Assembly (NCBI RefSeq): GCF_010672525.1
Contig: NZ_JAAHGH010000011.1
Location: 92,350 to 156,349, forward strand
Reading direction: 5' to 3'
Source of the DNA: Okeania sp. SIO2B3
GTDB lineage: Bacteria > Cyanobacteriota > Cyanobacteriia > Cyanobacteriales > Microcoleaceae
Length of the DNA stretch: 64,000 nucleotides
The translations under genes and the position numbers were made by a program. The notes beneath the pieces were generated by a model that was not told the origin of the DNA, did not search any database, and was given only the letters and a program-made list of their open reading frames with translations. Below, in pieces: positions 1 to 64,000 of this stretch (position 1 is its first letter; each line of letters starts with the position of its first letter).

Positions 1-389
1 ACTTATCGCAAATGAGAAACTAAAAAATTATTCATTACTATTTGCCTATACGCAATAGTAGTCTCAAACCTTTGATGAGACAAAATTTCCATCTACTATC
101 ATTCTCTCAAAATTCTCCGAAGGCTCCACAGAGAGAAAATCACTAACTTATCGCAAATGAGAAACTAAAAAATTATTCATTACTATTTGCCTATACGCAA
201 TAGTAGTCTCAAACCTTTGATGAGACAAAATTTCCATCTACTATCATTCTCTCAAAATTCTCCGAAGGCTCCACAGAGAGAAAATCACTAACTTATCGCA
301 AATGAGAAACTAAAAAATTATTCATTACTATTTGCCTATACGCAATAGTAGTCTCAAACCTTTGATGAGAATAAATTTCCATCTACTAT
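1..389. repeat. 145-bp tandem repeat, about 2.7 copies, upstream of glyA
   Basis: The unit beginning ACTTATCGCAAATGAG starts at 1, 146 and 291, giving an exact 145-bp period; the first two copies are essentially identical. Each unit contains GTCTCA and TGAGAC nine bases apart, so it can fold into a hairpin; the third copy has one changed base in this stem and diverges after about 383. The array runs off the left edge of the window, so its full length is unknown. No reading frame is conserved through it. Confidence 0.93.
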
Positions 390-431
390 TGTGGAGCATA
401 TACTTTTAATGTAGCCCAAAAAATATACAAC

Positions 432-1709
432 ATGATTAACGCTAACTTTCTCGCCGATACTGACCCATTAGTAGCCGAACTAATTCAAAAAGAATACGGA
501 CGGCAACAAGACCACCTAGAACTAATTGCTAGTGAAAACTTCACCTCAGCAGCAGTAATGGCCGCCCAAGGTTCCGTACTCACCAACAAATATGCCGAAG
601 GTCTCCCAGGTAAACGTTACTACGGCGGTTGTGAATTTATAGACGAAATCGAACAAATAGCCATAGACCGTGCCAAACAATTATTTGGTGCTGCCCATGC
701 CAATGTACAACCCCATGCAGGTGCCCAGGCCAACCTTGCCGTGTTCCTCACCTTGTTACAACCAGGGGACACCATCATGGGAATGGACTTATCTCACGGC
801 GGACATTTGACCCACGGTTCCCCAGTAAACATTTCTGGTAAATGGTTCAATGTTCATCATTATGGTGTAAGTCCAGAAACAGAAACTATAGACTATGACC
901 AAGTTCTCGAACTAGCAAAGCAACATAAGCCCAAACTACTAATTTGTGGTTATTCCGCCTATTCTCAAATAATTGATTTTGAGAAATTCCGGGCGATCGC
1001 TGATGAAGTTGGAGCTTATTTATTAGCAGATATTGCTCATATTGCTGGTTTGGTGGCAACGGGTCATCATCCTAACCCTATTCCCTACTGTGATGTAGTC
1101 ACAACTACTACCCACAAAACCTTAAGGGGACCACGAGGCGGTTTGATTCTGACCCGCGACCCAGAATTAGGAAAAAAACTGGACAAGTCAGTATTTCCCG
1201 GAACTCAAGGGGGTCCATTAGAACACGTTATTGCAGCTAAAGCAGTAGCATTCGGAGAAGCTCTGAAGCCAGAATTTAAAGCTTATTCTGGTCAAGTGAT
1301 TGAAAATGCTAGCGCCTTAGCAACCCAACTGCAAGAACGCGGATTAAAAATAGTTTCTGGTGGTACGGAAAATCACGTTATGTTGGTGGATCTAAGGTCA
1401 GTAAGTATGACAGGGAAAAAGGCAGATAAATTGATGAGTGGAGTTAATATTACTACGAATAAAAATACTGTACCTTTTGACCCACAGTCTCCTTTTGTCA
1501 CCAGTGGCCTCCGACTAGGTTCTCCAGCAATGACCACAAGAGGTATGAAAGCTCCTGAATTTACTGAAATAGGCAATATTATTGCGGAACGGTTACTCAA
1601 TCCAGAAGATGAAGGGGTAGCTCAAACGTGTCGAGATAGGGTAGCATCATTGTGCGATCGCTTTCCTCTCTATCCTCATCTCATGGCTAAGGTTCCCAGT
1701 CTAGTCTAA
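432..1709 (+). CDS. glyA: Serine hydroxymethyltransferase
   Basis: Catalyses the PLP-dependent interconversion of serine plus tetrahydrofolate with glycine plus methylene-tetrahydrofolate in the cytoplasm, the main source of one-carbon units. The 425-aa product has the usual family length. Visible marks are the N-terminal [10 protein letters not shown] segment, the GKRYYGG substrate loop (60-66), DIAH (200-203) that contacts the cofactor ring, and [14 protein letters not shown] with the PLP lysine at K229. The ATG at 432 gives the expected N-terminus but has no clear Shine-Dalgarno sequence. The gene stands alone, with a tandem repeat array ending about 40 bp upstream. Identification is secure. 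Confidence 0.98.
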
Positions 1710-1794
1710 ATAATTTTGGATGGACAATTGAGGAGAAGATTTTTCAGAAGTTGAGGTTTTATGTATAGCGCTATAGTTTTAGCGACTATACATA

Positions 1795-2089
1795 GGGTTT
1801 GCGTATGGAAAGTCTTTTTGCTCTTTGTAGGAGACAGGAGACAACCCACCCCTAACCCCTCCCAACCCACCCCTAGCCCCTCCCAGGAGGGGAGGGGAAG
1901 ACAGGAGAAATGGCTCGGGAGTGAGGAGGTAGGAGCGGGCGTTTTGTCCCAAGATTGTTCTGCCCAACTATGCGCCTAAAATACGCTCCATGCATGAGCG
2001 TGAAGAGCTGAAATAGGCGCACTGCAATTCTACCCCAAAAAGGCACTTGTCTTGATATGTCAATGCTTTTAGATTTAATCAGCAAGCCC
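1795..2089 (+). mobile_element. MITE-like element, family 1 (GGGYTTGC ends), copy A
   Basis: The left end GGGTTTGCG and right end CAGCAAGCCC form short imperfect terminal inverted repeats. The flanks carry TACATA on both sides (1789-1794 and 2090-2095), a probable target duplication. The inside holds the G/C-rich palindromic motif and shares most of its sequence with the copy at 3584-3873. No transposase is encoded. The rest of the 1710-2410 gap is AT-rich and I see nothing else in it. Confidence 0.85.
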
Positions 2090-2410
2090 TACATAAGTAT
2101 CATAAATCGGTAACTTCCAATTTGGGATTGATTTCTAGTCTTGAGCTACTAGCAAATTAAAATTAAAAGACTAGATTTAATCCCCAACCTGTATATTGCA
2201 ATATTCATTAGTAGAGGCGTTCAATACAATGTCTCCACCATTATAGATAAAGACTAATTTATCGGCATAAAATACTATATTTACCGTAGCACTATAGTTT
2301 AAGCCCACTATATATGGAATTTAGACTAGGGTTTTACGAGCAAAAATTCAAGTATTTTTATAACTATATCCAATTATTTATATTTTATATAGTAGCAAAA
2401 TATCCTAATA

Positions 2411-3523
2411 ATGCTAGACCAAATTAATAATTTCTTATTAACTTTTAACCCCCCATTATTTCAGATACCTCATTATCTGTACCATTTGATTACCTTAATA
2501 ATTTCAACTTTTGTTGTACTTTTGATTACACCAATTATCCGCAAAATTGGTTTAAAAATTGGACTTGTAGATAGTCCAGGCGGTCGAAAAATTCATAAAC
2601 AGCCAATGGTACGTTTGGGAGGAGTTTCTATTTTTATTGGTAGCCTAATTGCCCTTTTAATGGTTTGGTGGTTAGGAGGATTTATAGATGCTAATGGTGA
2701 TATTTTACCTCCAGAAAAAGAGTTTGAAATCTGGGGTGTAACAGTTGGTGGTTTAGCTTTTTTTCTAATTGGTTTAGCAGATGATTTGTTTGGTTTATCT
2801 CCCTTATTCCGGTTATTCACGCAAACTATTGCTGCTAGTATGGCTTGGATAGTAGGGGTACAAATTGAATTTTTGACAATTCCTTTTTATGGGTTAGTAC
2901 ATATTAATATTCTGAGCTGGCCTGTAACTGTTATCTGGTTAGTGGGGATGGCAAATGCGATTAATTGGATTGATGGTGTAGATGGGTTAGCTGCTGGTGT
3001 TTCTGGTATTGCAGCTTTTGTGATGTTAATTGTAAGTATATTTATGGATCAACCAGCAGCAGCTTTAATTGCCGCAGCTTTAGCTGGTGGAACATTAGGT
3101 TTTCTTCGTTATAATTTTAATCCAGCCCAAATATTTATGGGGGATGGAGGAGCTTATTATGTAGGATTTACTTTAGCAGGAGTGGGAGTAATAGGTTTAG
3201 TAAAAACTACTGTGGTTACTTCTGTTCTTTTGCCATATCTAATACTAGCAGTGCCAATTATTGATATGTCTGCTGTAATTCTAGACCGTCTACGAAATGG
3301 TAAATCTCCTTTTATTGCAGATAAACGCCATCTTCATCATCGTTTATTAGATGCTGGTTTATCTCAAAGATTGACAGTTTTTTTTATCTATTCATTAACA
3401 CTTTGGGTCGGAAGTTTAGCTATGGCTTTTTCTGGTATTCCTAGTGGCGCAATTTATGCTTTTAGTGCTACAGGTTTACTTATTTATACCAGTTGGAAAG
3501 TTTGGAAACATAAACAAGCTTAA
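2411..3523 (+). CDS. WecA/TagO-like undecaprenyl-phosphate sugar-1-phosphate transferase
   Basis: A 370-aa polytopic inner-membrane protein of the MraY/WecA family (glycosyltransferase family 4). Such enzymes move a sugar-1-phosphate, typically GlcNAc-1-P, from a UDP-sugar onto polyprenyl phosphate to start cell-surface polysaccharide. Visible features are about ten hydrophobic segments, the LADDLFGL Mg-binding motif (about 121-128), NAINWIDGVDGLAAG in a cytoplasmic loop (about 182-196), and the histidine motif KRHLHHRLLDAG (about 305-316). The HLHHR form points to the WecA/TagO branch rather than MraY. It is monocistronic, with a MITE-like element on each side. The exact sugar cannot be told from sequence. 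Confidence 0.88.
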   Translation: MLDQINNFLLTFNPPLFQIPHYLYHLITLIISTFVVLLITPIIRKIGLKIGLVDSPGGRKIHKQPMVRLGGVSIFIGSLIALLMVWWLGGFIDANGDILPPEKEFEIWGVTVGGLAFFLIGLADDLFGLSPLFRLFTQTIAASMAWIVGVQIEFLTIPFYGLVHINILSWPVTVIWLVGMANAINWIDGVDGLAAGVSGIAAFVMLIVSIFMDQPAAALIAAALAGGTLGFLRYNFNPAQIFMGDGGAYYVGFTLAGVGVIGLVKTTVVTSVLLPYLILAVPIIDMSAVILDRLRNGKSPFIADKRHLHHRLLDAGLSQRLTVFFIYSLTLWVGSLAMAFSGIPSGAIYAFSATGLLIYTSWKVWKHKQA

Positions 3524-3583
3524 AAGATGAAAAGTCAAATAGCGATCGCCTATTTTCATGTCACGAGAGGCGATCGCTAAGTA

Positions 3584-3858
<275 letters not shown>

Positions 3859-3873
<15 letters not shown>

Positions 3874-4812
3874 TAAGTATTGCTTGCTATTCTTCAATGC
3901 TTGATATTCATCCCAAATCTTGTCTGGAGAATAATAATCTTTTAGTAACTCATAATCTCTAGAATAAAAGTCAATTAATTTTTTCATAGATTTCTCTGAC
4001 AATTCTGCTAATGAGATTTTTCTGCCTCCAGTATTAAGTCTGGGTAAGTTAATTTCAATGCTAGTTATTTCTGATAATTTTTCCCCTAATTCTCCTAAAC
4101 GCTCTACTTGAAATACGCGATCGAATCCTTTTATTTGATTGCCCATGAAGGTATGTTGTGGTTTTATATGACCTTCCCAAACTTGTGATATTTCTAAATA
4201 CGATTCTAAGTTTTCAACTAACCAATTAATTTCAGGATTAACTCCCAACTTAGTAATAGATAAATATTTACAGCTAGTTAATGACGGGTGGTTTTCAAAT
4301 GCCGCTCTCTGAAAGAAAATTATGTTAGAAACAGCAGATAAAAAACGCTTAATTGGTTCTCTGACGACTACAAACTTAAAATAATCTGCTGCTACATCTT
4401 CAATATTAACTATGTACGATTTATGAGACTGGTATGGTTGAGGTTGGTCTTGTAGGGTAGTAATTCTTTGAGACTCTTCTTCCATACTCTTCTCTAAATG
4501 TGATATGGTTGCTAATAATGTACGAGTAGCGCACTTGAGAATAAGAGTGTAGGCAATTTTAAATTTATCGCACAAAATAAAAGTTGAAAAAGTTTGATTT
4601 TCAAACTTTTCCCAAGAATTACAGGTTCTCAAAACACCCATATTTTTATCGGCAGATTTTGGATTTTCTTTCAATAACTGCTGATGATATTCTAACGCTT
4701 GTTGTTTATTTCCTTGAGCAATTAAAATAGATATCAAAATTTTTTTACTATGATATTCATCACCAAATCTAGTCTTAACTTTATGAGCAACTTCCAGAGC
4801 TTCTTTTGACAA
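3859..4812 (-). CDS. Sulfotransferase domain, C-terminal piece of the interrupted gene
   Basis: The open segment carries one TPR unit and then a sulfotransferase domain of about 250 residues. KIAYTLILKCATRTL is a plausible 5'-phosphosulfate loop, with CATRT in the place of the usual K-x-G-x-T, and VVVREPIKRFLSAVSN is the 3'-phosphate-binding loop typical of the Sulfotransfer_2 family. The only starts are TTG 4812 or later, and similarity continues upstream of them (FSNLLVKQGLSKEAL), so this is not a natural gene start. The final residues LGLAD come from the inserted MITE. Confidence 0.6.
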
Positions 4813-4839
4813 ACCTTGTTTAACTAATAAATTTGAAAA

Positions 4840-5901
4840 TTATTGATATATTCCCAATTTTTGATAATCACTATTAACTAATTGCTGATACTTAGAGCTA
4901 GCCCATTCTATTAAAGTTGCATTTAACAAAGCTAAGGCTAAATTTAATTTAACTGCCTGTTTATAATTAGCAAGTGCCGACTCTTTTTTGCCTAACTTGA
5001 GTAAAGCATAGCCCAATTTTATCTGGGCATTTTGACTGTAAACATAAATTTCTACACCCTTCCTTAAATATGCTAAACCTTTCTCACTTTCGCCTATATG
5101 TACTAATAAATAACCCAGTTGGGAATAAATACTATCCCCATCAAAATCTTCATTAACTAAATCTGTTTCTAGCGCTTCCCTTGCTAATTCTAAACTGCCA
5201 TATTTTTCTGGTAAAGCTGCTGTTACATTATGCTCTATTATTTGAGAAAAAAGTCTATCAATGTGTTCTGGATAGTCAGGAATAAATTCCTCTATAATCT
5301 CATCTCCTAGATTAAGGTAAATATCAAGAGCAGCGCCAAAATTTGCTTCAGTACATAATATTTCTGCTTGCTGTAAGTCTAAATTTTTATTCCCTAACTT
5401 TTGAGTGATTAACTTTTTAAATGTACAAGCTAATATTTCTCCAGGGGATACCTCTAAAAGGCAATCATCTAATAATCTTTTAACAGCTATGCCAATAATA
5501 CCAAGCGTAGTAAAAGGATGCCACGCACCACCATAGTTAGTTATAGTTTGAGCAAAACTATTTATTGATTCTAACAGTATTTGATGACAAGGATTAGTAA
5601 TAGGAGAAACCTCTGATTCAGACAATAAATATTTAAAATAATCTTCGACTTTGATTAAAGAAGCGATACTTCTTTCCCAGGCATAACGGCGCACTACAAT
5701 ATTTTTTTGGATAGCATATTTTTGCTGATAATGGTTAGGATACTGGCAAAATATTCTATCTGCTAAATCTTGAGCTGAATCAAATTCATGTAATTCTATA
5801 TAAGCATTAGTTTGACCAACTAAAAACGCAAGATTATTGGGAAATTTTTCTATAGCAGTTTGCCAACGAGCTAAAGCTAATTCCCATTTTTGTGCGTGCA
5901 T
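4840..5901 (-). CDS. TPR protein, third piece of the interrupted TPR-sulfotransferase gene
   Basis: A 353-aa open segment. The repeat pattern begins upstream of the first ATG (5901), in the 57 nt after the previous stop, which read FISKYPHQPQGFDGLARV in frame. TPR-like units occur at both ends (MHAQKWELALARWQTAIEKF and YALLKLGKKESALANYKQAV); the middle is a less regular helical region with a conserved-looking TNYGGAWHPFTTLGIIG stretch. It ends at TAA 4840-4842. Confidence 0.5.
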   Translation of the reverse strand: MHAQKWELALARWQTAIEKFPNNLAFLVGQTNAYIELHEFDSAQDLADRIFCQYPNHYQQKYAIQKNIVVRRYAWERSIASLIKVEDYFKYLLSESEVSPITNPCHQILLESINSFAQTITNYGGAWHPFTTLGIIGIAVKRLLDDCLLEVSPGEILACTFKKLITQKLGNKNLDLQQAEILCTEANFGAALDIYLNLGDEIIEEFIPDYPEHIDRLFSQIIEHNVTAALPEKYGSLELAREALETDLVNEDFDGDSIYSQLGYLLVHIGESEKGLAYLRKGVEIYVYSQNAQIKLGYALLKLGKKESALANYKQAVKLNLALALLNATLIEWASSKYQQLVNSDYQKLGIYQ

Positions 5902-5958
5902 TGATACTCTAGCTAAACCATCAAAACCTTGAGGTTGATGAGGATATTTTGAGATAAA

Positions 5959-6585
5959 TTACTCAAACAAAGTTTCAGCTTCTCGATACCTAAATAAATT
6001 AATTAAAGCATTCCCTTTCTGTACATAGAAATTAAAATTGTGAGGCAACTGATTAATAGCATTCTCCCAGCGCTCCAAAGCTAATTCCCAATTCACAAAA
6101 CTATTAGCAACTCTGGCATAACCATCATAACCTTGAGGTTTATTTGGAAACTTTTCTATTAACCTTTGAAAAACCACTTCTGCCTCATCAAACCGAGATA
6201 AAGTTATCAGCACATTACCTTTGCTAGCTTGAAAACCAATATTTTCAGGAAACTTTTCCAGAGCATTTTCCCAATGCTCTAAAGCTAATTCCCAATTAGC
6301 CAAACTATTAGCAACTCTGGCATAACCCTCATACCCTTGAGGTCGATTTGGAAACTTTTCTATTAACCTTTGAAAAACCGCCTCTGCCTCATAAAACCGA
6401 GATAAAGTTATCAGCACATTACCTTTTATAGCTTGAAAACCAATATTTTCAGGAAACTTTTCCAGAGCATTTTCCCAACGTGATAAAGCCAAATTCAAAT
6501 CTGCTAAATGATGAGTTAATCTGGCATAGCCATCATAACCTTGAGGTTGATTTGGAGACTTTTCTATTAACTGTTGAAAAACCAC
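5959..6585 (-). CDS. TPR protein, second piece of the interrupted TPR-sulfotransferase gene
   Basis: A 208-aa open stretch in phase with its neighbours, made of near-identical TPR units around FPENIGFQASKGNVLITLSR. The first residues continue a TPR helix begun before the stop, and no ribosome-binding site is evident at 6585, so independent initiation is doubtful. It closes at TAA 5959-5961 in the middle of a repeat. Confidence 0.5.
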   Translation of the reverse strand: MVFQQLIEKSPNQPQGYDGYARLTHHLADLNLALSRWENALEKFPENIGFQAIKGNVLITLSRFYEAEAVFQRLIEKFPNRPQGYEGYARVANSLANWELALEHWENALEKFPENIGFQASKGNVLITLSRFDEAEVVFQRLIEKFPNKPQGYDGYARVANSFVNWELALERWENAINQLPHNFNFYVQKGNALINLFRYREAETLFE

Positions 6586-7422
6586 TTATGCCTCATCAAA
6601 CCGAGACAAATTGATTAAATAATTGCCTTTTTGAACCTGAAAACCGATATTTTCGGGAAACTTAAAAATCGCCTCCTTCCACCGTTTTAATGCCAACTCC
6701 CAATCTGCAAAACCATGAGTTAATCTGGCATAACCATGATAACCATCTGGTAATTCTGGATAAATTTTTATTAATTGCTGAAAAACCGTTTCTGCTGACT
6801 CAAATCTACCTAAACTAATTAAATTATTACCACAAGTTCGATAAATAGGCATCGGTTGTTGAGGGTTGATAATTAACGCTTGTTGGTAAAACTCAACAGC
6901 CTCCTTTATCTTTCCTTCCTTATTTAACTTATTCCCACTCTCAACAAAATCTCTGGCAACATCTGTTTGTAACCAAGATATTTTTTGAGTTGCCCTCAAG
7001 TGAATTGGATTAAGAGAAACGATTTTTTGCCAAGTCTTGAAACCAGACAAAAAATTCGATTTAGTTTCATAAGCCAAGGCTAAAGTTTGATGAGAAATTG
7101 CTGAATATGGTTGTAGATAAATAGCCTTTTGTGAGCAACTAATAGCTTCAACTAATTCACCTTGCTTTATTAAAACTTCGGCTAAACTATTATGAAAGTT
7201 TGCAGAATTAGGATTAAGTTTAATCGCCTGTCGATATTGGGCTATGACATCAGACCACTTACCTTGTTGGACAAACAGTTGTCCTAAGTAATAGTAATTC
7301 CAGGAGAAATAGGGCATTAATTCGATGAGTCTTTGATATTCTCTTTTGGCATCATCTAATTTATTGGCCCGCAATAGTTCGTTAGCAATTTTCAGGGAAC
7401 TTGGACGTATAAGTTTAGCCAT
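6586..7422 (-). CDS. TPR protein, N-terminal piece of the interrupted TPR-sulfotransferase gene
   Basis: A 278-aa open segment starting at ATG 7422, divergent from cinA with a 67-bp gap that must hold both promoters. It carries at least six TPR units, for example YYYLGQLFVQQGKWSDVIAQ and NSLAEVLIKQGELVEA. It ends at TAA 6586-6588 where the sister repeats have GAA. If translated alone it would be a soluble TPR scaffold without an enzyme domain. Confidence 0.6.
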   Translation of the reverse strand: MAKLIRPSSLKIANELLRANKLDDAKREYQRLIELMPYFSWNYYYLGQLFVQQGKWSDVIAQYRQAIKLNPNSANFHNSLAEVLIKQGELVEAISCSQKAIYLQPYSAISHQTLALAYETKSNFLSGFKTWQKIVSLNPIHLRATQKISWLQTDVARDFVESGNKLNKEGKIKEAVEFYQQALIINPQQPMPIYRTCGNNLISLGRFESAETVFQQLIKIYPELPDGYHGYARLTHGFADWELALKRWKEAIFKFPENIGFQVQKGNYLINLSRFDEA

Positions 7423-7489
7423 CTAATTAGATTTTGAGATAATTTAAAAAAGATATATAACGTACAAAAACTTACTACCTTCTATTTAG

Positions 7490-8755
7490 ATGATTGCAGA
7501 AATTATATGTGTAGGCACAGAACTACTATTAGGAGATATCCTAAATAGTAATGCTCAATATTTAGCACAAGAACTAGCAAGATTAGGAATAGCTCATTAC
7601 TATCAAACCGTAGTAGGGGATAATCCAGAAAGAATCAAACAAGTATTAGCGATCGCTACCCAACGCTCCCAAATATTAATTTTCACAGGAGGTTTAGGCC
7701 CGACTCCAGACGATCTAACTATGGCCACCATCGCGGACTATTTTAATACTCCACTGATAGAAAGACCCGAAATCATAGAAGATATTACCAAAAAATTTGC
7801 TCATCGGGGTCGCACCATGACCGCCAGTAACCGGAAACAAGCCTTAATTCCCCAGGGTGCAAGTATTTTGCCTAATCCTATTGGCAGTGCTCCAGGAATT
7901 ATTTGGCAACCAGTGGCGAATGTAACAATAATGACTTTTCCCGGAGTTCCCACCGAAATGAAATTAATGTGGCAAGAAACTGCTGTACCTTATATGCAGA
8001 ATCAGGGTTGGTGTGGTGAAACTATCTATAGTCGGACATTAAAATTTTGGGGCATTGCAGAGTCAGCTTTGGCAGAAAAAGTAGCCCCATTGTTGGAAAT
8101 GAAAAATCCTACTGTTGCTCCCTATGCTAATTTTGGAGAGGTAAAATTACGAATTTCTGCTCGTGCTGAGTCTCAGGAATTAGCGGATAAATTAATTTTG
8201 CCTGTAGAACAAAAAATACGAGATATTGCAGGAATTGATTGTTATGGCATTAATGATGACTCTATAGCTTCAGTAGTAGGAAAATTATTGTTAGATGGAG
8301 GGGAAACTTTAGCTGTGGCCGAATCTTGTACTGGTGGAGGTCTAGGTAGTATGTTGACTTCTACTCCAGGTAGTTCGCAATATTTTTATGGTGGAGTTAT
8401 AGCTTATGAAAATATTGTAAAAATTTCTTTGTTAGATGTTAGTCAGGAAGATTTAGCTACAGAAGGTGCTGTGAGTCATGCAGTGGCAAAACAAATGGCA
8501 AATGGGGTGGTGAAGAAGTTAGGAAGTAACTGGGGAATTAGTATTACGGGTATTGCTGGACCTGGAGGTGGCACAGAATCTAAGCCAGTGGGTTTAGTTT
8601 ATATTGGCATAGCAAAAATAACTGGTGAGGTAGAAAGTTTTGAATACCGCTTCGGTACTTTACGCAGTAGAGATTGGATTAGAAGAGTGAGTGCCTGCAC
8701 AGCTCTCGATCTGTTGAGAAGAAAATTATATTTATCTGTAGGAAAAACACAATAA
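7490..8755 (+). CDS. cinA: CinA-like protein: MoCF-type N-terminal domain plus NMN amidohydrolase-type C-terminal domain
   Basis: A 421-aa protein of full family length. Residues 1-170 form the MoCF_biosynth domain (EIICVGTELLLGDILNSNAQ, FTGGLGPTPDDLT), associated with nucleotide pyrophosphatase activity. Residues about 260-415 form the CinA C-terminal domain (VAESCTGGGLGSMLTSTPGS, GISITGIAGPGGG), which deamidates nicotinamide mononucleotide in the NAD salvage cycle. The ATG at 7490 gives the conserved MIAEIICVGTELL start. It is transcribed away from the TPR-sulfotransferase gene and has no downstream partner. Confidence 0.95.
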   Translation: MIAEIICVGTELLLGDILNSNAQYLAQELARLGIAHYYQTVVGDNPERIKQVLAIATQRSQILIFTGGLGPTPDDLTMATIADYFNTPLIERPEIIEDITKKFAHRGRTMTASNRKQALIPQGASILPNPIGSAPGIIWQPVANVTIMTFPGVPTEMKLMWQETAVPYMQNQGWCGETIYSRTLKFWGIAESALAEKVAPLLEMKNPTVAPYANFGEVKLRISARAESQELADKLILPVEQKIRDIAGIDCYGINDDSIASVVGKLLLDGGETLAVAESCTGGGLGSMLTSTPGSSQYFYGGVIAYENIVKISLLDVSQEDLATEGAVSHAVAKQMANGVVKKLGSNWGISITGIAGPGGGTESKPVGLVYIGIAKITGEVESFEYRFGTLRSRDWIRRVSACTALDLLRRKLYLSVGKTQ

Positions 8756-8902
8756 TAAAAGACTTGATTATAATAACAATAATAAATCAACTTATGGACA
8801 AAAGTACATACTTTTTAAGACAACTTAACTAATCGTTGCTGGATGGCCATCTAACCCTAAAGCAAAGATAGTGTTAATATATAAAGTAAAGATCGATAAA
8901 CA

Positions 8903-8936
8903 AAAGGCCACGATGAATATTTATTGTGTTGTGGCT
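8903..8936 (+). other. Hairpin in the gap before the aroQ unit
   Basis: AGGCCAC at about 8905-8911 and GTTGTGGCTT at about 8928-8937 can pair around an AT-rich loop. A second short hairpin CTCAC/GTGAG lies near 9003-9021. They could be a terminator, a leader structure or a small RNA; I cannot tell which. The 8756-9045 gap shows nothing else. Confidence 0.35.
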
Positions 8937-9045
8937 TAGTTGTTAAAATCTTTCAAAACTTTTGTATGAAAAGGGAAGCGGCAGAACCCGCCCCGCTTAC
9001 CCCTCACTATAAAAGGTGAGAGTATTCAGCGGGAATATAATATTG

Positions 9046-9180
9046 ATGGATTACATTGACAAGCTAATAGAAAAATTAAAGGAATGGACTCGCAGACTGG
9101 TTGATTCTTTATTAGGTCCAGAACCAGAACCAGAACCAGAACTCATTCCTATTCCAGTCAACGACCGCTCTCGTCGCTGA
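9046..9180 (+). CDS. Small conserved-looking protein, 44 aa, upstream of aroQ
   Basis: ATG 9046 opens a 44-codon frame ending at TGA 9178-9180, 28 nt before the aroQ start. The product begins with a basic amphipathic helix ([20 protein letters not shown]), followed by a Pro-Glu repeat (GPEPEPEPE) and a basic tail ending in RSRR. There is no signal peptide or TM segment. The same strand and tight spacing suggest co-transcription with aroQ. I recall comparable short PEPEPE proteins in cyanobacteria but do not know a function; codon use and the sharp charge pattern argue for a real gene. Confidence 0.65.
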
Positions 9181-9208
9181 TAATTCTATCATTCAACGTT
9201 TAAATTAT

Positions 9209-9655
9209 TTGTTTAGCATTTTAGTTTTACATGGGCCAAATTTGAATCTCCTGGGTCTACGAGAACCAGGAATATATGGCTCTGAAACTTTAGATAATAT
9301 AAATCGACTGTTAGAGCAAGAGGCGGAAGCCCTTGGAATAAAAATCTCTGTATTACAGTCTAATAATGAAGGTGTCTTGGTGGATGTAATTCACTCAGCT
9401 AGTGAGCAACACCAAGGCATAGTTATTAATGCCGGGGCGTATACTCATACAAGTATTGCCATTAGGGATGCTATTTCTGGGGTTAATATTCCCACGGTAG
9501 AAGTACATCTCAGTAATATTTATCGTCGAGAAGAATTTCGACATCATTCTTTTATAGCACCAGTAGCTGTAGGTCAGATTAGTGGCTTTGGTTCACAAAG
9601 CTATATTTTAGGGCTAAAAGCAATAGTTAATTATCTTCAAAAAGGTATGCGTTAA
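9209..9655 (+). CDS. aroQ: 3-Dehydroquinate dehydratase, type II
   Basis: Dehydrates 3-dehydroquinate to 3-dehydroshikimate in the shikimate pathway. The 148-aa product has the compact dodecameric type II length. It shows the [18 protein letters not shown]-terminus containing the catalytic Arg/Tyr loop, [10 protein letters not shown] (about 49-58), NAGAYTHTS (about 74-82) and [17 protein letters not shown] with the catalytic His (about 98-114). The start is TTG 9209, since an in-frame TAA lies 10 codons upstream and no ATG is available; this gives the typical short lead before LVLHGPN. It follows the 44-aa ORF, probably in one transcript. Confidence 0.95.
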
Positions 9656-9897
9656 ATAATTTCCCAAATCTAAATATGGCTGGAAATTTTATATTAGAAA
9701 AAAATATATCAATTAAATTATTCAATATTCAATAATAGTTAATAAATAGCGTAAGCTTGAATGAATTATTAAGACAATAACTATGTAACTCAAGTTATAG
9801 AATACTATTATTAATAGCATTAGTATCATCCTAATCACAAGAATTAAATTCTTCGTATACAGAAAATTTATTTTGATAGTAAGTCATAATATAAACA

Positions 9898-10123
9898 GGA
9901 CTTGCTGATTAACTATCAAAGCATTGATCTATCAATGCTTTAGCCTTCTTGAGCAGAAAAAAGTGCCAGCTTTTCGGTCTAAAAATCTCAAAAAGTTAGC
10001 ATTTTGGGCAGGCAAGGACAGAAAAATCAAGGGACAATTCTTCCCACTACCTTCTCTATAATTCCCATTTCTCCTGACTCCTGACTCCGATCCTTGCTCA
10101 TAAGACTAGTGAAGCGCAAACCC
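9898..10123 (-). mobile_element. MITE-like element, family 1, copy D (reverse orientation)
   Basis: Ends GGACTTGCTG (left) and GCGCAAACCC (right), flanked by TAAACA (9892-9897) and TAAATA (10124-10129), an almost perfect 6-bp duplication. The inside matches the 3' half of copies A and B in reverse complement, ending with the same CTAGTGAAGCGCAAACCC seen in the copy near 46520. The remaining parts of the 9656-10296 gap are AT-rich with no other recognisable feature. Confidence 0.8.
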
Positions 10124-10296
10124 TAAATATGTAAAGATAATCAAAAAAATTAAATATAACGACCCTAAATAGGTTTTGAACAAAAGTTAGTCTGAGAAAA
10201 TATATCTAAAACTTAGCCTAACTTCCTTCTATCTATACTCTACTGTTCATTACTTATTCAGGATGTGTATAAGAAAGATAAATTAATGAATAAATA

Positions 10297-11439
10297 ATGC
10301 AGCATTCTCTATTAATCAAATTTCAAGGTGCCTTATTAGGAGCAGTTTTAGGAAATCATTTAGGTTATTACTTTGAGTATCAACAAATAGAGAAAGAACG
10401 AAAAAATTATAAATTATCAATAAATAAACATAAATTTTACCTGTTAGATTTAGAGAAACAAAGATTGCCAAAATGGGGAGAAATTACAGTTAATTGTGCA
10501 AATAGCTTAATTAGAAATCAGGAATTTAATCAGGAAGATTGGCAGAAAGTTTATGGAGAATGGCAAGATAATTGGACTAAGAAAAAAGACCAAAGTGGCA
10601 AAACAAATCAGGTAAAATATTCTCAAAAAAAAGCAGAAAAATTTCTAGAGATATTTGATAATAAATTGCTCGATCTTCACTACATAGATAAAGATGATGT
10701 ATTTTATCCCACAGCTAGTAATGCAGTTATAGCAAGCTTGCCAGTAACCTTGCTATATCACGAAGATGAATTGAAACTGGAAAAAAAATTACAGCAATGG
10801 GGAAAAGTTTGGCAAAATTACTCAGATATCAATCTAAGTAACTTAGTAATTGGATATCTTATAGCCCAAGCTTTTACAGAACAACTACATCCCCAAACTA
10901 TAATACCCAAAATTATCGACTATATTGGAGAAAAAGAACCATTAGTAGGGCAACTAAGACAAGTAAAACAATTGATAGATCGGGGAGCAAATTTAGACAC
11001 CGCAATAACTCAGTTATCAAAAAATGTTAAATCTTTTTCCAGGCAGCAAATATTTTCTGAACAACAAGAAAACTCTATCTCGTATGCTTTTTTCATACCC
11101 ATCTGTTTAGCCTTATACTGTTTCCTCAGTACCCCGGAAGACCTGAGTTTAGCAATATTACGAGCGGCAAGAACAAAATGGGCAACTCAAATCTGTACTA
11201 TAGTAGGTACTTTATCAGGAGCTTATAACAGTAGTGCTGGAATTCCTGTAGAATGGCGACAAAAAATGGGAGGAGAACTTTTGGGAATAAATGAAGCAGA
11301 AATTCTGAAGTTGGCCAAAAATCTTTGGGCCGTTTGGTGTGGAGTTTATGACCCAAACAATATGACACAAAATATAGTGCCAGCAGTTGCTGCCAGCAAT
11401 GTAATTCGTCCTCGCCCACACAAAGCTAGTGGATATTGA
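10297..11439 (+). CDS. ADP-ribosylglycohydrolase-like protein
   Basis: A 380-aa soluble, helix-rich protein. The N-terminal GALLGAVLGNHLGYYFEY and the C-terminal GTLSGAYNSSAGIPVEWRQK resemble the opening and closing segments of the ADP-ribosylglycohydrolase (DraG/ARH) fold. The acidic residues that bind the two Mg ions in active enzymes are not obvious: GNHLG stands where active members have GDALG. It may therefore be a catalytically altered cyanobacterial branch. It lies 30 bp upstream of the PgpH-like gene on the same strand, so the two are probably co-transcribed. The family call is moderate and the activity is unknown. Confidence 0.6.
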   Translation: MQHSLLIKFQGALLGAVLGNHLGYYFEYQQIEKERKNYKLSINKHKFYLLDLEKQRLPKWGEITVNCANSLIRNQEFNQEDWQKVYGEWQDNWTKKKDQSGKTNQVKYSQKKAEKFLEIFDNKLLDLHYIDKDDVFYPTASNAVIASLPVTLLYHEDELKLEKKLQQWGKVWQNYSDINLSNLVIGYLIAQAFTEQLHPQTIIPKIIDYIGEKEPLVGQLRQVKQLIDRGANLDTAITQLSKNVKSFSRQQIFSEQQENSISYAFFIPICLALYCFLSTPEDLSLAILRAARTKWATQICTIVGTLSGAYNSSAGIPVEWRQKMGGELLGINEAEILKLAKNLWAVWCGVYDPNNMTQNIVPAVAASNVIRPRPHKASGY

Positions 11440-11469
11440 AAACTCTATGATGTGTAGACATCAAGAAAT

Positions 11470-13989
11470 ATGCATCTGACACATTTAATTGGGAAATTAT
11501 TGAAGCCCCAGAAAAAACAACAATTATCGAGTTGGTCTACTCTGGCAACTTCACCAATTTTAGTGGTGCTGGCAATAGCATCTCTAACAGCTACTATAGG
11601 TCAACGTTACTACAGTCAGCCAAAGTTAGATGAGGGAACTGTTGCTCCTCAAACTATCCGGGCTCCGGAAGGTGCTATAGTTCCGGACAATAAAGTTACT
11701 GAAGAGCAGCGCAAATCAGCTAGACTTGGTGATATTACGGTTTTGATGATTAATGAGTCAGTGAATCAAAAAGTTAACAAAGAGTTAGCTGAAATACTGG
11801 CACTGGGTAATCAAGTCAGAAAGATAGTTGTTAATTTCCCATTTGTAAATACAGGTATATTATCAACAAATACTCAGCGACACCTGCGACAAATTTCCCA
11901 AGAAAAATGGGTTGCTATTCAACAAATAGTAGAGGAGGAGTTAAGAGAAAGACCTCCTGGACCTCAACCAGGAATAACTGCTGATTCTATATTAACTAAA
12001 GAGTCTATTGACTCTTTAGAATTTGTCAGTAACAATAATAATTTGATCGACAATAATCAATTATTAAGTAAGCCATTAATTCTAGCAGACTATCAAGAAA
12101 ATAGTCAAAATTCTATAGTTATTAGTAGTAAAGATCGACAAGCAATTTCAGAATTATTAGCTTATCGCAAAAAAAGTTTTTTTCAAAACTATGACAGAGT
12201 TTTGGATGAGGTATCAAAAGCTCGTGATGTTTACGAGGAGGCAATAGAAGCTCTGGCTAAACAACAAGAAGTCGAAGGTTATGAGGTATATGATTCTACT
12301 TTACTAGAACTGTCTGACACTGACTGGCAAAAAACTCAATTAGGTATTAAAACTGTAAAAGAGCGAATGCTTGCTCAAGGAATATCGCCAAATTTACCTA
12401 AGCAGGAATGGGTTAAAGCACTAAAGGTACAAGTAACTGGTGTAGTTCCTGTGGTGGCGGAAGATTTAGCAATTAATGTTTTGAAGGCTGCTTTGGAGGC
12501 TAATTTATCTCTAGATCCAGAAGGTACTAAGCAATCGGTGGAACTGGCAGCACAAGATATTGAAACAGTAACATACAAAGTTAGAAAGAATGAAGTCATT
12601 GTAAGGAAGGGGAAAAATATTAGCCGTAAGGCATTTGTGTTATTAGATCATTTTGGCTTAAGTCGCCGTACGGTTAATTGGCATGGTTTGGCGGTTTTTG
12701 TAGGTATTGTCAGTGGAGCTGTAGGTATAGTAGTTATAGTAGAAAGGCAATTTAAACCTTGTTTCAGGCGCAGAGATAATATACTTTTGTTGCTTCTGAG
12801 TTTGAGCGTACCATTGCTGATTACCTTGAGAGTACCATGGAGCAGTTTACCAGCTATTGGATTATTGGTAGGAACTTTCTATGGTTCAACTATGGGAGTC
12901 ACAGTGGTGGGATTAATTTCTGCTATACTTCCTATTGGGATGGATGTTGACAAAATAGATTGGTTTGCTAGTGCTGCTGGTGGTATTGTAGGCAGTCTAA
13001 TAGCTGAAAAGATGCGATCGCGTGAAGAACAAGCATTGTTGGGTGTAGGGATAGGATTAACTCAAGGTACTGTTTATTTGTTGACAAATTTGATTGTTCG
13101 TGCAACACCAGGATTATTGTGGTATGCAATCATAGGTCCGGTGGGTTTGCAAGCAGTCGCAGGTTTGGTTTGGAGTATTGTTGCTTTGGGTTTGAGTCCA
13201 TATTTGGAGCATTTGTTTGATTTGATTACTCCGATTCGTTTGTCTGAATTGGCTAATCCTAACCGCCCTCTGTTGAAGCGTTTGGCATCGGAGGCACCTG
13301 GTACTTTTCAGCATACTCTGTTTGTGGCTTCTTTGGCAGAAGCAGGAGCACGAGCAATTGGTTGTAATGTAGAATTGGTGAGAACTGGTACTTTGTATCA
13401 CGATATTGGTAAAATGCACGATCCATTAGGATTTATTGAAAATCAAATGGGTGGACCGAACAAACATGATGAAATTAAAGATCCATGGGTGAGTGTGGAA
13501 ATTATCAGAAAGCACGTTACTGAAGGATTGGTAATGGCTCGTAGATACCGATTACCAAAGGCTATTAGGGCGTTTATTCCAGAGCATCAGGGTACAATGT
13601 TAATTGCTTATTTTTATTATCAAGCTAAACAACGAGCTGAGAAGGGAGCAAGGGTAGTTAAGGAAGAGATGTTTCGGTATGCAGGACCAATTCCACAATC
13701 AAAAGAAACAGCTATTGTGATGTTAGCAGATTCTTGTGAGGCAGCTTTGCGATCGCTCAAGGATGCGACTCATAAGGATGCTTTACAGATGGTGAAGAAA
13801 ATTATGCGGGCAAGGTGGCAGGATAATCAGTTGGTTGATTCTGGTTTGACGAGGGCAGAAATGTCAACTATTGCTGAAATTTTTGTACAAGTTTGGGAAC
13901 AGTACAATCATAAACGTATTGCTTATCCGAAAGCGGCAATGAATCCAAAGCAAGTAAAAACTGTAAAGTCAGTTGTTAGTTCTAATTGA
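11470..13989 (+). CDS. pgpH: 7TM-HD phosphodiesterase of the PgpH/YqfF type
   Basis: An 839-aa membrane protein with the 7TMR-HD plan: one N-terminal TM helix (about 28-45), a long extracytoplasmic 7TMR-HDED domain (about 50-390), a seven-helix membrane block (about 400-590) and a cytoplasmic HD domain. The HD metal ligands are seen at FQHTLF (H615) and YHDIGK (H644, D645), with further conserved His residues in KHDEIKDP and PEHQGT. Characterised PgpH enzymes hydrolyse cyclic di-AMP; the same role is expected here but not shown. It follows the ADP-ribosylglycohydrolase-like gene after 30 bp. The start ATG 11470 precedes a short basic cytoplasmic N-terminus. Confidence 0.9.
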   Translation: MHLTHLIGKLLKPQKKQQLSSWSTLATSPILVVLAIASLTATIGQRYYSQPKLDEGTVAPQTIRAPEGAIVPDNKVTEEQRKSARLGDITVLMINESVNQKVNKELAEILALGNQVRKIVVNFPFVNTGILSTNTQRHLRQISQEKWVAIQQIVEEELRERPPGPQPGITADSILTKESIDSLEFVSNNNNLIDNNQLLSKPLILADYQENSQNSIVISSKDRQAISELLAYRKKSFFQNYDRVLDEVSKARDVYEEAIEALAKQQEVEGYEVYDSTLLELSDTDWQKTQLGIKTVKERMLAQGISPNLPKQEWVKALKVQVTGVVPVVAEDLAINVLKAALEANLSLDPEGTKQSVELAAQDIETVTYKVRKNEVIVRKGKNISRKAFVLLDHFGLSRRTVNWHGLAVFVGIVSGAVGIVVIVERQFKPCFRRRDNILLLLLSLSVPLLITLRVPWSSLPAIGLLVGTFYGSTMGVTVVGLISAILPIGMDVDKIDWFASAAGGIVGSLIAEKMRSREEQALLGVGIGLTQGTVYLLTNLIVRATPGLLWYAIIGPVGLQAVAGLVWSIVALGLSPYLEHLFDLITPIRLSELANPNRPLLKRLASEAPGTFQHTLFVASLAEAGARAIGCNVELVRTGTLYHDIGKMHDPLGFIENQMGGPNKHDEIKDPWVSVEIIRKHVTEGLVMARRYRLPKAIRAFIPEHQGTMLIAYFYYQAKQRAEKGARVVKEEMFRYAGPIPQSKETAIVMLADSCEAALRSLKDATHKDALQMVKKIMRARWQDNQLVDSGLTRAEMSTIAEIFVQVWEQYNHKRIAYPKAAMNPKQVKTVKSVVSSN

Positions 13990-14047
13990 AGGAAGAAGGA
14001 AGAAGAAGGAAGAAGAAGGAAGAAGAAGGAAGAAGAAGGAAGAAGAC
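13987..14047 (+). repeat. 10-bp tandem repeat (GGAAGAAGAA)n
   Basis: Five to six copies of a purine-only 10-mer begin at the stop codon of the PgpH-like gene. All purines lie on one strand, which could form triplex or slipped structures. No gene is supported in the 13990-14441 gap. Confidence 0.9.
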
Positions 14048-14291
14048 TTTTATAGTGGTACTTAGAAATTTTTTGGTAGGAAAAATGCGTCAAAGTCAGT
14101 CTAGACAAGGGAATTACGTCAAAGCCTTAAAAATGGCTAAAACCCTTGCTAATTCAGGATTTATGACTTTTTGACGTAAAAGCCTCTGCCTATCTATATT
14201 TGAGCGTATTTTCTGCCTTTATTTTGTGTAAGTCCCAATAGTCAAATTCTCAGGGAAATATTCAGCATCAATACTCAATTATGACCACTAC

Positions 14292-14384
14292 TATAGTCAT
14301 TCTGAATAAGACTGGAAAACTTTTTCAGCTGAAACTCTTTCAAGGCAAGAAACCCTTGTCTTAATCTTAACTGGAATGACTATA
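14292..14384. mobile_element. MITE-like element, family 6 (TATAGTCATTC ends)
   Basis: TATAGTCATTC at 14292-14302 is the perfect inverse of GAATGACTATA at 14374-14384, and the inner sequences (GAATAAGAC and GTCTTAATCTTAA) extend the pairing imperfectly. The 93-bp element has no coding capacity. Only one copy is in the window, so mobility is inferred from shape. Confidence 0.6.
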
Positions 14385-14391
14385 TTTTCTC

Positions 14392-14437
14392 CTGAATTCT
14401 CAATTCTCAATTCTCAATTCTAAATTCTGAATTCTCT
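14392..14437. repeat. Heptanucleotide tandem repeat around AATTCTC
   Basis: About six imperfect copies of the 7-mer AATTCTC, just before the end of radC. Same 7-bp period as several other arrays in the window, with a different sequence. Confidence 0.85.
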
Positions 14438-14441
14438 CATA

Positions 14442-15173
14442 TCAATCTCCTTGAGGGTATTCTTCCCACAAATTAGTTGTCTGACGCAGACTGGAATGTT
14501 CTCCATTACCCATAATGATATGGTCGAGTAGGGGAATGGCTAAAAATTGCGCTCCTGCTAAGAGTTGCCTGGTTAAGTTGATATCTTCGGGACTTGGTTC
14601 CACATTTCCTGAAGGATGATTGTGAGAAATAATAACTCTGGTTGCACCTTGGCGAATCACTTCTCGAAAAATTTCACGGGGATGAGCTAATGTTTCTGTT
14701 GCGGTACCGATGGTAATTACCTGAGTTCCCAGTAAGCGGTTATTTACATCTAAGAGTAAAACGGCAAATTTTTCTTGGGTTTGCCACATTAAATCTTGAC
14801 TTAAAGCATCTGCGGCAGCTTGGGGACTTTCAATAAGAGCTAATTCTGGAGGGCGAGATTGAAATACTCTTTTTCCTAATTCAATGGCAGCTAGAATAGT
14901 TGTTGCTTTTGCTGTACCAATACCATGAATTTGAGTTAATTCTTGAACTGTAATATTACGGAGAATTGAGAGAGGGTCGCGCTGATGTTGACTTAATTGA
15001 TTGAGTATATATTGTCCGAGACCTACAGCAGAAAGTTTCCCTTTTCCTTGACCAGTACCTAAGAGAATAGCAATTAATTCTGCAGTGGAAAGACTTTTCG
15101 GACCAGAGGCAATTAATCTTTCTCGTGGTCGTTCATTGCTAGGTAAGTCTGCAATTCTGAGACTGTAGGTCAT
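14442..15173 (-). CDS. radC: RadC-like JAB/MPN+ domain protein
   Basis: A 243-aa protein of normal family length. The N-terminal region carries [20 protein letters not shown] and a helix-hairpin-helix ([20 protein letters not shown]); the C-terminal region is a JAB1/MPN+ metalloprotease-like domain with the JAMM signature [16 protein letters not shown]. RadC was named as a DNA repair protein, but that role has been questioned and the true substrate is unknown. The ATG at 15173 gives the conserved [18 protein letters not shown] start. Upstream lies a heptamer array, (CAGTTAT)n type, at about 15175-15210. Confidence 0.95.
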
Positions 15174-16040
15174 TTCAGTTATCAGTTATCAGTTATTAGT
15201 TATTAGTTAGCCTCTTAACAGAGGAGCTACACTATCAGTAATTTGGAGTAAAATGGAGTATAACTAAATCAAATTACTCTAAATATTCCGAATTACTCTG
15301 GGTTATCGACTACTCATTTATGTACTATGAAAAAACTAAGGTCGATAATTTCTAAACATAACATAAGTTACTCCAAGAAACTAGACACAAAACAAAAACT
15401 TCATATAACTCCGTATTATTTTGGATATCTAGAATTTTTACTTCCAGATTATCCCTGAGTTATCTCAGCAGGTGACAAGGAAACTATTAGTACCTGTGCA
15501 AAATTAATTTAATATTTGTCAGTAGGGAGTCGGGAGTAGGGCATAAAAATATACATTTGTGTACAATATATCAATCTAAAAATACAGCAGATTTCACCAA
15601 ATGTGAGGTACACCCATAGCGGGCAAGATGCCTGCACTGAGAACATTTAATTGTTAATATATGTACTTTATATACGACCGAATATGCTGTATTTTTTCCT
15701 ACCTATTTAAGCTGACTATCAAATATACAATATACATCTCCAATAATAAAAAATAAAATTAATATCGTACAAAAATAATTAATTCTTTACTGTATACTCC
15801 CTAGGAATCTTCCATACATCCCTAATGCATAATCCCTACTCCCTCTTTTGGAGGAGATGTCTAATTAATATTGCTTTACTACTTAAAGGATAAATAGAAA
15901 AAAAGCTTTTATAAATAATAGTTTAAGACCAAGATAAAGCTGATTTAAAATTATCAGGAGTTTGTATTTACTGAGGGTTAAATCAGCAGTATCGCTAACT
16001 TTGATCTAGATTTATCTGCATATAATTTTAGGTTTATTAA
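15174..16040. other. 867-bp non-coding stretch between radC and the DUF6653-like gene
   Basis: AT-rich sequence with no supportable gene. It holds a (CAGTTAT/TAGTTAT)n heptamer array at about 15175-15210 and, at about 15617-15640, the dispersed motif GCGGGCAAGATGCCTGCAC, which recurs at about 23897. No complete inverted-repeat element was found. Confidence 0.6.
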
Positions 16041-16565
16041 CTAATACAACCAACTCTGATATTCTGAATTAGCATCTTTCATTTCTTCGTATAACCAAAC
16101 CATGCGATCGAGAAACCACATTTTGCCTAAAAGTACTAGAGTAACTCCTAATAAAGTCGGCCATATATTCAACTGAATTAATCCCCAAATACAAAATGGT
16201 AAACCTACAAAAGAAATGAAATTAAGAATATTAATTACGGGTTGATGGTGTTTGGGAATTTCTATTTTTTGACGGTTTAACCAAACTCTTTCTCCGAAGA
16301 CTGCTTTTGAGAACCAATTATTTGTTGAGGTTGGTTTGGGAAAAATTCTGGGATTTATCCAAGTCCAAATAATGGCAATAATAATGGGAATTAGACACCA
16401 CCAATTAATCCAAGTTCGACTCCAAATAGAAACAATTATTAAAGGTAATATGGGGAACCGAGTTAAGACACTCGGTAGTGCATAGCGCAAAGTGTGGGAT
16501 AAGTAATTAGGTCCTTCCAACTCCAAGGAGCGATACAGAGTAACGTAACGCGGAGCGAACGCCAA
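16041..16565 (-). CDS. DUF6653-like membrane protein with an odd N-terminus
   Basis: A 174-aa protein with about four hydrophobic helices (PLIIVSIWSR, CLIPIIIAIIWTWI, ILNFISFVGLPFCIWGLI, LLGVTLVLLGKMWFL) and the WSRTWINWW and VWLNR segments that I associate with the DUF6653 family; that family link is from memory. The first 35 residues look foreign. They are encoded by repeat-like DNA (GTAACGTAACGCGGAGCGAA) and lack membrane character, so the natural 5' end was probably replaced or truncated. Function is unknown. It lies alone between long non-coding stretches. Confidence 0.55.
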   Translation of the reverse strand: MAFAPRYVTLYRSLELEGPNYLSHTLRYALPSVLTRFPILPLIIVSIWSRTWINWWCLIPIIIAIIWTWINPRIFPKPTSTNNWFSKAVFGERVWLNRQKIEIPKHHQPVINILNFISFVGLPFCIWGLIQLNIWPTLLGVTLVLLGKMWFLDRMVWLYEEMKDANSEYQSWLY

Positions 16566-16882
16566 CTCAGCTCAATGTGGCTGCAGTATTTTCTTTGGGA
16601 GTATGAACCCAAATCCAAATGTCATAATATTTTTTTGTGTTGAAGGAAGTTATAAGTTTAAATTTTAGCAGCTAATATTAAAGCTGGTAGTTTTGTTATC
16701 AAAAGTGGTTTTGATAAGTAACTGATGATTTTGGCAGTTTCTTTTCTGACAGTTTAAAAAATAAATTAAGCAATATTTTGATATGAAATCTCAAAAGTTT
16801 TGCTACATATCTTTGGTTGGGAGGTAGGGATGTTGTATGCAAGGTCTGTAGGAAGTGCTGAATCTTGAAGGCGAGTGCTATA

Positions 16883-17815
16883 CCTACTTCCCCTCTCTGT
16901 TGCGGATGTCGCAATAGTCATTTCATTTTGTGAAGCACCAAGATTTGAGGTGGGTGGAGGGAAAATACCTACTTCCCCTCTCTGTTGCGGATGTCGCAAT
17001 AGTCATTTCATTTTGTGAAGCACCAAGATTTGAGGTGTGTGATGGGGAAAATATCTACTTCCCCTCTCTGTTGCGGATGTCGCAATAGCCATTTCATTTT
17101 GTGAAGCACCAAGATTTGAGGTGGGTGGAGGGAAAATATTTACTTCCCCTTTCTGTTGCGGATATCGCAATAGTCATTTCATTTTGTGAAGCACCAAGAT
17201 TTGAGGTGTGTGATGGGGAAAATATCTACTTCTCCTCTCTGTTGCGGATGTCGCAATAGTCATTTCATTTTGTGAAGCACCAAGATTTGAGGTGTGTGAT
17301 GGGGAAAATATCTACTTCCCCTCTTTGTTGCGGATGTCGCAATAGTCATTTCATTTTGTGAAGCACCAAGATTTGAGGTGGGTGGAGGGAAAATACCTAC
17401 TTCCCCTCTCTGTTGCGGATGTCGCAATAGTCATTTCATTTTGTGAAGCACCAAGATTTGAGGTGTGTGATGGGGAAAATATCTACTTCCCCTCTCTGTT
17501 GCGGATGTCGCAATAGTCATTTCATTTTGTGAAGCACCAAGATTTGAGGTGTGTGATGGGGAAAATATCTACTTCCCCTCTCTGTTGCGGATGTCGCAAT
17601 AGTCATTTCATTTTGTGAAGCACCAAAATTTGAGGTGGGTGGAGGGAAAATATTTACTTCCCCTTTCTGTTGCGGATATCGCAATAGTCATTTCATTTTA
17701 TCAAGCACCACAAATTTGAGGTGGGTGGAGGGAAAATATTTACTTCCCCTTTCTGTTGCGGATATCGCAATAGTCATTTCATTTTATCAAGCACCACAAA
17801 TTTGAGGTCTGTGAA
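16883..17815. repeat. 85/86-bp tandem repeat array, 11 copies
   Basis: Eleven head-to-tail copies built around GTTGCGGATGTCGCAATAG followed by CATTTCATTTTGTGAAGCAC. Two main variants alternate: an 85-bp form with GGTGGGTGGAGGGAAAAT and an 86-bp form with GGTGTGTGATGGGGAAAAT. The last two copies have drifted (TTTTATCAAGCACC, GGATATCGC). The period is not a multiple of three in the 85/86 mix and stops occur in all frames, so it is non-coding. 16566-16882 just before it holds nothing recognisable. Confidence 0.95.
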
Positions 17816-17844
17816 AATGAGGCGATGATAATTACAACGTCTTA

Positions 17845-17999
17845 TATCATGTCCGGATAAGAGCGTGATAAAAAAACTTTCTCTTTCTTCTTCTTTCTAC
17901 CCTCCTGACTCGGTCGTTCCCCTCCAGGGAGGGGCCCGCGGGTGGGTTGACTCCTGACTCCTTCGTCGTTTATTTATAACTGTTCAACCGGACATGATA
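17845..17999. mobile_element. MITE-like element, family 3 (TATCATGTCCGG ends), copy 1
   Basis: Perfect 12-bp inverted ends TATCATGTCCGG and CCGGACATGATA, flanked by TTA on both sides (17842-17844 and 18000-18002). The uninterrupted site ACAACGTCTTAGTTTTT is present three times in the neighbouring repeat (about 18055, 18277, 18341), so the insertion and its 3-bp duplication can be read directly. It carries the G-rich palindromic motif inside and encodes nothing. Confidence 0.93.
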
Positions 18000-18360
18000 T
18001 TAGTTTTTCTGCTGTTATAGTTTTTGTGATGGTGAAAAATCAGGCACTAAAAACTACAACGTCTTAGTTTTTGGCGTTGATAGGCGTTGGATGCGGGATA
18101 ATTTTAATAGTTTTGTGGAAGTGGAATGGGCATCTTGCCCGTTCCTTATATTTTCCCGTTCCTGATATTTTTGGGACAGGCAGGGACAGGCAGGACACCT
18201 GCCCCCACTTACCACTTATATTCATCCCGCCCCTCAGCAATGCCTTTGTGGTGGTGAAAAATCAGGCACTGAAAACTACAACGTCTTAGTTTTTTTGCTG
18301 TTGTAGATTTTGTGGTGGTGAAAAATAAGGTACTGAAAACTACAACGTCTTAGTTTTTTA
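18000..18360 (+). repeat. About 64-bp direct repeat (GGTGAAAAATCAGGCACTGA), three to four copies
   Basis: Units ending in ACTACAACGTCTTAGTTTTT occur at about 18001-18073, 18250-18293 and 18294-18357, with a fourth partial one before the MITE at 17830. Between the first two lies about 170 bp of unrelated sequence containing GGGACAGGCAGGGACAGGCAG. From 18361 to the LRR gene the sequence is AT-rich without further features. Confidence 0.85.
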
Positions 18361-18567
18361 ATCTATTTACTGTTGTATGATTTTTACTCAAAAGGTATTC
18401 TAGCACATTACTAAAATACTGATAAAATTTCTAGCTAAAGGATAGGGTAGTTATCTATAAGAATTTTTTGTAGGTTGGGTTCAAGTAAGAAAGTTCTGAT
18501 GGTTGTGGAGAATCAATATTTGTATTTGTAGATATTATAATGATGGTGAAAATTATTTTATTGAGCT

Positions 18568-19320
18568 ATGATTTCTCCTAAAACAAATAAGCAGAATCAG
18601 ATACCACAACGTTTTCAAGAAAGAATACAAACTGCTAAAGACAACAAACTTAAGGAGTTAGACTTAAGTAATAATTTTTCTAGCAGAGATGATGAAAAAT
18701 TAACTGAAATTCCTACTGAGGTTTGGGAGTTAGAGCAGCTAGAAGTATTAAATTTAAATGATAATCAATTAACAACTATCCCTAAATCAATCACTAAACT
18801 TACCAATTTAACTGAACTTTATTTAAGGGACAATCAATTAACAACTATCCCTAAATCAATCACTAAACTTACCAATTTCACTCGACTTTATTTAAGTGAT
18901 AATCAATTAGCAACAATCCCGGAATCCATCGCTAAACTTACCTATTTAACTGTGCTTGATTTAAGCCGTAATCAATTAACAACTATCCCGGAATCAATTA
19001 CGAAACTCACTAATTTAAATGAACTTGATTTAAGCCGTAATCAATTAACAACTATCCCGGAATCAATTACGAAACTCACTAATTTAACTCAGCTTGATTT
19101 AAGTGATAATCAATTAACAAGCATCCCGGAATCAATTACGAAACTCGCAAATTTAACTCAGATTTATTTAAGAGGTAATCAATTAACAAGCATCCCGGAA
19201 TCCATCACTCAACTTACCAATTTAACTGGGCTTTATTTAAGTGATAATCCCCTGGAAACTCCACCAATAGAAATTGCTGAAAAAGGGATTGAACAATCTC
19301 AAATATTTGTTATTCAATAG
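18568..19320 (+). CDS. Leucine-rich repeat protein, probably truncated
   Basis: A 250-aa protein. After a short N-terminal helix (IPQRFQERIQTAKDNKLKEL) come about eight 23-residue LRRs of the form LTNLTELYLRDNQLTTIP. The repeat ends with NPLETPPIEIAEKGIEQSQ, the junction that in cyanobacterial LRR-Roc-COR proteins leads into the GTPase domain, but the frame stops at TAG 19318. The downstream DNA has a fragment in another frame that looks like the end of such a protein. The LRR part alone may still be made. ATG 18568 is the first start of the frame. Confidence 0.75.
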   Translation: MISPKTNKQNQIPQRFQERIQTAKDNKLKELDLSNNFSSRDDEKLTEIPTEVWELEQLEVLNLNDNQLTTIPKSITKLTNLTELYLRDNQLTTIPKSITKLTNFTRLYLSDNQLATIPESIAKLTYLTVLDLSRNQLTTIPESITKLTNLNELDLSRNQLTTIPESITKLTNLTQLDLSDNQLTSIPESITKLANLTQIYLRGNQLTSIPESITQLTNLTGLYLSDNPLETPPIEIAEKGIEQSQIFVIQ

Positions 19321-19480
19321 TTTAGCAACTACCAAAAAATACAAATCATACCCACGCATCAGCAACGCCAAAATTCATAGTTCCTATAATAATCGACTCA
19401 AATATAATAAGTTAATTCCTTGTAATTGTGAGATTTGTAATAATAATCAGAATCCTCACTTCTATAACTTGAGGGAATTA
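19321..19480 (+). pseudogene. Relic of the C-terminal part of an LRR-linked protein
   Basis: In the frame shifted by one relative to the LRR gene, 19400-19480 reads YNKLIPCNCEICNNNQNPHF followed by YNLRELKE. A Cys-x-Cys-x-x-Cys cluster followed by PHFY is, from memory, typical of the end of cyanobacterial Roc-COR or NTPase-LRR proteins. The middle domains are missing, which points to an internal deletion plus frameshift. The relic ends where the antisense FG-GAP fragment begins. Confidence 0.5.
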
Positions 19481-19726
19481 AAAGAAGGTGGGTGCAGCAT
19501 AAAGCCCCACATTCGTCAGTCCGAAGTTGTCAGATTCTTCAGTAAAGCTGGGAGTAGTATTATCTCCAGTATTACGGAAGAAATCGATCTTGCCATTGCT
19601 TGCACCGATAAAAGCATCCGAGTCCCCATCTCCATCAATATCGGCAAAGGTGGGTACAGCATTACTCCCTACATCTTTCAGTCCGAAGGGGTTGGTGGTA
19701 GGAGATAAAAATTTAGGTTCAGCCAT
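19478..19726 (-). CDS. FG-GAP/VCBS repeat fragment, 82 aa
   Basis: Encodes two short repeats with the Ca-binding signature ADIDGDGDSDAFIGASNGKI, typical of FG-GAP/VCBS beta-propeller blades of extracellular cyanobacterial proteins. At 82 aa it is far too short for a propeller, and it stops at the junction with the LRR relic (LYAAPTFF), so the 3' part is lost. The start MAEP and the 45 bp before it are shared with the RTX gene at 22128. Probably a remnant. Confidence 0.6.
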   Translation of the reverse strand: MAEPKFLSPTTNPFGLKDVGSNAVPTFADIDGDGDSDAFIGASNGKIDFFRNTGDNTTPSFTEESDNFGLTNVGLYAAPTFF

Positions 19727-19851
19727 GATTAATTAATTCCTCTAATTTGACAAAGTTTTGATGTTTTTCAGTTATCAGGATTTACCCATGAGGTAGGAAA
19801 AACTAGGATTTGAGATTGCTATCCGTTCCTGACTGCTCCGCAAACCCTGTA

Positions 19852-20061
19852 ATACCAATTCCCATGCATTAGTGCAATACTTGAGCAATACTTCAATTGT
19901 CAACTAATCAACACAAGCCGAATCACTTTTTTGCTGATTTTAGCTTGCGTTAATGTTAATTATTCTTATGTTTGCTTCCCCTCCTGGGAGGGGTTAGGGG
20001 TGGGTCCACTCTCCTACTCCCCTACTCAACAAAATGTAGAAAAGTTTTTGAGAAATGGTAT
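19852..20061. mobile_element. MITE-like element, family 7 (ATACCA ends), copy 1
   Basis: Starts ATACCAATTCCCATGC and ends TTTTTGAGAAATGGTAT. The right part (TTAATTATTCTTATGTTT and GAAAAGTTTTTGAGA) matches the element at 46712-46888. A G-rich palindromic motif (CCCCTCCTGGGAGGGG) is nested inside at about 19979. No coding capacity. The rest of 19737-20187 contains only a short direct repeat TTCGGGGTTCGGGGTTC. Confidence 0.6.
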
Positions 20062-20187
20062 AAGATGAACCCCGCCCCTAGCTCCAATGACCTAATGGAG
20101 AAAATTAGCTGTGTCAGAAGTTCGGGGTTCGGGGTTCAGAGTCAAAACCTTGTTAAGGACAGAATCATGGAGACAAGCTCTCTATGC

Positions 20188-22128
20188 TCAAGATAAACCT
20201 TGGTTGAAAGCGCCAACCACATCGTCAAAGAAACTTAGGAAATTTTGTGCTTCCTGCTCGCTGCCAAAGTTCCAGGTTTCTGTTGCACCAATGCCATTAC
20301 TAATTGCTACCTCGGTTCCCATAAGTTCTGCTTCATTGAGGAAAGGAATCACATGGATATCAGCATCTGCCGACTGTTGACCACCAAATAAATCTCCCAT
20401 TTCCCCGATGAAATCATCAAAGTTATTGCTCCTTTCTGTTCCTGATGCATCATCACCAGACCAGGTAAAATCAAGGCTGTCGGTAGTGCGCAAACCATCT
20501 GATAACTCTGGGTTCAATGAAACAATCTCGTCATTGGTGAAGATTCTGATCCTGTTATTCCCGCCATTGGTACCGCCATTGAACTCGAAGATTTTAGTTT
20601 TCCTTGGGTCTTTGCCCAGGAGATCCTGTGCGAATTCCTGAAAGGCATCGGCAGCAGTATTATTGTCGAAGTCAGCTTTAAACTGGCCTCCTACCCCAGA
20701 ACCAGCGATCTTGATGACAACATCATCAGCAAAGTCGTTTTGTCTGATAGATGGATTATGGTTGCCACCAAAATGTTCGAGGGAACTCGCGTTGATAGTG
20801 CCATTCTTGACAACTGTTCCGCCAAGCTCCAATACGGCGTCGGTCAGGAAGTCGTTGAGAGAGCCATGAGTTTCATAACCGTCAATTTTGTAAATTTTGT
20901 AAACAGCTTGGGAGTCAGCAAGTTCAACAGTGTAGTCTGTATAACCAACATTGCGACTAAAAATGGTGTAGTCAGATTCTAGGGCATTGGGAGGAATATA
21001 GGTAAATATATCCGTGTCTGTCAAGTCTGATAGTTCAACGCCTTCGACTTCAAATACGAGATCGCCATTGGCAGTGTCATCGTTGTAGAAAATGGATGTA
21101 TCTGTACCGTCCGAAGAAATTGTATAATCATCAGGAGTTCCAAATAACTGAATTTTATCCCCATTACCAAAATCCTTAATAATACCCTTGTCTTGATCGC
21201 CATACCCAATGTAATAAACAACTTCTCCTTCTCCCCCGACGAAAGTGTCCGCACCTCCGTTACCATAGAAGGTATCTACATCACTCGAATAAGCATCGGT
21301 TCCTACAAGCAAATCATTTCCAGCACCACCATTGATGGTATCGTCACCGCTACCACCATCAATGGTATCACGACCGCCATTACCATCAATGCTATCGTCA
21401 CCGCTACCACCATCGATGCTGTCGCTACCGCCACTACCATCAATGACATCGTCACCACTATTACCATCAATGACATCGTTGCCACCATTACCATCTATGG
21501 TATCGTCACCGCCACCACCAGTGATGGTATCGTCACCATTATTACCTTCAATGTCATCGGCACCACGACCACCAGTGATGGTATCGTCACCGCCACCACC
21601 ATCGATGTCATCGGCACCGCGGCCACCATTGATTTCGTCGTCACCGCCACCACCTTCAATGTCATCGGCACCGCCACCACCAGTGATGGTATCGTCACCG
21701 CCACTACCATCTATGGTATCGTCACCGCGACCACCTTCAATGTCATCGGCACCGCCACCACCATTGATTTCGTCGTCACCGCGGCCACCTTCAATGTCAT
21801 CGGCACCGCCACCACCAGTGATGGTATCGTCACCGCCACTACCATCTATGCTATCATCACCGCCACTACCATCTATGCTATCGTCACCGCCACTACCATC
21901 TATGGTATCGTCACCGCCACTACCATCTATGGTATCGTCACCGCGGCCACCTTCAATGTCATCGTCACCGCGGCCACCTTCAATGTCATCGTCACCGCGG
22001 CCACCATCGATGTTATCGTCACCGCCACTACCATCTATGCTGTCGTCACCGCCACTACCATCTATGGTCTCGTCAGCATTAGTACCGTCTAGAGTCTCGT
22101 CAGCATTAGTACCGTTTATCTCAGCCAT
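20188..22128 (-). CDS. RTX (hemolysin-type Ca-binding repeat) protein
   Basis: A 646-aa acidic protein. Residues about 10-280 are some thirty nonapeptides of the GG-x-G-D-D-x-I-x type, such as GGRGDDDIEGG and GGGGADDIEGG, which fold into a calcium-loaded parallel beta-roll. Residues about 285-370 look like a closing cap with further RTX-like strands (FYGNGGADTFVGGEGEVVYY). The last 270 residues (from TIFSRNVGYTDY) are a domain I do not recognise. There is no N-terminal signal peptide, as expected for type I secretion with a C-terminal signal; no transporter genes are nearby. Start MAEINGTNADE at 22128 has AGAGGAA upstream. Confidence 0.85.
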   Translation of the reverse strand: MAEINGTNADETLDGTNADETIDGSGGDDSIDGSGGDDNIDGGRGDDDIEGGRGDDDIEGGRGDDTIDGSGGDDTIDGSGGDDSIDGSGGDDSIDGSGGDDTITGGGGADDIEGGRGDDEINGGGGADDIEGGRGDDTIDGSGGDDTITGGGGADDIEGGGGDDEINGGRGADDIDGGGGDDTITGGRGADDIEGNNGDDTITGGGGDDTIDGNGGNDVIDGNSGDDVIDGSGGSDSIDGGSGDDSIDGNGGRDTIDGGSGDDTINGGAGNDLLVGTDAYSSDVDTFYGNGGADTFVGGEGEVVYYIGYGDQDKGIIKDFGNGDKIQLFGTPDDYTISSDGTDTSIFYNDDTANGDLVFEVEGVELSDLTDTDIFTYIPPNALESDYTIFSRNVGYTDYTVELADSQAVYKIYKIDGYETHGSLNDFLTDAVLELGGTVVKNGTINASSLEHFGGNHNPSIRQNDFADDVVIKIAGSGVGGQFKADFDNNTAADAFQEFAQDLLGKDPRKTKIFEFNGGTNGGNNRIRIFTNDEIVSLNPELSDGLRTTDSLDFTWSGDDASGTERSNNFDDFIGEMGDLFGGQQSADADIHVIPFLNEAELMGTEVAISNGIGATETWNFGSEQEAQNFLSFFDDVVGAFNQGLS

Positions 22129-22175
22129 GATTAATTAATTCCTCTAATTTTAAAAAGTTTTGGTGTTTTCAAGCT
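22129..22175 (-). promoter_or_regulatory. 5' leader shared by the RTX gene and the FG-GAP fragment
   Basis: The 45 bp before the RTX start are nearly identical to those before the FG-GAP start (19727-19772): both contain AGAGGAATTAATTAATC directly before ATGGCTGA, then a T/A-rich run (AACTTTT). The two genes share no similarity beyond the second codon. The AGAGGA is a good ribosome-binding site. Confidence 0.75.
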
Positions 22176-22188
22176 ATGACAGATTTGA

Positions 22189-22534
22189 CTAACCACCCAA
22201 GTGCTTCAGTGCAACATAAGAATTAGTCACTTCCATCAAATAGGGTTCTAAATGTTTATGTAAAAACTTCAGCATCGCCGGATTTTCCTGTGCCACTGCG
22301 AACAAACCGTAAGGCACTGTACTGTCCACTTGTAGCCAGATAGACTGGAATAACAAAGAAATTCCCCGTCCTAACCATCGTTGAATAACGAATCGCATCA
22401 GTTGCCACTCGGTGAGTTACCATCCAACCCACCAGTTGAGTTTCATAGCGCAACCCCAAACTGTTCAAGGGTTCAGCAGGAGTATTGCCAAAGGGACTCA
22501 AGGAGGTTGGATAGTCCAAGGTTTCAATCTGTTT
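22189..22534 (-). pseudogene. Unrecognised gene fragment, frameshifted
   Basis: Two overlapping minus-strand frames read like one protein: 22399-22530 gives SPFGNTPAEPLNSLGLRYET and QLVGWMVTHRVATDAIR, then the neighbouring frame at 22189-22398 gives RFVIQRWLGRGISLLFQSIW and a tail ending in YVALKHLGG. Composition is protein-like, but I cannot assign a family. The 5' part is replaced by a tandem repeat at 22535-22695. Best read as a decayed gene end. Confidence 0.45.
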
Positions 22535-22695
22535 GGGTTCAGTATCAATTCCTGATTTACAAACGCTTACCTTGCGCAAAAAGAATACACTTTTCAAGCT
22601 ACTGGGTTCAATATCAATTCTTGATTTACAAACGCTTACCTTGTGCAAAAAGAATACACTTTTCAAGCTACTGGGTTCAATATCAATCGTGCCAC
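22535..22695. repeat. 69-bp tandem repeat, about 2.3 copies
   Basis: Units starting GGGTTCAGTATCAATTCCTG at 22535, 22604 and 22673 repeat with an exact 69-bp period. Because 69 is divisible by three, the minus-strand frame stays open through it. From 22700 to 23157 the sequence is AT-rich and I see no gene or element. Confidence 0.92.
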
Positions 22696-23157
22696 ACAAC
22701 AGAGTATTCCTATCGCTTGTAGGTTTTTCTCGAGCGCGATCGTGTCCGATATTGATTAACTAACTATCTGCTTTGATCAGCTCTGGGTTAAAATCCCCAG
22801 CCTCTATGAGCAGGATAGTTTAGGAGGTGTTGAAATCCCCTGGGTAAGGCTTGGCTTGGTTCTATTTAAGTAGTACGGTTACATAGTAATTCCCCTTAAT
22901 ATTAGGTGTCAAGAGTAATCTGCCAACTTCATTAAATTTTCATAAACTAAGTAAAATCACCAATAAGTCAAATCACCCCAAATCTTTACTGAATCTTCAT
23001 AAAACAAACAAATATTTGTGGTATTTACTATAAAACCAGGCTTCTTGATCTCCAAAATTTTCTTGCAATTCTCAAGGCGACCACAATTTATCGGTAAAGA
23101 TAACACAAATTGCCTGATAAGACTCAAGTTTAGATTTCCTGATCCTAATATTGTGAT

Positions 23158-23806
23158 TCATTGCCTTTTAATTTTTGCTTTAAAATCCCAAATAGCATCA
23201 AAAGGATCGTCCCCTAAATAACTAACTAATAAATCTAAATCAAGATTGGGTAATAACTGACTATTGTTTTTCTGCAAATACTCACAATTTTCTAGGCAAA
23301 AAACCTGTAATTCTCTATTTTGCCAAAACCAAACTTCAGAAACACCTAAACCTTGATAAATTTCTAAAGTTTGAATTCCTCCGCTAGTAATAACAACCTC
23401 AATTGCTAGATTGGGAATCTTTTTTTTACTACCAATGCAATAATATTGGTCTGGCTCAATTCCTTTTAATTTATCTTGAGATTTCAAAGTTGTAGAACCC
23501 AAGGGATAAAAACGAATCCCAGTTTATAAACAATAATTTCCGACTAATATTCCCAACATTTTCTTGTAAATTTCATGGCGACTGCTAGGAGAGATAATTT
23601 GTAAAGTTCCTTGATTATAAATAACTTTAAAATCAGGTAAATTTCCCAAATAATTTAATAGATTTTCATAAATATTCCAGCTTATGTCAGTATAAATTAA
23701 TAAGCGATCGCTGACACAAAGCTTCGCTAACGCTATCAAGACCGTCACAATTTAAGTATTCAATAAGTTTCACAAAAGATTGGGTATTAGCTGATGAAAC
23801 CACCAT
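23158..23806 (-). pseudogene. Uma2-family (DUF820) nuclease gene with in-frame stop and frameshift
   Basis: The natural start is probably ATG 23804-23806 (MVVSSANTQSFVKLIEYLN). The frame then shifts inside a repeat-like stretch (GATAGCGTTAGCGAAGCTT) to RLLIYTDISWNIYENLLNYL, and it meets TAA at 23524-23526 in NYCL*TGIRFYPLG before continuing in phase. The second half carries the PD-(D/E)XK-like core EPDQYYCIGSKKKIPNLAIE and a late YQGLGVSEVWFW helix. Uma2 proteins are very numerous in cyanobacteria and of unknown role. It is inactive as it stands, and differs clearly from the two intact copies at 62-64 kb. Confidence 0.8.
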
Positions 23807-23987
23807 AAAATCAACCTCTCATAATTCCATTTTGTTGATTCTAATTCCTGCTTTTTTTTCTATGATATAGCGGTTCCCGTTGTTATTAGGTACACTTGTC
23901 GCGGGCAAGATGCCCGCACTACAATAATTTTACAATTTGAATACCGATTATATTTTGTATCAAGACATAAACGTTTGATTTTAGACA

Positions 23988-24224
23988 TTATTTTATTCTA
24001 TCTTTTTCCTGAAGCATTTCTAATTTGACTTTCTTAATTAGGTCGAGTATCTTTTCCTGAGAATCATATCCTTTGGCTTTTGCTATTTCCCGCATAATTT
24101 CAAATTCATCTGGCTCATTTTTTGCAACAAGAATAATGTCTATTTTGCCATTATTAAATTCTGGAGGAACAGTAATTTTTACTTCTCCATTTTTAACTGT
24201 TCCTGTTGTTTGTAAAATTCTCAT
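23988..24224 (-). CDS. Small hypothetical protein, 78 aa
   Basis: Starts MRILQTTGTVKNGEVKITVP, with a beta-rich first half (VKNGEVKITVPPEF, KIDIILVAK) and a helical second half rich in Lys and Glu (ILDLIKKVKLEMLQEKDRIK). The short beta start followed by a charged helix resembles antitoxin-like small proteins that sit on DNA, but I cannot name a family and no toxin gene adjoins it. It lies 55 bp downstream of the caspase-STAND gene on the same strand. Function unknown. Confidence 0.6.
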   Translation of the reverse strand: MRILQTTGTVKNGEVKITVPPEFNNGKIDIILVAKNEPDEFEIMREIAKAKGYDSQEKILDLIKKVKLEMLQEKDRIK

Positions 24225-24279
24225 CTCATACCTCGTATCTATGATTTAATAATTAAAGTTTTACCTAAGTATAGTATCG

Positions 24280-27003
24280 TTATGGCTCGATCCACCCTTG
24301 AAATGCAGCCACTAAGATATTGGCTATAGGATTATCTAAAGCCTCCTTGAAAGCATCAGTTCCAGTAGTCTTTAAAACACTAATTATTCTTTCTTTTAAA
24401 GTTGGATTGCTTTCAATGACTTGAATAGCTTTAGATGCTATAGTCATCTTTTCAAAATCTGTCATTTCTTGAAATGCTCTATCCTCCGAGTAATTTTTAT
24501 CAAGCTCTTCTAGAAGCTCTCGAATCTCTACTGCTGCTTCAGCAAGACTTTGTTTTTGCTCCGAGGCATAATTGCTCATCACAACATCCCTATTATTCAT
24601 CACAACATCCCCAGAAATATTTGCTCCTTGGAAGTAGTTGTAGCTCAAATCTTCTTTAGGCTGTTCATCAGTCTTTTTTTCTGAATCTAAATCTAATTTA
24701 ACGACTATATTAGTTTGATTTTGAGAAAAATTGAGAAGTATTTTTTCTAGGTTGTGATTATTCTCTTTGTAGATTTCTATCTGTGTATCTTTAGCCTCTA
24801 ACTGGGATTTATATAGATCAATTTTATACTTATTTTGCAGTGCATCAATTTGATATTTTTGTAACTCAATCTGATGTTTTCTCTCTTGTTCTTCTAACTT
24901 TTGTTTTAGAAATTCTTCAGGTATATTTTGAGCAGACTTACTAAGTTCATAAAACTCTTTAAACTCTTTGGCCTCTGCACTAAATTCCTCCTCTATATCT
25001 GACCAGTTTTCCTCTACCTGAAGTAGCACTCCTCCCATCATTAGAAACCTTGGATTTTTTGTAGATTCCAGCCACTCTCTATGATAATCCTCTACTTTAT
25101 CACACAAACGCCTCAGTTCTCTATTCTCTTTACGCCACAAAGAAAACTGCTCCCACCTTTCCATTAGAGCTTCATGGGCTATATCTACCCAAGCTATTCC
25201 TTCAGCATCCTTTCCAGTTACTAGCAAACGCTCTTTAATCAATTTATTTAGAACATTCTGAATTGCTTCTAAATTATCTCCAGCAATGGCTAAAAGCTTT
25301 TGTTTCGGTTGTCGCTGTCGAGTATCTTTATTTCCTATACCTGTACGCACTAATTTTAACAAGATACGTTTTGTCAAAGCTTTTTCTTGTTCATTGAAAC
25401 CTTGATATATTTCTTCTGAACGCCTATTTAATAATCCAAGTATTCCACCTTGTTTGACATATTGAGTAGCCGTTATTTTTTGATTTTTCTTATCTCTTTG
25501 CTTCCAAAGTTCTGTAAGAGCAAACTGTAGTAAAGGTAGAAAATTTTTTTCTTTACTAACTTCCTTGATTATAGCTTCTGGTAATCCTTCATCAAAACTA
25601 TAGTTAAGTTTTTTGGCAGGCTCAACAACAACATCCTTTAAATCATCTTTTTCTAAATCTGGTATCCAGACTGATTGATTTTGAATTAATGGAGCTAAAG
25701 GCTTGTGATTAAGACAATCTTCTACAAAATCTGCACGCAAAGTTACTACTACTTTAACTCTTGAACCAGAAGCATCAGCCACCTGAGTCAATAGCTCAAT
25801 AAATCTACGTTGTTCTGATTTTTGAGAACAAACTGTAAAAATTTCTTCAAATTGATCGACAATAATTAGAATTGGTTTTTCACCGGGAATATGATCTGTT
25901 ATTGAGGTTAAACCATTGGTTTCAATAATATCGAGAACATCTTTAATTTTTTCTTTTTCTCCAAAAAGTTTCTGAGTAATTTCATATTTCAAGTAACTAA
26001 CTGGCTCAGTCCAAGGAACTACAGGATCTAAAACTTGCCAACCATTTTTCTCTAATTCAGGAATCAATCCAGCTTTTACTACTGAAGATTTACCACTTCC
26101 AGAATTGCCTATTAAAAGTACAAAATTAGATTTTTCTAATGCCTCTTGTAAATCTTTAACTACTTGTTTTCTACCAAAGAAAAAATCTGCTGTTTTACTA
26201 GAGAAAGAATCTAATGCTTGGTAAGGAAGTGTCTCTTTTGAAGCGATAAAACTTTCTGTTTGCAAACTATTAATCGAAGGTAAAGTTAGAAAAAATTCCA
26301 CTCTATCTTCTCCATAAAAAATAGGTTGAGGAACGTGATATTCTTCTGATAATTTCTTATTATATTCTTGAGGTTTTTCCCGCAGCCACTTTTTTAAATC
26401 ATCAAATGATATTCTCCCATCTCCATCTATATCTGCCTCATTTAATTTTTCACCAATAGCATCACAAATATTAGCCGTTAAAAAACTTCCTTGTAGTTCT
26501 GGAATTTCTCGTGCTTGTTCTAAGCGATCAGCTGCTAAAATAACTAAGTAATTTTTCGGTTTGATTACAATCCTATTTGCTGTAGCTTCATCTCCATTTT
26601 TTGGCATATTTACCACAGCACCTGCATGACAACAGTCAAGTATTAATAACCTATTTTTTGCGTCACAGTAACTCAGAATTTCCATTATTCTTGAAGTTGA
26701 CAGAGCTGTTTGAGGAATCTTATTTATATCACTATCATTCCAAAGCAGGAACAAGGAACCTTTGAATAGACGACCATGACCAGAAAAATAACAGATGAAT
26801 GTATCATCGCTATTACAGGATAAAGCAGCATCAGATAACCGATCATAAACTTCCCCAACTTTGCATTCCAAATCGGGACTTTGAACATCAAAACCACATC
26901 GCGGATTTAACAGAGCATTTCTCATTCTCTCTACATCTTCAAGAGCATAGCGAAGACGAAGGCCACTAGGCCCATTTGAACCCATAACAAATGCACGTCG
27001 CAT
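24280..27003 (-). CDS. Caspase-like protease (C14) fused to EF-hand and STAND-type ATPase
   Basis: A 907-aa multidomain protein. Residues 1-240 form a caspase-like domain with the dyad in YFSGHG (H76) and LDCCHAG (C124/C125). Inside its second half is a canonical EF-hand loop, DIDGDGRISFDDL (D191, D193, D195, D202), suggesting calcium control. Residues about 270-640 form a STAND/AAA NTPase with Walker A GNSGSGKS (299-306), Walker B ILIIVDQFEEIF (about 379-390) and a winged-helix-like tail. A coiled coil follows (about 690-770). The last 120 residues start with NISGDVVMNNRDVVMSN and end in a helical bundle. No WD40 or TPR sensor is present. It is 22 bp downstream of a membrane-protein gene. 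Confidence 0.9.
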   Translation of the reverse strand: MRRAFVMGSNGPSGLRLRYALEDVERMRNALLNPRCGFDVQSPDLECKVGEVYDRLSDAALSCNSDDTFICYFSGHGRLFKGSLFLLWNDSDINKIPQTALSTSRIMEILSYCDAKNRLLILDCCHAGAVVNMPKNGDEATANRIVIKPKNYLVILAADRLEQAREIPELQGSFLTANICDAIGEKLNEADIDGDGRISFDDLKKWLREKPQEYNKKLSEEYHVPQPIFYGEDRVEFFLTLPSINSLQTESFIASKETLPYQALDSFSSKTADFFFGRKQVVKDLQEALEKSNFVLLIGNSGSGKSSVVKAGLIPELEKNGWQVLDPVVPWTEPVSYLKYEITQKLFGEKEKIKDVLDIIETNGLTSITDHIPGEKPILIIVDQFEEIFTVCSQKSEQRRFIELLTQVADASGSRVKVVVTLRADFVEDCLNHKPLAPLIQNQSVWIPDLEKDDLKDVVVEPAKKLNYSFDEGLPEAIIKEVSKEKNFLPLLQFALTELWKQRDKKNQKITATQYVKQGGILGLLNRRSEEIYQGFNEQEKALTKRILLKLVRTGIGNKDTRQRQPKQKLLAIAGDNLEAIQNVLNKLIKERLLVTGKDAEGIAWVDIAHEALMERWEQFSLWRKENRELRRLCDKVEDYHREWLESTKNPRFLMMGGVLLQVEENWSDIEEEFSAEAKEFKEFYELSKSAQNIPEEFLKQKLEEQERKHQIELQKYQIDALQNKYKIDLYKSQLEAKDTQIEIYKENNHNLEKILLNFSQNQTNIVVKLDLDSEKKTDEQPKEDLSYNYFQGANISGDVVMNNRDVVMSNYASEQKQSLAEAAVEIRELLEELDKNYSEDRAFQEMTDFEKMTIASKAIQVIESNPTLKERIISVLKTTGTDAFKEALDNPIANILVAAFQGWIEP

Positions 27004-27025
27004 ATAACTTACCTTTGTGAAAAAA

Positions 27026-27493
27026 TTACTTCAAAAATTTACTAGGAGTTTCTTCATAAGAAAATGCAATACCTACTGGTACTTTAAACGAAATTTTCTT
27101 GCCAGATTCTATTTCTGTTGAAGATTCTAAAAAGCGGGTACGCTCTACCCATTGTAAAATTGGTTCTCCAGAACTATTTCTAACTACATTCCCACTTGAG
27201 TCTTCTACTGGTAAACAAACCAGTTCTTTAACAACAACTTTTTTATGAGATAGTGCAGCAATTACTTTCGATAAAACCGGAGTTATTGCCAAGATTAATA
27301 CTGCTGAGACCATAATAACAGTTGCTACGTCTTTATGGCCAGATTTAGGATCTACAGTTGGGTCTTGAGCAAACTCTTGACTAACATTAATTCCTTCCTT
27401 TTGTAGAACTTCTACTAAGTCAATTTGATTATCTGCAAGTAATTCTTTAACATCAGGTGATGTCAAGATAAATATCGGTATCAGGTCTTCCAT
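27026..27493 (-). CDS. Single-TM protein upstream of the caspase-STAND gene
   Basis: A 155-aa protein with a short acidic N-terminal region (ILTSPDVKELLADNQIDLVE), one hydrophobic segment at about 56-80 (VATVIMVSAVLILAITPVLS) and a beta-rich C-terminal domain containing VEDSSGNVVRNSSGEPILQW. There is no signal peptidase site. It ends 22 bp before the caspase start on the same strand, so the two are very likely co-transcribed; it may tether or be cut by the protease (inference). I recall similar proteins beside cyanobacterial NTPase-protease genes but cannot name a family. Confidence 0.65.
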   Translation of the reverse strand: MEDLIPIFILTSPDVKELLADNQIDLVEVLQKEGINVSQEFAQDPTVDPKSGHKDVATVIMVSAVLILAITPVLSKVIAALSHKKVVVKELVCLPVEDSSGNVVRNSSGEPILQWVERTRFLESSTEIESGKKISFKVPVGIAFSYEETPSKFLK

Positions 27494-27571
27494 ACTTAAG
27501 ATCAGGCCATGAATATTTTTTTATTACTATATACTATACAAAAAACTTTTAATCAGAATAGATAGAGGAAA

Positions 27572-27683
27572 TGTAGGCTGGGTAGAACGGAGTGAAACCC
27601 AACAAAACTTTGATTGTTGCTGTACTCCTGTTGTTGGGTTTATCCTAACGGATAAGCTCCGCTAACGTTCCTCAACCCAACCT
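27572..27683. repeat. Inverted-repeat element with GTAGGYTGGGT ends
   Basis: GTAGGCTGGGTAGAAC at the left and the inverse of GTAGGTTGGGTTGAGG at the right bound a 112-bp hairpin-forming element; the interior also pairs (GAAACCCAACA and TTGTTGGGTTT). Comparable TAGGTTGGGTT elements are common in cyanobacteria. A (GATAACT)n heptamer array follows at about 27737-27765, before the mutS end. Confidence 0.75.
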
Positions 27684-27767
27684 ACTGCTAGAAAAAAAAG
27701 AAAGCAGAGGTAATTTTCATTCTTGAATTTTTACCTCTGATAACTGATAACTGTTAACTGATAACTG

Positions 27768-30473
27768 TCACAACAAACTATCGCCAAATTCCTCACTAAA
27801 AATATCTAACTGCTCCACACTTATCATCTCTTCCTCCTCTTTTTTCTTAATACCTTTCCGCAAACCAATAGCTATCTTACTATGCTTTTCTATCTCCCCC
27901 ATTACCTGTCTAGCACGTTGAATTACCGAATCTGGTAAACCTGCCAACCTTCCCGCTTCAATACCATAAGACTTATCCGCTCCACCAGGTTGTACTTGAT
28001 GCAAAAATACAATTTTATCCGGCAACTCTTTCACCGTTACTTGATAATTTGCCACATTATCCAAAATAGAAGAAAGTTCATTTAATTCGTGATAGTGAGT
28101 AGCAAAAATTGTCCGAGACAAAATTTCCGTTGCCAAATATTCTGCCACCGACCAAGCAATCGAAATTCCATCAAAAGTTGCCGTTCCCCTACCAATTTCA
28201 TCCAACAAAACTAAAGACTTTTCCGTAGCATGATTCAAAATATTTGCCGTCTCATTCATCTCCACCATAAAAGTAGATTGACCTGTTGCTAAATCATCCA
28301 CTGCCCCAACACGAGTAAATATCCGATCGCTCACCCCCAAAACAGCAGAACTTGCCGGAATAAAACTACCAGTTTGTGCCATTAATTGAATCAATCCTAC
28401 TTGCCTTAAATAACAACTTTTTCCACTAGCATTCGGACCAGTTAAAATAATTAAATCTGGCGCATAATAAGGAGTAATTCCCGAATTATTTTCCTCTATA
28501 TTTTTACTTCCCAATATGGCAGTATTCGGCACAAAAAAACCAGCAGGCAAATATTTTTCTACCACCGGATGCCGACCTTCAATAATTTTCAATTCCCGAC
28601 TATCAGTCATAGTAGGACGAACATAATTTTGATAAATTGCTACTTCCGCTAAACCACACAAAACATCAATAGCTGCCACCGCCCGAGAAACATTTCTAAT
28701 CTCTTCTGCATATTCCCCCACCTCAGTTCTCAGACCAACAAAAATATCATATTCTAACTCATTCAAATCATCTTGTGCCGTCAAAATTCTGACTTCTCTT
28801 TCCTTTAATTCCTCAGTAATATAACGCTCCTCATTAGTCAAAGTCTGCTTCCGAGTATAATCATCCGGAGCCAAATCTGCCTTTGATTTAGAAATACTAA
28901 TGTAATAACCAAAAGCCTTATTATAACCAACCTTTAAATTAGAAATTCCCGTCCTTTCTCTCTCCGTAACTTCCAAATTAGCAATCCATTGTTGGTCTTC
29001 TTCAGCTAACCTCCGCATTTCATCTAATTGTTGATTTATACCAGGAGAAATTAACCCACCTTCTTTTAACTTTTGAGGAGGAGACTCTACTAAATGAGAA
29101 TGAATTTTTTCTCCCAATTCTTGTAAGATTGACGGAATTTTTTGCAAGACTTTTAAATAAGGAGAATTACCCGCCAATGCTAATGCCGAAAGTTCAGGAA
29201 GTTTCGTTAAAGAATCAGCTAAAAAAACTAAATCTCTAGCATTTGCCGTACCAGCACCAGTACGCCCAGTTAAACGATCTAAATCATAAATTTGACGCAA
29301 TACTCTTTGAATATCTTGACGTAGATCGTTATTAGCTATCAGTTCATCAATAGTGTCATGTCTAGCACGAATACCCTTCAAACTCAGAAGTGGTTGCTGC
29401 AACCATCGCCGTAAAGCACGCCCCCCCATTGCAGTGCTAGTTTTGTCGATCGCCGATAACAACGACCCTTGATAACTCCCATCTCGCACCGTTTGGGTAA
29501 TTTCCAAATTCCGGCGAGTCTGGTGGTCGATAATCAAAAAATCAGCCAAAGTATAGCTCCGGAGACGTTGTAAAGGAACTTGATTTTCCTTTTGAGTTTC
29601 TTCGAGATATTCCAGCAACCCACCCGCAGCACGAACCCCCAGTGGAATACGTTCGCAACCAATACCTTCTAGGGATGTCAGTTGAAATTTTATCAACAGT
29701 CGCTCTTTTGCTTCCCCTAAAGTAAAAGGTTGTTGCGGACGTAGAGAATAACAGAAAGAATTCGGCAGACATTCTGGAAGATGATCCGATTTTTCTCCCG
29801 GTCGCAACATAAAACCGATATCAGGCGCGTTCGTAGGAAATAACACTTCCGACGGTTGCAAACGCATCAATTCTTGAGTGAGTTGGTCTAAACCTTGGGT
29901 CTGGGTAGTAAGAAACTCTCCGGTAGAAATATCAGTGTAAGCAAGACCCCAATAATTTTTGGCAATAACGACCGCAGCTAAATAATTATTGTAGCGAGGT
30001 TTGAGCATTCCATCGTCGGTCAGAGTACCAGGGGTAAGAATACGAGTAATTTCACGCTTGACTTGACGGTTTTCTTTTTTGGCAATAGCAGAATCTTCTA
30101 CTTGATCGCAAACAACCACAGCGTAACCCTTTTCTACCAACATGGCAGCATACTTTTCCACAGCATGATGGGGTACACCAGTCATCGGCACCCTACCAAT
30201 TTCCTTACCAGCGTGCTTAGTAGTTTGTACTAATTCTAATTCTTGAGCGATCGTCACAGCATCCTGAAAAAAACATTCAAAAAAATCACCTACTCGAAAT
30301 AGTAAAAGAGCATGAGAATATTGTAATTTTACTTCCACATAACGCTGCATCATTTCTGACAGTTTGCTAGTGTCAATTTGACTGTAATCAGTATTAGGAG
30401 GAAGAGAATTTTCTGCTTGATTTTGTTTTGCCTTTGGAGATTTTTGAGTAGATGTAGATGCAGAATATTTCAT
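27768..30473 (-). CDS. mutS: DNA mismatch repair protein MutS
   Basis: A 901-aa MutS1-type protein that recognises mismatches and small loops and starts methyl-independent repair. The mismatch-binding motif is GDFFECF (F64 and E66 are the F-x-E pair). The lever/clamp region spans about 310-620, and the ATPase has Walker [10 protein letters not shown] (678-686), [17 protein letters not shown] and Walker [18 protein letters not shown] helix-turn-helix dimer contact lies near residue 850. The start MKYSAST at 30473 gives a 35-residue low-complexity N-terminal extension before the conserved [11 protein letters not shown]. It is monocistronic. Confidence 0.98.
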
Positions 30474-30642
30474 AGATATTTAATAGATAATTTTATTTAT
30501 TTAATATTATAGCGATCGTCCTGTACCAACACAGATACCTATATTTTTGAAAGGATTAATATTTCTTCTAAGACTTTGATAAATAATGATAAAATTTTAA
30601 TTGATACTGCTCCCAATTTTAATTGTTTAGCAAACATTATTA

Positions 30643-30769
30643 GGACTTACGCAGAAACTCTACTTATGGCTAGGACGTTTTGCTCCGCAACATATAAAGC
30701 GGAGCTTGGCGTTAGCCAATACCATTTGCCCCTACATATGGTGGTTTAAAAGTCAATTTGCGTAAGTCC
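30643..30769. mobile_element. MITE-like element, family 2 (GGACTTACGCA ends), copy 1
   Basis: GGACTTACGCA and TTGCGTAAGTCC are inverted ends of a 127-bp element. Flanks TTATTA and TGATTA suggest a degraded 6-bp duplication. The interior has the secondary palindrome AACATATAAAGCGGAGCTT, which recurs at about 46220. No coding capacity. Confidence 0.8.
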
Positions 30770-30864
30770 TGATTATATTGTTTATTAGCATAAAATTCGA
30801 TAAAAAGCAACCTGTATAATATAAATTGAGTGAATGTACTGCTTCATTTATTATGTATTAAATG

Positions 30865-31081
30865 TAAGCATTTCCTGTGGAATGCTGCGCAAACAGCTAT
30901 TATAACTCAGCTTTTAGCTGTTTCATAAATAATGAATATCCACTCTCTCTCGTCAAGGTCAGTTTTTTCCAATACTTTTAATTCTCCTTAAATTTATCAA
31001 TATTAATTTCTGTTCAAAAAGCAATAAATTAATAGCTGATAGCTGAGTGCTGTTTGCGCAGCATTCCGTAGGAAGTGCTTA
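30865..31081. mobile_element. MITE-like element, family 5, with about 33-bp inverted ends
   Basis: The left end TAAGCATTTCCTGTGGAATG is continued by CTGCGCAAACAGC, and the right end is its inverse with three mismatches, GCTGTTTGCGCAGCATTCC then GTAGGAAGTGCTTA. The 217-bp element stops just before the methyltransferase start, so it may carry the promoter region of that gene. A lone half of this end sits at about 47931-47946. Confidence 0.85.
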
Positions 31082-31101
31082 CTATTAAATTACAAATTTT
31101 A

Positions 31102-31953
31102 ATGATGAATAACCAAGTAAAATTAGACCGATATAAACAGGAATTAGCTAAAATTTATAGTCAGAGAAGTCAAAACTACGATGAAAGTAAATGGCATTCT
31201 CAGATTACCCATCGCCTGGTTGCATCTGCACAAATTAAACCAGGAGATCAAGTTTTAGATATTGCTACTGGTACGGGTCATGTTGCTATTGAAGTAGCTC
31301 AATTAGTAGGCGATAATGGTCGGGTAGTGGGAATAGATATTTCTAGTGGAATGCTCGAACAAGCAAGAAAAAAAGTTGCACAATTGAACCTTAAAAATAT
31401 TGAATTTCAGTTAGCAGATGGGGAAAATATCGACTTTCCAGCTAACAGTTTTGACCTAATTTTTTGTGCTAATGCTTTTCCCTTAATGGCAGATAAAGCA
31501 GCTACTTTACGTCTTTGGTCTCAGTTTCTCAAACCTGGTGGTTACATAGGTCTTCATAGTATTACTGAAACAGGTTTTACGGGGATAGTTGTTTTGGAAA
31601 AAGTATTAGAAAATCATGGCATAAATCTTGATTTTTTTCATTTATCAGATACTGTAAATTCTATTGAAAAATACCAGAATTTATTGATACAAGCAGACTT
31701 AGAAATAATTTCTGTTGAAATGGAAAATCATGGGAGTTATCTGAGTTTAGAAGATGCAAAAAAAAGGTGGAATTTAGTTTATTATCCTTCTCCAAGAAAT
31801 ATTCCCAATCCACTTACACAACTTTCCTCCAAGGAAATAGAACAAATTAAAGCCGAATTTGAAGAAGAATTAGAACAGTTAATGACACCAGAAGGAATTT
31901 GGAATAATGGTACTACTTTTTTGGTATTAGGTCGCAAAGCAGTTCTTCAATAA
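31102..31953 (+). CDS. Class I SAM-dependent methyltransferase, UbiE-like
   Basis: A 283-aa Rossmann-fold methyltransferase. Motif I is VLDIATGTGHVAIEVAQL, motif II GRVVGIDISSGMLEQARKK, then FQLADGENIDFP and FDLIFCANAFPLM, the order typical of UbiE/COQ5-like enzymes. The substrate is not evident. A longer frame with a GTG start at 31075 begins inside a MITE end; the tandem ATGs at 31102 and 31105 (MMNNQVKLDRYKQEL) give the natural start. No partner gene is adjacent. It is not the essential menaquinone methyltransferase by any mark I can see. Confidence 0.85.
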   Translation: MMNNQVKLDRYKQELAKIYSQRSQNYDESKWHSQITHRLVASAQIKPGDQVLDIATGTGHVAIEVAQLVGDNGRVVGIDISSGMLEQARKKVAQLNLKNIEFQLADGENIDFPANSFDLIFCANAFPLMADKAATLRLWSQFLKPGGYIGLHSITETGFTGIVVLEKVLENHGINLDFFHLSDTVNSIEKYQNLLIQADLEIISVEMENHGSYLSLEDAKKRWNLVYYPSPRNIPNPLTQLSSKEIEQIKAEFEEELEQLMTPEGIWNNGTTFLVLGRKAVLQ

Positions 31954-32012
31954 CTAATATCAATTTGATAAAGGTGTGTCAGTCCACGACAAATTTTGCA
32001 CAAAACGGTGTC

Positions 32013-32072
32013 AGTCCAGTAGGGTGCGTTAATGAAATGTAGCGCACCATCTAGATTTTAATTTTCGGTGTA
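32013..32072. repeat. One-ended copy of the AGTCCAGTAGGGTGCGTTA repeat
   Basis: The motif at about 32013-32031 equals the terminal repeat of the element at 61138-61469, and GTAGCGCACC follows in inverted sense, but no second end is present. The remaining 31954-32316 sequence has a purine/pyrimidine-biased run (CTTCTTCCTTC) and no gene. Confidence 0.6.
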
Positions 32073-32316
32073 TTACGCTGATGATTTCACAGGAGGATCA
32101 AGTCAGTAGGTGGAAAGGAGGTGACTTTAGAGTCAGAAATAGGTATAATTCCCACTATTGTTTTGGGTAAAAATTTATAGCAGTCGAAACAAAGATTAGG
32201 ACAGATCAAAAGCTTAAAACTCAGACAAAGCAAGATTTTCCTTCTTCCTTCTTTCTTCTTCCTTCTTTCTTCTGCTATACCTTCCATAAACCCAGTTTCG
32301 GATAAAAAGTACAAAC

Positions 32317-32343
32317 AAAAAAAGAGGTCAAAAGACCTCTCTT
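32317..32343 (-). terminator. Intrinsic terminator of the apc cluster
   Basis: On the minus strand GAGGTC-TTTT-GACCTC forms a perfect 6-bp stem followed directly by seven T, about 35 nt after the apcC stop. This is a classical rho-independent terminator ending the apcABC transcript. Confidence 0.93.
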
Positions 32344-32376
32344 TAACTACCATTTTTCAAAACAGTAATTTGTAAT

Positions 32377-32580
32377 TTAAAGTAACCCAGTATTTGTTCC
32401 TTGCTTACCAGTAGCTAACTTGACATTAACAATTTTACCGCCCATTTTCATAATTCTTTGTTGTTCCTGGAACCAGCTATCATAAGGAACGAGCTTGGTA
32501 AAGTAAGTATTTTGTAGTTCTCGTTGAGTACGAATACGAGTTTGACTTGGAACACAAGCAGTAATCTGAAACATTCTCAT
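32377..32580 (-). CDS. apcC: Allophycocyanin core linker (LC 7.8)
   Basis: A 67-aa phycobilisome core linker that caps the allophycocyanin trimer discs and tunes their spectra. The sequence has the family start MRMFQITACVPSQTRIRTQR, the central NTYFTKLVPYDSWFQEQQRI and the end VNVKLATGKQGTNTGLL, with normal length. It is third in the apc cluster, 340 bp beyond apcB, and is closed by a strong terminator. The wide gap and a weak internal hairpin suggest that apcC is expressed less than apcAB. Confidence 0.97.
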   Translation of the reverse strand: MRMFQITACVPSQTRIRTQRELQNTYFTKLVPYDSWFQEQQRIMKMGGKIVNVKLATGKQGTNTGLL

Positions 32581-32874
32581 AATACAAATTTCTCCTAATA
32601 CTTAGTGAAGATTTTCTTAAATCTTTTTGTAAAACATTCAGGGTAAACAGTCAAATACTTATCTAAATTATCATCAAGTTTTGAGATTATCTAAACCCAT
32701 ATATTGACACTTAAGCGATCGCCTCAAATCTCAAACCTAAAAAATCCTAAGGCAGGGAACCTATAGAATCAATGCTAGTTTACTAAAACAAATTATTTAT
32801 TCAATAATCAGCCTTTGGTAATCTAACACTCATACTAGGCTTCCCTAGCCTTATAGTACAACATCAGTCAAATC

Positions 32875-32900
32875 AAAAGGGTAAATCTACCTTTTTTGTC
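32875..32900 (-). terminator. Weak hairpin between apcB and apcC, possible attenuator
   Basis: On the minus strand AAAGGTAGATTTACCCTTTT can form a short GGTA/TACC stem followed by CTTTTG, just after the apcB stop. It is far weaker than the terminator after apcC. In many cyanobacteria the apcAB message exceeds apcABC, which such a site could explain. The rest of 32581-32919 is AT-rich leader sequence. Confidence 0.4.
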
Positions 32901-32919
32901 TTTTTTACTGATTGCCAAA

Positions 32920-33405
32920 TTAGCTCAACCCAGAGCAAATGTAGTCGAAGTAAACGCCCATTTCCTTTCCAGCATCAGGACCAACTAAGCCAGCAGTAAC
33001 TTCCTTCATAGCTTGAATAGCTTGTACAGTAGCACCGATGGGAACACCCAAAGAATTGTAAGTTTCTTTTAAGCCATTTAGTACGCGCTCATCCAAAATA
33101 GAAGGATCGCCAGCTAACATAGCGTAGGTAGCATAACGTAGATAATAATCCAAGTCGCGGATGCAAGCAGCATAACGACGAGTGGTGTACATATTACCAC
33201 CAGGACGAGTAATATCAGAATAAAGTAGAGACTTAGCTACAGCTTCTTTAACAATAGTTGCAGCATTCGCACTGATAGTAGTTGCAGCGCGAACTCGTAG
33301 TTCACCTGTGGCAAAGTAGTTAGTTAGCTTCTCTAGAGCACCAGCATCAAGGTATTTACCTTGAATGTCAGAAGAATTGATAACGGAGGTAATTGCGTCT
33401 TGCAT
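32920..33405 (-). CDS. apcB: Allophycocyanin beta subunit
   Basis: A 161-aa phycobiliprotein forming the core of the phycobilisome, passing excitation energy to the photosystems. Family features are [20 protein letters not shown], the chromophore-binding Cys in [20 protein letters not shown] (C81 or nearby), the Asn methylation region before it (YTTRR), and the C-terminal [13 protein letters not shown]. It lies 170 bp after apcA on the same strand. Start ATG 33405. Confidence 0.98.
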
Positions 33406-33575
33406 TATTGATTGATTTCCTTAAATTTGCTGAATCTTCAAAATTATTGGATAGTGGAAGGCCAGGATTTTAGAGATTTAATTATAGACTTCAACTTGAT
33501 ATTTTAGGAAATTCCAAATTATTGAAATCTTCCCTTCTCATCAATTTTCATCTAACCTCTAAAAAATATTTAGCC

Positions 33576-34061
33576 TTAACTCATAGCACCAATAACATAG
33601 TCAAAGTAAGTACCAGCTTCGCCCGCATCATCACCAGAGAGAAGGGAAGTAGCAACATTCTTCATGCAGCGAACACCTTCAGCAACAGCTTCGATGGGAG
33701 TGCCCAAAGACTTATACATTTCAGTAACACCTACGAGTCCGATCTCTTCAATAGGAGTAACGTCTCCAGCAACAATACCGTAGCTGATCAAACGCAAATA
33801 ATAATCCAGATCGCGCAAGCAAGTAGCAGTCATTTCTTCACCGTATGCATTACCACCGGGAGAAACAACATCAGGACGCTTTTGGAAAAGTTGGTTTCCA
33901 GCTTCCTTAAGAATACGCTCGCGAGATTCACTCATAATTTGAGCAATCCGAACGCGACGCTCGCCAGAGGTAACAAAAGCCTTGATTCGGTCTAATTCGC
34001 CAGGACTCAGATAACGAGCCTCAGCATCTGCATTAACGATTGATTTGGTGATTATACTCAT
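33576..34061 (-). CDS. apcA: Allophycocyanin alpha subunit
   Basis: A 161-aa phycobiliprotein, partner of apcB in the phycobilisome core trimer. It shows [20 protein letters not shown], the phycocyanobilin Cys in [20 protein letters not shown] (about C81) and the C-terminal [12 protein letters not shown]. Length is exact for the family. It is first in the apc cluster. No apcE or core-membrane linker is adjacent. Confidence 0.98.
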
Positions 34062-34407
34062 GCTTTATTCCAACAGAGTTAAAGTAAAGGTAAAAGGTTG
34101 CTTAAAAATTGGTGAGCTAATAAGAAGGACAAAGTACCCTCTGACATAACTACCTTCAGCAAGTATTTTGAGGCATTTTGTTCACTTTCTCATTATTTTC
34201 TTAATAGTTTGTAATATTTCCATAGCAATCAGGGTAATTTTGGGCCAAAAACGCTTTGATTATTTAACAAATGACAATATATTTAAAACTTTTGTCTGAA
34301 TATACATTTTTTTATTTCCGATCCTAGGCAAAGGCCATTTCTAATCTTCTCTAGATGGAAGGCCATTACCTACAAAAATATACAAACAAAAAATTTGACC
34401 CTAATTA
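34062..34407 (-). promoter_or_regulatory. apcA upstream region
   Basis: 346 bp of AT-rich sequence between apcA and a MITE-like insertion. It must carry the apc promoter and a long 5' leader, as is usual for this operon, but I cannot place the promoter boxes with confidence. A run CTAGATGGAAGGCCATTACC echoes AGGCCATTTC a little upstream. Confidence 0.4.
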
Positions 34408-34888
34408 GGGTTTGCGCTTCACTAGTCTTTTAGTAGGGGTAGGAGACAACCCACCCGCGGGCCTTTCCCTGGAGGCAGGGTCTATTTATTGTCACGCGAG
34501 CGAAAAATTGATGTGGGGATGGGAACCCACCCCTAGCCCCTCCCCCTCCCAGGAGGGGAATGTGGGGGGATGGGGAGATGGGAGATGGAGATATTTGTAT
34601 ATTTGCACAATTATTCATATTAATATTCTCCCCAGGCAATGAATTAGCCCTGCTCCCAGGAGGGGAAGACAGGAGAAAACCCACCCCTAACCCCTCCCAG
34701 GAGGGGAGAAATTGGAATGAGCGAGGAGGTAGGAGCTAAGTTTTGTTCCTTGATTTTTCTGTCATACTATGCGCCTAAAATACAAACCATGTATGAGGGT
34801 CAAGAGCTGATTCCCAGGCACTGCAATTCGACCCCAAAAAGCCTAAAGTCTTTATATGTCAATGCTTTTAGATTTAATCAGCAAGCCC
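34408..34888 (+). mobile_element. MITE-like element, family 1, copy C (enlarged)
   Basis: Ends GGGTTTGCG and CAGCAAGCCC with TAATTA on both sides (34402-34407 and 34889-34894). At 481 bp it is about 190 bp longer than copies A and B; the extra DNA contains two further copies of the G-rich palindrome and a (GATGGGGA) repeat. Its 3' half (CTATGCGCCTAAAATAC, AATGCTTTTAGATTTAATCA) matches copy A. The following 34889-35243 stretch has no gene. Confidence 0.88.
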
Positions 34889-35243
34889 TAATTACATGGC
34901 TAGATAGATAATTTTGCTCATTTTTCACTTCATCATACCTATAGTCAATCAAATAATTCTCCTCACTCACTTTTCTCCCTTTATTCCCTATTTCCTAATT
35001 GTTAAGTATTCTAAAGGGATTAAATTTTGAGGAAGCGGATTTCACATTAAAGGAGATCAAAAAAAACTCAATATTTTGCAAACACTTTCTCAGACTAATA
35101 TGTGAATTTTTTTCTAGAAAAAATATATTTTTAGTGTTGAATGTATGACTCAGGAGGATTAAATTGATGTAATTAAAATCATCCTGATTCCTATATAGAG
35201 ATTGAGAATAAGCGGATATAGACTATTCTCAATCTTTAAAGTT

Positions 35244-35447
35244 ATGAACAAACAAATATTTTCAATTGTTTTGGTGAATTTTGCATTAGCAGTAATCGGT
35301 ATTATTCCAGAAATAACAAGTAATTTAACTAATGTCAAATTAGATAAATTACAATCTGAAGACAAAATTCAATCCGAGCTGATTGCTCAGAGAGAGCCAT
35401 TTAAACGAGGTGACAGTCGTACAGATAGAAAAAGCGAAGAGAAATAG
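35244..35447 (+). CDS. Small secreted-type protein, 67 aa, with RGDSR near its end
   Basis: The start ATG 35244 gives an N-terminus of one basic residue and a hydrophobic helix (MNKQIFSIVLVNFALAVIGI), a signal peptide or anchor. A charged middle follows, then the tail AQREPFKRGDSRTDRKSEEK. Small PatX-type peptides of filamentous cyanobacteria have the same layout and carry RG[ST]GR near the end; here RGDSR stands at that place, so a relation is possible but the key motif differs. A TTG at 35202 would add 14 residues before the signal and is unlikely. It stands alone. Confidence 0.55.
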   Translation: MNKQIFSIVLVNFALAVIGIIPEITSNLTNVKLDKLQSEDKIQSELIAQREPFKRGDSRTDRKSEEK

Positions 35448-35504
35448 AAATACAGCATCATTCAGAATTAATAAGTCATAAGAATCATTTGAATAACTGA
35501 GGGT

Positions 35505-35695
35505 AATTATGCATAAATTATTCAGTAAGTAGTTAATTAATGGATAATTGATAATTGATAATTACCTCTGGTTAAAACCGCTCTTGATTGAAGATAAGGA
35601 AATATTATTTCTTTTTTTTTCCTTAAAAGAGGAGGCTTCAAGGCGCGAATTATTTAATTATTAATTATTAATTATTAATTATTCGGTAAAATTAA
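35505..35695 (+). repeat. Dispersed repeat with (AATTATT)n end
   Basis: Contains TGATAATTACCTCTG, TAAAACCG, GGAAATATT and CCTTAAAAGAGGAGGCTT, then five AATTATT-type heptamers. The same blocks appear in reverse complement at about 61305-61455, in the same order, so the two are copies of one element. The remaining 35448-35976 sequence has no gene; a GTGAAACGGTAT motif at about 35840 recurs near 40810 and 46013. Confidence 0.75.
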
Positions 35696-35976
35696 ATATA
35701 AAATAGTTGTAAAAAATAACAGAGATTAAATGATTTTTATTAACTCAACTAACATCTATTAACTCTCTTGAGTGTGTCTTACATTCTGAGGGAACCTCAG
35801 AATTACACACTCGCTTCTGAGTTTTGACTTCTGACTTTAGTGAAACGGTATCACGCATCTTTAAAAATGCTTAAGTATTCCATTTCCTTACTACTGTACT
35901 ACTTAAAATTTAAGACTCTGCCAAATTCCCATCTAAAGCGTCACGTATTCACCAACGCCTAAATTAGGACTTAGTA

Positions 35977-38900
35977 TTAGAAACGCTCACCAATACCGAA
36001 GTGGAAACGAGTATCACCTTCATCATTAATAGCGTAATCAACTCTAATTGGACCGAGAGGAGATTGTACCCGAATACCAGCACCATAACCTATACCATCT
36101 CCTGGTTTCTCCCTCACACCTCCAGGATTACCAATAACAGAACTTTGACTATCAAATACTGTTGCAGCATCAATAAATAAAGCGCCTCCAAGAAATCTAA
36201 ATACAGGAAAGCGATACTCAACAGTTCCCAACAAGAATGTACGACCTGCTCCTACAGAACCTTCATCATATCCACGAACTGTATTAGTACCACCTAGAGG
36301 AAAAGCTTCATAAGGAGGTAAATCTCCAATTATATGACCAGCTTGTACATTAAAGGCCAAAGCTTCAGGTCCATCAACGAATTTAGTAAAGTCTACTGGA
36401 ATATAGAAACTGTAGTTAGCTCGTAAACGATTCAATGCAATCTCTGCGGAACCTATAGGAATAGACTGTTCTGTACCAAATCTTAGTAAACTACCAGAAG
36501 TAGGTTGTCGGCGATTATTACGTCGATCGTTAACAATACCAAATTGCAGAGTAAGTAGATCGTCCTCTCCAGAATCATCAACAGTCAATTTATTACCTAA
36601 TTCATCTCTCGGTTCAGTATCACCATCACTATCCTGAATTTCTACTCGTTCATATTTTAGTCCCAAAGAAGCTGTCCACTCCGGTTCCACAAATGGATTA
36701 GGAATAAACGGACGGGTGAAACTAACTCCACCTCCTGTACGAATAACTCGTGGGTTATCACCATTAGGCAGATCGACATCGCGCTGATCGTTTTCGTCGT
36801 CAGAATCAAAAATCACTGAAATTGCCCGTCTTCTGAAGGCATTAACAGTGTAAGAAAGGCGGTGGTCATCTCCACCTACCCAGGGGTCGGTAAAGCTAAT
36901 ATCAGCAAGTAATAATCGTTCACCTACTTGAAACTCGCCACCTAATTTCTGATTATTACCACCAATGTTTTGTTGTTGATAACTAACTGTACCAAATAAT
37001 CCACTGGCAGAACTAACCCCACCGCCAAATGCTAGAGAACCTGTACTTTTCTCTACAATATTCACAATCACATTTGCCTTGTTAGGATCGTCTGGTGCTG
37101 GTTCTAAACCCAAGGTAACATCTTCAAAAATTCCTAAACCAAACACTCTCCTAATATCTTTTTCTGCTGTTTCTCGTTGGAAGATATCGCCTGGTTGAAG
37201 CTGAATTTCTCTAGTGATAATATATTCACGAGTACGACCCTCAATTAAATTACCTTCTTCATCTGTTGTTTCTCCTTCTGCACTCACAAAGCGCACTTGA
37301 ATATCTTTAATTTCTCCTTCTGCAACTTCGAGAGTAACTGCACCATCGTCACTGACTTGGGGAGCGCCAATAACTTGTCCGAGAACGTAACCGTTATCTT
37401 GATACCATTGGTTAACTTGTTCGACACCTCCTTCAAAAATTTTCAGATTCAGAGTTTCACCATATTGCTCACCAAATATTCTGTCTACTTCACTTTCAGG
37501 GAATACTTGAGAACCTTCTATTGTTACAGAGTTCAATACAGGGTTGGGTTCAACTTCAAAAGTTACTCGTACACCAAGGGGAGTATCTTCTGGTAATGCT
37601 TTCACGTTTCGGAAGAAACCAGTGGCAAATATGGCGTTAATGTCTCTCTGTAGTTGAGAGCGAGTTGTGGTGCGTCCAGCTTGAGTACTAATTACTTGGT
37701 AAACTTGGTCTTCTAGTTCTCCGTCTACTCCACTAACTACAACTTCGGCGACTAGCACTAAGGGTTCTGCTTCTTCTGTAGAGGGTTCTGTTGGTTGTGA
37801 TTGAGAAAGAGTAAATTCTTCTGATTCTATTGCGGAGGGTGGGGTGTCGCTATCTGGTTCTTCGGGGACTTCTTCTTCTGGGGATGGCATTTGGGCCAAA
37901 TTATCTGATGGGTCTAATGTTGATGTGAATTTCTGTTGATTTTGAGTAATTTCACCATTAAATAAAATTTCTTGAGACAGGATAGAAGCAAATTTTTTAT
38001 CTGTGGTTGGTTCTAATTTAGTTTCTCTACCCTTTGCCAATTGTAAATCCTGAAAATTTTTCCGGCTATTTTCGACAATTTCTGAGGTAGGAATATGAGC
38101 AGCAAACTGTTTATTTGTAGTAGGATCTAATTTAATTTCTCCACCCTTTGCTAACTGGAAATCCCGAGAATCTTTACTCTGATTATCGACAATTTCTGAG
38201 GTAGGAATATGAGCAGCAAACTGTTTATTTGTAGTTGGTTCTAATTTAGTTTCTACACCCTTTGCTAACTGAAAATCCTCAGAATTTTTACGGCTATTCT
38301 CGACAATTTCTACATCAGGAATATGAGCAGCAAACTGTTTATTTGTAGTTGGCTCTAATTTAATTTCTCCACCATTTGCTAACTGGAAATCCTCAGAATT
38401 TTCCCGGCTATTCTCGACAATTTCTGAGGTAGGAATATCAGAAACAAACTGTTTATCTATAGTCGGCTCTAATTTAATTTCTCCACCCTTTGCCAACTGG
38501 AAATTCTGAGAATCTTTACTCTGATTATCGACAATTTCTGAATTAGAAATATCAGAATCAAACTGTTTATTTGTAGTCGGTTCTAATTTAGTTTCTGCAC
38601 CCTTTGCAAATTGTAAATCCTGAGAATTTTCCCTCTCATTTTCCACAATTTCTAGTTCAGGAATATGAGCAGCAAATTGTTGATTTGTAGTCGGCTCTAA
38701 TTTAATTTCTGCACCCTTTGCTAACTGGAAACCCTGAGAATCTTTACTCTGATTATCGACAATTTCTGAGGTATTAATATCAGAAACAAACTGTTTATCT
38801 ATAGTTGGTTCTAATTTAGTTTCTCCACCCTTTGCCAACTGAAAATCCTCAGCATTTTCCCGGCTATTCTCGACAATTTCTACATCAGGAATATCAGAAA

Positions 38901-39954
38901 CAAACTGTTTATCTATAGTTGGTTCTAATTTAGTTTCTCCACCCTTTGCCAACTGAAAATCCTCAGCATTTTCCCGGCTATTCTCGACAATTTCTACATC
39001 AGGAATATCAGAAACAAACTGTTTATCTATAGTTGGTTCTAATTTAATTTCTCCACCCTTTGCCAACTGAAAATCCTCAGAATTTTCCCGGCTATTCTCG
39101 ACAATTTCTGAGTTAGGAATATCAGAAACAAACTGTTTATCTATAGTTGGTTCTAATTTAGTTTCTCCACTCTTTGCTAACTGGAAATCCTCAGAATTTT
39201 CCCGGCTATTTTCGACAATTTCTGAGTTAGGAATATCAGAAACAAACTGTTTATCTATAGTTGGTTCTAATTTAGTTTCTCCACCCTTTGCCAACTGGAA
39301 ATCCTCAGAATTTTCCCGGCTATTCTCGACAATTTCTGAGTTAGGAATATCAGAAACAAACTGTTTATCTATAGTTGGTTCTAATTTAGTTTCTCCACCC
39401 TTTGCCAACTGAAAATCCTCAGAATTTTCCCGGCTATTCTCGACAATTTCTGAGTTAGGAATATCAGAAACAAACTGTTTATCTATACTTGGTTCTAATT
39501 TAGTTTCTACTATTTTATTGATTAGAGATAGTTGAGGAATATGTTGATTTTCAAAATTTTCTAAAGCGAAAGCGAAAAATTCTGCAAATTCCTTATTAAC
39601 AACAGAACTGTGTTTACTACTTAAACTTTTACCAATAATTACAGGTTTTGTAATTTCTCTAACCTTAATAAAATCATAAAAATCAAGTTTTACTGCTTCT
39701 TTTGACCAAGATATATCAGAAAAATTATTATCAATACTACCAAATACTTTTTTTGAAGGTAAATTAGACCCTAACTCTAAAAAATATTTAGTAGAAGAAA
39801 ATTTATTAAATTGTTTTCTTGAATTAATCGATATAGCAATAAAATTACTATCTATATCAGAATTACTCTTCGGTATTTTAGCATTAGCAGATTTTGAGAT
39901 TCCAAAAGTTGTTGAAGCCGCAAAAATGATCGCTAAGAACGGAGACAACCGCAT
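35977..39954 (-). CDS. Omp85/BamA-family outer membrane protein with a long N-terminal repeat region
   Basis: A 1325-aa protein. A signal peptide (MRLSPFLAIIFAASTTFGIS, cut near ANA-K) leads to a 125-residue linker, then thirteen 38-residue repeats plus a partial one (about 152-675). A Pro/Glu/Ser linker follows, then POTRA domains from about 740 (VAEVVVSGVDGELEDQVYQV onward), and a beta-barrel (about 960-1325) ending GIGERF with the terminal aromatic residue used for outer-membrane insertion. Omp85 proteins assemble or translocate outer-membrane proteins; the cyanobacterial form is related to chloroplast Toc75. Usual cyanobacterial members have about 600-850 aa, so the repeat block is an added part. 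It follows purC by 79 bp, a pairing known from other cyanobacteria. Confidence 0.92.
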   Translation of the reverse strand: MRLSPFLAIIFAASTTFGISKSANAKIPKSNSDIDSNFIAISINSRKQFNKFSSTKYFLELGSNLPSKKVFGSIDNNFSDISWSKEAVKLDFYDFIKVREITKPVIIGKSLSSKHSSVVNKEFAEFFAFALENFENQHIPQLSLINKIVETKLEPSIDKQFVSDIPNSEIVENSRENSEDFQLAKGGETKLEPTIDKQFVSDIPNSEIVENSRENSEDFQLAKGGETKLEPTIDKQFVSDIPNSEIVENSRENSEDFQLAKSGETKLEPTIDKQFVSDIPNSEIVENSRENSEDFQLAKGGEIKLEPTIDKQFVSDIPDVEIVENSRENAEDFQLAKGGETKLEPTIDKQFVSDIPDVEIVENSRENAEDFQLAKGGETKLEPTIDKQFVSDINTSEIVDNQSKDSQGFQLAKGAEIKLEPTTNQQFAAHIPELEIVENERENSQDLQFAKGAETKLEPTTNKQFDSDISNSEIVDNQSKDSQNFQLAKGGEIKLEPTIDKQFVSDIPTSEIVENSRENSEDFQLANGGEIKLEPTTNKQFAAHIPDVEIVENSRKNSEDFQLAKGVETKLEPTTNKQFAAHIPTSEIVDNQSKDSRDFQLAKGGEIKLDPTTNKQFAAHIPTSEIVENSRKNFQDLQLAKGRETKLEPTTDKKFASILSQEILFNGEITQNQQKFTSTLDPSDNLAQMPSPEEEVPEEPDSDTPPSAIESEEFTLSQSQPTEPSTEEAEPLVLVAEVVVSGVDGELEDQVYQVISTQAGRTTTRSQLQRDINAIFATGFFRNVKALPEDTPLGVRVTFEVEPNPVLNSVTIEGSQVFPESEVDRIFGEQYGETLNLKIFEGGVEQVNQWYQDNGYVLGQVIGAPQVSDDGAVTLEVAEGEIKDIQVRFVSAEGETTDEEGNLIEGRTREYIITREIQLQPGDIFQRETAEKDIRRVFGLGIFEDVTLGLEPAPDDPNKANVIVNIVEKSTGSLAFGGGVSSASGLFGTVSYQQQNIGGNNQKLGGEFQVGERLLLADISFTDPWVGGDDHRLSYTVNAFRRRAISVIFDSDDENDQRDVDLPNGDNPRVIRTGGGVSFTRPFIPNPFVEPEWTASLGLKYERVEIQDSDGDTEPRDELGNKLTVDDSGEDDLLTLQFGIVNDRRNNRRQPTSGSLLRFGTEQSIPIGSAEIALNRLRANYSFYIPVDFTKFVDGPEALAFNVQAGHIIGDLPPYEAFPLGGTNTVRGYDEGSVGAGRTFLLGTVEYRFPVFRFLGGALFIDAATVFDSQSSVIGNPGGVREKPGDGIGYGAGIRVQSPLGPIRVDYAINDEGDTRFHFGIGERF
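37930..39501 (-). repeat. 114-bp (38-aa) coding tandem repeat in the Omp85 gene
   Basis: Thirteen full units and one partial with consensus KLEPTIDKQFVSDIPNSEIV followed by ENSRENSEDFQLAKGGET. The 5' units differ by only a few bases, while 3' units mix two sub-types (DKQFVSDIP or NKQFAAHIP; ENSRENS or DNQSKDS), a pattern of repeated unequal exchange. The period keeps the frame open. No match to a known fold is apparent; the units are acidic and probably extended. Confidence 0.95.
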
Positions 39955-40033
39955 ATTATTCTATCCCCTACAATCCACACACCAGTTAAATTTTTCATAC
40001 AAACTGTAAAATTGTACACCATTGCCAGGGTTA

Positions 40034-40762
40034 TCAACCCGTCTGAGCCAAAATCCTTTCTAAGACTTGTTGATATGCTGTTTCTACATTACCAAGATCG
40101 CGACGGAAGCGGTCTTTGTCCATTACTCTCAAATTTGAATCAGTTTGAGATTGGTCCCAAAGTCGGCAGCTATCTGGACTTATTTCGTCCGCAAGAATCA
40201 AATTATTTTGCCAATCTAGGCCAAATTCGATTTTGAAGTCCACCAGAGTAATTTGACATTGATTAAAGAAATTTTTGAGAATGTCATTAATTTTTAGGGC
40301 AAAAGTCCGTATTTGCTCCAATTGTTCTGGGGTAGCTAGTTCCATTATTAAGAGGCGATCGCGTGTCAAAAGTGGGTCTTGAAGACTATCATTTTTATAG
40401 CAATATTCTACTAAGGGAAACTTCAAAATAGTTCCTTCTGCTAATCCAGTTTGTTTACAAAGACTACCCGCAGCAATATTTCTCACAATAACTTCGATCA
40501 GCAAAATTTTCACCTTTCGGACTCTCATTTTATCTGGTGCAGGACAGTCAATAAAATGAGTAGGTATACCATTAGCTTCCAGTAGTTTAAATATATGACT
40601 AGAAATAGTACAATTAATTCTACCTTTCCCAGTTATTGTGCCTCTTTTTTGAGCATTAAATGCTGTGGCATCATCTTTAAAAGAAGTAAGTAATATTTCT
40701 GGGTCGTCAGTAGTATATAAAATTTTTGCTTTACCTTCGTAAAGCTTTTGATTAGATGACAT
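40034..40762 (-). CDS. purC: Phosphoribosylaminoimidazole-succinocarboxamide synthase
   Basis: Joins CAIR with aspartate, using ATP, to make SAICAR in purine synthesis. The 242-aa product starts KLYEGKAKILYTTDDPEILL, has the nucleotide loop KDDATAFNAQKRGTITGKG, the EVIVRNIAAGSL segment (about 87-98) and DFKIEFGLDW plus LADEISPDSCRLWD (about 174-205), all family hallmarks. ATG 40762 is the first start. It lies directly upstream of the Omp85 gene on the same strand, as in Synechocystis, so they are likely co-transcribed. Confidence 0.97.
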   Translation of the reverse strand: MSSNQKLYEGKAKILYTTDDPEILLTSFKDDATAFNAQKRGTITGKGRINCTISSHIFKLLEANGIPTHFIDCPAPDKMRVRKVKILLIEVIVRNIAAGSLCKQTGLAEGTILKFPLVEYCYKNDSLQDPLLTRDRLLIMELATPEQLEQIRTFALKINDILKNFFNQCQITLVDFKIEFGLDWQNNLILADEISPDSCRLWDQSQTDSNLRVMDKDRFRRDLGNVETAYQQVLERILAQTG

Positions 40763-41179
40763 AAAAATTCTTGAATAGAAAGTAAAAATAGAGCGATGAG
40801 CGATCGTTATACCGTTTCACGAAACTCAGAAGTCAGAAGTGAGACTTGATCGGCTAAAAACTTTGACAAGACAATAGTTTCAGGCAATTATTTGACATTT
40901 AAAGGAGCGAAACCATTTGTGACATCCTTAAAGTGAATTGTTATTACTATAGCAATGTGCGCTGGCATATTTACAAATTGCAGGAGGTGTCCAATAGCTA
41001 AAAGCCTTATATTATCAGCAATTTATTCCCCCTTCCGGAGCTGTTGCCTTCCGGAGCTGTTGCCTGCGCACAGCGCTATAATTACTCTTTTATGTGCATA
41101 TCACAGTAGAAGCTTAATGTCAATATCTTAACAGGTGGAAAGATTGGTATAGACAAACAATAAGATTAGCTAAACCGTC

Positions 41180-41555
41180 GAGAAGCCTCACACCATAATT
41201 TTCAAGAGGAGTGTGAGATGAATCGGCGGTAAATGAATGGGACTCGACGTCCCATTCATTGACAAATTTTATGTTATAGTGGTATTAACCTGGGAAGCGC
41301 GAGCTAACAACTACCAGTGATGAACCATGAAAATCAAATAGGATATGGGGTTGTATCCCATAAATCCTAGTAATCTGTTGGGAGCGTAAAATCTTATTGC
41401 GGAACTAGGTGCGTAGCTTTTTGCTGTGCAAAAAGGGCGGCGGGGCATCCCGTCCTTAAAGCACGCGCTTGTCCGATGCAATAGCAGGACTGTGAAGCGA
41501 GAAGCCCACACTATACCGAATGGTTAGTGTGGGAGTATGTCACATTAAACAAAAT
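41180..41555 (+). mobile_element. Relic of an IS200/IS605-type right end with omegaRNA-like hairpins
   Basis: CGAGAAGCCCACACTATACC and GGTTAGTGTGGGAGTATGTC (about 41497-41540) form a stem-loop of the kind that closes TnpB guide RNAs and IS605 right ends in cyanobacteria. A second, similar GAGAAGCCTCACACC with GTGTGAGATGAATC lies at 41180-41226, followed by a perfect hairpin at 41234-41258 (TGAATGGGAC/GTCCCATTCA). No tnpA or tnpB frame remains. The call rests on remembered end structures. 40763-41179 holds only AT-rich DNA and a doubled TTCCGGAGCTGTTGCC at about 41034-41066. Confidence 0.5.
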
Positions 41556-41634
41556 TAATACTCAATGTCTTGCCTGAAAGTCTCTTTTCTGAGAGGATAA
41601 TAAAAGACCAAAATTTCTGCAATCAGATCGAGGA

Positions 41635-42018
41635 ATGAAACAGATGATGAATTGGACAAAATCTGTAGCAATGAGTACTTTATTATCAATTGCTGCTATT
41701 GGTAGTATGAGTCTTACTTCTGTAGCAGTAGGATCGCCTCAGAATACTAAAAGTGTAGAGCAGTCTATCACTATCCCCACTGAAGCTGAAGAGCAACTAG
41801 CTCATCGTTATGGTCATGGTCATAGGTCTTATGGTAGCTGTCGTCGAGTAGCAACTCGTCATCGCAACTTGCGAGTTAGGACACATCCTTGGGGTAGAAT
41901 TATAGGAGGTTTACATCCTGGTGCTCATGTCCGTGTTATTGGTTACCGTCATGGTTGGGCAAGAATTTCATCCCCTTATTATGGTTATGTATATAGTCGT
42001 TATTTGAGACATTGTTAA
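41635..42018 (+). CDS. Secreted SH3b-domain protein
   Basis: A 127-aa exported protein. A signal peptide (about 1-33, hydrophobic core SMSLTSVAVGS) is followed by a His/Tyr-rich stretch (AHRYGHGHRSYGSCRR) and a bacterial SH3 domain of about 60 residues (NLRVRTHPWGRIIGGLHPGA and GYRHGWARISSPYYGYVYSR). SH3b domains usually bind cell-wall peptides or act as adhesion modules. Two Cys (in GSCRR and the final HC) could form a disulfide. A good AGGA precedes ATG 41635. It is monocistronic. The target is unknown. Confidence 0.85.
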   Translation: MKQMMNWTKSVAMSTLLSIAAIGSMSLTSVAVGSPQNTKSVEQSITIPTEAEEQLAHRYGHGHRSYGSCRRVATRHRNLRVRTHPWGRIIGGLHPGAHVRVIGYRHGWARISSPYYGYVYSRYLRHC

Positions 42019-42052
42019 ACTTCACCAAAATCAAATAAATTTTGCTAGGAAA

Positions 42053-42082
42053 AATCGCGGATGACTAAGAGTTACCGCGATT
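42053..42082 (+). terminator. Hairpin after the SH3b gene
   Basis: AATCGCGG and CCGCGATT pair perfectly around a 14-nt loop, 35 nt after the stop codon. There is no T-run after it, so it may stabilise the 3' end rather than terminate by itself. The remaining 42083-42390 sequence shows no gene. Confidence 0.6.
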
Positions 42083-42390
42083 ATACTTCCGATAGCAACT
42101 GTGAAATTTCTGTACACCGCTTACGCTATTGCAGCATTATTGTCAAATCATCAAAAAATGTAATACCATCTCCGGTTTAATACTCATAAATAACTAATTA
42201 TACGGAACAGAGAATACGAAGATGGAGAAAGTTTTTTCTCACTAATTAATGCAGACATGATATAAAGTGAGATGTAGTTACAAGTCATAAGAATCAGTTT
42301 TTCTCACCGAAAATGTGAAGACAATGCAAATATAGAATCAAAAATCAAGAACGACAACGCAAACAACTAACAAAGCAAAAGGAGTCAAAA

Positions 42391-43272
42391 GTGAGCGATT
42401 CAATTATTGAATTACTAGATGAACTACCTAGTGATAATCTAACAGTAAAAACACTCAATGCTCTAGATTTCGTAGTACCTGGCGAGTGGGAAAATGTAGT
42501 AGGTTTTGATAAAACTATTGAAGTAATTACAGGTGAGACAGATGCAGACAGAATTATGGATATCCGCAATAAAGCGATCGAGCTATACAATGATGCCGAT
42601 AATGGATATCAGGGAGCTATATGGTATTACAACCTAGTTGATAATGTAGACGGCGCTCTTGCAGCAGCAGCTATGGCCGAAATAGTCAGTGAAAAAATCC
42701 CCTTTTTAAGCTTTTTAGGAAACTTAACTCCGAAAGCTGACACAACTCAATCTGTTGACCTGTGCCTAAAAATTGTAGCAGAGTTGATAGCTTATAGTAA
42801 ACTCAATGGTCTGCCCATTCTTAATCCAGGAGAATTTGTCACAAACCTGACTGAGGAGTATAGTGGTCCATCTCTAATGCGAATGGCTGCTTTAGTTTGT
42901 CTTGATGGTTTGATACCTCTAGGTCCAGACTTCCTGCAAAAAGTACAAGAGACCCTTGATGGAGAAGGTGAAAGTGCTTTTGCAGATAATGCAGTTTTTG
43001 GAGCAATTAGCGATACCATTCCTGGAGATGACAAATTTGGCTTTATTAGTGAGACCTTCGGAGCAGTTCAAGGGTGGATAGATAACTTGGTTGGGTCAGT
43101 TGGTTTAACCCCAGAAAGTATTTTTGACAAAATTGGTGGCTTTATCGACTTTTCCGATGACGCTTTAGATGTTGTAGCTGCATTTCTAGATAAAACCACA
43201 AATTACTTTCAACATACAGGCACTCAATCTGTAGCTAGAAAGTTGATACAGCGTGCAGCAGAAGAAGCTTGA
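42391..43272 (+). CDS. Hypothetical acidic helical protein, 293 aa
   Basis: I do not recognise a family. The start is GTG 42391, supported by AAAGGAG 7 nt upstream. The product is acidic, almost wholly alpha-helical, without a signal peptide. It contains moderately hydrophobic helices (AAAAMAEIVSEKIPFLSFLG, MRMAALVCLDGLIPLGPDF) and Gly/Asp linkers (DTIPGDDKFGFISETFG, DKIGGFIDFSDDALDV). The composition recalls helical-bundle proteins that associate with membranes. It stands alone between the SH3b gene and agrE. Confidence 0.65.
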   Translation: MSDSIIELLDELPSDNLTVKTLNALDFVVPGEWENVVGFDKTIEVITGETDADRIMDIRNKAIELYNDADNGYQGAIWYYNLVDNVDGALAAAAMAEIVSEKIPFLSFLGNLTPKADTTQSVDLCLKIVAELIAYSKLNGLPILNPGEFVTNLTEEYSGPSLMRMAALVCLDGLIPLGPDFLQKVQETLDGEGESAFADNAVFGAISDTIPGDDKFGFISETFGAVQGWIDNLVGSVGLTPESIFDKIGGFIDFSDDALDVVAAFLDKTTNYFQHTGTQSVARKLIQRAAEEA

Positions 43273-43308
43273 AGAAGGCAGAAGGCAGAAGGCAGAAGGC
43301 AGAAGGGA
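43272..43308 (+). repeat. Heptanucleotide tandem repeat (GGCAGAA)n
   Basis: Four to five copies of GGCAGAA begin right at the stop codon of the 293-aa gene. The rest of the 43273-43807 gap carries a doubled AATGGCCATTTGC-type palindrome (about 43580-43615) and a (GATAACT)n heptamer array at 43752-43783. Confidence 0.9.
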
Positions 43309-43807
43309 AAAGATAATTAACAAAGTCAGAAGTCAGAAGTTATTTTTGTAATGGGAATTTGAGCAAGCCTTCAAAAACCCGATCGCCATTTTCCGGCGGG
43401 GTTGCGCGACCCAATTATTTTGATAATTCTCATTTCCATACAAACTCCATTTGATGGTAACGCTACCGTGATAATATAAAGTCTTAGCCTTTTCAAACCA
43501 AAATGCCACTCCTAAATTATTTTGGGAGTGGGTTTTCCTTTGGCTATGGCGCTACGCGCAAGTCAGAGGTAAGTAGGGGCAAATGGCCATTTGCTGACGC
43601 AAAGCTGCCGAATGGCGCCCGTACAGAAGTTAGAAGTAATCCCTGACACTCGTTTGAGTGTTGATAATTGCCCTAACCTATATGCGTAGTGCTATATCAA
43701 ATAAATAGACTCAGTGGACCAATATACATGACCAAAAAATAGGGTCGGTAGTGATAACTGATAACTGACAACTGATAACTGAAATGACATCTACCCGGTA
43801 ATAAATT

Positions 43808-45919
43808 ATGAATGATTCAATTCGCTTTCTGATGTGTGCCCCTGACCACTATGACGTAGACTATGTAATTAATCCTTGGATGGAAGGAAATATTCATAAA
43901 TCCTCACGCGATCGCTCCGTTGAACAATGGTATAAACTCCACGACATTATTAAAGAAAACGCGGTCTTAGACCTAGTACCACCTCAAAAAGGATGGCCTG
44001 ACATGGTATTCACTGCCAATGCAGGTCTGATTCTGGGAAATACTGTTGTTCTCAGTCGTTTTTACCACAAGGAACGTCAAGGAGAAGAACCCCATTTCAA
44101 AGAATGGTTCCTAAATCAGGGTTTTATCGTTCACGAACTCCCCAAAGACCTCCCCTTTGAAGGAGCAGGAGATGCCCTCCTAGATAGAGAAGGTCGTTAT
44201 CTTTGGGCAGGATATGGTTTTCGTTCAGAATTAGACTCCCACCCACTTCTGGCAAAATGGCTCGACATCGAAGTACTATCACTGAGACTTATAGACGAGC
44301 GCTTTTATCATCTTGATACCTGCTTCTGTCCTCTAACAGGAGGTTACTTACTTTACTATCCTCCGGCATTCGACTCTTACTCCAACCGCCTAATTGAAAT
44401 GCGAGTGCCACCAGAAAAACGAATAACTGTCGCAGAAGCAGATGCAGTTAACTTTGCCTGCAATGCAGTTAACATTAACCAAACCATCATTATGAACAAG
44501 GTGAGTGAAAGCTTGAAATCACTCCTTACCGAAGTAGGTTTCAACGTCATTGAAACACCTCTAAGTGAATTTCTCAAAGCAGGCGGTGCAGCTAAATGCC
44601 TCACTCTGAGAGTTACAGAGCCAATTATACCCGATCGTTATGCCGTTGTCCAAGTTGAAAGTCGTACCATTCGTATGGAAGGACATTTACTAGACTCTGG
44701 TTTGATCAACCAAGCTTTAGATTTAATAGTTGAAGGTGGGGGTAGTTTCAAAGTACTCAACTTTAATCTCGGAGAACAACGTCAAAGCACTTCCCTTGCT
44801 GAAGTGAAAGTTTCTGCACCTTCCCATGAGGTCATGGAAGAAATAATGAGTCAACTCATTGACATTGGTGCATTAGTGCCAACTGAAGATGTGGAGGATG
44901 CTAAGTTGGAGTCAGTGGAACAAGATGGTGTTGCCCCTGATGATTTTTATGTATCTACTATTTATCCTACTGAAGTTAGAGTCAAAGGTCAGTGGATACG
45001 AGTACAAAATCAAAGGATGGATGGAGCGATCGCCATTACTGAAACTGACGGTAAGATTCAAGCAAAATGTAAAGTGTTGCGGGATGTAAAAATTGGCGAA
45101 AAAGTTGTGGTAGATACGATCGGTCTACGCTCTATCCGCAAAACAGAATCCCGTGAAAAACGAAATAAAGAAGAGTTCAGCTTTATGTCTTCTGGCGTTT
45201 CTAGCGAACGTAGAGTAGAATTGGTTGTCGAACAAGTAGCTTGGGAATTACGGCAAATTCGCGATCGCGGAGGCAAAATAGTAGTTACAGCAGGTCCAGT
45301 TGTGATTCACACTGGTGGTAGCGAACATTTAGCACATTTGATTCGTCAAGGATATGTGCAAGCGTTGTTGGGTGGTAATGCTATAGCAGTTCACGATATT
45401 GAACAATCACTGATGGGAACTTCCCTTGGTGTAGATATGAAACAGGGAGTTGCTGTTCATGGTGGGCATCGACATCATCTGAAGACTATTAATACTATTC
45501 GGCGTTGTGGTAGCATTGCTCAAGCAGTTGAGACTGGTGTTTTGAAAAAGGGTGTGATGTATGAGTGTGTTCAGAATAATGTACCCTTCTGTTTAGCAGG
45601 TTCGATTCGTGATGACGGACCTCTACCTGATACTCAGATGGATTTGATTAAGGCACAGGAAGAATATACAGAGTTGTTGAAAGGTGCGGATATGGTTTTG
45701 ATGTTGTCAACTATGTTGCATTCTATTGGGGTGGGGAATATGACACCTGCTGGAGTGAAGATGGTTTGTGTGGATATTAATCCGGCAGTGGTGACTAAAT
45801 TGAGCGATCGCGGTTCTATTGAATCAGTGGGAGTTGTGACTGATGTTGGTTTGTTCCTAAGTTTATTGGTTGCCCAGTTGGAGCAGTTGACAAGTCCTTA
45901 TTCTGTAGCTCAAGCATAA
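43808..45919 (+). CDS. agrE: Arginine dihydrolase fused to a LOR/SDH (ornithine cyclodeaminase-type) domain
   Basis: A 703-aa fusion known in cyanobacteria as ArgZ/AgrE. The N-terminal amidinotransferase-fold domain (1-270) converts arginine to ornithine, CO2 and two ammonia; its N71 (FTANAGL) and nucleophile C264 (GGAAKCLTLR) are present at the expected positions, with FEGAGDAL as an acidic loop. Residues 285-380 form a linker with ACT-like character. Residues about 385-700 are the LOR/SDH domain (TAGPVVIHTGGSEHLAHLIR, GGHRHHLKTINTIRR), which in Anabaena makes proline from ornithine. The enzyme serves nitrogen release, for example from cyanophycin. It is monocistronic. Confidence 0.93.
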   Translation: MNDSIRFLMCAPDHYDVDYVINPWMEGNIHKSSRDRSVEQWYKLHDIIKENAVLDLVPPQKGWPDMVFTANAGLILGNTVVLSRFYHKERQGEEPHFKEWFLNQGFIVHELPKDLPFEGAGDALLDREGRYLWAGYGFRSELDSHPLLAKWLDIEVLSLRLIDERFYHLDTCFCPLTGGYLLYYPPAFDSYSNRLIEMRVPPEKRITVAEADAVNFACNAVNINQTIIMNKVSESLKSLLTEVGFNVIETPLSEFLKAGGAAKCLTLRVTEPIIPDRYAVVQVESRTIRMEGHLLDSGLINQALDLIVEGGGSFKVLNFNLGEQRQSTSLAEVKVSAPSHEVMEEIMSQLIDIGALVPTEDVEDAKLESVEQDGVAPDDFYVSTIYPTEVRVKGQWIRVQNQRMDGAIAITETDGKIQAKCKVLRDVKIGEKVVVDTIGLRSIRKTESREKRNKEEFSFMSSGVSSERRVELVVEQVAWELRQIRDRGGKIVVTAGPVVIHTGGSEHLAHLIRQGYVQALLGGNAIAVHDIEQSLMGTSLGVDMKQGVAVHGGHRHHLKTINTIRRCGSIAQAVETGVLKKGVMYECVQNNVPFCLAGSIRDDGPLPDTQMDLIKAQEEYTELLKGADMVLMLSTMLHSIGVGNMTPAGVKMVCVDINPAVVTKLSDRGSIESVGVVTDVGLFLSLLVAQLEQLTSPYSVAQA

Positions 45920-46533
45920 CTTTAGAAGTTGGTGGTGGTGCATTGTAATAGTAGTGCATTGTCATTATTCTTGTTACCAGGCACGGCAGTGGGAGCATCT
46001 TGCTCCCGTGCTAATACCGTTTCACTAAAGTCATAAGTCATATCAAATCTGGTAGCATCGGTATAAAATCTTTTGAAGTAGGAGGACTGAGTCAACCCAC
46101 CCCTCGCCCCTCCCCCGACCGTGGAGGGGAAAGACCGAGTCAGGAGGGAAAAAATTTATCAGGACTTACGCATGCAACTCCCTTGAAAACAGCATATGTA
46201 GGGGCGTTTTGCTCCGCAACATATAAAGCGGAGCTTTGCGTTAGCAGATTGTATGACGATAGTTATATCATGTCCGTTGGGGCGCGTTTGTGTAAACCTA
46301 AGGGTGAATATCTACAGGAAATTTAGGTTTTTTTCTTGCTCAATAGCCTTCCTCCCTCTTCCCTCTTCCCTCTTCCCTCTTCCTTCTTTCCTCTTCCTTC
46401 TTCCTTATTAATTGTTGAATCCTACCTGCTCGCTCATTCCCCGTTCCTCCTGTCTTCCCCTCCACAGTCGGGGTGAGGGGTGGGTTGTCTCCTACCCCTA
46501 CTAAAAGACTAGTGAAGCGCAAACCCTAAGTAA
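45920..46533. repeat. Patchwork of one-ended repeats after agrE
   Basis: No gene is supported. In order: the dispersed GGGAGCATCTTGCTCCCGTG palindrome (about 45990), an ATACCGTTTCACTAAAG motif (46015), a G-rich palindrome (about 46094-46130), a family-2 end GGACTTACGCA (46162) with its inner palindrome, a family-3 end TATCATGTCCG (46266), a (TCTTCCC)n heptamer array (about 46352-46384) and a family-1 end CTAGTGAAGCGCAAACCC (46509-46526). None of these has its partner end nearby, so they look like deletion remnants. Confidence 0.7.
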
Positions 46534-46711
46534 AGTCTTTCAATGACTTTTATTATTAATAACATTCTTGATTTCATTCTTGGTATCAGAACTAATTCTC
46601 ATAAGAAGAGAAAAGTTATGGCCAATCACTAAAGTCAGCTTTTTTCTCAATGCGTCAAGTTATAGAAGCTAATGAGTGAAAATGTCTAATTTATTGAATT
46701 GATTAATACTA

Positions 46712-46888
46712 ATACCATTTCTCAAAAATAATGCTATACTTATGCAAAACTTCAATGATTAAGTAATTAGTAGAATTCAATAACGTGAAAAGCGATTATT
46801 AGCAAGTAGCGTGTTAATTATTCTTATGTTTACTATTCCCCTACTCCCCCCCTCAAGAAAACATAGAAAAGTTTTTGAGATTTGGTAT
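46712..46888. mobile_element. MITE-like element, family 7, copy 2
   Basis: ATACCATTTCTCAAAAA at the left and the inverse of ATACCAAATCTCAAAAA at the right bound 177 bp; the interior block TTAATTATTCTTATGTTT is shared with 19852-20061. The remaining DNA from 46889 to 47434 is AT-rich without a gene; it should contain the promoter of the mrp operon. Confidence 0.65.
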
Positions 46889-47434
46889 AATCTGGCCACT
46901 TTTAACCAAGCACAACAAAAATAATTTTTATTTTTCTTAAGCACCCAAGGCAGAATTAATACTTCATCCAACCAGCTATCAGAACTCATATTAAATGTCT
47001 CTTCTCTTTTGACCCAATTTCATGTTTAATAATGTATAGCATATTGGTAGCTAATGTAGTATAGCTTAATCTTAATCCCAGTTAAGCAATTGGCTGAACA
47101 TCTAAGAACCCTTTACTTCATTAAGCCCAAACTGCTATAAATTTTAGATAACTTGAAAATAAAAAAGAGTAGTTAGCCAGGGAAATAGAAATTAATTATG
47201 TATTGACTAAAGAAGAGATGACTTGAATCTGAGGTTTTCTAATCTATTTTTTGCAATTGTCAAATATGCTCATGTTAATTCAATTTAATCAGTTGATTTC
47301 AACTGCCATAAGTCTTTGATTATTTGCGAAATCCATTAATGATATTACCTTAATCATGGAGATTTAATCATTAATTTTTTGTGAATTCAACATTAATTTC
47401 CTGCAAAAAAATAACAATTAATTAGCTGATTTAT

Positions 47435-47773
47435 ATGTTAGAAGCTTGTATATTTTTAACCATATTATTTGGATTTTTCGGCATCATCTTTAAGAAAAAT
47501 CTGGTGATGAAAATCGTCTCAATGGATATTATGAGTACGGGAGTTATTGCCTATTATGTGCTAGTAGCATCCCTAGATGGTTTGTTTACACCAATTGCGG
47601 ATAAAACCAAAAATGTTGCTTATTCCGACCCTGTTCCCCAGGCCGTTATCTTAACAGCAATTGTAATTGGCTTTTCAATTCAAGCTTTGATGTTGGTGGG
47701 TGTGATGAAGTTGGCAAAAGATAATCCCACTTTGGAAACTAGCGCAATCGAAGAAAATAACACACCATCATGA
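47435..47773 (+). CDS. mnhC: Mrp-type Na+/H+ antiporter subunit C (NuoK-like)
   Basis: A 112-aa membrane protein with three hydrophobic helices (MLEACIFLTILFGFFGIIF, MSTGVIAYYVLVASLDG, AVILTAIVIGFSIQALMLVG). It contains the conserved PQAVILTAIVIG stretch that marks MrpC against NuoK. It is the first gene of the mrp operon, whose multi-subunit complex exchanges sodium for protons in the inner membrane and relates to complex I. A 214-bp repeat-filled gap separates it from mnhD, unusual in a unit that is otherwise overlapping. Confidence 0.9.
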   Translation: MLEACIFLTILFGFFGIIFKKNLVMKIVSMDIMSTGVIAYYVLVASLDGLFTPIADKTKNVAYSDPVPQAVILTAIVIGFSIQALMLVGVMKLAKDNPTLETSAIEENNTPS

Positions 47774-47987
47774 CCAAAAAATCAGGTCTAAATCCTCTCC
47801 TTTTAAGGGGATGAAAAGCGGTCGTTAGCGTAGCTTCCCGTAGGGTGGGATGGCGAGGAAACCTTGCCATATCCAATTGACCAAGAGAAACTAAACTTCA
47901 GTATTTTCTTGCTTCTTGCTTTCCTAGGTCATGCTGCGCAAACAGCGGTCGGTACTGATAACTGATAACTGATAACTGATAACTGAA
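47774..47987 (+). repeat. Repeat insertion between mnhC and mnhD
   Basis: The segment begins ATGACCAAAAAATCAGGTC and ends with GGTCGGTACTGATAACTG and a (GATAACT)4 array directly before the mnhD start. The site before agrE (43730-43790) has ATGACCAAAAAATAG joined directly to GGTCGGTAGTGATAACTG, so about 155 bp (47782-47946) is extra here. That extra DNA includes GGTGGGATGGCGAGGAAACC and a family-5 half end. Confidence 0.7.
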
Positions 47988-49424
47988 ATGACCAATATTA
48001 CGATCGCCTGGATGGCATTACCATTTTTTCTTGGGTTTGTGATTTATTTACTACCCAAACTAGACCGCTTTCTCGCACTGGGAATAGCATTAGTTTCAGC
48101 TAACTATGCCTTGGCGATATTTTCAACCCAATCACTGTTAAATATACAGTTACTAGATAATTTTGGGGTAACTTTAACCATCGACCAACTGAGTGGCTTT
48201 TTTATCATCACTAATGCTATAGTAACACTCGCAGTTATTATTTACAGTTGGAGTAGCGAAAAAACTGCTTTTTTCTATATGCAAGTTGTGATTCTGCATG
48301 GTAGTGTCAACTCTGCCTTTATATGTGCAGATTTTATTAGTTTGTATGTAGCATTAGAAGTAATCAGTATTGGTGCATTTCTTCTCATTACCTATCCGCG
48401 TACAGATAGATCAATTTGGGTAGGATTGCGCTATCTGTTTGTCAGTAATACGGCAATGCTGTTTTATCTGGTAGGAGCAGTACTGGTATATAAAGCACAT
48501 CATTCCTTTAGTTTTGCTGGTTTGCGCGGTTCGCCTCCTGAAGCAGTTGCTCTGATATTTCTAGGATTATTAGTTAAAGGGGGTATCTTTGTCTCAGGAT
48601 TTTGGTTACCTTTAACCCACTCAGAATCACAGAGTCAAGTATCAGCAATGTTATCAGGAGTTGTGGTCAAATCTGGAGTGTTTCCCTTAGTGCGTTGTGC
48701 CCTATTTTTAGAGGAGATCGATCCAATAGTGAGAATTTTTGGTGTGACGACAGCATTATTAGGAGTAGGTTATGCCATTGTGGAAAAAGATACCAAGCGT
48801 ACCCTAGCATTTAGCACCATTTCTCAATTGGGTTTTATTATGGCCGCGCCAGAAGTAGGAGGATTTTATGCATTGACTCACGGATTGGTGAAATCAGCAC
48901 TGTTTCTCATATCAGGTATTTTGCCCAGTCGTAATTTTCAGGAGTTGCAAGACCGACCGCTCAAGAACTCAATCTGGATAGCTTTAGCGATCGCTAGTTT
49001 TTCAATTTCCGGTTTTCCTCTATTGTCTGGTTTTGGGGCTAAAATATTGACCTCCAAGAATTTATTAGCTTGGCAGGTTGTAGCAATGAATGTTGCTACA
49101 GTAGGAACAACAATTGTATTTGCCAAATTTATCTTTCTCCCCCACAAAAAGAGCGAAGAAAAAGGGAAAGTATCATTTGGGTTTTGGTGGGCGATGGTAA
49201 TTTTACTCGGCGGATTGATTGTAGCAAATGCTGTTTATTACCAAGCTTATACCTTAAGTAATATACTGAAACCTCTAATAACTATTAGTATTGGTTGGTT
49301 GGCATATCTTTTGATTTTTAGGAAATTAATTCTTAAATTCCCTCGTGGGGTCGAGAAATTCGATCATTTGATTGGGGTGATGAGTCTAATGTTGATTATC
49401 GTTTTCTGGATGGTGCAGATATGA
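47988..49424 (+). CDS. mnhD: Mrp-type Na+/H+ antiporter subunit D, first copy
   Basis: A 478-aa polytopic protein of the NuoN/NuoL/MrpD family with about 14 hydrophobic helices. Residues expected in the proton path are visible: a Glu in ALEVISIGAF (about E124), a Lys in LGLLVKGGIFVSGFWLPL (about K200), and the Lys/His helix ALTHGLVKSALFLISG (about 304-319). Overall length is normal for MrpD. The start follows a heptamer repeat array, so its leader is repeat DNA. Its stop overlaps the start of the second copy by ATGA. Confidence 0.93.
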   Translation: MTNITIAWMALPFFLGFVIYLLPKLDRFLALGIALVSANYALAIFSTQSLLNIQLLDNFGVTLTIDQLSGFFIITNAIVTLAVIIYSWSSEKTAFFYMQVVILHGSVNSAFICADFISLYVALEVISIGAFLLITYPRTDRSIWVGLRYLFVSNTAMLFYLVGAVLVYKAHHSFSFAGLRGSPPEAVALIFLGLLVKGGIFVSGFWLPLTHSESQSQVSAMLSGVVVKSGVFPLVRCALFLEEIDPIVRIFGVTTALLGVGYAIVEKDTKRTLAFSTISQLGFIMAAPEVGGFYALTHGLVKSALFLISGILPSRNFQELQDRPLKNSIWIALAIASFSISGFPLLSGFGAKILTSKNLLAWQVVAMNVATVGTTIVFAKFIFLPHKKSEEKGKVSFGFWWAMVILLGGLIVANAVYYQAYTLSNILKPLITISIGWLAYLLIFRKLILKFPRGVEKFDHLIGVMSLMLIIVFWMVQI

Positions 49425-50875
49425 CCAATATTACGATCATCTGGATGGCATTACCCTTTTTTATTGGTTTCGTTATCTATTTATTACCCAAACTAGACCG
49501 CTTTCTCGCACTGGGGATAGCATTGGTTTCAACTAACTATGCCTTGGCGATCTTTGTAGAACAGTCTCCTTTGAACATACAGTTACTCGATAATTTCGGT
49601 GTGACTTTAATCATCGACCAACTGAGTGGCTTTTTTATCATCACTAATGCTATAGTGACACTCGCAGTTATTTTTTACTGTTGGAGTAGCGAAAAAACTG
49701 CTTTTTTCTATATGCAAATAGTGATTCTGCATGGCAGCGTTAATGCTACTTTTATCTGTGCAGACTTTATGAGCGTGTATGTAGCACTAGAGGTGATCGG
49801 TATTGCTGCGTTCCTCCTGGTAGCTTATCCGCGTACAGATAGATCGATTTGGGTAGGATTGCGCTATCTGTTTGTCAGCAATACGGCAATGCTGTTTTAT
49901 TTGGTAGGAGCGGTACTGGTATATAAGGCACATCATTCCTTTTATTTTGCTGGTTTGCGCGGTTCGCCTCCTGAAGCGATCGCCCTCATATTTTTGGGAT
50001 TATTGTCCAAGGGTGGTATCTTTGTCTCAGGGTTATGGTTGCCTTTAACCCACTCCGAATCACAGAGTCCTGTATCAGCAATGTTGTCAGGAGTTGTGGT
50101 CAAAGCTGGTGTTTTTCCTCTAGTGCGTTGTGCGTTAATGTTAGAGGAAATCGATCCGATAGTGAGATTTTTTGGTGTGAGTACAGCACTTTTAGGGGTG
50201 GGTTATGCTGTATTTGAAAAAGATACTAAACGGATGCTGGCATTTCATACTATTTCGCAGTTAGGTTTTGTGCTTGCTGCGCCAGTAGTAGCTGGTTTCT
50301 ATGCTTTGACCCACGGTTTAGTTAAATCTGCTTTGTTTTTAATTGCAGGGGTTCTACCAAGCCGTAATTTTAAAGAATTGCAGTATAAACCCATTGATAA
50401 TCAGATTTGGGTTGCTTTAGTTATCGCTAGTTTTTCTATCTCTGGTTTCCCACTTTTGTCTGGTTTTGGGGCAAAAGTGTTAACCTCTAAAAATCTGTTA
50501 CCCTGGCAGGTTGTTGGGATGAATATTGCTGCTGTGGGAACAGCTATTTCTTTTGCGAAATTCATTTTTCTCCCCCACCAGGAAAACGAGGAAAAAATCA
50601 AAGTCAAACTGGGTTTTTGGTGGGCAATAGTGGTCTTACTCGGCGGATTAATTGTGGCAAATGCTTTTTATTATGAGGCTTACACCCTAAAGAATATAAT
50701 TAAACCTCTGGTAAGTATAGCTATTGGTTGGCTAGCATATCTATTTATTTTTAAGAAGTTGGCGATTAAAATTCCCCGTGTGGTCGAAGAATTTGACCAT
50801 CTGATTGGGTTTATGAGCTTCATGTTAATTTTACTTTTCTGGATAGTATGGACACAATCGGATTTTTCAATATAA
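49421..50875 (+). CDS. mnhD: Mrp-type Na+/H+ antiporter subunit D, second copy
   Basis: A 484-aa paralogue of the preceding gene, very similar in protein and, in long stretches, almost identical in DNA (for example around the motif GLRYLFVSNTAMLFYLVGAV). The same putative channel residues are kept (ALEVIGIAAF, LLSKGGIFVSGLWLPL, ALTHGLVKSALFLIAG). Two D subunits in an mrpCDDEFGAB order are known from Anabaena, so the pair may be functional, each with its own place in the complex. The last eight residues (WTQSDFSI) overlap a broken mnhE start in another frame. Confidence 0.93.
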   Translation: MTNITIIWMALPFFIGFVIYLLPKLDRFLALGIALVSTNYALAIFVEQSPLNIQLLDNFGVTLIIDQLSGFFIITNAIVTLAVIFYCWSSEKTAFFYMQIVILHGSVNATFICADFMSVYVALEVIGIAAFLLVAYPRTDRSIWVGLRYLFVSNTAMLFYLVGAVLVYKAHHSFYFAGLRGSPPEAIALIFLGLLSKGGIFVSGLWLPLTHSESQSPVSAMLSGVVVKAGVFPLVRCALMLEEIDPIVRFFGVSTALLGVGYAVFEKDTKRMLAFHTISQLGFVLAAPVVAGFYALTHGLVKSALFLIAGVLPSRNFKELQYKPIDNQIWVALVIASFSISGFPLLSGFGAKVLTSKNLLPWQVVGMNIAAVGTAISFAKFIFLPHQENEEKIKVKLGFWWAIVVLLGGLIVANAFYYEAYTLKNIIKPLVSIAIGWLAYLFIFKKLAIKIPRVVEEFDHLIGFMSFMLILLFWIVWTQSDFSI

Positions 50876-51048
50876 TCAGGACTTACCCATGAGATACGAA
50901 AAACTAAGATTTGAGATTGCTTTCTGTTCCGGACTGCTGCGCAAACCCTGTCGGTAGCTTCGGACGAAAATACTTTGCAGTTACGTAAGTCCTATATAAT
51001 ATTACGGCTGACAATATGGTTTTTACTTACCGTTGATTTTAGTCTGGC
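50848..51048 (+). pseudogene. Broken 5' copy of mnhE, interrupted by a MITE
   Basis: ATG 50848 opens MDTIGFFNII, matching MDAIAFFNII of the intact mnhE at 51334. The match stops at the MITE (50879-50992) and resumes at 50995 with TATAATATTACGGCTGACAA, continuing with only two differences over about 48 bp to 51048. A TGA and lack of later similarity end it. In this copy mnhE overlapped mnhD, as expected for the ancestral operon. From 51049 to 51333 I see no gene. Confidence 0.9.
50879..50992. mobile_element. MITE-like element, family 2, copy 2, inserted in the mnhE relic
   Basis: A 114-bp element with ends GGACTTACCCA and TTACGTAAGTCC. TATAAT is duplicated at 50871-50876 and 50995-51000, while the intact mnhE carries a single TATAAT at the same place (51356-51361). 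With the two extra bases at each end the element reads CAGGACTTAC to GTAAGTCCTA. Confidence 0.92.
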
Positions 51049-51333
51049 CATCAATTGAGCTAATTTTCTTAACAGTCAACACTTATGATCGTTAGACTTA
51101 TCTGAAAATTAAATTTTACGCTTGTTTTACGGGTACTTCAACCTAATTTTCAAAGATGTAGATTGAGAACTGTCATATGATAACTAAGGTAAGTATGAGT
51201 AACAAAATGAATGCAATATTTTCCCACATAAGTCCAGGTGATATCATTGCTTTGAAATTGAAAATTTAACGGCATAAAAGTTTATTATAGCAGAAATTAG
51301 TTATAACTGATTACTTTTTAATTACTGAATAGT

Positions 51334-51729
51334 ATGGACGCAATTGCATTTTTCAATATAATATTACGACTGACAATATGGTTTTTACTTACCGCTGATT
51401 TTAGTCTGGCAAATATTATCATTGGTGTCAGTATCGCCTTTTTATTACCCCGCAGTCGTAAATCATTAGGCGCTCTAAAAGATTGGTTAGACGTGTTATG
51501 GGAAATTGTGGTCGCAATTCCCCAGGCCTATATAGAAGCAATACAAATTATGCTTCGCCCCCATAATGATGAAGTATTGGTTTGCGAAAAAGTTAAACCA
51601 AAACGAACGCCAGGATTGATATTTCTGGATATATTTTTGATTACTTTCACCCCTAAAAGCATTGTCTTGAAATACCACGAACAAGGTTGGTATGAAGTAC
51701 ACGTAGTGCAACGGAGGAAAAACAAATGA
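51334..51729 (+). CDS. mnhE: Mrp-type antiporter subunit E
   Basis: A 131-aa protein with two N-terminal hydrophobic helices (IILRLTIWFLLTADFSLANI, IIIGVSIAFLLP) and a cytoplasmic domain with WEIVVAIPQAYIEAIQIML and the closing FLITFTPKSIVLKYHEQGWY typical of MrpE (MNHE family). It is the intact one of two mnhE sequences. The stop overlaps mnhF by ATGA. It lies 458 bp after mnhD because of the relic and the MITE; an own promoter may therefore be needed. Confidence 0.9.
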   Translation: MDAIAFFNIILRLTIWFLLTADFSLANIIIGVSIAFLLPRSRKSLGALKDWLDVLWEIVVAIPQAYIEAIQIMLRPHNDEVLVCEKVKPKRTPGLIFLDIFLITFTPKSIVLKYHEQGWYEVHVVQRRKNK

Positions 51730-51977
51730 ACTATGTTTTGATTTCTATGATTTTAGCTCTGCTCATACCCATTTATGAAGCTTGGCAGGATAATAATATT
51801 TGGCAGAAAGTACTCGCCTTTGCTAGTATTGCTACCAAAACCTCGATTATGATGTTGGTGGTATCAGTTTTGCGAGATGATTGGTCAATTGGAGTAGTTG
51901 CAGTTATCATTCTGAGTGTGGGTAATGCGGGATTAATGCTACTGGCAAATTTAATCAAAAGGTTAAACGAAGTATGA
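51726..51977 (+). CDS. mnhF: Mrp-type antiporter subunit F
   Basis: An 83-aa membrane protein with three helices (MNYVLISMILALLIPIYEAW, VLAFASIATKTSIMMLVVSV, IGVVAVIILSVGNAGLMLLA), matching the size and pattern of MrpF. Start and stop overlap the neighbours by 4 nt each, so it is translationally coupled with mnhE and mnhG. Identified mainly from position and topology. Confidence 0.8.
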   Translation: MNYVLISMILALLIPIYEAWQDNNIWQKVLAFASIATKTSIMMLVVSVLRDDWSIGVVAVIILSVGNAGLMLLANLIKRLNEV

Positions 51978-52258
51978 TTGACATTTTAAGTTATAGCTTG
52001 ATAGTTATCGGAATTATCTTCTGGTTCTGGGGAACATTCCCTCTGCTCGGGAATAGATCGGTTTTATTTAAACTCCATAGTCTTTCAGTAGCGGATACCC
52101 TTGGGTCGATGAGTATTGTTGTCGGTTTACTACTCAAAATTCCTGTTGAATGGCCGTTATTGCTCCTAGCACTGATTACTTTGGCAATTTGGAATACGGT
52201 TTTGGGATATGTTTTAGCATATTGCTCTAGTAGTGGTAATGGAGGAAAAAATGATTGA
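51974..52258 (+). CDS. mnhG: Mrp-type antiporter subunit G
   Basis: A 94-aa membrane protein with three helices and the MrpG/PhaG hallmark FKLHSLSVADTLGSMSIVVG (about 31-50), where other members have R-x-H-A-x-x-x-x-D-T-x-G. It overlaps mnhF by ATGA and the next gene by 8 nt. Part of the antiporter complex in the inner membrane. Confidence 0.9.
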   Translation: MIDILSYSLIVIGIIFWFWGTFPLLGNRSVLFKLHSLSVADTLGSMSIVVGLLLKIPVEWPLLLLALITLAIWNTVLGYVLAYCSSSGNGGKND

Positions 52259-52811
52259 TAGTTATGTTTATGTCATCATTGCTCTACTACCATTATCAGC
52301 TTTGATACTGGTATTTCAAGTTAATCCCTATAATGCTTTAATTATCCGAGCCATTTTAGGAGCAGTAGCAGCTTTGGTATATGCAGTTTTAGGAGCTGCA
52401 GATGTAGCTTTAACTGAAGCTTTAGTCGGTACAATGTTAGCTATTACTCTTTATGTTGTGGCAGTTCGTTCCTCTTTAGTAATGCGTCTGGGAATAGTTA
52501 AAGAGGTAGAGACAGAAACAGACAGTGGTTTTACTAAATTAATCTCTAAAATCAGACAAACTATTGATAAATATCATTTGCGTCTGGAATTAGTTGAATA
52601 TCCCAACAAACAAGCTTTAGAATGGGCATTGATAGGTAAAGAAGTTCACGCTATCTGTAGTCAGTCAGAACAATTAGAACCAGATAACGAACCCACTTAT
52701 CAAACTAGCATTAGAGTGCATCGTCTTTTTGAGATTATGCAAACCGAACTAACTTCATCAAAAACAACTGTGACATACATAACTGTACCAAACTTGGAGG
52801 GAAAACATTAA
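52251..52811 (+). CDS. MrpA C-terminal-type (MbhD/DUF4040) subunit
   Basis: A 186-aa protein from ATG 52251, which has GGAGG 6 nt upstream; a GTG at 52233 would add six residues and overlap mnhG more. The N-terminal 85 residues form three helices with NALIIRAILGAVAALVYAVL and GAADVALTEALVGTMLAITL, the MbhD/MnhA C-terminal signature containing the conserved D-V-A-x-T-E-A. The soluble rest (about 90-186) is a domain I do not know. In cyanobacterial mrp operons the short A subunit lacks the NuoL-like part, as here. The stop overlaps mnhB by one base. Confidence 0.85.
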   Translation: MIDSYVYVIIALLPLSALILVFQVNPYNALIIRAILGAVAALVYAVLGAADVALTEALVGTMLAITLYVVAVRSSLVMRLGIVKEVETETDSGFTKLISKIRQTIDKYHLRLELVEYPNKQALEWALIGKEVHAICSQSEQLEPDNEPTYQTSIRVHRLFEIMQTELTSSKTTVTYITVPNLEGKH

Positions 52812-53473
52812 TGAAATGGGTTTATCTTATAGCTGGAATAGCATTGTTCATCAAAGTGTTAGTTATGCCAAACCCACAAGCAGAATGGGAAGAAATTTCT
52901 ATTGTAGGAGCGATCGTAGAAGATAGTGGAGTACCAAATGCAGTTTCTGGCATCATTTTTAGAAATCGACTCTACGATACAATTTTTGAAGTAGTGGTAT
53001 TTACGATCGCTATTTTGGGCGTGGGTTTTCTCCTCGCAAATGAGAAACCCACTGAAAAAGTTTATCAATTTAGCGATCAACCTTCAATTGTCCTAGCGCG
53101 TCTGGGAGCAACTATTACCGCGTTGGTGAGTATTGAGCTAGCAATTAGGGGACATCTGAGTCCTGGTGGTGGGTTTGCGGCAGGGGTTGCTGGAGGAACT
53201 GCTATTGGTTTGATTGCTATTACTTCATCATCCGAACAGATGGAGAAAATCTATAAAAAGTGGAATGCTGCTACTTGGGAAAAGGTTTCGGTTTTAATAT
53301 TTATTGTATTGGCAGCTATAACTCTGATGGGATTGGAATTACCTAAAGGAGAGTTAGGTACCCTTGTTAGTGGAGGCATTATGCCGATACTTAATATTTT
53401 AGTGGCACTAAAAGTAGCATTGGGTTCCTGGGCAGTTATTTTATTGTTTATTCGTTATCGGGGGTTGTTGTGA
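52811..53473 (+). CDS. mnhB: Mrp-type antiporter subunit B, with MbhE-like N-terminal part
   Basis: A 220-aa membrane protein. The first 80 residues resemble MbhE, the extreme C-terminal piece of MrpA (GIIFRNRLYDTIFEVVVFTI). Residues about 90-220 are the MnhB domain with RGHLSPGGGFAAGVAGGTAI (about 113-132), the family signature. Thus the pieces of a normal MrpA are split over this and the preceding gene. It is the last gene of the operon. No clear terminator is seen; a G-rich palindrome lies in the 53474-53639 gap. Confidence 0.9.
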   Translation: MKWVYLIAGIALFIKVLVMPNPQAEWEEISIVGAIVEDSGVPNAVSGIIFRNRLYDTIFEVVVFTIAILGVGFLLANEKPTEKVYQFSDQPSIVLARLGATITALVSIELAIRGHLSPGGGFAAGVAGGTAIGLIAITSSSEQMEKIYKKWNAATWEKVSVLIFIVLAAITLMGLELPKGELGTLVSGGIMPILNILVALKVALGSWAVILLFIRYRGLL

Positions 53474-53587
53474 AGGTAGGGAGATGGGGGGATGGGGGGA
53501 TGGAACTAAGTCAGAAGTTAGAAGATTGTACCAAATCCGTTGATCAAAAGTACCTTTTTCAAATCCCTCTCTAACCATCTCCCCACA

Positions 53588-53622
53588 TTCCCCTCCTGGG
53601 AGGGGTTAGGGGTGGGTTCCCC
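53588..53622 (-). other. G-rich palindromic motif between mnhB and the CHAT gene
   Basis: CCCCTCCTGGGAGGGG forms a strong hairpin, followed by TTAGGGGTGGG; four G-runs lie on the plus strand, so a G-quadruplex is possible. It sits between convergent genes and could act as a bidirectional terminator. The same motif recurs at many other places in the window. Confidence 0.75.
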
Positions 53623-53639
53623 ATCTCCCCAAAAAATCA

Positions 53640-56600
53640 TCAACGCAAACCCGCACAAATAAACCCACTCCAATATTCGGGATGCTCGAATGGATGCTCT
53701 TTTTGACAGGCTTTTTTTAATGGTTCCTCTTTAATTATTTTCGATATCTTTTTTTCCACTCGCTCCCGCTCCTCATATTCAAACTGCAACTGTTGATACT
53801 CTGGAGCATTTTCGGCACAACCATCAAGCTTTTGTTTTGCTGCCGCTTTCTTCTGAGATGCTAGCTGTAATTTTTTATTCAGCAACTGCTCTAACTCTTG
53901 ATAATATTCCCTCTCAAACTCCTTCCCTGTTAAATGCCGTAAATCTTGTTGAGCTTTTTGCAACGCTTGGGGACGATTAAAACCAGTTTTTCGTTTTTGA
54001 TGATAAAAAAAGGAAAACAATGATGTTGCTAAGTCATTTACTGCCCACAACGAGCTAATTACACCCCTGGCACCTGCACATAAAAAACCTGTATTTAAGG
54101 TCATGGTATCATCGGTGATTTCTGTGGTACCGAGATTGGTTTCGCAGCACGAGAGGAATACTTCGTCTAAGTCGGGGAAGCGGAAGGCGGGAGATAATAA
54201 GTCGCTCAATGTAATCCTGCCATCTGCTAAGGTTAATTCTGACTCCAGACTGTTGTCAAAGCGAGATTTGGCGTGATGACTGGATAATAATCCTTGTACT
54301 TCCTTTAATAATTCTTTGTAGTTGCTGACGGTTGCCTTGTTGCCTTGGAGATATTTATCAGTGTTATATATTTGTGCGACTTTTTGAGCTTCAAAACTGC
54401 TGAATGGCAAATCTTCTCGGGTATTTTCGACGATACCATAAGCGGGGGTTGGGGTGGATATGGGCGGACGTTGGGTGCAGAAGTCGAGGGTTTGGCAGCT
54501 AGACAGGGTGCGGATGAGGAATTGATCGCCGAGATATTTGTTATCTGCTAGGGGTAAGGCAGCGAAGGGGATTTGATGTAAGTACAAGTGGGGTATGACG
54601 ATCAATTCTTGGATGCCTGTTAATTTCTCTACTAATTTATCTAACTGCAACCGCTGACTAATTTCTTTGAGGTTTGATGGCATTTGTTCATCCCAGAACA
54701 AGTAGGTTGACTCTAATTTTTCAAATTCTGATTCATCTAAAGACTGGCTACTACCGTCTTTAAAGAAGACCGTCACTGTGTCTATTTCTGGGTCCACAGA
54801 GTCGATTGTGTTGGGGTCACATCCTAACAATTTCGCTGCTACTATTGGTGATGAGGGTGGGCGATCGCTTTCAGGCATCCCAGACCAAACATAAGGCTCG
54901 AACCAGTTTTCCAACAACCATCTTTGCAAGTCGTCGAGGCCATGCCCGCAATGATGTAAATCTACGCGATTACCTACAAGTATAAAAGCGTAGGTGTCTT
55001 CTAAGGTGCTAAAAAAGCTTACAATGGCCGTAGTAGCCCTATCTCGCACCAGATTTTGCAATTTGTCTAATTCCAAGGGGTTTACTGCCAAACCTTCTGC
55101 TAATACTTCATCAAATTTGCGTATTTGGCGGTAAATTTTTTGTTTGTCTGCTTCTAAGGTGGTGATGCGGTCGTTCCTTGCTTGCCAGGAAGCGCTTATT
55201 TGTCTGGAGTTAGTAGTATCAAGAGTTCCTTGGTAGTAGTTGGGGGATTTGTTATTAAATCGCAAATTATCTAGTTGTCGTTGTATCTCTTCGTATTGCT
55301 GCAATAACTTGATAACTTCTGGGCGCGTTTCTCCTTGAGAATAGATATCTTTACTATACATTAAATCAACTAACTGACGGTTGCGAGATTGTTCGGCGTA
55401 TGTTAAAGCTTGGGCGTATTGCCCTGTATTGACAAAGGATTGGATGATGTTGTTATAGACCCTAATGGCATTTTTGAGGATTTCTTGGCGGCTATTGTCG
55501 GTTTTTCTCCCAGTTCTTAATATTTCTGTTGCTTCTATGGCTTGGGTGTAAGCTTTGATAGCGTCTTCCCAGTTGCCTTGAATAAAGAATAAATAACCTA
55601 GAGAGTCTGCATTTCTGGCACAATCTACAGGCATTGTTTTGGGAGTTGCGATCTTCAGGGATTTTTGGAGATGAGCGATCGCCTGTTTGTGTTGCTCTAA
55701 GTAATAATAAGTGGTACCCAAATTTCCCAAAGCTACTGCTTCTGTTTGCCGATCTTCAATTTTTTCTGCGATTGTTAAAGACTGTTGGTAGAACTCTATT
55801 GCCTGTTCATATTTTTCTTGGGAAGAGTAAGCAAAACCTAAATTCCCCAAAGCACTTCCTTCTCCTTGAAAGTCTTCGATTTTTTGGACAATTTCTAATT
55901 GCTGTTGGAGAAAATCAATCCCTTGTTCGTATTTTCCCTGCTTAGAGTAAGCAAAACCTATATTTCCCAAAGCTTTTGCTTGTCCTCTAGGGTCTGAGGT
56001 ATTTCGTGCAATTTGAAAATACTCAATCGCCTGTTCGTATTTTTCTAAACAAAGATAACAAAGACCTAAATTTGCTATAGCATTTGCTTCTCCTTGGCGG
56101 TCTCCGATTTTCTGTGCAATTTTTAATTGTTGTAGGAGGAAATCAATCGCCCGTTCGTACTGTCCTAAAACAAGGTAACAAATACCTAAATTGCCTAAAC
56201 TACCTGCTTCTATTTTATGGTATGTAATTTCCCGTGCAATTTCTAAAGATTGTTTGTGAAACTTTATCGCCTGATCAAATTGTCCTAGATAACGGTAAGG
56301 AATACCTATATTTACCAGAACCTCCGCTTCCAATTCACGGTCTTTGATTTCTTGAGATTGAGCAATTTCTAATGCCTTTTGGAAGAACTCAATAGCTTGT
56401 TGGTATTGTCCTAGTAAAGTGTAACAAAGACCCAAATTTACCAAAGCACCTGCTTCCAGTTCACGGTTTTTGATTTCTCGCGTAATTTCTAAGCATTGTT
56501 GATGGCACTCAATCGCCTGTTTATATTGCCCATGTGAACCGTAAGTAACACCTAAAACCTCGAAGGAAGCTAGTTCTCCCATACGGTCTTTGATTTCGCG

Positions 56601-56942
56601 AAAGATAGTAATTGTCTGTTGGCAACATTGGAAGGTGAAAGTAAATAGGCTTGTTTGAGACCATCTCACACCTATCTCCAACAAAACATTTGCCGTCTCT
56701 TTTCTAATTGTAGAGTCTTTTTGGGAATTACCTAAAAAGATGCCTAATTTTAGGATTAGATTCGACAGAAACTTTGCACCATCAAAATTATCATTGTTCG
56801 CGAGGTATTCTGCTGCCTGCGCCATTACTGGCAATAAGCTCGGCACAATTAGTTGTTGATTGGTACTTAAAACTTTGTTAACTTCTTCCTGATTTCTACA
56901 GGCAAGCAGTTGCTTTATTAAATCGATAAATTCTTGTTCCAT
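53640..56942 (-). CDS. TPR-CHAT protein (caspase-like protease domain)
   Basis: An 1100-aa soluble protein. After a 100-residue helical start come about ten TPR units of 40 residues (about 100-540), such as LGNLGFAYSSQEKYEQAIEF. A linker with coiled-coil character follows (about 545-660). The C-terminal part (about 660-1100) is a CHAT domain: catalytic His in LLSSHHAKS (H889/H890) and Cys in VFLSCCETNLG (C932/C933), then GARGVISSLWAVND. A Lys/Glu-rich coiled coil (about 1010-1070) is inserted before the final HPEYWSGFICAGLR strand. Known TPR-CHAT proteases, such as those bound to type III-E CRISPR effectors, cut partner proteins when activated; no CRISPR genes are here. It is divergent from two genes of unknown function. 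Confidence 0.92.
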   Translation of the reverse strand: MEQEFIDLIKQLLACRNQEEVNKVLSTNQQLIVPSLLPVMAQAAEYLANNDNFDGAKFLSNLILKLGIFLGNSQKDSTIRKETANVLLEIGVRWSQTSLFTFTFQCCQQTITIFREIKDRMGELASFEVLGVTYGSHGQYKQAIECHQQCLEITREIKNRELEAGALVNLGLCYTLLGQYQQAIEFFQKALEIAQSQEIKDRELEAEVLVNIGIPYRYLGQFDQAIKFHKQSLEIAREITYHKIEAGSLGNLGICYLVLGQYERAIDFLLQQLKIAQKIGDRQGEANAIANLGLCYLCLEKYEQAIEYFQIARNTSDPRGQAKALGNIGFAYSKQGKYEQGIDFLQQQLEIVQKIEDFQGEGSALGNLGFAYSSQEKYEQAIEFYQQSLTIAEKIEDRQTEAVALGNLGTTYYYLEQHKQAIAHLQKSLKIATPKTMPVDCARNADSLGYLFFIQGNWEDAIKAYTQAIEATEILRTGRKTDNSRQEILKNAIRVYNNIIQSFVNTGQYAQALTYAEQSRNRQLVDLMYSKDIYSQGETRPEVIKLLQQYEEIQRQLDNLRFNNKSPNYYQGTLDTTNSRQISASWQARNDRITTLEADKQKIYRQIRKFDEVLAEGLAVNPLELDKLQNLVRDRATTAIVSFFSTLEDTYAFILVGNRVDLHHCGHGLDDLQRWLLENWFEPYVWSGMPESDRPPSSPIVAAKLLGCDPNTIDSVDPEIDTVTVFFKDGSSQSLDESEFEKLESTYLFWDEQMPSNLKEISQRLQLDKLVEKLTGIQELIVIPHLYLHQIPFAALPLADNKYLGDQFLIRTLSSCQTLDFCTQRPPISTPTPAYGIVENTREDLPFSSFEAQKVAQIYNTDKYLQGNKATVSNYKELLKEVQGLLSSHHAKSRFDNSLESELTLADGRITLSDLLSPAFRFPDLDEVFLSCCETNLGTTEITDDTMTLNTGFLCAGARGVISSLWAVNDLATSLFSFFYHQKRKTGFNRPQALQKAQQDLRHLTGKEFEREYYQELEQLLNKKLQLASQKKAAAKQKLDGCAENAPEYQQLQFEYEERERVEKKISKIIKEEPLKKACQKEHPFEHPEYWSGFICAGLR

Positions 56943-57168
56943 AGTGATATTAAGCCTAGGAAAATACTGGTCAAAAATGGGTTGTGCTCAAGGAAAATCA
57001 GCCCAACAAACATAGGTTTTTGTCAGGTGGCGCTACAGCCCAACCCAATTTTCTGTATTACGACAAATTATCCGGATTTAATACTAATTTTTCTGAATAT
57101 TTCTTCTAGTATCCACCACTCTTTTGCGGTGGAGCAAGTTTATTTGAACCTCTTAGTTATCTGGACTT
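56943..57168. promoter_or_regulatory. Divergent promoter region of the CHAT locus
   Basis: 226 bp separate the starts of the TPR-CHAT gene and the 159-aa gene, so both promoters must lie here. I see no strong operator-like palindrome. A short inverted pair TTTGTCAGG/CCTTAT is not convincing. Confidence 0.5.
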
Positions 57169-57648
57169 ATGAATATAGCAACTGACAATACTTTACTTGC
57201 TTTTTTATTAGCTTTGAAAAACCTCGAAAACCCCCTCAGCGAAAACGAACGGGAGGCATTGGCAAAAATAAGCCAAAAACTGAAAAAAAACCCCAACGAC
57301 TGGAATTTCACTGAAAAGAAATTGATGGCCATCATCAAAGCTAATCAAGCACTCAACCAACTATATCAGCAGGCCAAGACCAAACTGGATGCCCTAGATC
57401 GCCCAATTCCCTTTGACTTGATGCCCACTGAGGCCGAATTAGAAAAAGTCCTACCTCCAGAAAGCAAGGGTGGCACACGCGCTCATCTCCCCTATGGTGA
57501 AGGCGAACCCAACAAACAAAGCAACGAAATTTTCAATCTAAGTGTCAAAGTTCTTCCTACTGAAAAACCAGAAGAAACTGCTAAAAAACTCTCTTTTCTA
57601 GAAAGACTTTCCCAATTCCTAAACCAGCCTACTTCAAAAAATGACTGA
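57169..57648 (+). CDS. Hypothetical protein in the CHAT locus, 159 aa
   Basis: A soluble, charged, mostly helical protein without a signal peptide. The first 70 residues form helices (LLAFLLALKNLENPLSENER, AIIKANQALNQLYQQAKTKL) and contain NPNDWNFTEKKLM; then comes a Pro-rich linker (DRPIPFDLMPTEAELEKVLP) and a disordered tail with a final helix SFLERLSQFLNQP. I know no family for it. It overlaps the following gene by 8 nt and is therefore translationally coupled with it. Confidence 0.65.
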   Translation: MNIATDNTLLAFLLALKNLENPLSENEREALAKISQKLKKNPNDWNFTEKKLMAIIKANQALNQLYQQAKTKLDALDRPIPFDLMPTEAELEKVLPPESKGGTRAHLPYGEGEPNKQSNEIFNLSVKVLPTEKPEETAKKLSFLERLSQFLNQPTSKND

Positions 57649-59191
57649 CCTCATCTATCCTAACCTATTTCTATTTCTTTACGACCTCCGAGAAGGTTTA
57701 GGAGAAAGCAAAGAAGACTTAGAAAATAATCGCAAAACATTTGCATCCAAATTACCCGAACATCTGCATAATTCCCTATTCAAACTCGACGGCGTAATAG
57801 AAACCGAATACCTCGAACTTTTGACACAAAAAATTGAGTATTTTCGCGACGACATTCCCGACGAAGGCTATTATTATCCTGTCCGAATAAATGATACTTA
57901 TGGACTATTAATAGCCACTTCTTTTCCTAACAATAAAACTCGTCATCCCACCAATAGCATCGCCCAACTAAAAAACCAAATCGAAGCCAAACTCAAAGAT
58001 TCATCCGGCAAAATTCAAACAGGAAATCTCGGACAAACTTGGTTAGTCTTAGCCGAATTAGCTAATAACAAAAACCCAGAAGAAATCGCCAAACAATGCT
58101 GCGAAACATTAAATCTTGGCTTCGACTGGGAAAAAGATTTGCAAGGTCAAGGAAAACTGTTAGGAGGAACAATCTTTGAATTACGACAATACCGCATTAC
58201 CATGTCAGAAAATATAGATTTTTCCTCACCACCAACTATTGAAGAAATCCAGAAAAATAATCATCTCATAATTTCTCTCTATCCCAACGAACAAACAGCC
58301 AAAAAAGCAGCAGAATTTAACTTTGATTTGCTCCGTTTACTTTGTTACCTGCACAAAATTTTATGGGCTTATGCTCAGAGTCGCTATCTGAAAGAATTAC
58401 TCAAAAAATCTGCCATAGAAATTCAACAATATATCCAAGAAATCCAGAAATATCAAAACCCTAGTTTAAATCTCAAACCACTACAGAAAATATTAGTAAA
58501 ATCTCAAACAACTTTATCTAACTATTCAATTAACTTAGGCTATTTCGACAGTCAAATCCGCACCATAGAAATTAATCTGCTCAACTACCAAAGACGCTTA
58601 GATAGAATCAGAGAAAAAGCCACATCAAAAGCCCTGGAAAATCTCTTACCAGAAAACATTCCCACTCCAATTTCCCAACTTTCCAAACTCACAATAAATG
58701 GAGAAGATATTTCATCAATATTAGCTCGTTTTATAACCACCCCCGGAGTCACAACCGACCTCAAATTTATCGAAAAATTCCCTCAAGAAATAACCGAAAA
58801 ATATCAGCTACAAATGCAAAAAGATTATGCCAATCTCAGCCCCAATTTAAAACTATTAGAAGACCTAATAAACTCCATTCGTGGCATCACAGAAATAGAA
58901 CAAGCAGAGAGCGATCGCCACTTTCAAGAACTCGTCGCCATTATCGGTGTGGGATTAGGTGCAGGTGCCAGCATTGCCTCCATTTCTGGTCATTTTCCTT
59001 ATGTTATTGGTACTGCCAAAGCTAGTCATCATCCAGTAGGCAAGTTTCTGTCTAAATATTCAGTACCCGAACCCTGGTTAGCAGGAGGAATCTCAATTGT
59101 ATTTAGTTTGGGTGCCAGCATGATTGGTATAGTGGGAGTTAAACTATGGTTGTATATAGCAAAAAAATGGGAGCAACGTTCTCGGCGATAA
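57641..59191 (+). CDS. Two-TM membrane protein in the CHAT locus, 516 aa
   Basis: Residues 1-240 are a mixed alpha/beta domain starting IYPNLFLFLYDLREGLGESK, resembling no enzyme I can name. Residues about 245-340 are strongly helical with coiled-coil character (ELLKKSAIEIQQYIQEIQKY). Two hydrophobic helices close the protein, about 431-450 (LVAIIGVGLGAGASIASISG) and 480-505 (GGISIVFSLGASMIGIVGVK), followed by a basic tail. The long coiled coil with two C-terminal TM helices recalls CorA-like channels, though the GMN motif is absent. Coupled to the 159-aa gene and divergent from TPR-CHAT, it could be a membrane effector or a protease target; this is inference. Confidence 0.7.
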   Translation: MTDLIYPNLFLFLYDLREGLGESKEDLENNRKTFASKLPEHLHNSLFKLDGVIETEYLELLTQKIEYFRDDIPDEGYYYPVRINDTYGLLIATSFPNNKTRHPTNSIAQLKNQIEAKLKDSSGKIQTGNLGQTWLVLAELANNKNPEEIAKQCCETLNLGFDWEKDLQGQGKLLGGTIFELRQYRITMSENIDFSSPPTIEEIQKNNHLIISLYPNEQTAKKAAEFNFDLLRLLCYLHKILWAYAQSRYLKELLKKSAIEIQQYIQEIQKYQNPSLNLKPLQKILVKSQTTLSNYSINLGYFDSQIRTIEINLLNYQRRLDRIREKATSKALENLLPENIPTPISQLSKLTINGEDISSILARFITTPGVTTDLKFIEKFPQEITEKYQLQMQKDYANLSPNLKLLEDLINSIRGITEIEQAESDRHFQELVAIIGVGLGAGASIASISGHFPYVIGTAKASHHPVGKFLSKYSVPEPWLAGGISIVFSLGASMIGIVGVKLWLYIAKKWEQRSRR

Positions 59192-59355
59192 CTGAAAATA
59201 TTAGAGTAGGGATGTTGGATGCAACGTCCCTAGACAGGTTGCATTAATTAACCACAACAGGACTTACGCAAAATATCATATCATACACCATTACTTAAAA
59301 GGGGAGGCTATTAACCTCATTTTTTGGTCATAAAAAACCGGGTTTATAGAAGTTA

Positions 59356-59504
59356 TACCATGTCCGGATAATCAGTGATAAAAAAACCTTTTCCCTTCTA
59401 ACCTTTTCTTTCCTTCTGCCTTTTCCCCCCTTTCAAAGGGGGGGTAGGGGGGATGCCTTCTGCCTTACCTCCTCCAAAGTGTAAGTATTCAACCGGACAT
59501 GATA
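59356..59504. mobile_element. MITE-like element, family 3, copy 2
   Basis: Ends TACCATGTCCGG and CCGGACATGATA with TTA on both sides (59353-59355 and 59505-59507), 149 bp. The subterminal GTGATAAAAAAAC block matches copy 1. A one-ended family-2 terminus GGACTTACGCA lies just before it at 59260. The other DNA in 59192-59606 has no gene. Confidence 0.9.
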
Positions 59505-59606
59505 TTAGAAAAGCGATCGCTATTTTCTTCCCCACTTTTAAAGTTTTGACAGTCAGCGAATTTAGCGTTATAATGCTTGCTAAAAGAAACCCATAATTTT
59601 TGATAT

Positions 59607-59855
59607 ATGGACGACCTCAAACTATTAGATAGGATTTCTGTTAATCCCCAAATTTTCAACGGCAAACCCATAATTCGCGGACGTCGTTTGGCAGTCGAAC
59701 ATATCTTAGGAATGTTAGCGGCAGGGGACACTCCAGAGACTATTCTTGAAGGTTATGCTTGGTTAGAACCAGAAGATATCCAAGCTTGTCTGGTTTATGC
59801 CTATAAATTAGTCAGTCGCGAGCGAGTGGAACCATTATTAATAGAAAGTAAATGA
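59607..59855 (+). CDS. DUF433 antitoxin
   Basis: An 82-aa helix-turn-helix protein of the DUF433 family, the usual partner of DUF5615 PIN-like toxins. The family pattern is clear: RISVNPQIFNGKPIIRGRRL at 9-28, then ILGMLAAGDTPETILEGYAW and LEPEDIQACLVYAYKLV. It likely binds its own promoter and neutralises the toxin. Its stop overlaps the toxin start by ATGA, giving tight coupling. A MITE ends about 100 bp upstream. Confidence 0.93.
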   Translation: MDDLKLLDRISVNPQIFNGKPIIRGRRLAVEHILGMLAAGDTPETILEGYAWLEPEDIQACLVYAYKLVSRERVEPLLIESK

Positions 59856-60208
59856 TCAAACTGCTACTCGATACTTGCGTTTGGGGTGGAGTTCGTGCCC
59901 AGTTGCAAGCTAATGGTTATGATGTCATATATACCGGTGACTGGTTAAAAGACCCAGGCGATGAAGAGATTTTGACTAGAGCTTACAACGAACAGCGGAT
60001 TTTAATTACTCTTGATAAGGATTTTGGTGAAATGGCAATCGTTCGCGGCCAGCCTCACAGCGGAATTATCCGTTTGGTAAATGTCGCTGCCAAACAACAA
60101 GCCCCCGTTTGTGTTCAAGTTCTCATGCGTTACGAGAGCGAACTACAGGCAGGAGCTATTGTTACGGCATCTCCAGGAAGGGTAAGAATTCGTGGTAGCT
60201 CTGACTAA
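59852..60208 (+). CDS. DUF5615 PIN-like toxin
   Basis: A 118-aa PIN-like nuclease-fold protein. It begins IKLLLDTCVWGGVRAQLQAN with the first acidic residue (D7), has DVIYTGDWLKDPGDEEILTR and RILITLDKDFGEMAIVRGQP with the second acidic cluster (D64, D66), and ends with an HSGIIRL strand, as in the DUF5615/Mut7-C-like family. It probably cleaves RNA when free of the DUF433 partner. Length is normal and the key Asp residues are kept, so the module looks intact. Confidence 0.92.
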   Translation: MIKLLLDTCVWGGVRAQLQANGYDVIYTGDWLKDPGDEEILTRAYNEQRILITLDKDFGEMAIVRGQPHSGIIRLVNVAAKQQAPVCVQVLMRYESELQAGAIVTASPGRVRIRGSSD

Positions 60209-60434
60209 AGCGATGTTGCATCCGCAACTCTTCGCGAACGCGCCACAAACAACCCATCCATTACTAACCTAACTCAAAAATAACAGAACTTACGCACGGA
60301 CACTAAATTGAGTGAGGGCGAATGCCATTACCCCCTACATTTAGGGTGGCATTGCAGAGCAATATTGCTTCCTATTTTATCTACTGATAATAGCATAAAT
60401 AAAGACAAATATCGCCCCGCAAATCCCAATTTAA

Positions 60435-61061
60435 TTAATGTTCAAAAATATCTTTATACTGCAATAAATCTAATCCCACAAACACGGGTAAACATTCAAA
60501 ACACTGCTGTGCTAATTCCCACCTTTCCTCTCGTTTCAACATTTGAATTAACTTCTCCCTGACACTCAATAAATAACGCACATCATTAGCAGCATAACTC
60601 AATTGTTCCTCAGTTAAATTCTCTGCATTTCCCCAATCAGAACTTTGAGCAGATTTATCTAACTCTACTTTTTCTAACTCCATTACTAAATCTTTTAAAC
60701 CATGTTTACCTGTATAAGTTCGTGCTAACTTACTAGCAATTTTGGTACAGAAAATTGGGGAAACTTTAATATCTAAATGATGCTGCAACATTGCTACATC
60801 AAATCTGGCAAAATGAAATATTTTAACTATTTCTGTTGCCTCCATTAATTGTTTTAAATTAGGTGCTTCTTGCTGCCCTTTTTCAATCCGAATTGCTGTA
60901 ACTGTACCTTGAGAATTGCATAACTGGACTAAACATAAGCGATCGCGCCCCGGCAACAAACCCATGGCTTCTGTATCCACTGCAATACTATCAGTTTGCA
61001 AATAATCAGATAATATGGCCTCCGTTAAATCGCGATCGCATACTTGAAAATCACTCATCAT
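60435..61061 (-). CDS. RNase D-like 3'-5' exonuclease
   Basis: A 208-aa protein consisting of the DEDDy exonuclease domain alone. The catalytic residues are visible: D29 and E31 in AVDTEAMG, D88 in HFARFDVAML, and Y166/D170 in LSYAANDVRYLL. The HRDC domains of classical RNase D are absent, so this is the short cyanobacterial form, probably acting on RNA 3' ends. Two ATGs (61061, 61058) give starts differing by one Met. It stands alone; 60209-60434 shows a one-ended family-2 terminus (AGAACTTACGCA, about 60285). Confidence 0.93.
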   Translation of the reverse strand: MMSDFQVCDRDLTEAILSDYLQTDSIAVDTEAMGLLPGRDRLCLVQLCNSQGTVTAIRIEKGQQEAPNLKQLMEATEIVKIFHFARFDVAMLQHHLDIKVSPIFCTKIASKLARTYTGKHGLKDLVMELEKVELDKSAQSSDWGNAENLTEEQLSYAANDVRYLLSVREKLIQMLKREERWELAQQCFECLPVFVGLDLLQYKDIFEH

Positions 61062-61137
61062 TCACCTAATAATTACTAATATTTTTTAGACTCAACAATT
61101 ATATCAAATGTGCTTGCTTTTGCGTCATTCCAGCGTC

Positions 61138-61469
61138 AGTCCAGTAGGGTGTGTTAGCAAAGCGTAACGCACCAGACACACTTAAATGTTGCTACAAAAA
61201 AATCAGTCAAACCTTCCTATAACAAGAGTTATACCAAAAAATCTAATGCACACTTTTAGCTGTGTCAGTCTACTACGACTAGACTTTGGGATGGTGCGTT
61301 ACCAAATAATTAATAATTAATAATTAATAATTAATAATTAAATAATTCTGGTTTAAAGCCTCCCCTTTTCAAGGGAAAAAAAGTGCTAGGATATTTCCTT
61401 ATATTCAATTCCGTAACGGTTTTAAGCAGAGGTAATTATCAATTAATGAATAACGCACCCTACTGGACT
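61138..61469. mobile_element. MITE-like element, family 8 (AGTCCAGTAGGGTG ends)
   Basis: AGTCCAGTAGGGTGTGTTA (61138-61156) and TAACGCACCCTACTGGACT (61451-61469) are inverted with 18 of 19 positions matching. The inside holds another repeat, the inverted copy of the 35505-35695 element with its AATTATT heptamers (about 61305-61455), so elements are nested. No coding capacity in 332 bp. Confidence 0.82.
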
Positions 61470-61503
61470 AATTTATGGGCACAGAATAATATAGTAAATT
61501 AGC

Positions 61504-61962
61504 TTAAAAATTATCTTTCATTACTAAAATTTTCTCTGCCACATTTTGAGCAACAGGCATTACGGATAACCTATTTCCTTTCTTAGTAACTAACAATTCA
61601 TCTGGGCTAAATTCTTGTTTCAAAATAGCCAAAGATATTAACTGAGGAAACTCTTCTACAAACTCCACAGAAACAGTTTGCCACCGAGGCGTATCAGGAG
61701 TAGATTTGGGGTCATAATATTTGCTTTTTTGGTCAAATTGAGTAGGGTCAGCAATGCCACTTTCTAATATTTTTACTAATCCAATAATGCCAGGTGGTAC
61801 AATATTAGAATGATAGAAAAATGCTAAATCTCCCTGATTCATTTGTCGCAAAAAATTCCGAGCTTGATAATTTCTAACTCCATCCCAAATACAAGTTTTT
61901 TCATGTTTCATATCTGAGATACTGTAAGTTTTTGGTTCAGATTTCATTAGCCAATATTTCAT
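61504..61962 (-). CDS. EVE-domain protein
   Basis: A 152-aa single-domain EVE (PUA-like) protein, of the kind thought to read modified bases in nucleic acids. Family marks are YWLMKSEPKTYSISDM at the start, CIWDGVRNYQARNFLRQMNQ with the conserved W-x-G-V-R-N-x-x-A-R, DLAFFYHSNIVPPGIIGLVK, and WQTVSVEFVEEFP later. Length is normal. It is monocistronic. EVE proteins also occur in modification-dependent restriction, but no partner nuclease is adjacent. Confidence 0.95.
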   Translation of the reverse strand: MKYWLMKSEPKTYSISDMKHEKTCIWDGVRNYQARNFLRQMNQGDLAFFYHSNIVPPGIIGLVKILESGIADPTQFDQKSKYYDPKSTPDTPRWQTVSVEFVEEFPQLISLAILKQEFSPDELLVTKKGNRLSVMPVAQNVAEKILVMKDNF

Positions 61963-62094
61963 TATTTATTTAAAAATAATATATGATTATTTGAATACTT
62001 AAATACAAATACTACTATGAAAAATATAGTAGAGCAAGCTAAGTCTAATCACAAAAATCAACTAGCGATCGCCAGTTTTGGCTATAATTAAACA

Positions 62095-62182
62095 GGACTT
62101 ACGCATAACCACCATATTTAGTAGGGGCAAATGGCATTTGCCCTCTACAGGTAGCGTATTGTCTAAGAGTTTGCGTAAGTTC
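62095..62182. mobile_element. MITE-like element, family 2, copy 3
   Basis: An 88-bp element with ends GGACTTACGCA and TTTGCGTAAGTTC; the inverse pairing extends outward (TTAAACAG and CTGTTAAA). The centre has the GGGGCAAATGGCATTTGCCC palindrome. The rest of 61963-62395 is AT-rich and should hold the promoter of the first Uma2 gene. Confidence 0.82.
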
Positions 62183-62395
62183 TGTTAAAAATAGACTTTT
62201 TCAACTGGTTGAAAGTCTAGTCAAAAAAGAGCGATCGCTAACCTTACCTACTGGACCAACACAGCTAAAATGATGCGTTAGATGGGGAGATGGGGAGATA
62301 GGGAGAAAAAGACACCTAGAAACAAAAATAAGAGTGTACAGTTTTAGGTGTGTCAGTCTACTACAATATAAAATATATCTTTTCCTACAAAACCT

Positions 62396-63037
62396 ATGAG
62401 CAAAACCCAAACCCAACTACCAACAGAAACTTGGATAACAGCAACTTGGGAAGAATACATCCAAACTATTGAAGACCCAAGTTATGAAAAAGCCAAAATT
62501 TACTACCACAAAGGAAAACTCAGAATAGAAATGTCACCACTAGGAAATGACCACGCTAAAGACCATGCAGTTATTATAGCTGCAGTTGCTTTCTTTGCTA
62601 CCACTAAAAATATTGCTATGAATGGTAGAGATAACTGTACCTACCGCAAAACTGGATGTCGAGCAGCTCAACCTGATGCTTCCTATTACATTGGGGAAAA
62701 TGCTGATGTCATTCCTTGGGGAAATTCTTTTATTGACCTGGATATTTATCCTCCACCAACTCTGGTTATCGAAGTTGCTAATACTTCTCTTCCTGATGAT
62801 ATAGGGAAAAAACGTTTGCTTTATGAAGCACTTAATATTGCTGAATATTGGATAGTTGATGTTCAGAATGTAGAAATTATTGCCTTTGCTATTGCTAACG
62901 GTGGCAGTAGAAAAATCGATCAGTCTCAAGTTTTGCCTGGTTTAGACATTTCTTTATTAGAGGAAGCACTTCAGCGTACTCGTCAAACAAATCAAACTCA
63001 AGTTTATGCTTGGTTATTAGAGCAGTTTCAATCTTAG
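62396..63037 (+). CDS. Uma2-family (DUF820) putative nuclease, copy 1
   Basis: A 213-aa protein of the Uma2 family, a PD-(D/E)XK-like fold greatly expanded in cyanobacteria. Visible core elements are YYHKGKLRIEMSPLGNDHAK, QPDASYYIGENADVIPWG with the first acidic residue, TLVIEVANTSLPDDIGKKR with the E-x-x and Lys, and the YEALNIAEYWIVDV helix/strand. Natural function is unproven; suggestions link the family to mobile DNA. Start ATG 62396 gives MSKTQTQLPTETWI. It is followed by a near-identical second copy. Confidence 0.9.
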   Translation: MSKTQTQLPTETWITATWEEYIQTIEDPSYEKAKIYYHKGKLRIEMSPLGNDHAKDHAVIIAAVAFFATTKNIAMNGRDNCTYRKTGCRAAQPDASYYIGENADVIPWGNSFIDLDIYPPPTLVIEVANTSLPDDIGKKRLLYEALNIAEYWIVDVQNVEIIAFAIANGGSRKIDQSQVLPGLDISLLEEALQRTRQTNQTQVYAWLLEQFQS

Positions 63038-63094
63038 AAGGGAGTAGAGATGTTGCATACAACGTCTCTACAAAGCTATCATGATCAGGAGTTA

Positions 63095-63289
63095 TATCAT
63101 GTTCGGACGGGTCAGTTATAATAAAATTTAAGGACTCCGGGTACCGACAGTACCAAAGAAATAATGAAATTATGAATACCTCATCTCCAATATTTCATAA
63201 GTATTTCTCCTTTCTTTCCTCCTGAGGACTGAGGACTGAAGACTGAGGACTCACAACAGTTATTTATAAGTATTCAACCGAACATGATA
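63095..63289. mobile_element. MITE-like element, family 3, copy 3, between the two Uma2 genes
   Basis: Ends TATCATGTTCGG and CCGAACATGATA (matching each other, one base changed from copy 1), with TTA on both sides (63092-63094 and 63290-63292); 195 bp. The matched base change in both ends implies a distinct subfamily. It contains a (GAGGACT)n heptamer run at about 63221-63252. Confidence 0.92.
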
Positions 63290-63316
63290 TTACACACTAT
63301 ACTTTTTTCACAAAAC

Positions 63317-63958
63317 ATGAACCAAACCCGAACCAAACTACCCACAGAAACTTGGATAACAGCAACTTGGGAAGAATACATTCAAATTATTGAAGACCCA
63401 AGTTATGAAAAAGCCAAAGTTTACTACCACAAAGGAAAACTCAGAATAGAAATGTCACCATTAGGAAATGACCACGCTAAAGACCATGCAGTTATTATGG
63501 CTGCAGTTGCTTTCTTTGCTGCGACTAAAAATATTGCCCTGAGTAGTAGAGATAACTGCACCTATCGCAAAACTGGACTTCGAGCAGCTCAACCTGATGC
63601 TTCCTATTACATTGGGGAAAATGCTGATGTCATTCCTTGGGGAACTTCTTTTATTGACCTGGATATTTATCCTCCACCAACTCTAGTTATTGAAGTTGCT
63701 AATACTTCTCTTCCTGATGACATAGGAAAAAAACGTTTGCTTTATGAAACACTTAATGTTGCTGAATATTGGATAGTTGATGTGCAGAATGTAGAAATTA
63801 TTGCCTTTGCTGTTGCTAATGGTGGTAGTAGAAAAATCGATCGGTCTCAAGTTTTGCCTGGTTTAGACATTTCTTTATTAAATGAGGCGCTTCAGCGCAC
63901 TCGTCAAACAAATGAAACTCAAGTTTATACTTGGTTATTACAGCATTTTCAGGCATAG
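63317..63958 (+). CDS. Uma2-family (DUF820) putative nuclease, copy 2
   Basis: A 213-aa tandem paralogue of the preceding gene, about nine tenths identical in protein and similar in DNA from the first codons to the end. The same core is kept (QPDASYYIGENADVIPWG, TLVIEVANTSLPDDIGKKR). ATG 63317 (MNQTRTKLPTETWI) is the start aligned with copy 1; the upstream ATG at 63284 lies in the MITE end and would add 11 foreign residues. Because the MITE sits directly upstream, it must shape the promoter of this copy. Confidence 0.9.
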   Translation: MNQTRTKLPTETWITATWEEYIQIIEDPSYEKAKVYYHKGKLRIEMSPLGNDHAKDHAVIMAAVAFFAATKNIALSSRDNCTYRKTGLRAAQPDASYYIGENADVIPWGTSFIDLDIYPPPTLVIEVANTSLPDDIGKKRLLYETLNVAEYWIVDVQNVEIIAFAVANGGSRKIDRSQVLPGLDISLLNEALQRTRQTNETQVYTWLLQHFQA

Positions 63959-64000
63959 GGAGTAGGGACTAACCATGCTTAGTCTCTACAAGGTTATCAT

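What the first reader, a model, noticed from the sequence alone, without database searches (positions are those of the whole stretch)
53640..59191. CHAT-TPR protease divergent from a coupled pair ending in a two-TM coiled-coil protein
Seen: an intact TPR-CHAT protein (H889/H890, C932/C933) sharing a 226-bp promoter region with two overlapping genes, one soluble and one with a long coiled coil and two C-terminal TM helices. Known: CHAT proteases are activated by sensors and cut partner effectors; two-TM proteins often serve as membrane-disrupting effectors. Inferred: a three-gene protease-activated membrane module without CRISPR parts. The CHAT domain also has a coiled-coil insert near its end.
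Basis: partly seen in the sequence, partly recalled or inferred. Interest (0 to 1): 0.72.

Follow-up and report, generated by a model that had tools for sequence, protein, structure and literature searches.

The report
Caspase-gated membrane module in cyanobacteria
A caspase-like protease gene sits beside a small protein with a conserved cut-site-like motif and a membrane protein; relatives of this pair in other cyanobacteria nearly always lie next to one of two kinds of caspase-like protease, which suggests a protease-triggered membrane or cell-death switch that still has to be tested.

Summary
In detail: an intact TPR-CHAT gene (53640-56942, -) is divergent from two overlapping genes, p2 (159 aa) and p3 (516 aa, two C-terminal hydrophobic segments). 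The layout is conserved: of 84 p3 loci examined, 79 have a caspase-superfamily gene close by; four of the five misses lie at contig ends. Such genes are rare elsewhere in the same stretches. The protease is of two kinds, about equally common here: Peptidase_C14 with STAND/WD40 or other modules, mostly head-to-head with p2-p3, or TPR-CHAT, mostly upstream on the same strand. The window's p3 lies inside the C14-partnered group but has a divergent CHAT, so the protease was probably swapped. A p2 linker holds a basic motif: Arg/Lys in 42 of 47 sequences, [RK][GA] in 37 of 47, which fits the Arg-P1 preference reported for cyanobacterial orthocaspases. Best reading: the activated protease cuts p2 at R104-A105 and frees p3 to act on the membrane, with the logic of caspase, ICAD and CAD. 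Linkage is shown; cleavage and membrane action are inferred. No structure could be predicted.

The parts
53640..56942 (-). P1: TPR-CHAT caspase-superfamily protease, 1100 aa; proposed sensor and protease
   Evidence: orthologues divergent from p2 in L046, L047, L048 and L196
53649..54635 (-). CHAT domain, residues 770-1098; His890 codon 54273-54275, Cys933 codon 54144-54146
   Evidence: PF12770; alignment to Csx29; His in 36 of 40, Cys in 40 of 40
55518..56561 (-). TPR region, about residues 128-475; proposed sensing part (inferred)
   Evidence: TPR_12, TPR_1, TPR_7 and others
56943..57168 (.). 226-bp gap shared by the divergent genes
   Evidence: one promoter-like and one terminator-like match, close to what shuffles give
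57169..57648 (+). p2: 159 aa, no known family; proposed inhibitor or adaptor of p3 and protease substrate
   Evidence: 61 p2-p3 pairs found by profile around the 84 p3
57478..57483 (+). candidate cut site in p2, Arg104-Ala105, in a linker; consensus [RK]-[GA]-aromatic
   Evidence: R/K in 42 of 47, G/A in 42 of 47; [RK][GA] in 37 of 47
57641..59191 (+). p3: 516 aa, no known family; coiled-coil-like middle and C-terminal hydrophobic hairpin; proposed membrane effector
   Evidence: relatives in 224 of 388 genomes drawn from the order
58931..58987 (+). p3 hydrophobic segment 1, residues 431-449, glycine-rich and the better conserved of the two
59078..59134 (+). p3 hydrophobic segment 2, residues 480-498

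Best explanation
P1, p2 and p3 form one protease-gated membrane system. Inferred mechanism: the TPR part of P1 senses a trigger and activates the CHAT protease (H890/C933). The protease cuts p2 in its linker after Arg104, separating an N-terminal domain (about residues 1-95) from a C-terminal tail (about 105-159). Intact p2, encoded just before p3 in an overlapping gene, holds p3 inactive; cutting it lets p3 assemble through its coiled coil and insert or open its glycine-rich C-terminal hairpin, depolarising the membrane and stopping or killing the cell. Shown: gene linkage, two kinds of protease partner, conserved catalytic residues, a conserved basic motif in the p2 linker, hydrophobic segments in p3. 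Inferred: cleavage, inhibition by p2, membrane action, the trigger, and defence as the purpose.
For: Linkage: 79 of 84 p3 loci (p3 of 400 aa or more) have a CHAT or C14 gene within 3.5 kb upstream or 1.5 kb downstream. Four of the five misses have under 1.7 kb of upstream sequence; the fifth is a second p3 in L131, behind a C14-p2-p3 set. The background in the same stretches is about 60-fold lower. Partner type follows the p3 tree: all 41 rows with an upstream C14 lie on one side of a branch (50 rows, 99/97), together with the window's four CHAT rows and five rows without an upstream protease label. Ten partner N-termini scanned alone all score PF00656 above its cut-off, as do L052, L053, L056-L059, L122 and L131. 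The modules joined to the protease differ (nSTAND1 with WD40, nSTAND1 with Trypsin_2, ATPase with TPR, TPR alone) while p2-p3 stays constant, as expected if p2-p3 is the shared output. Motif: R104 column R/K in 42 of 47, next column G/A in 42 of 47; [RK][GA] at the site in 37 of 47, against a shuffled mean of 0.9 and maximum of 6. Orthocaspases are reported to prefer Arg at P1 (PMC8283722, passages). Same-strand CHAT loci: 10 of the 29 with a small upstream ORF have R[SN]K[GSAF] in it (shuffled mean 0.07, maximum 1). CHAT seems recruited: 0 of 21 related, non-orthologous CHAT loci have p2 or p3 in the stretch held.
Against: No structure, no cleavage assay, no toxicity or phage data. The motif column was picked after seeing the alignment, and the aligner favours lining up motifs, so the shuffle is generous; a looser count anywhere in the linker was much weaker (31 of 37 against a shuffled mean of 18.5, maximum 29). 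Five of 47 p2 have F or L at the proposed P1. 19 of 29 same-strand CHAT small proteins lack R[SN]K[GSAF]. p3 has conserved basic residues of its own: R414 just before segment 1 (R in 42 of 45 C14-type rows, window clade included) and 318, 319 and 326 at the end of the coiled coil, so the cut could be in p3. With a looser hydropathy cut-off the last 170 residues give two segments in 39 of 84 p3 and other numbers in 45. Only the top four candidates per genome were scored. The loci are related by descent and were chosen by me from search lists. L050 has a shortened p3 with no p2 or labelled protease in the stretch held; it fell out of the 84 by length.
Confidence: 0.5

Rival explanations
1. The protease cuts p3 itself, for example at R414-G415 before the first hydrophobic segment or at the basic residues 318-326 at the end of the coiled coil, releasing a hairpin fragment as in gasdermins; p2 is an adaptor that brings protease and p3 together.
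For: R at 414 in 42 of 45 C14-type rows and 23 of 33 same-strand CHAT rows; columns 318, 319 and 326 basic in 78, 87 and 96% of the C14-type rows; the stretch between Y316 and F380 varies from 17 to 69 residues. p2 is fused to a CHAT domain in L012, which suits an adaptor.
Against: Within the variable stretch 331-379 no column is basic in 70% of rows. The residue after R414 varies in the C14-type rows (G 19, S 16, V 6, A 3, T 1 of 45), and the site looks helical by eye. Columns 318, 319 and 326 are not basic in 70% of the same-strand CHAT rows.
Confidence: 0.2
2. p3 is the sensor: a membrane protein that reports membrane or envelope stress through p2 to the caspase-like protease, whose real substrates lie elsewhere.
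For: p3 has C-terminal hydrophobic segments; a p2-CHAT fusion exists (L012), so p2 could be the activating adaptor; Kaur 2020 describes membrane-associated caspase systems with a constant TM component (PMC7159879, passages).
Against: The proteases carry varied sensor-like modules of their own (STAND, WD40, TPR), which makes the constant p2-p3 pair look like the output. It gives no reason for the conserved basic motif in p2.
Confidence: 0.2
3. p2-p3 is a membrane-anchored regulatory switch: cutting p2 releases a regulatory fragment rather than a toxin, as with Csx29, Csx30 and CASP-sigma.
For: A TPR-CHAT protease that cuts an inhibitor of a sigma factor is the known precedent (PMC10028731, passages).
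Against: The window's p2 and p3 have no DNA-binding family above cut-off. Weak, because neighbours other than the protease were only clustered, not annotated.
Confidence: 0.08

Closest known systems
Bacterial gasdermin operons (recalled; the paper asked for is not held)
   Same: A membrane-acting protein encoded beside a protease, with more than one kind of protease (recalled)
   Different: The window's p3 has no Pfam match above cut-off; it has a C-terminal hydrophobic hairpin and a coiled-coil-like middle; a dedicated small protein is the likelier substrate. Folds not compared
Type III-E CRISPR protease system: Csx29 (TPR-CHAT) and Csx30 (PMC10028731, passages)
   Same: TPR-CHAT protease; P1 aligns to Csx29 with the catalytic pair in place; there, a single cut in a loop of an inhibitor protein
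   Different: No CRISPR-like array in 44000-64000; Csx29 model far below its cut-off (59.3 against 300 bits); partner is a membrane protein; protease may be C14 instead
Caspase-nuclease (canu) and trypsin-nuclease pairs (PMC12799240, passages incl. abstract)
   Same: Caspase-family protease encoded beside a gated effector, with different protease families attached to related effectors
   Different: Effector there is a nuclease gated by its own insertions; here a membrane protein and a separate small protein
Caspase / ICAD / CAD of animals (recalled; a CAD-ICAD reference appears in the list seen)
   Same: Proposed logic: a cleavable inhibitor of a death effector
   Different: No homology claimed; effector type differs; inhibition by p2 untested
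EACC1/EACC2-caspase and TRADD-N systems (PMC7159879 passages; PMC8195603 passages and section 9)
   Same: Caspase genes with variable modules and one constant component in multicellular bacteria
   Different: No EAD or TRADD-N family among the Pfam rows shown for p2 and p3; different gene order

Membership tests
CHAT peptidases (PF12770) | CHAT domain above the curated cut-off with the catalytic His and Cys | tested here: met
   120.7 bits against 24; H890 and C933 aligned to Csx29
Type III-E CRISPR Csx29 | match to the Csx29 model above its cut-off | tested here: not met
   59.3 against 300 bits
Type III-E CRISPR Csx29 | CRISPR array and Cas7-11 nearby | tested here: inconclusive
   no array in 44000-64000; a Cas7-11 gene was not searched for
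Bacterial gasdermin | gasdermin fold or family match in the membrane protein | tested here: inconclusive
   no match above cut-off for the window's p3 and no gasdermin row among those shown for 33 relatives; fold not predictable here
Bacterial gasdermin | neighbouring protease | tested here: met
   79 of 84 p3 loci; shared with other protease-gated systems
Caspase-nuclease (canu) | nuclease effector | tested here: not met
   by sequence only: no nuclease family above cut-off in the window's p2 or p3; p2 has RT_RNaseH at 18.9 bits against 24.8; folds not tested
TRADD-N / EACC systems | TRADD-N or EACC domain in the constant component | tested here: inconclusive
   no such family among the Pfam rows shown, which list at most 25; folds not tested
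Protease-gated membrane effector (mode of action) | protease cuts the small protein or the effector, and the effector acts on the membrane | not testable with these tools
   needs biochemistry

The most novel reading that the evidence does not exclude
p2-p3 is a widespread, gasdermin-independent, caspase-gated membrane-killing system of cyanobacteria: a constant pair of ICAD-like cleavable inhibitor and membrane effector, onto which lineages plug different caspase sensors (C14-STAND-WD40, C14 with other modules, or TPR-CHAT). It would give many cyanobacterial orthocaspases and CHAT proteins their missing substrate.
Probability: 0.4. Interest if true: 0.87.

Novelty: new variant of a known kind. 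Interest (0 to 1): 0.72.

Why it matters
This genome has 43 CHAT matches (42 above the cut-off) and 14 C14 matches, and I know of few natural substrates for such bacterial proteins. The pair offers a specific, testable substrate with a predicted cut site and a candidate killing protein; p3 relatives were found in 224 of 388 genomes drawn from the order. The apparent protease swap at orthologous p2-p3 allows a direct test of whether C14 and CHAT can serve the same output.

Tried and rejected
PDB profile searches gave nothing convincing for p3 (best: ATP synthase subunit c, E 0.008, over the glycine-rich hairpin, which I take as a composition effect) or for p2 (best E 0.39). For the window's p2 and p3, Pfam, NCBIfam and PADLOC gave no match above a cut-off or a convincing one. 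Scans of 33 p3 and 24 p2 relatives against Pfam gave scattered weak matches, the best a TBK1 coiled-coil model (3.8e-5, 1 of 33) and SLAC1 voltage-dependent anion channel (2.3e-4, 1 of 33). A CorA-like layout was considered from memory; no search supported it. A CRISPR array was looked for nearby and not found. The phage collection gave no p3 match. Promoter and terminator scans of the shared gap were uninformative. A loose motif count was weak (numbers under evidence against) and was replaced by a positional count. A link between a non-basic P1 and a changed DCC motif in the partner protease (L155, L137) is suggestive, but the other non-basic cases (L059, L121, L122) keep DCC, and the C14 matches of L137 fall in two ORFs. 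Of the eight literature searches I saw the listings only; none of the listed titles or abstract starts describes this pair, and 'not described' rests on that alone. Passages of PMC10907252 were also seen and not used.
Full report
What is there. The finding's three genes are real and intact. P1 is a TPR-CHAT protein of 1100 aa on the - strand. p2 (159 aa) and p3 (516 aa) lie on the + strand, overlap by 8 nt, and share a 226-bp gap with P1. P1's CHAT domain is well above the Pfam cut-off (120.7 against 24 bits), and its H890 and C933 lie opposite a His and a Cys of Csx29 in a pairwise alignment; the Csx29 catalytic pair is H615/C658 (PMC10028731, passages). By hydropathy p3 has two segments near its C-terminus and p2 none. 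The window's p2 and p3 have no match above a cut-off in Pfam or NCBIfam and none in PADLOC.

The host. The window lies in a 10.0-Mb genome (G000). The named relatives found for p3 are three Okeania records (one partial), one Hydrocoleum and one Trichodesmium, at 82-93% identity in the best segment. The genome has 43 CHAT matches (42 above the cut-off) and 14 Peptidase_C14 matches, but one intact p3 plus a short fragment with a stop, and two p2 matches.

Spread. With one sequence as query, p3 relatives were found in 46 of 386 genomes drawn from the phylum; with a 33-row profile, in 224 of 388 genomes drawn from the order, 97 of 149 genera. In both calls only the best few candidates per genome were scored. 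p3 relatives are on 11 plasmid records (Tolypothrix 6, Microchaete 3, Nostoc 1, Planktothrix 1; 4 typed conjugative, 6 mobilizable; several are near-copies) and the phage collection gave no match. Genomes outside the cyanobacteria were not searched.

Neighbours. I fetched stretches around p3 relatives and labelled genes in 88 loci with local profiles for p2, p3, CHAT and C14. Four fetched stretches (L126-L129) were dropped as the same records as L047, L046, L048 and L049. Loci with p3 under 400 aa (L050, L071, L145) and loci without p3 (L090, L012) do not enter the count; L131 has two p3. Of 84 p3 loci, 79 have a CHAT or C14 ORF within 3.5 kb upstream or 1.5 kb downstream. The misses are L055, L064, L151 and L165 (60-1656 bases of upstream sequence held) and the second p3 of L131. 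By distance of the nearest edge, 78 protease ORFs fall within 2.5 kb upstream of p3 and 5 at 2.5-4.5 kb; 4 lie further upstream or 1.6-9 kb downstream, in about 660 kb of sequence. Some genes count twice because they lie in two ORFs. The C14 profile was trained on nine of these loci, so I checked ten partner N-termini alone against Pfam: all ten hit PF00656 above its cut-off. L052, L053, L056, L057, L058, L059, L122 and L131 do so in full-length scans. A p2 was found by profile in front of p3 in 61 pairs, and a small ORF (75-200 aa, under 250 nt away) in front of 73 of the 84 p3.

Two arrangements. By nearest protease, C14 is divergent from p2-p3 in 35 loci, on the same strand upstream in 4 and downstream in 1; CHAT is upstream on the same strand in 33, divergent in 4 and downstream convergent in 2 (L121, L122, near-copies that also have a divergent C14). 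The C14 proteins carry nSTAND1 with WD40 (L051, L052, L062, L065, L131, L144), nSTAND1 alone (L056, L057), nSTAND1 with Trypsin_2 (L122), an ATPase with TPR and RelA/SpoT domains (L053), a region with weak, below-cut-off actin-like matches (L059), or no further family (L058). The four divergent CHAT loci are the window, L046, L047 and L048. A fifth relative, L196, has the orthologous CHAT and a divergent p2 at the contig end; a further C14 gene lies about 1.7 kb beyond its CHAT.

Protease swap. In a tree of the 84 p3 (rooted at the midpoint for drawing only), 50 rows on one side of a branch (99/97) hold all 41 rows with an upstream C14, the window's four CHAT rows and five rows without an upstream label. 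The window's four rows and Trichodesmium L049, which has C14 pieces, form a 5-row set (100/100) that lies inside otherwise C14-partnered sets of 11 rows (100/96) and 14 rows (99/94). Whether the four CHAT rows are one clade is not settled (53/90). The simplest reading is one change from C14 to CHAT in the Okeania/Hydrocoleum lineage, beside an unchanged p2-p3 pair. The L049 C14 gene lies in separate ORFs, by decay or assembly fault; its 130-aa piece scores PF00656 and the rest looks like nSTAND and WD40 by eye. The new CHAT seems to come from TPR-CHAT genes that have no such partner: 0 of 21 related, non-orthologous CHAT loci (19 chosen by me from the list, plus L013 and L014) have p2 or p3 in the stretches held; some of those stretches end at contig ends.

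The cut-site candidate. I aligned 47 p2 of the C14-type and window-clade loci (of 64 p2 hits; the 15 of the same-strand CHAT loci, L145 and the fused L012 were left out). The column of window R104 is R in 35, K in 7, F in 3, L in 2; the next is G in 29, A in 13; the third is Y in 22, F in 10, H in 3. [RK][GA] is present at the site in 37 of 47, against a mean of 0.9 and a maximum of 6 in 2000 shuffles of the linker. The first two columns hold 3.15 and 2.83 bits, while most columns from 92 to 117 hold 1-2. The column was chosen after seeing the alignment, so the shuffle overstates the case. Cyanobacterial orthocaspases are reported to prefer Arg at P1 (PMC8283722, passages incl. part of the abstract; partly docking, partly earlier work on MaOC1 cited there), which is what a C14 substrate should show. 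In the same-strand CHAT group 10 of 29 small upstream proteins have R[SN]K[GSAF] (shuffled mean 0.07); the other 19 do not. The window's p2 keeps the C14-type motif although its protease is now CHAT; the prediction is that this CHAT also cuts after Arg.

Against the reading. Conserved basic residues in p3 (R414, and 318, 319 and 326 in the C14-type rows) leave room for a cut in p3. Five of 47 p2 have no basic residue at the site. The own genome also has a p2 domain fused to a CHAT domain (L012, 741 aa), with T-F-G where the motif would be by eye, which fits an adaptor role at least as well as a substrate role. The number of hydrophobic segments varies over the p3 family by a simple measure. 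L050, an Okeania record, has a shortened p3 without p2 or labelled protease in the stretch held. No fold could be predicted. Nothing here shows that p3 harms membranes.

Mechanism and rank. I rate 'these genes work together' at about 0.93, 'the protease cuts p2 at R104' at about 0.6, and 'freed p3 acts on the membrane to stop or kill the cell' at about 0.45. The logic would be that of caspase, ICAD and CAD (recalled), with a membrane protein in place of the nuclease. The nearest known systems are bacterial gasdermins (recalled), Csx29/Csx30 and canu; on the tests made it cannot be filed as a member of any of them. I file it as a new variant of a known kind, the protease-gated effector systems.

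Noticed in passing
L012:5870-8095 (-): A p2-like domain fused to the N-terminus of a CHAT protein (741 aa), followed on the same strand by a 559-aa protein with hydrophobic C-terminal stretches by eye; a frame with a C14 match and WD40-like end lies convergent to it.
   Followed up: partly
window 24280-27003 (-): A second caspase-like gene in the window: local C14 profile E 3.6e-9, GHG and DCC motifs present, STAND-like ATPase part by eye; not listed in the Pfam C14 search of the genome.
   Followed up: no
L053:8843-14584 (+): Odd fusion beside p2-p3: Peptidase_C14, ATPase, TPR and a RelA/SpoT-TGS-ACT part in one 1913-aa frame.
   Followed up: no
L059:8878-12177 (+): C14 domain joined to a region with weak MreB/FtsA-like matches below cut-off, divergent from p2-p3.
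   Followed up: no
L125:1-8413: On a Tolypothrix plasmid the TPR-CHAT/p2/p3 set lies right behind genes annotated as TnsA-like endonuclease and ATP-binding protein, which may mean carriage by a Tn7-like element.
   Followed up: no
L131:7009-8400 and 10465 onward (-): Two p3 copies with a 480-aa gene between them, behind one p2 and one divergent C14 partner.
   Followed up: no
G000:C135:95974-96198 (-), L216: Short p3 remnant with a stop in the same genome as the window.
   Followed up: no
window 47988-49424 and 49421-50875 (+): Two very similar adjacent multi-pass membrane-protein genes, likely antiporter subunits (name recalled).
   Followed up: no
window 62396-63037 and 63284-63958 (+): Two very similar genes of an Uma2-type nuclease-like family (name recalled).
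   Followed up: no
L155 and L137: Two partner C14 proteins with a changed DCC motif (DSC, NCC) sit beside p2 with F or L at the proposed P1; possible co-change, small numbers, and L059, L121 and L122 do not follow it.
   Followed up: partly
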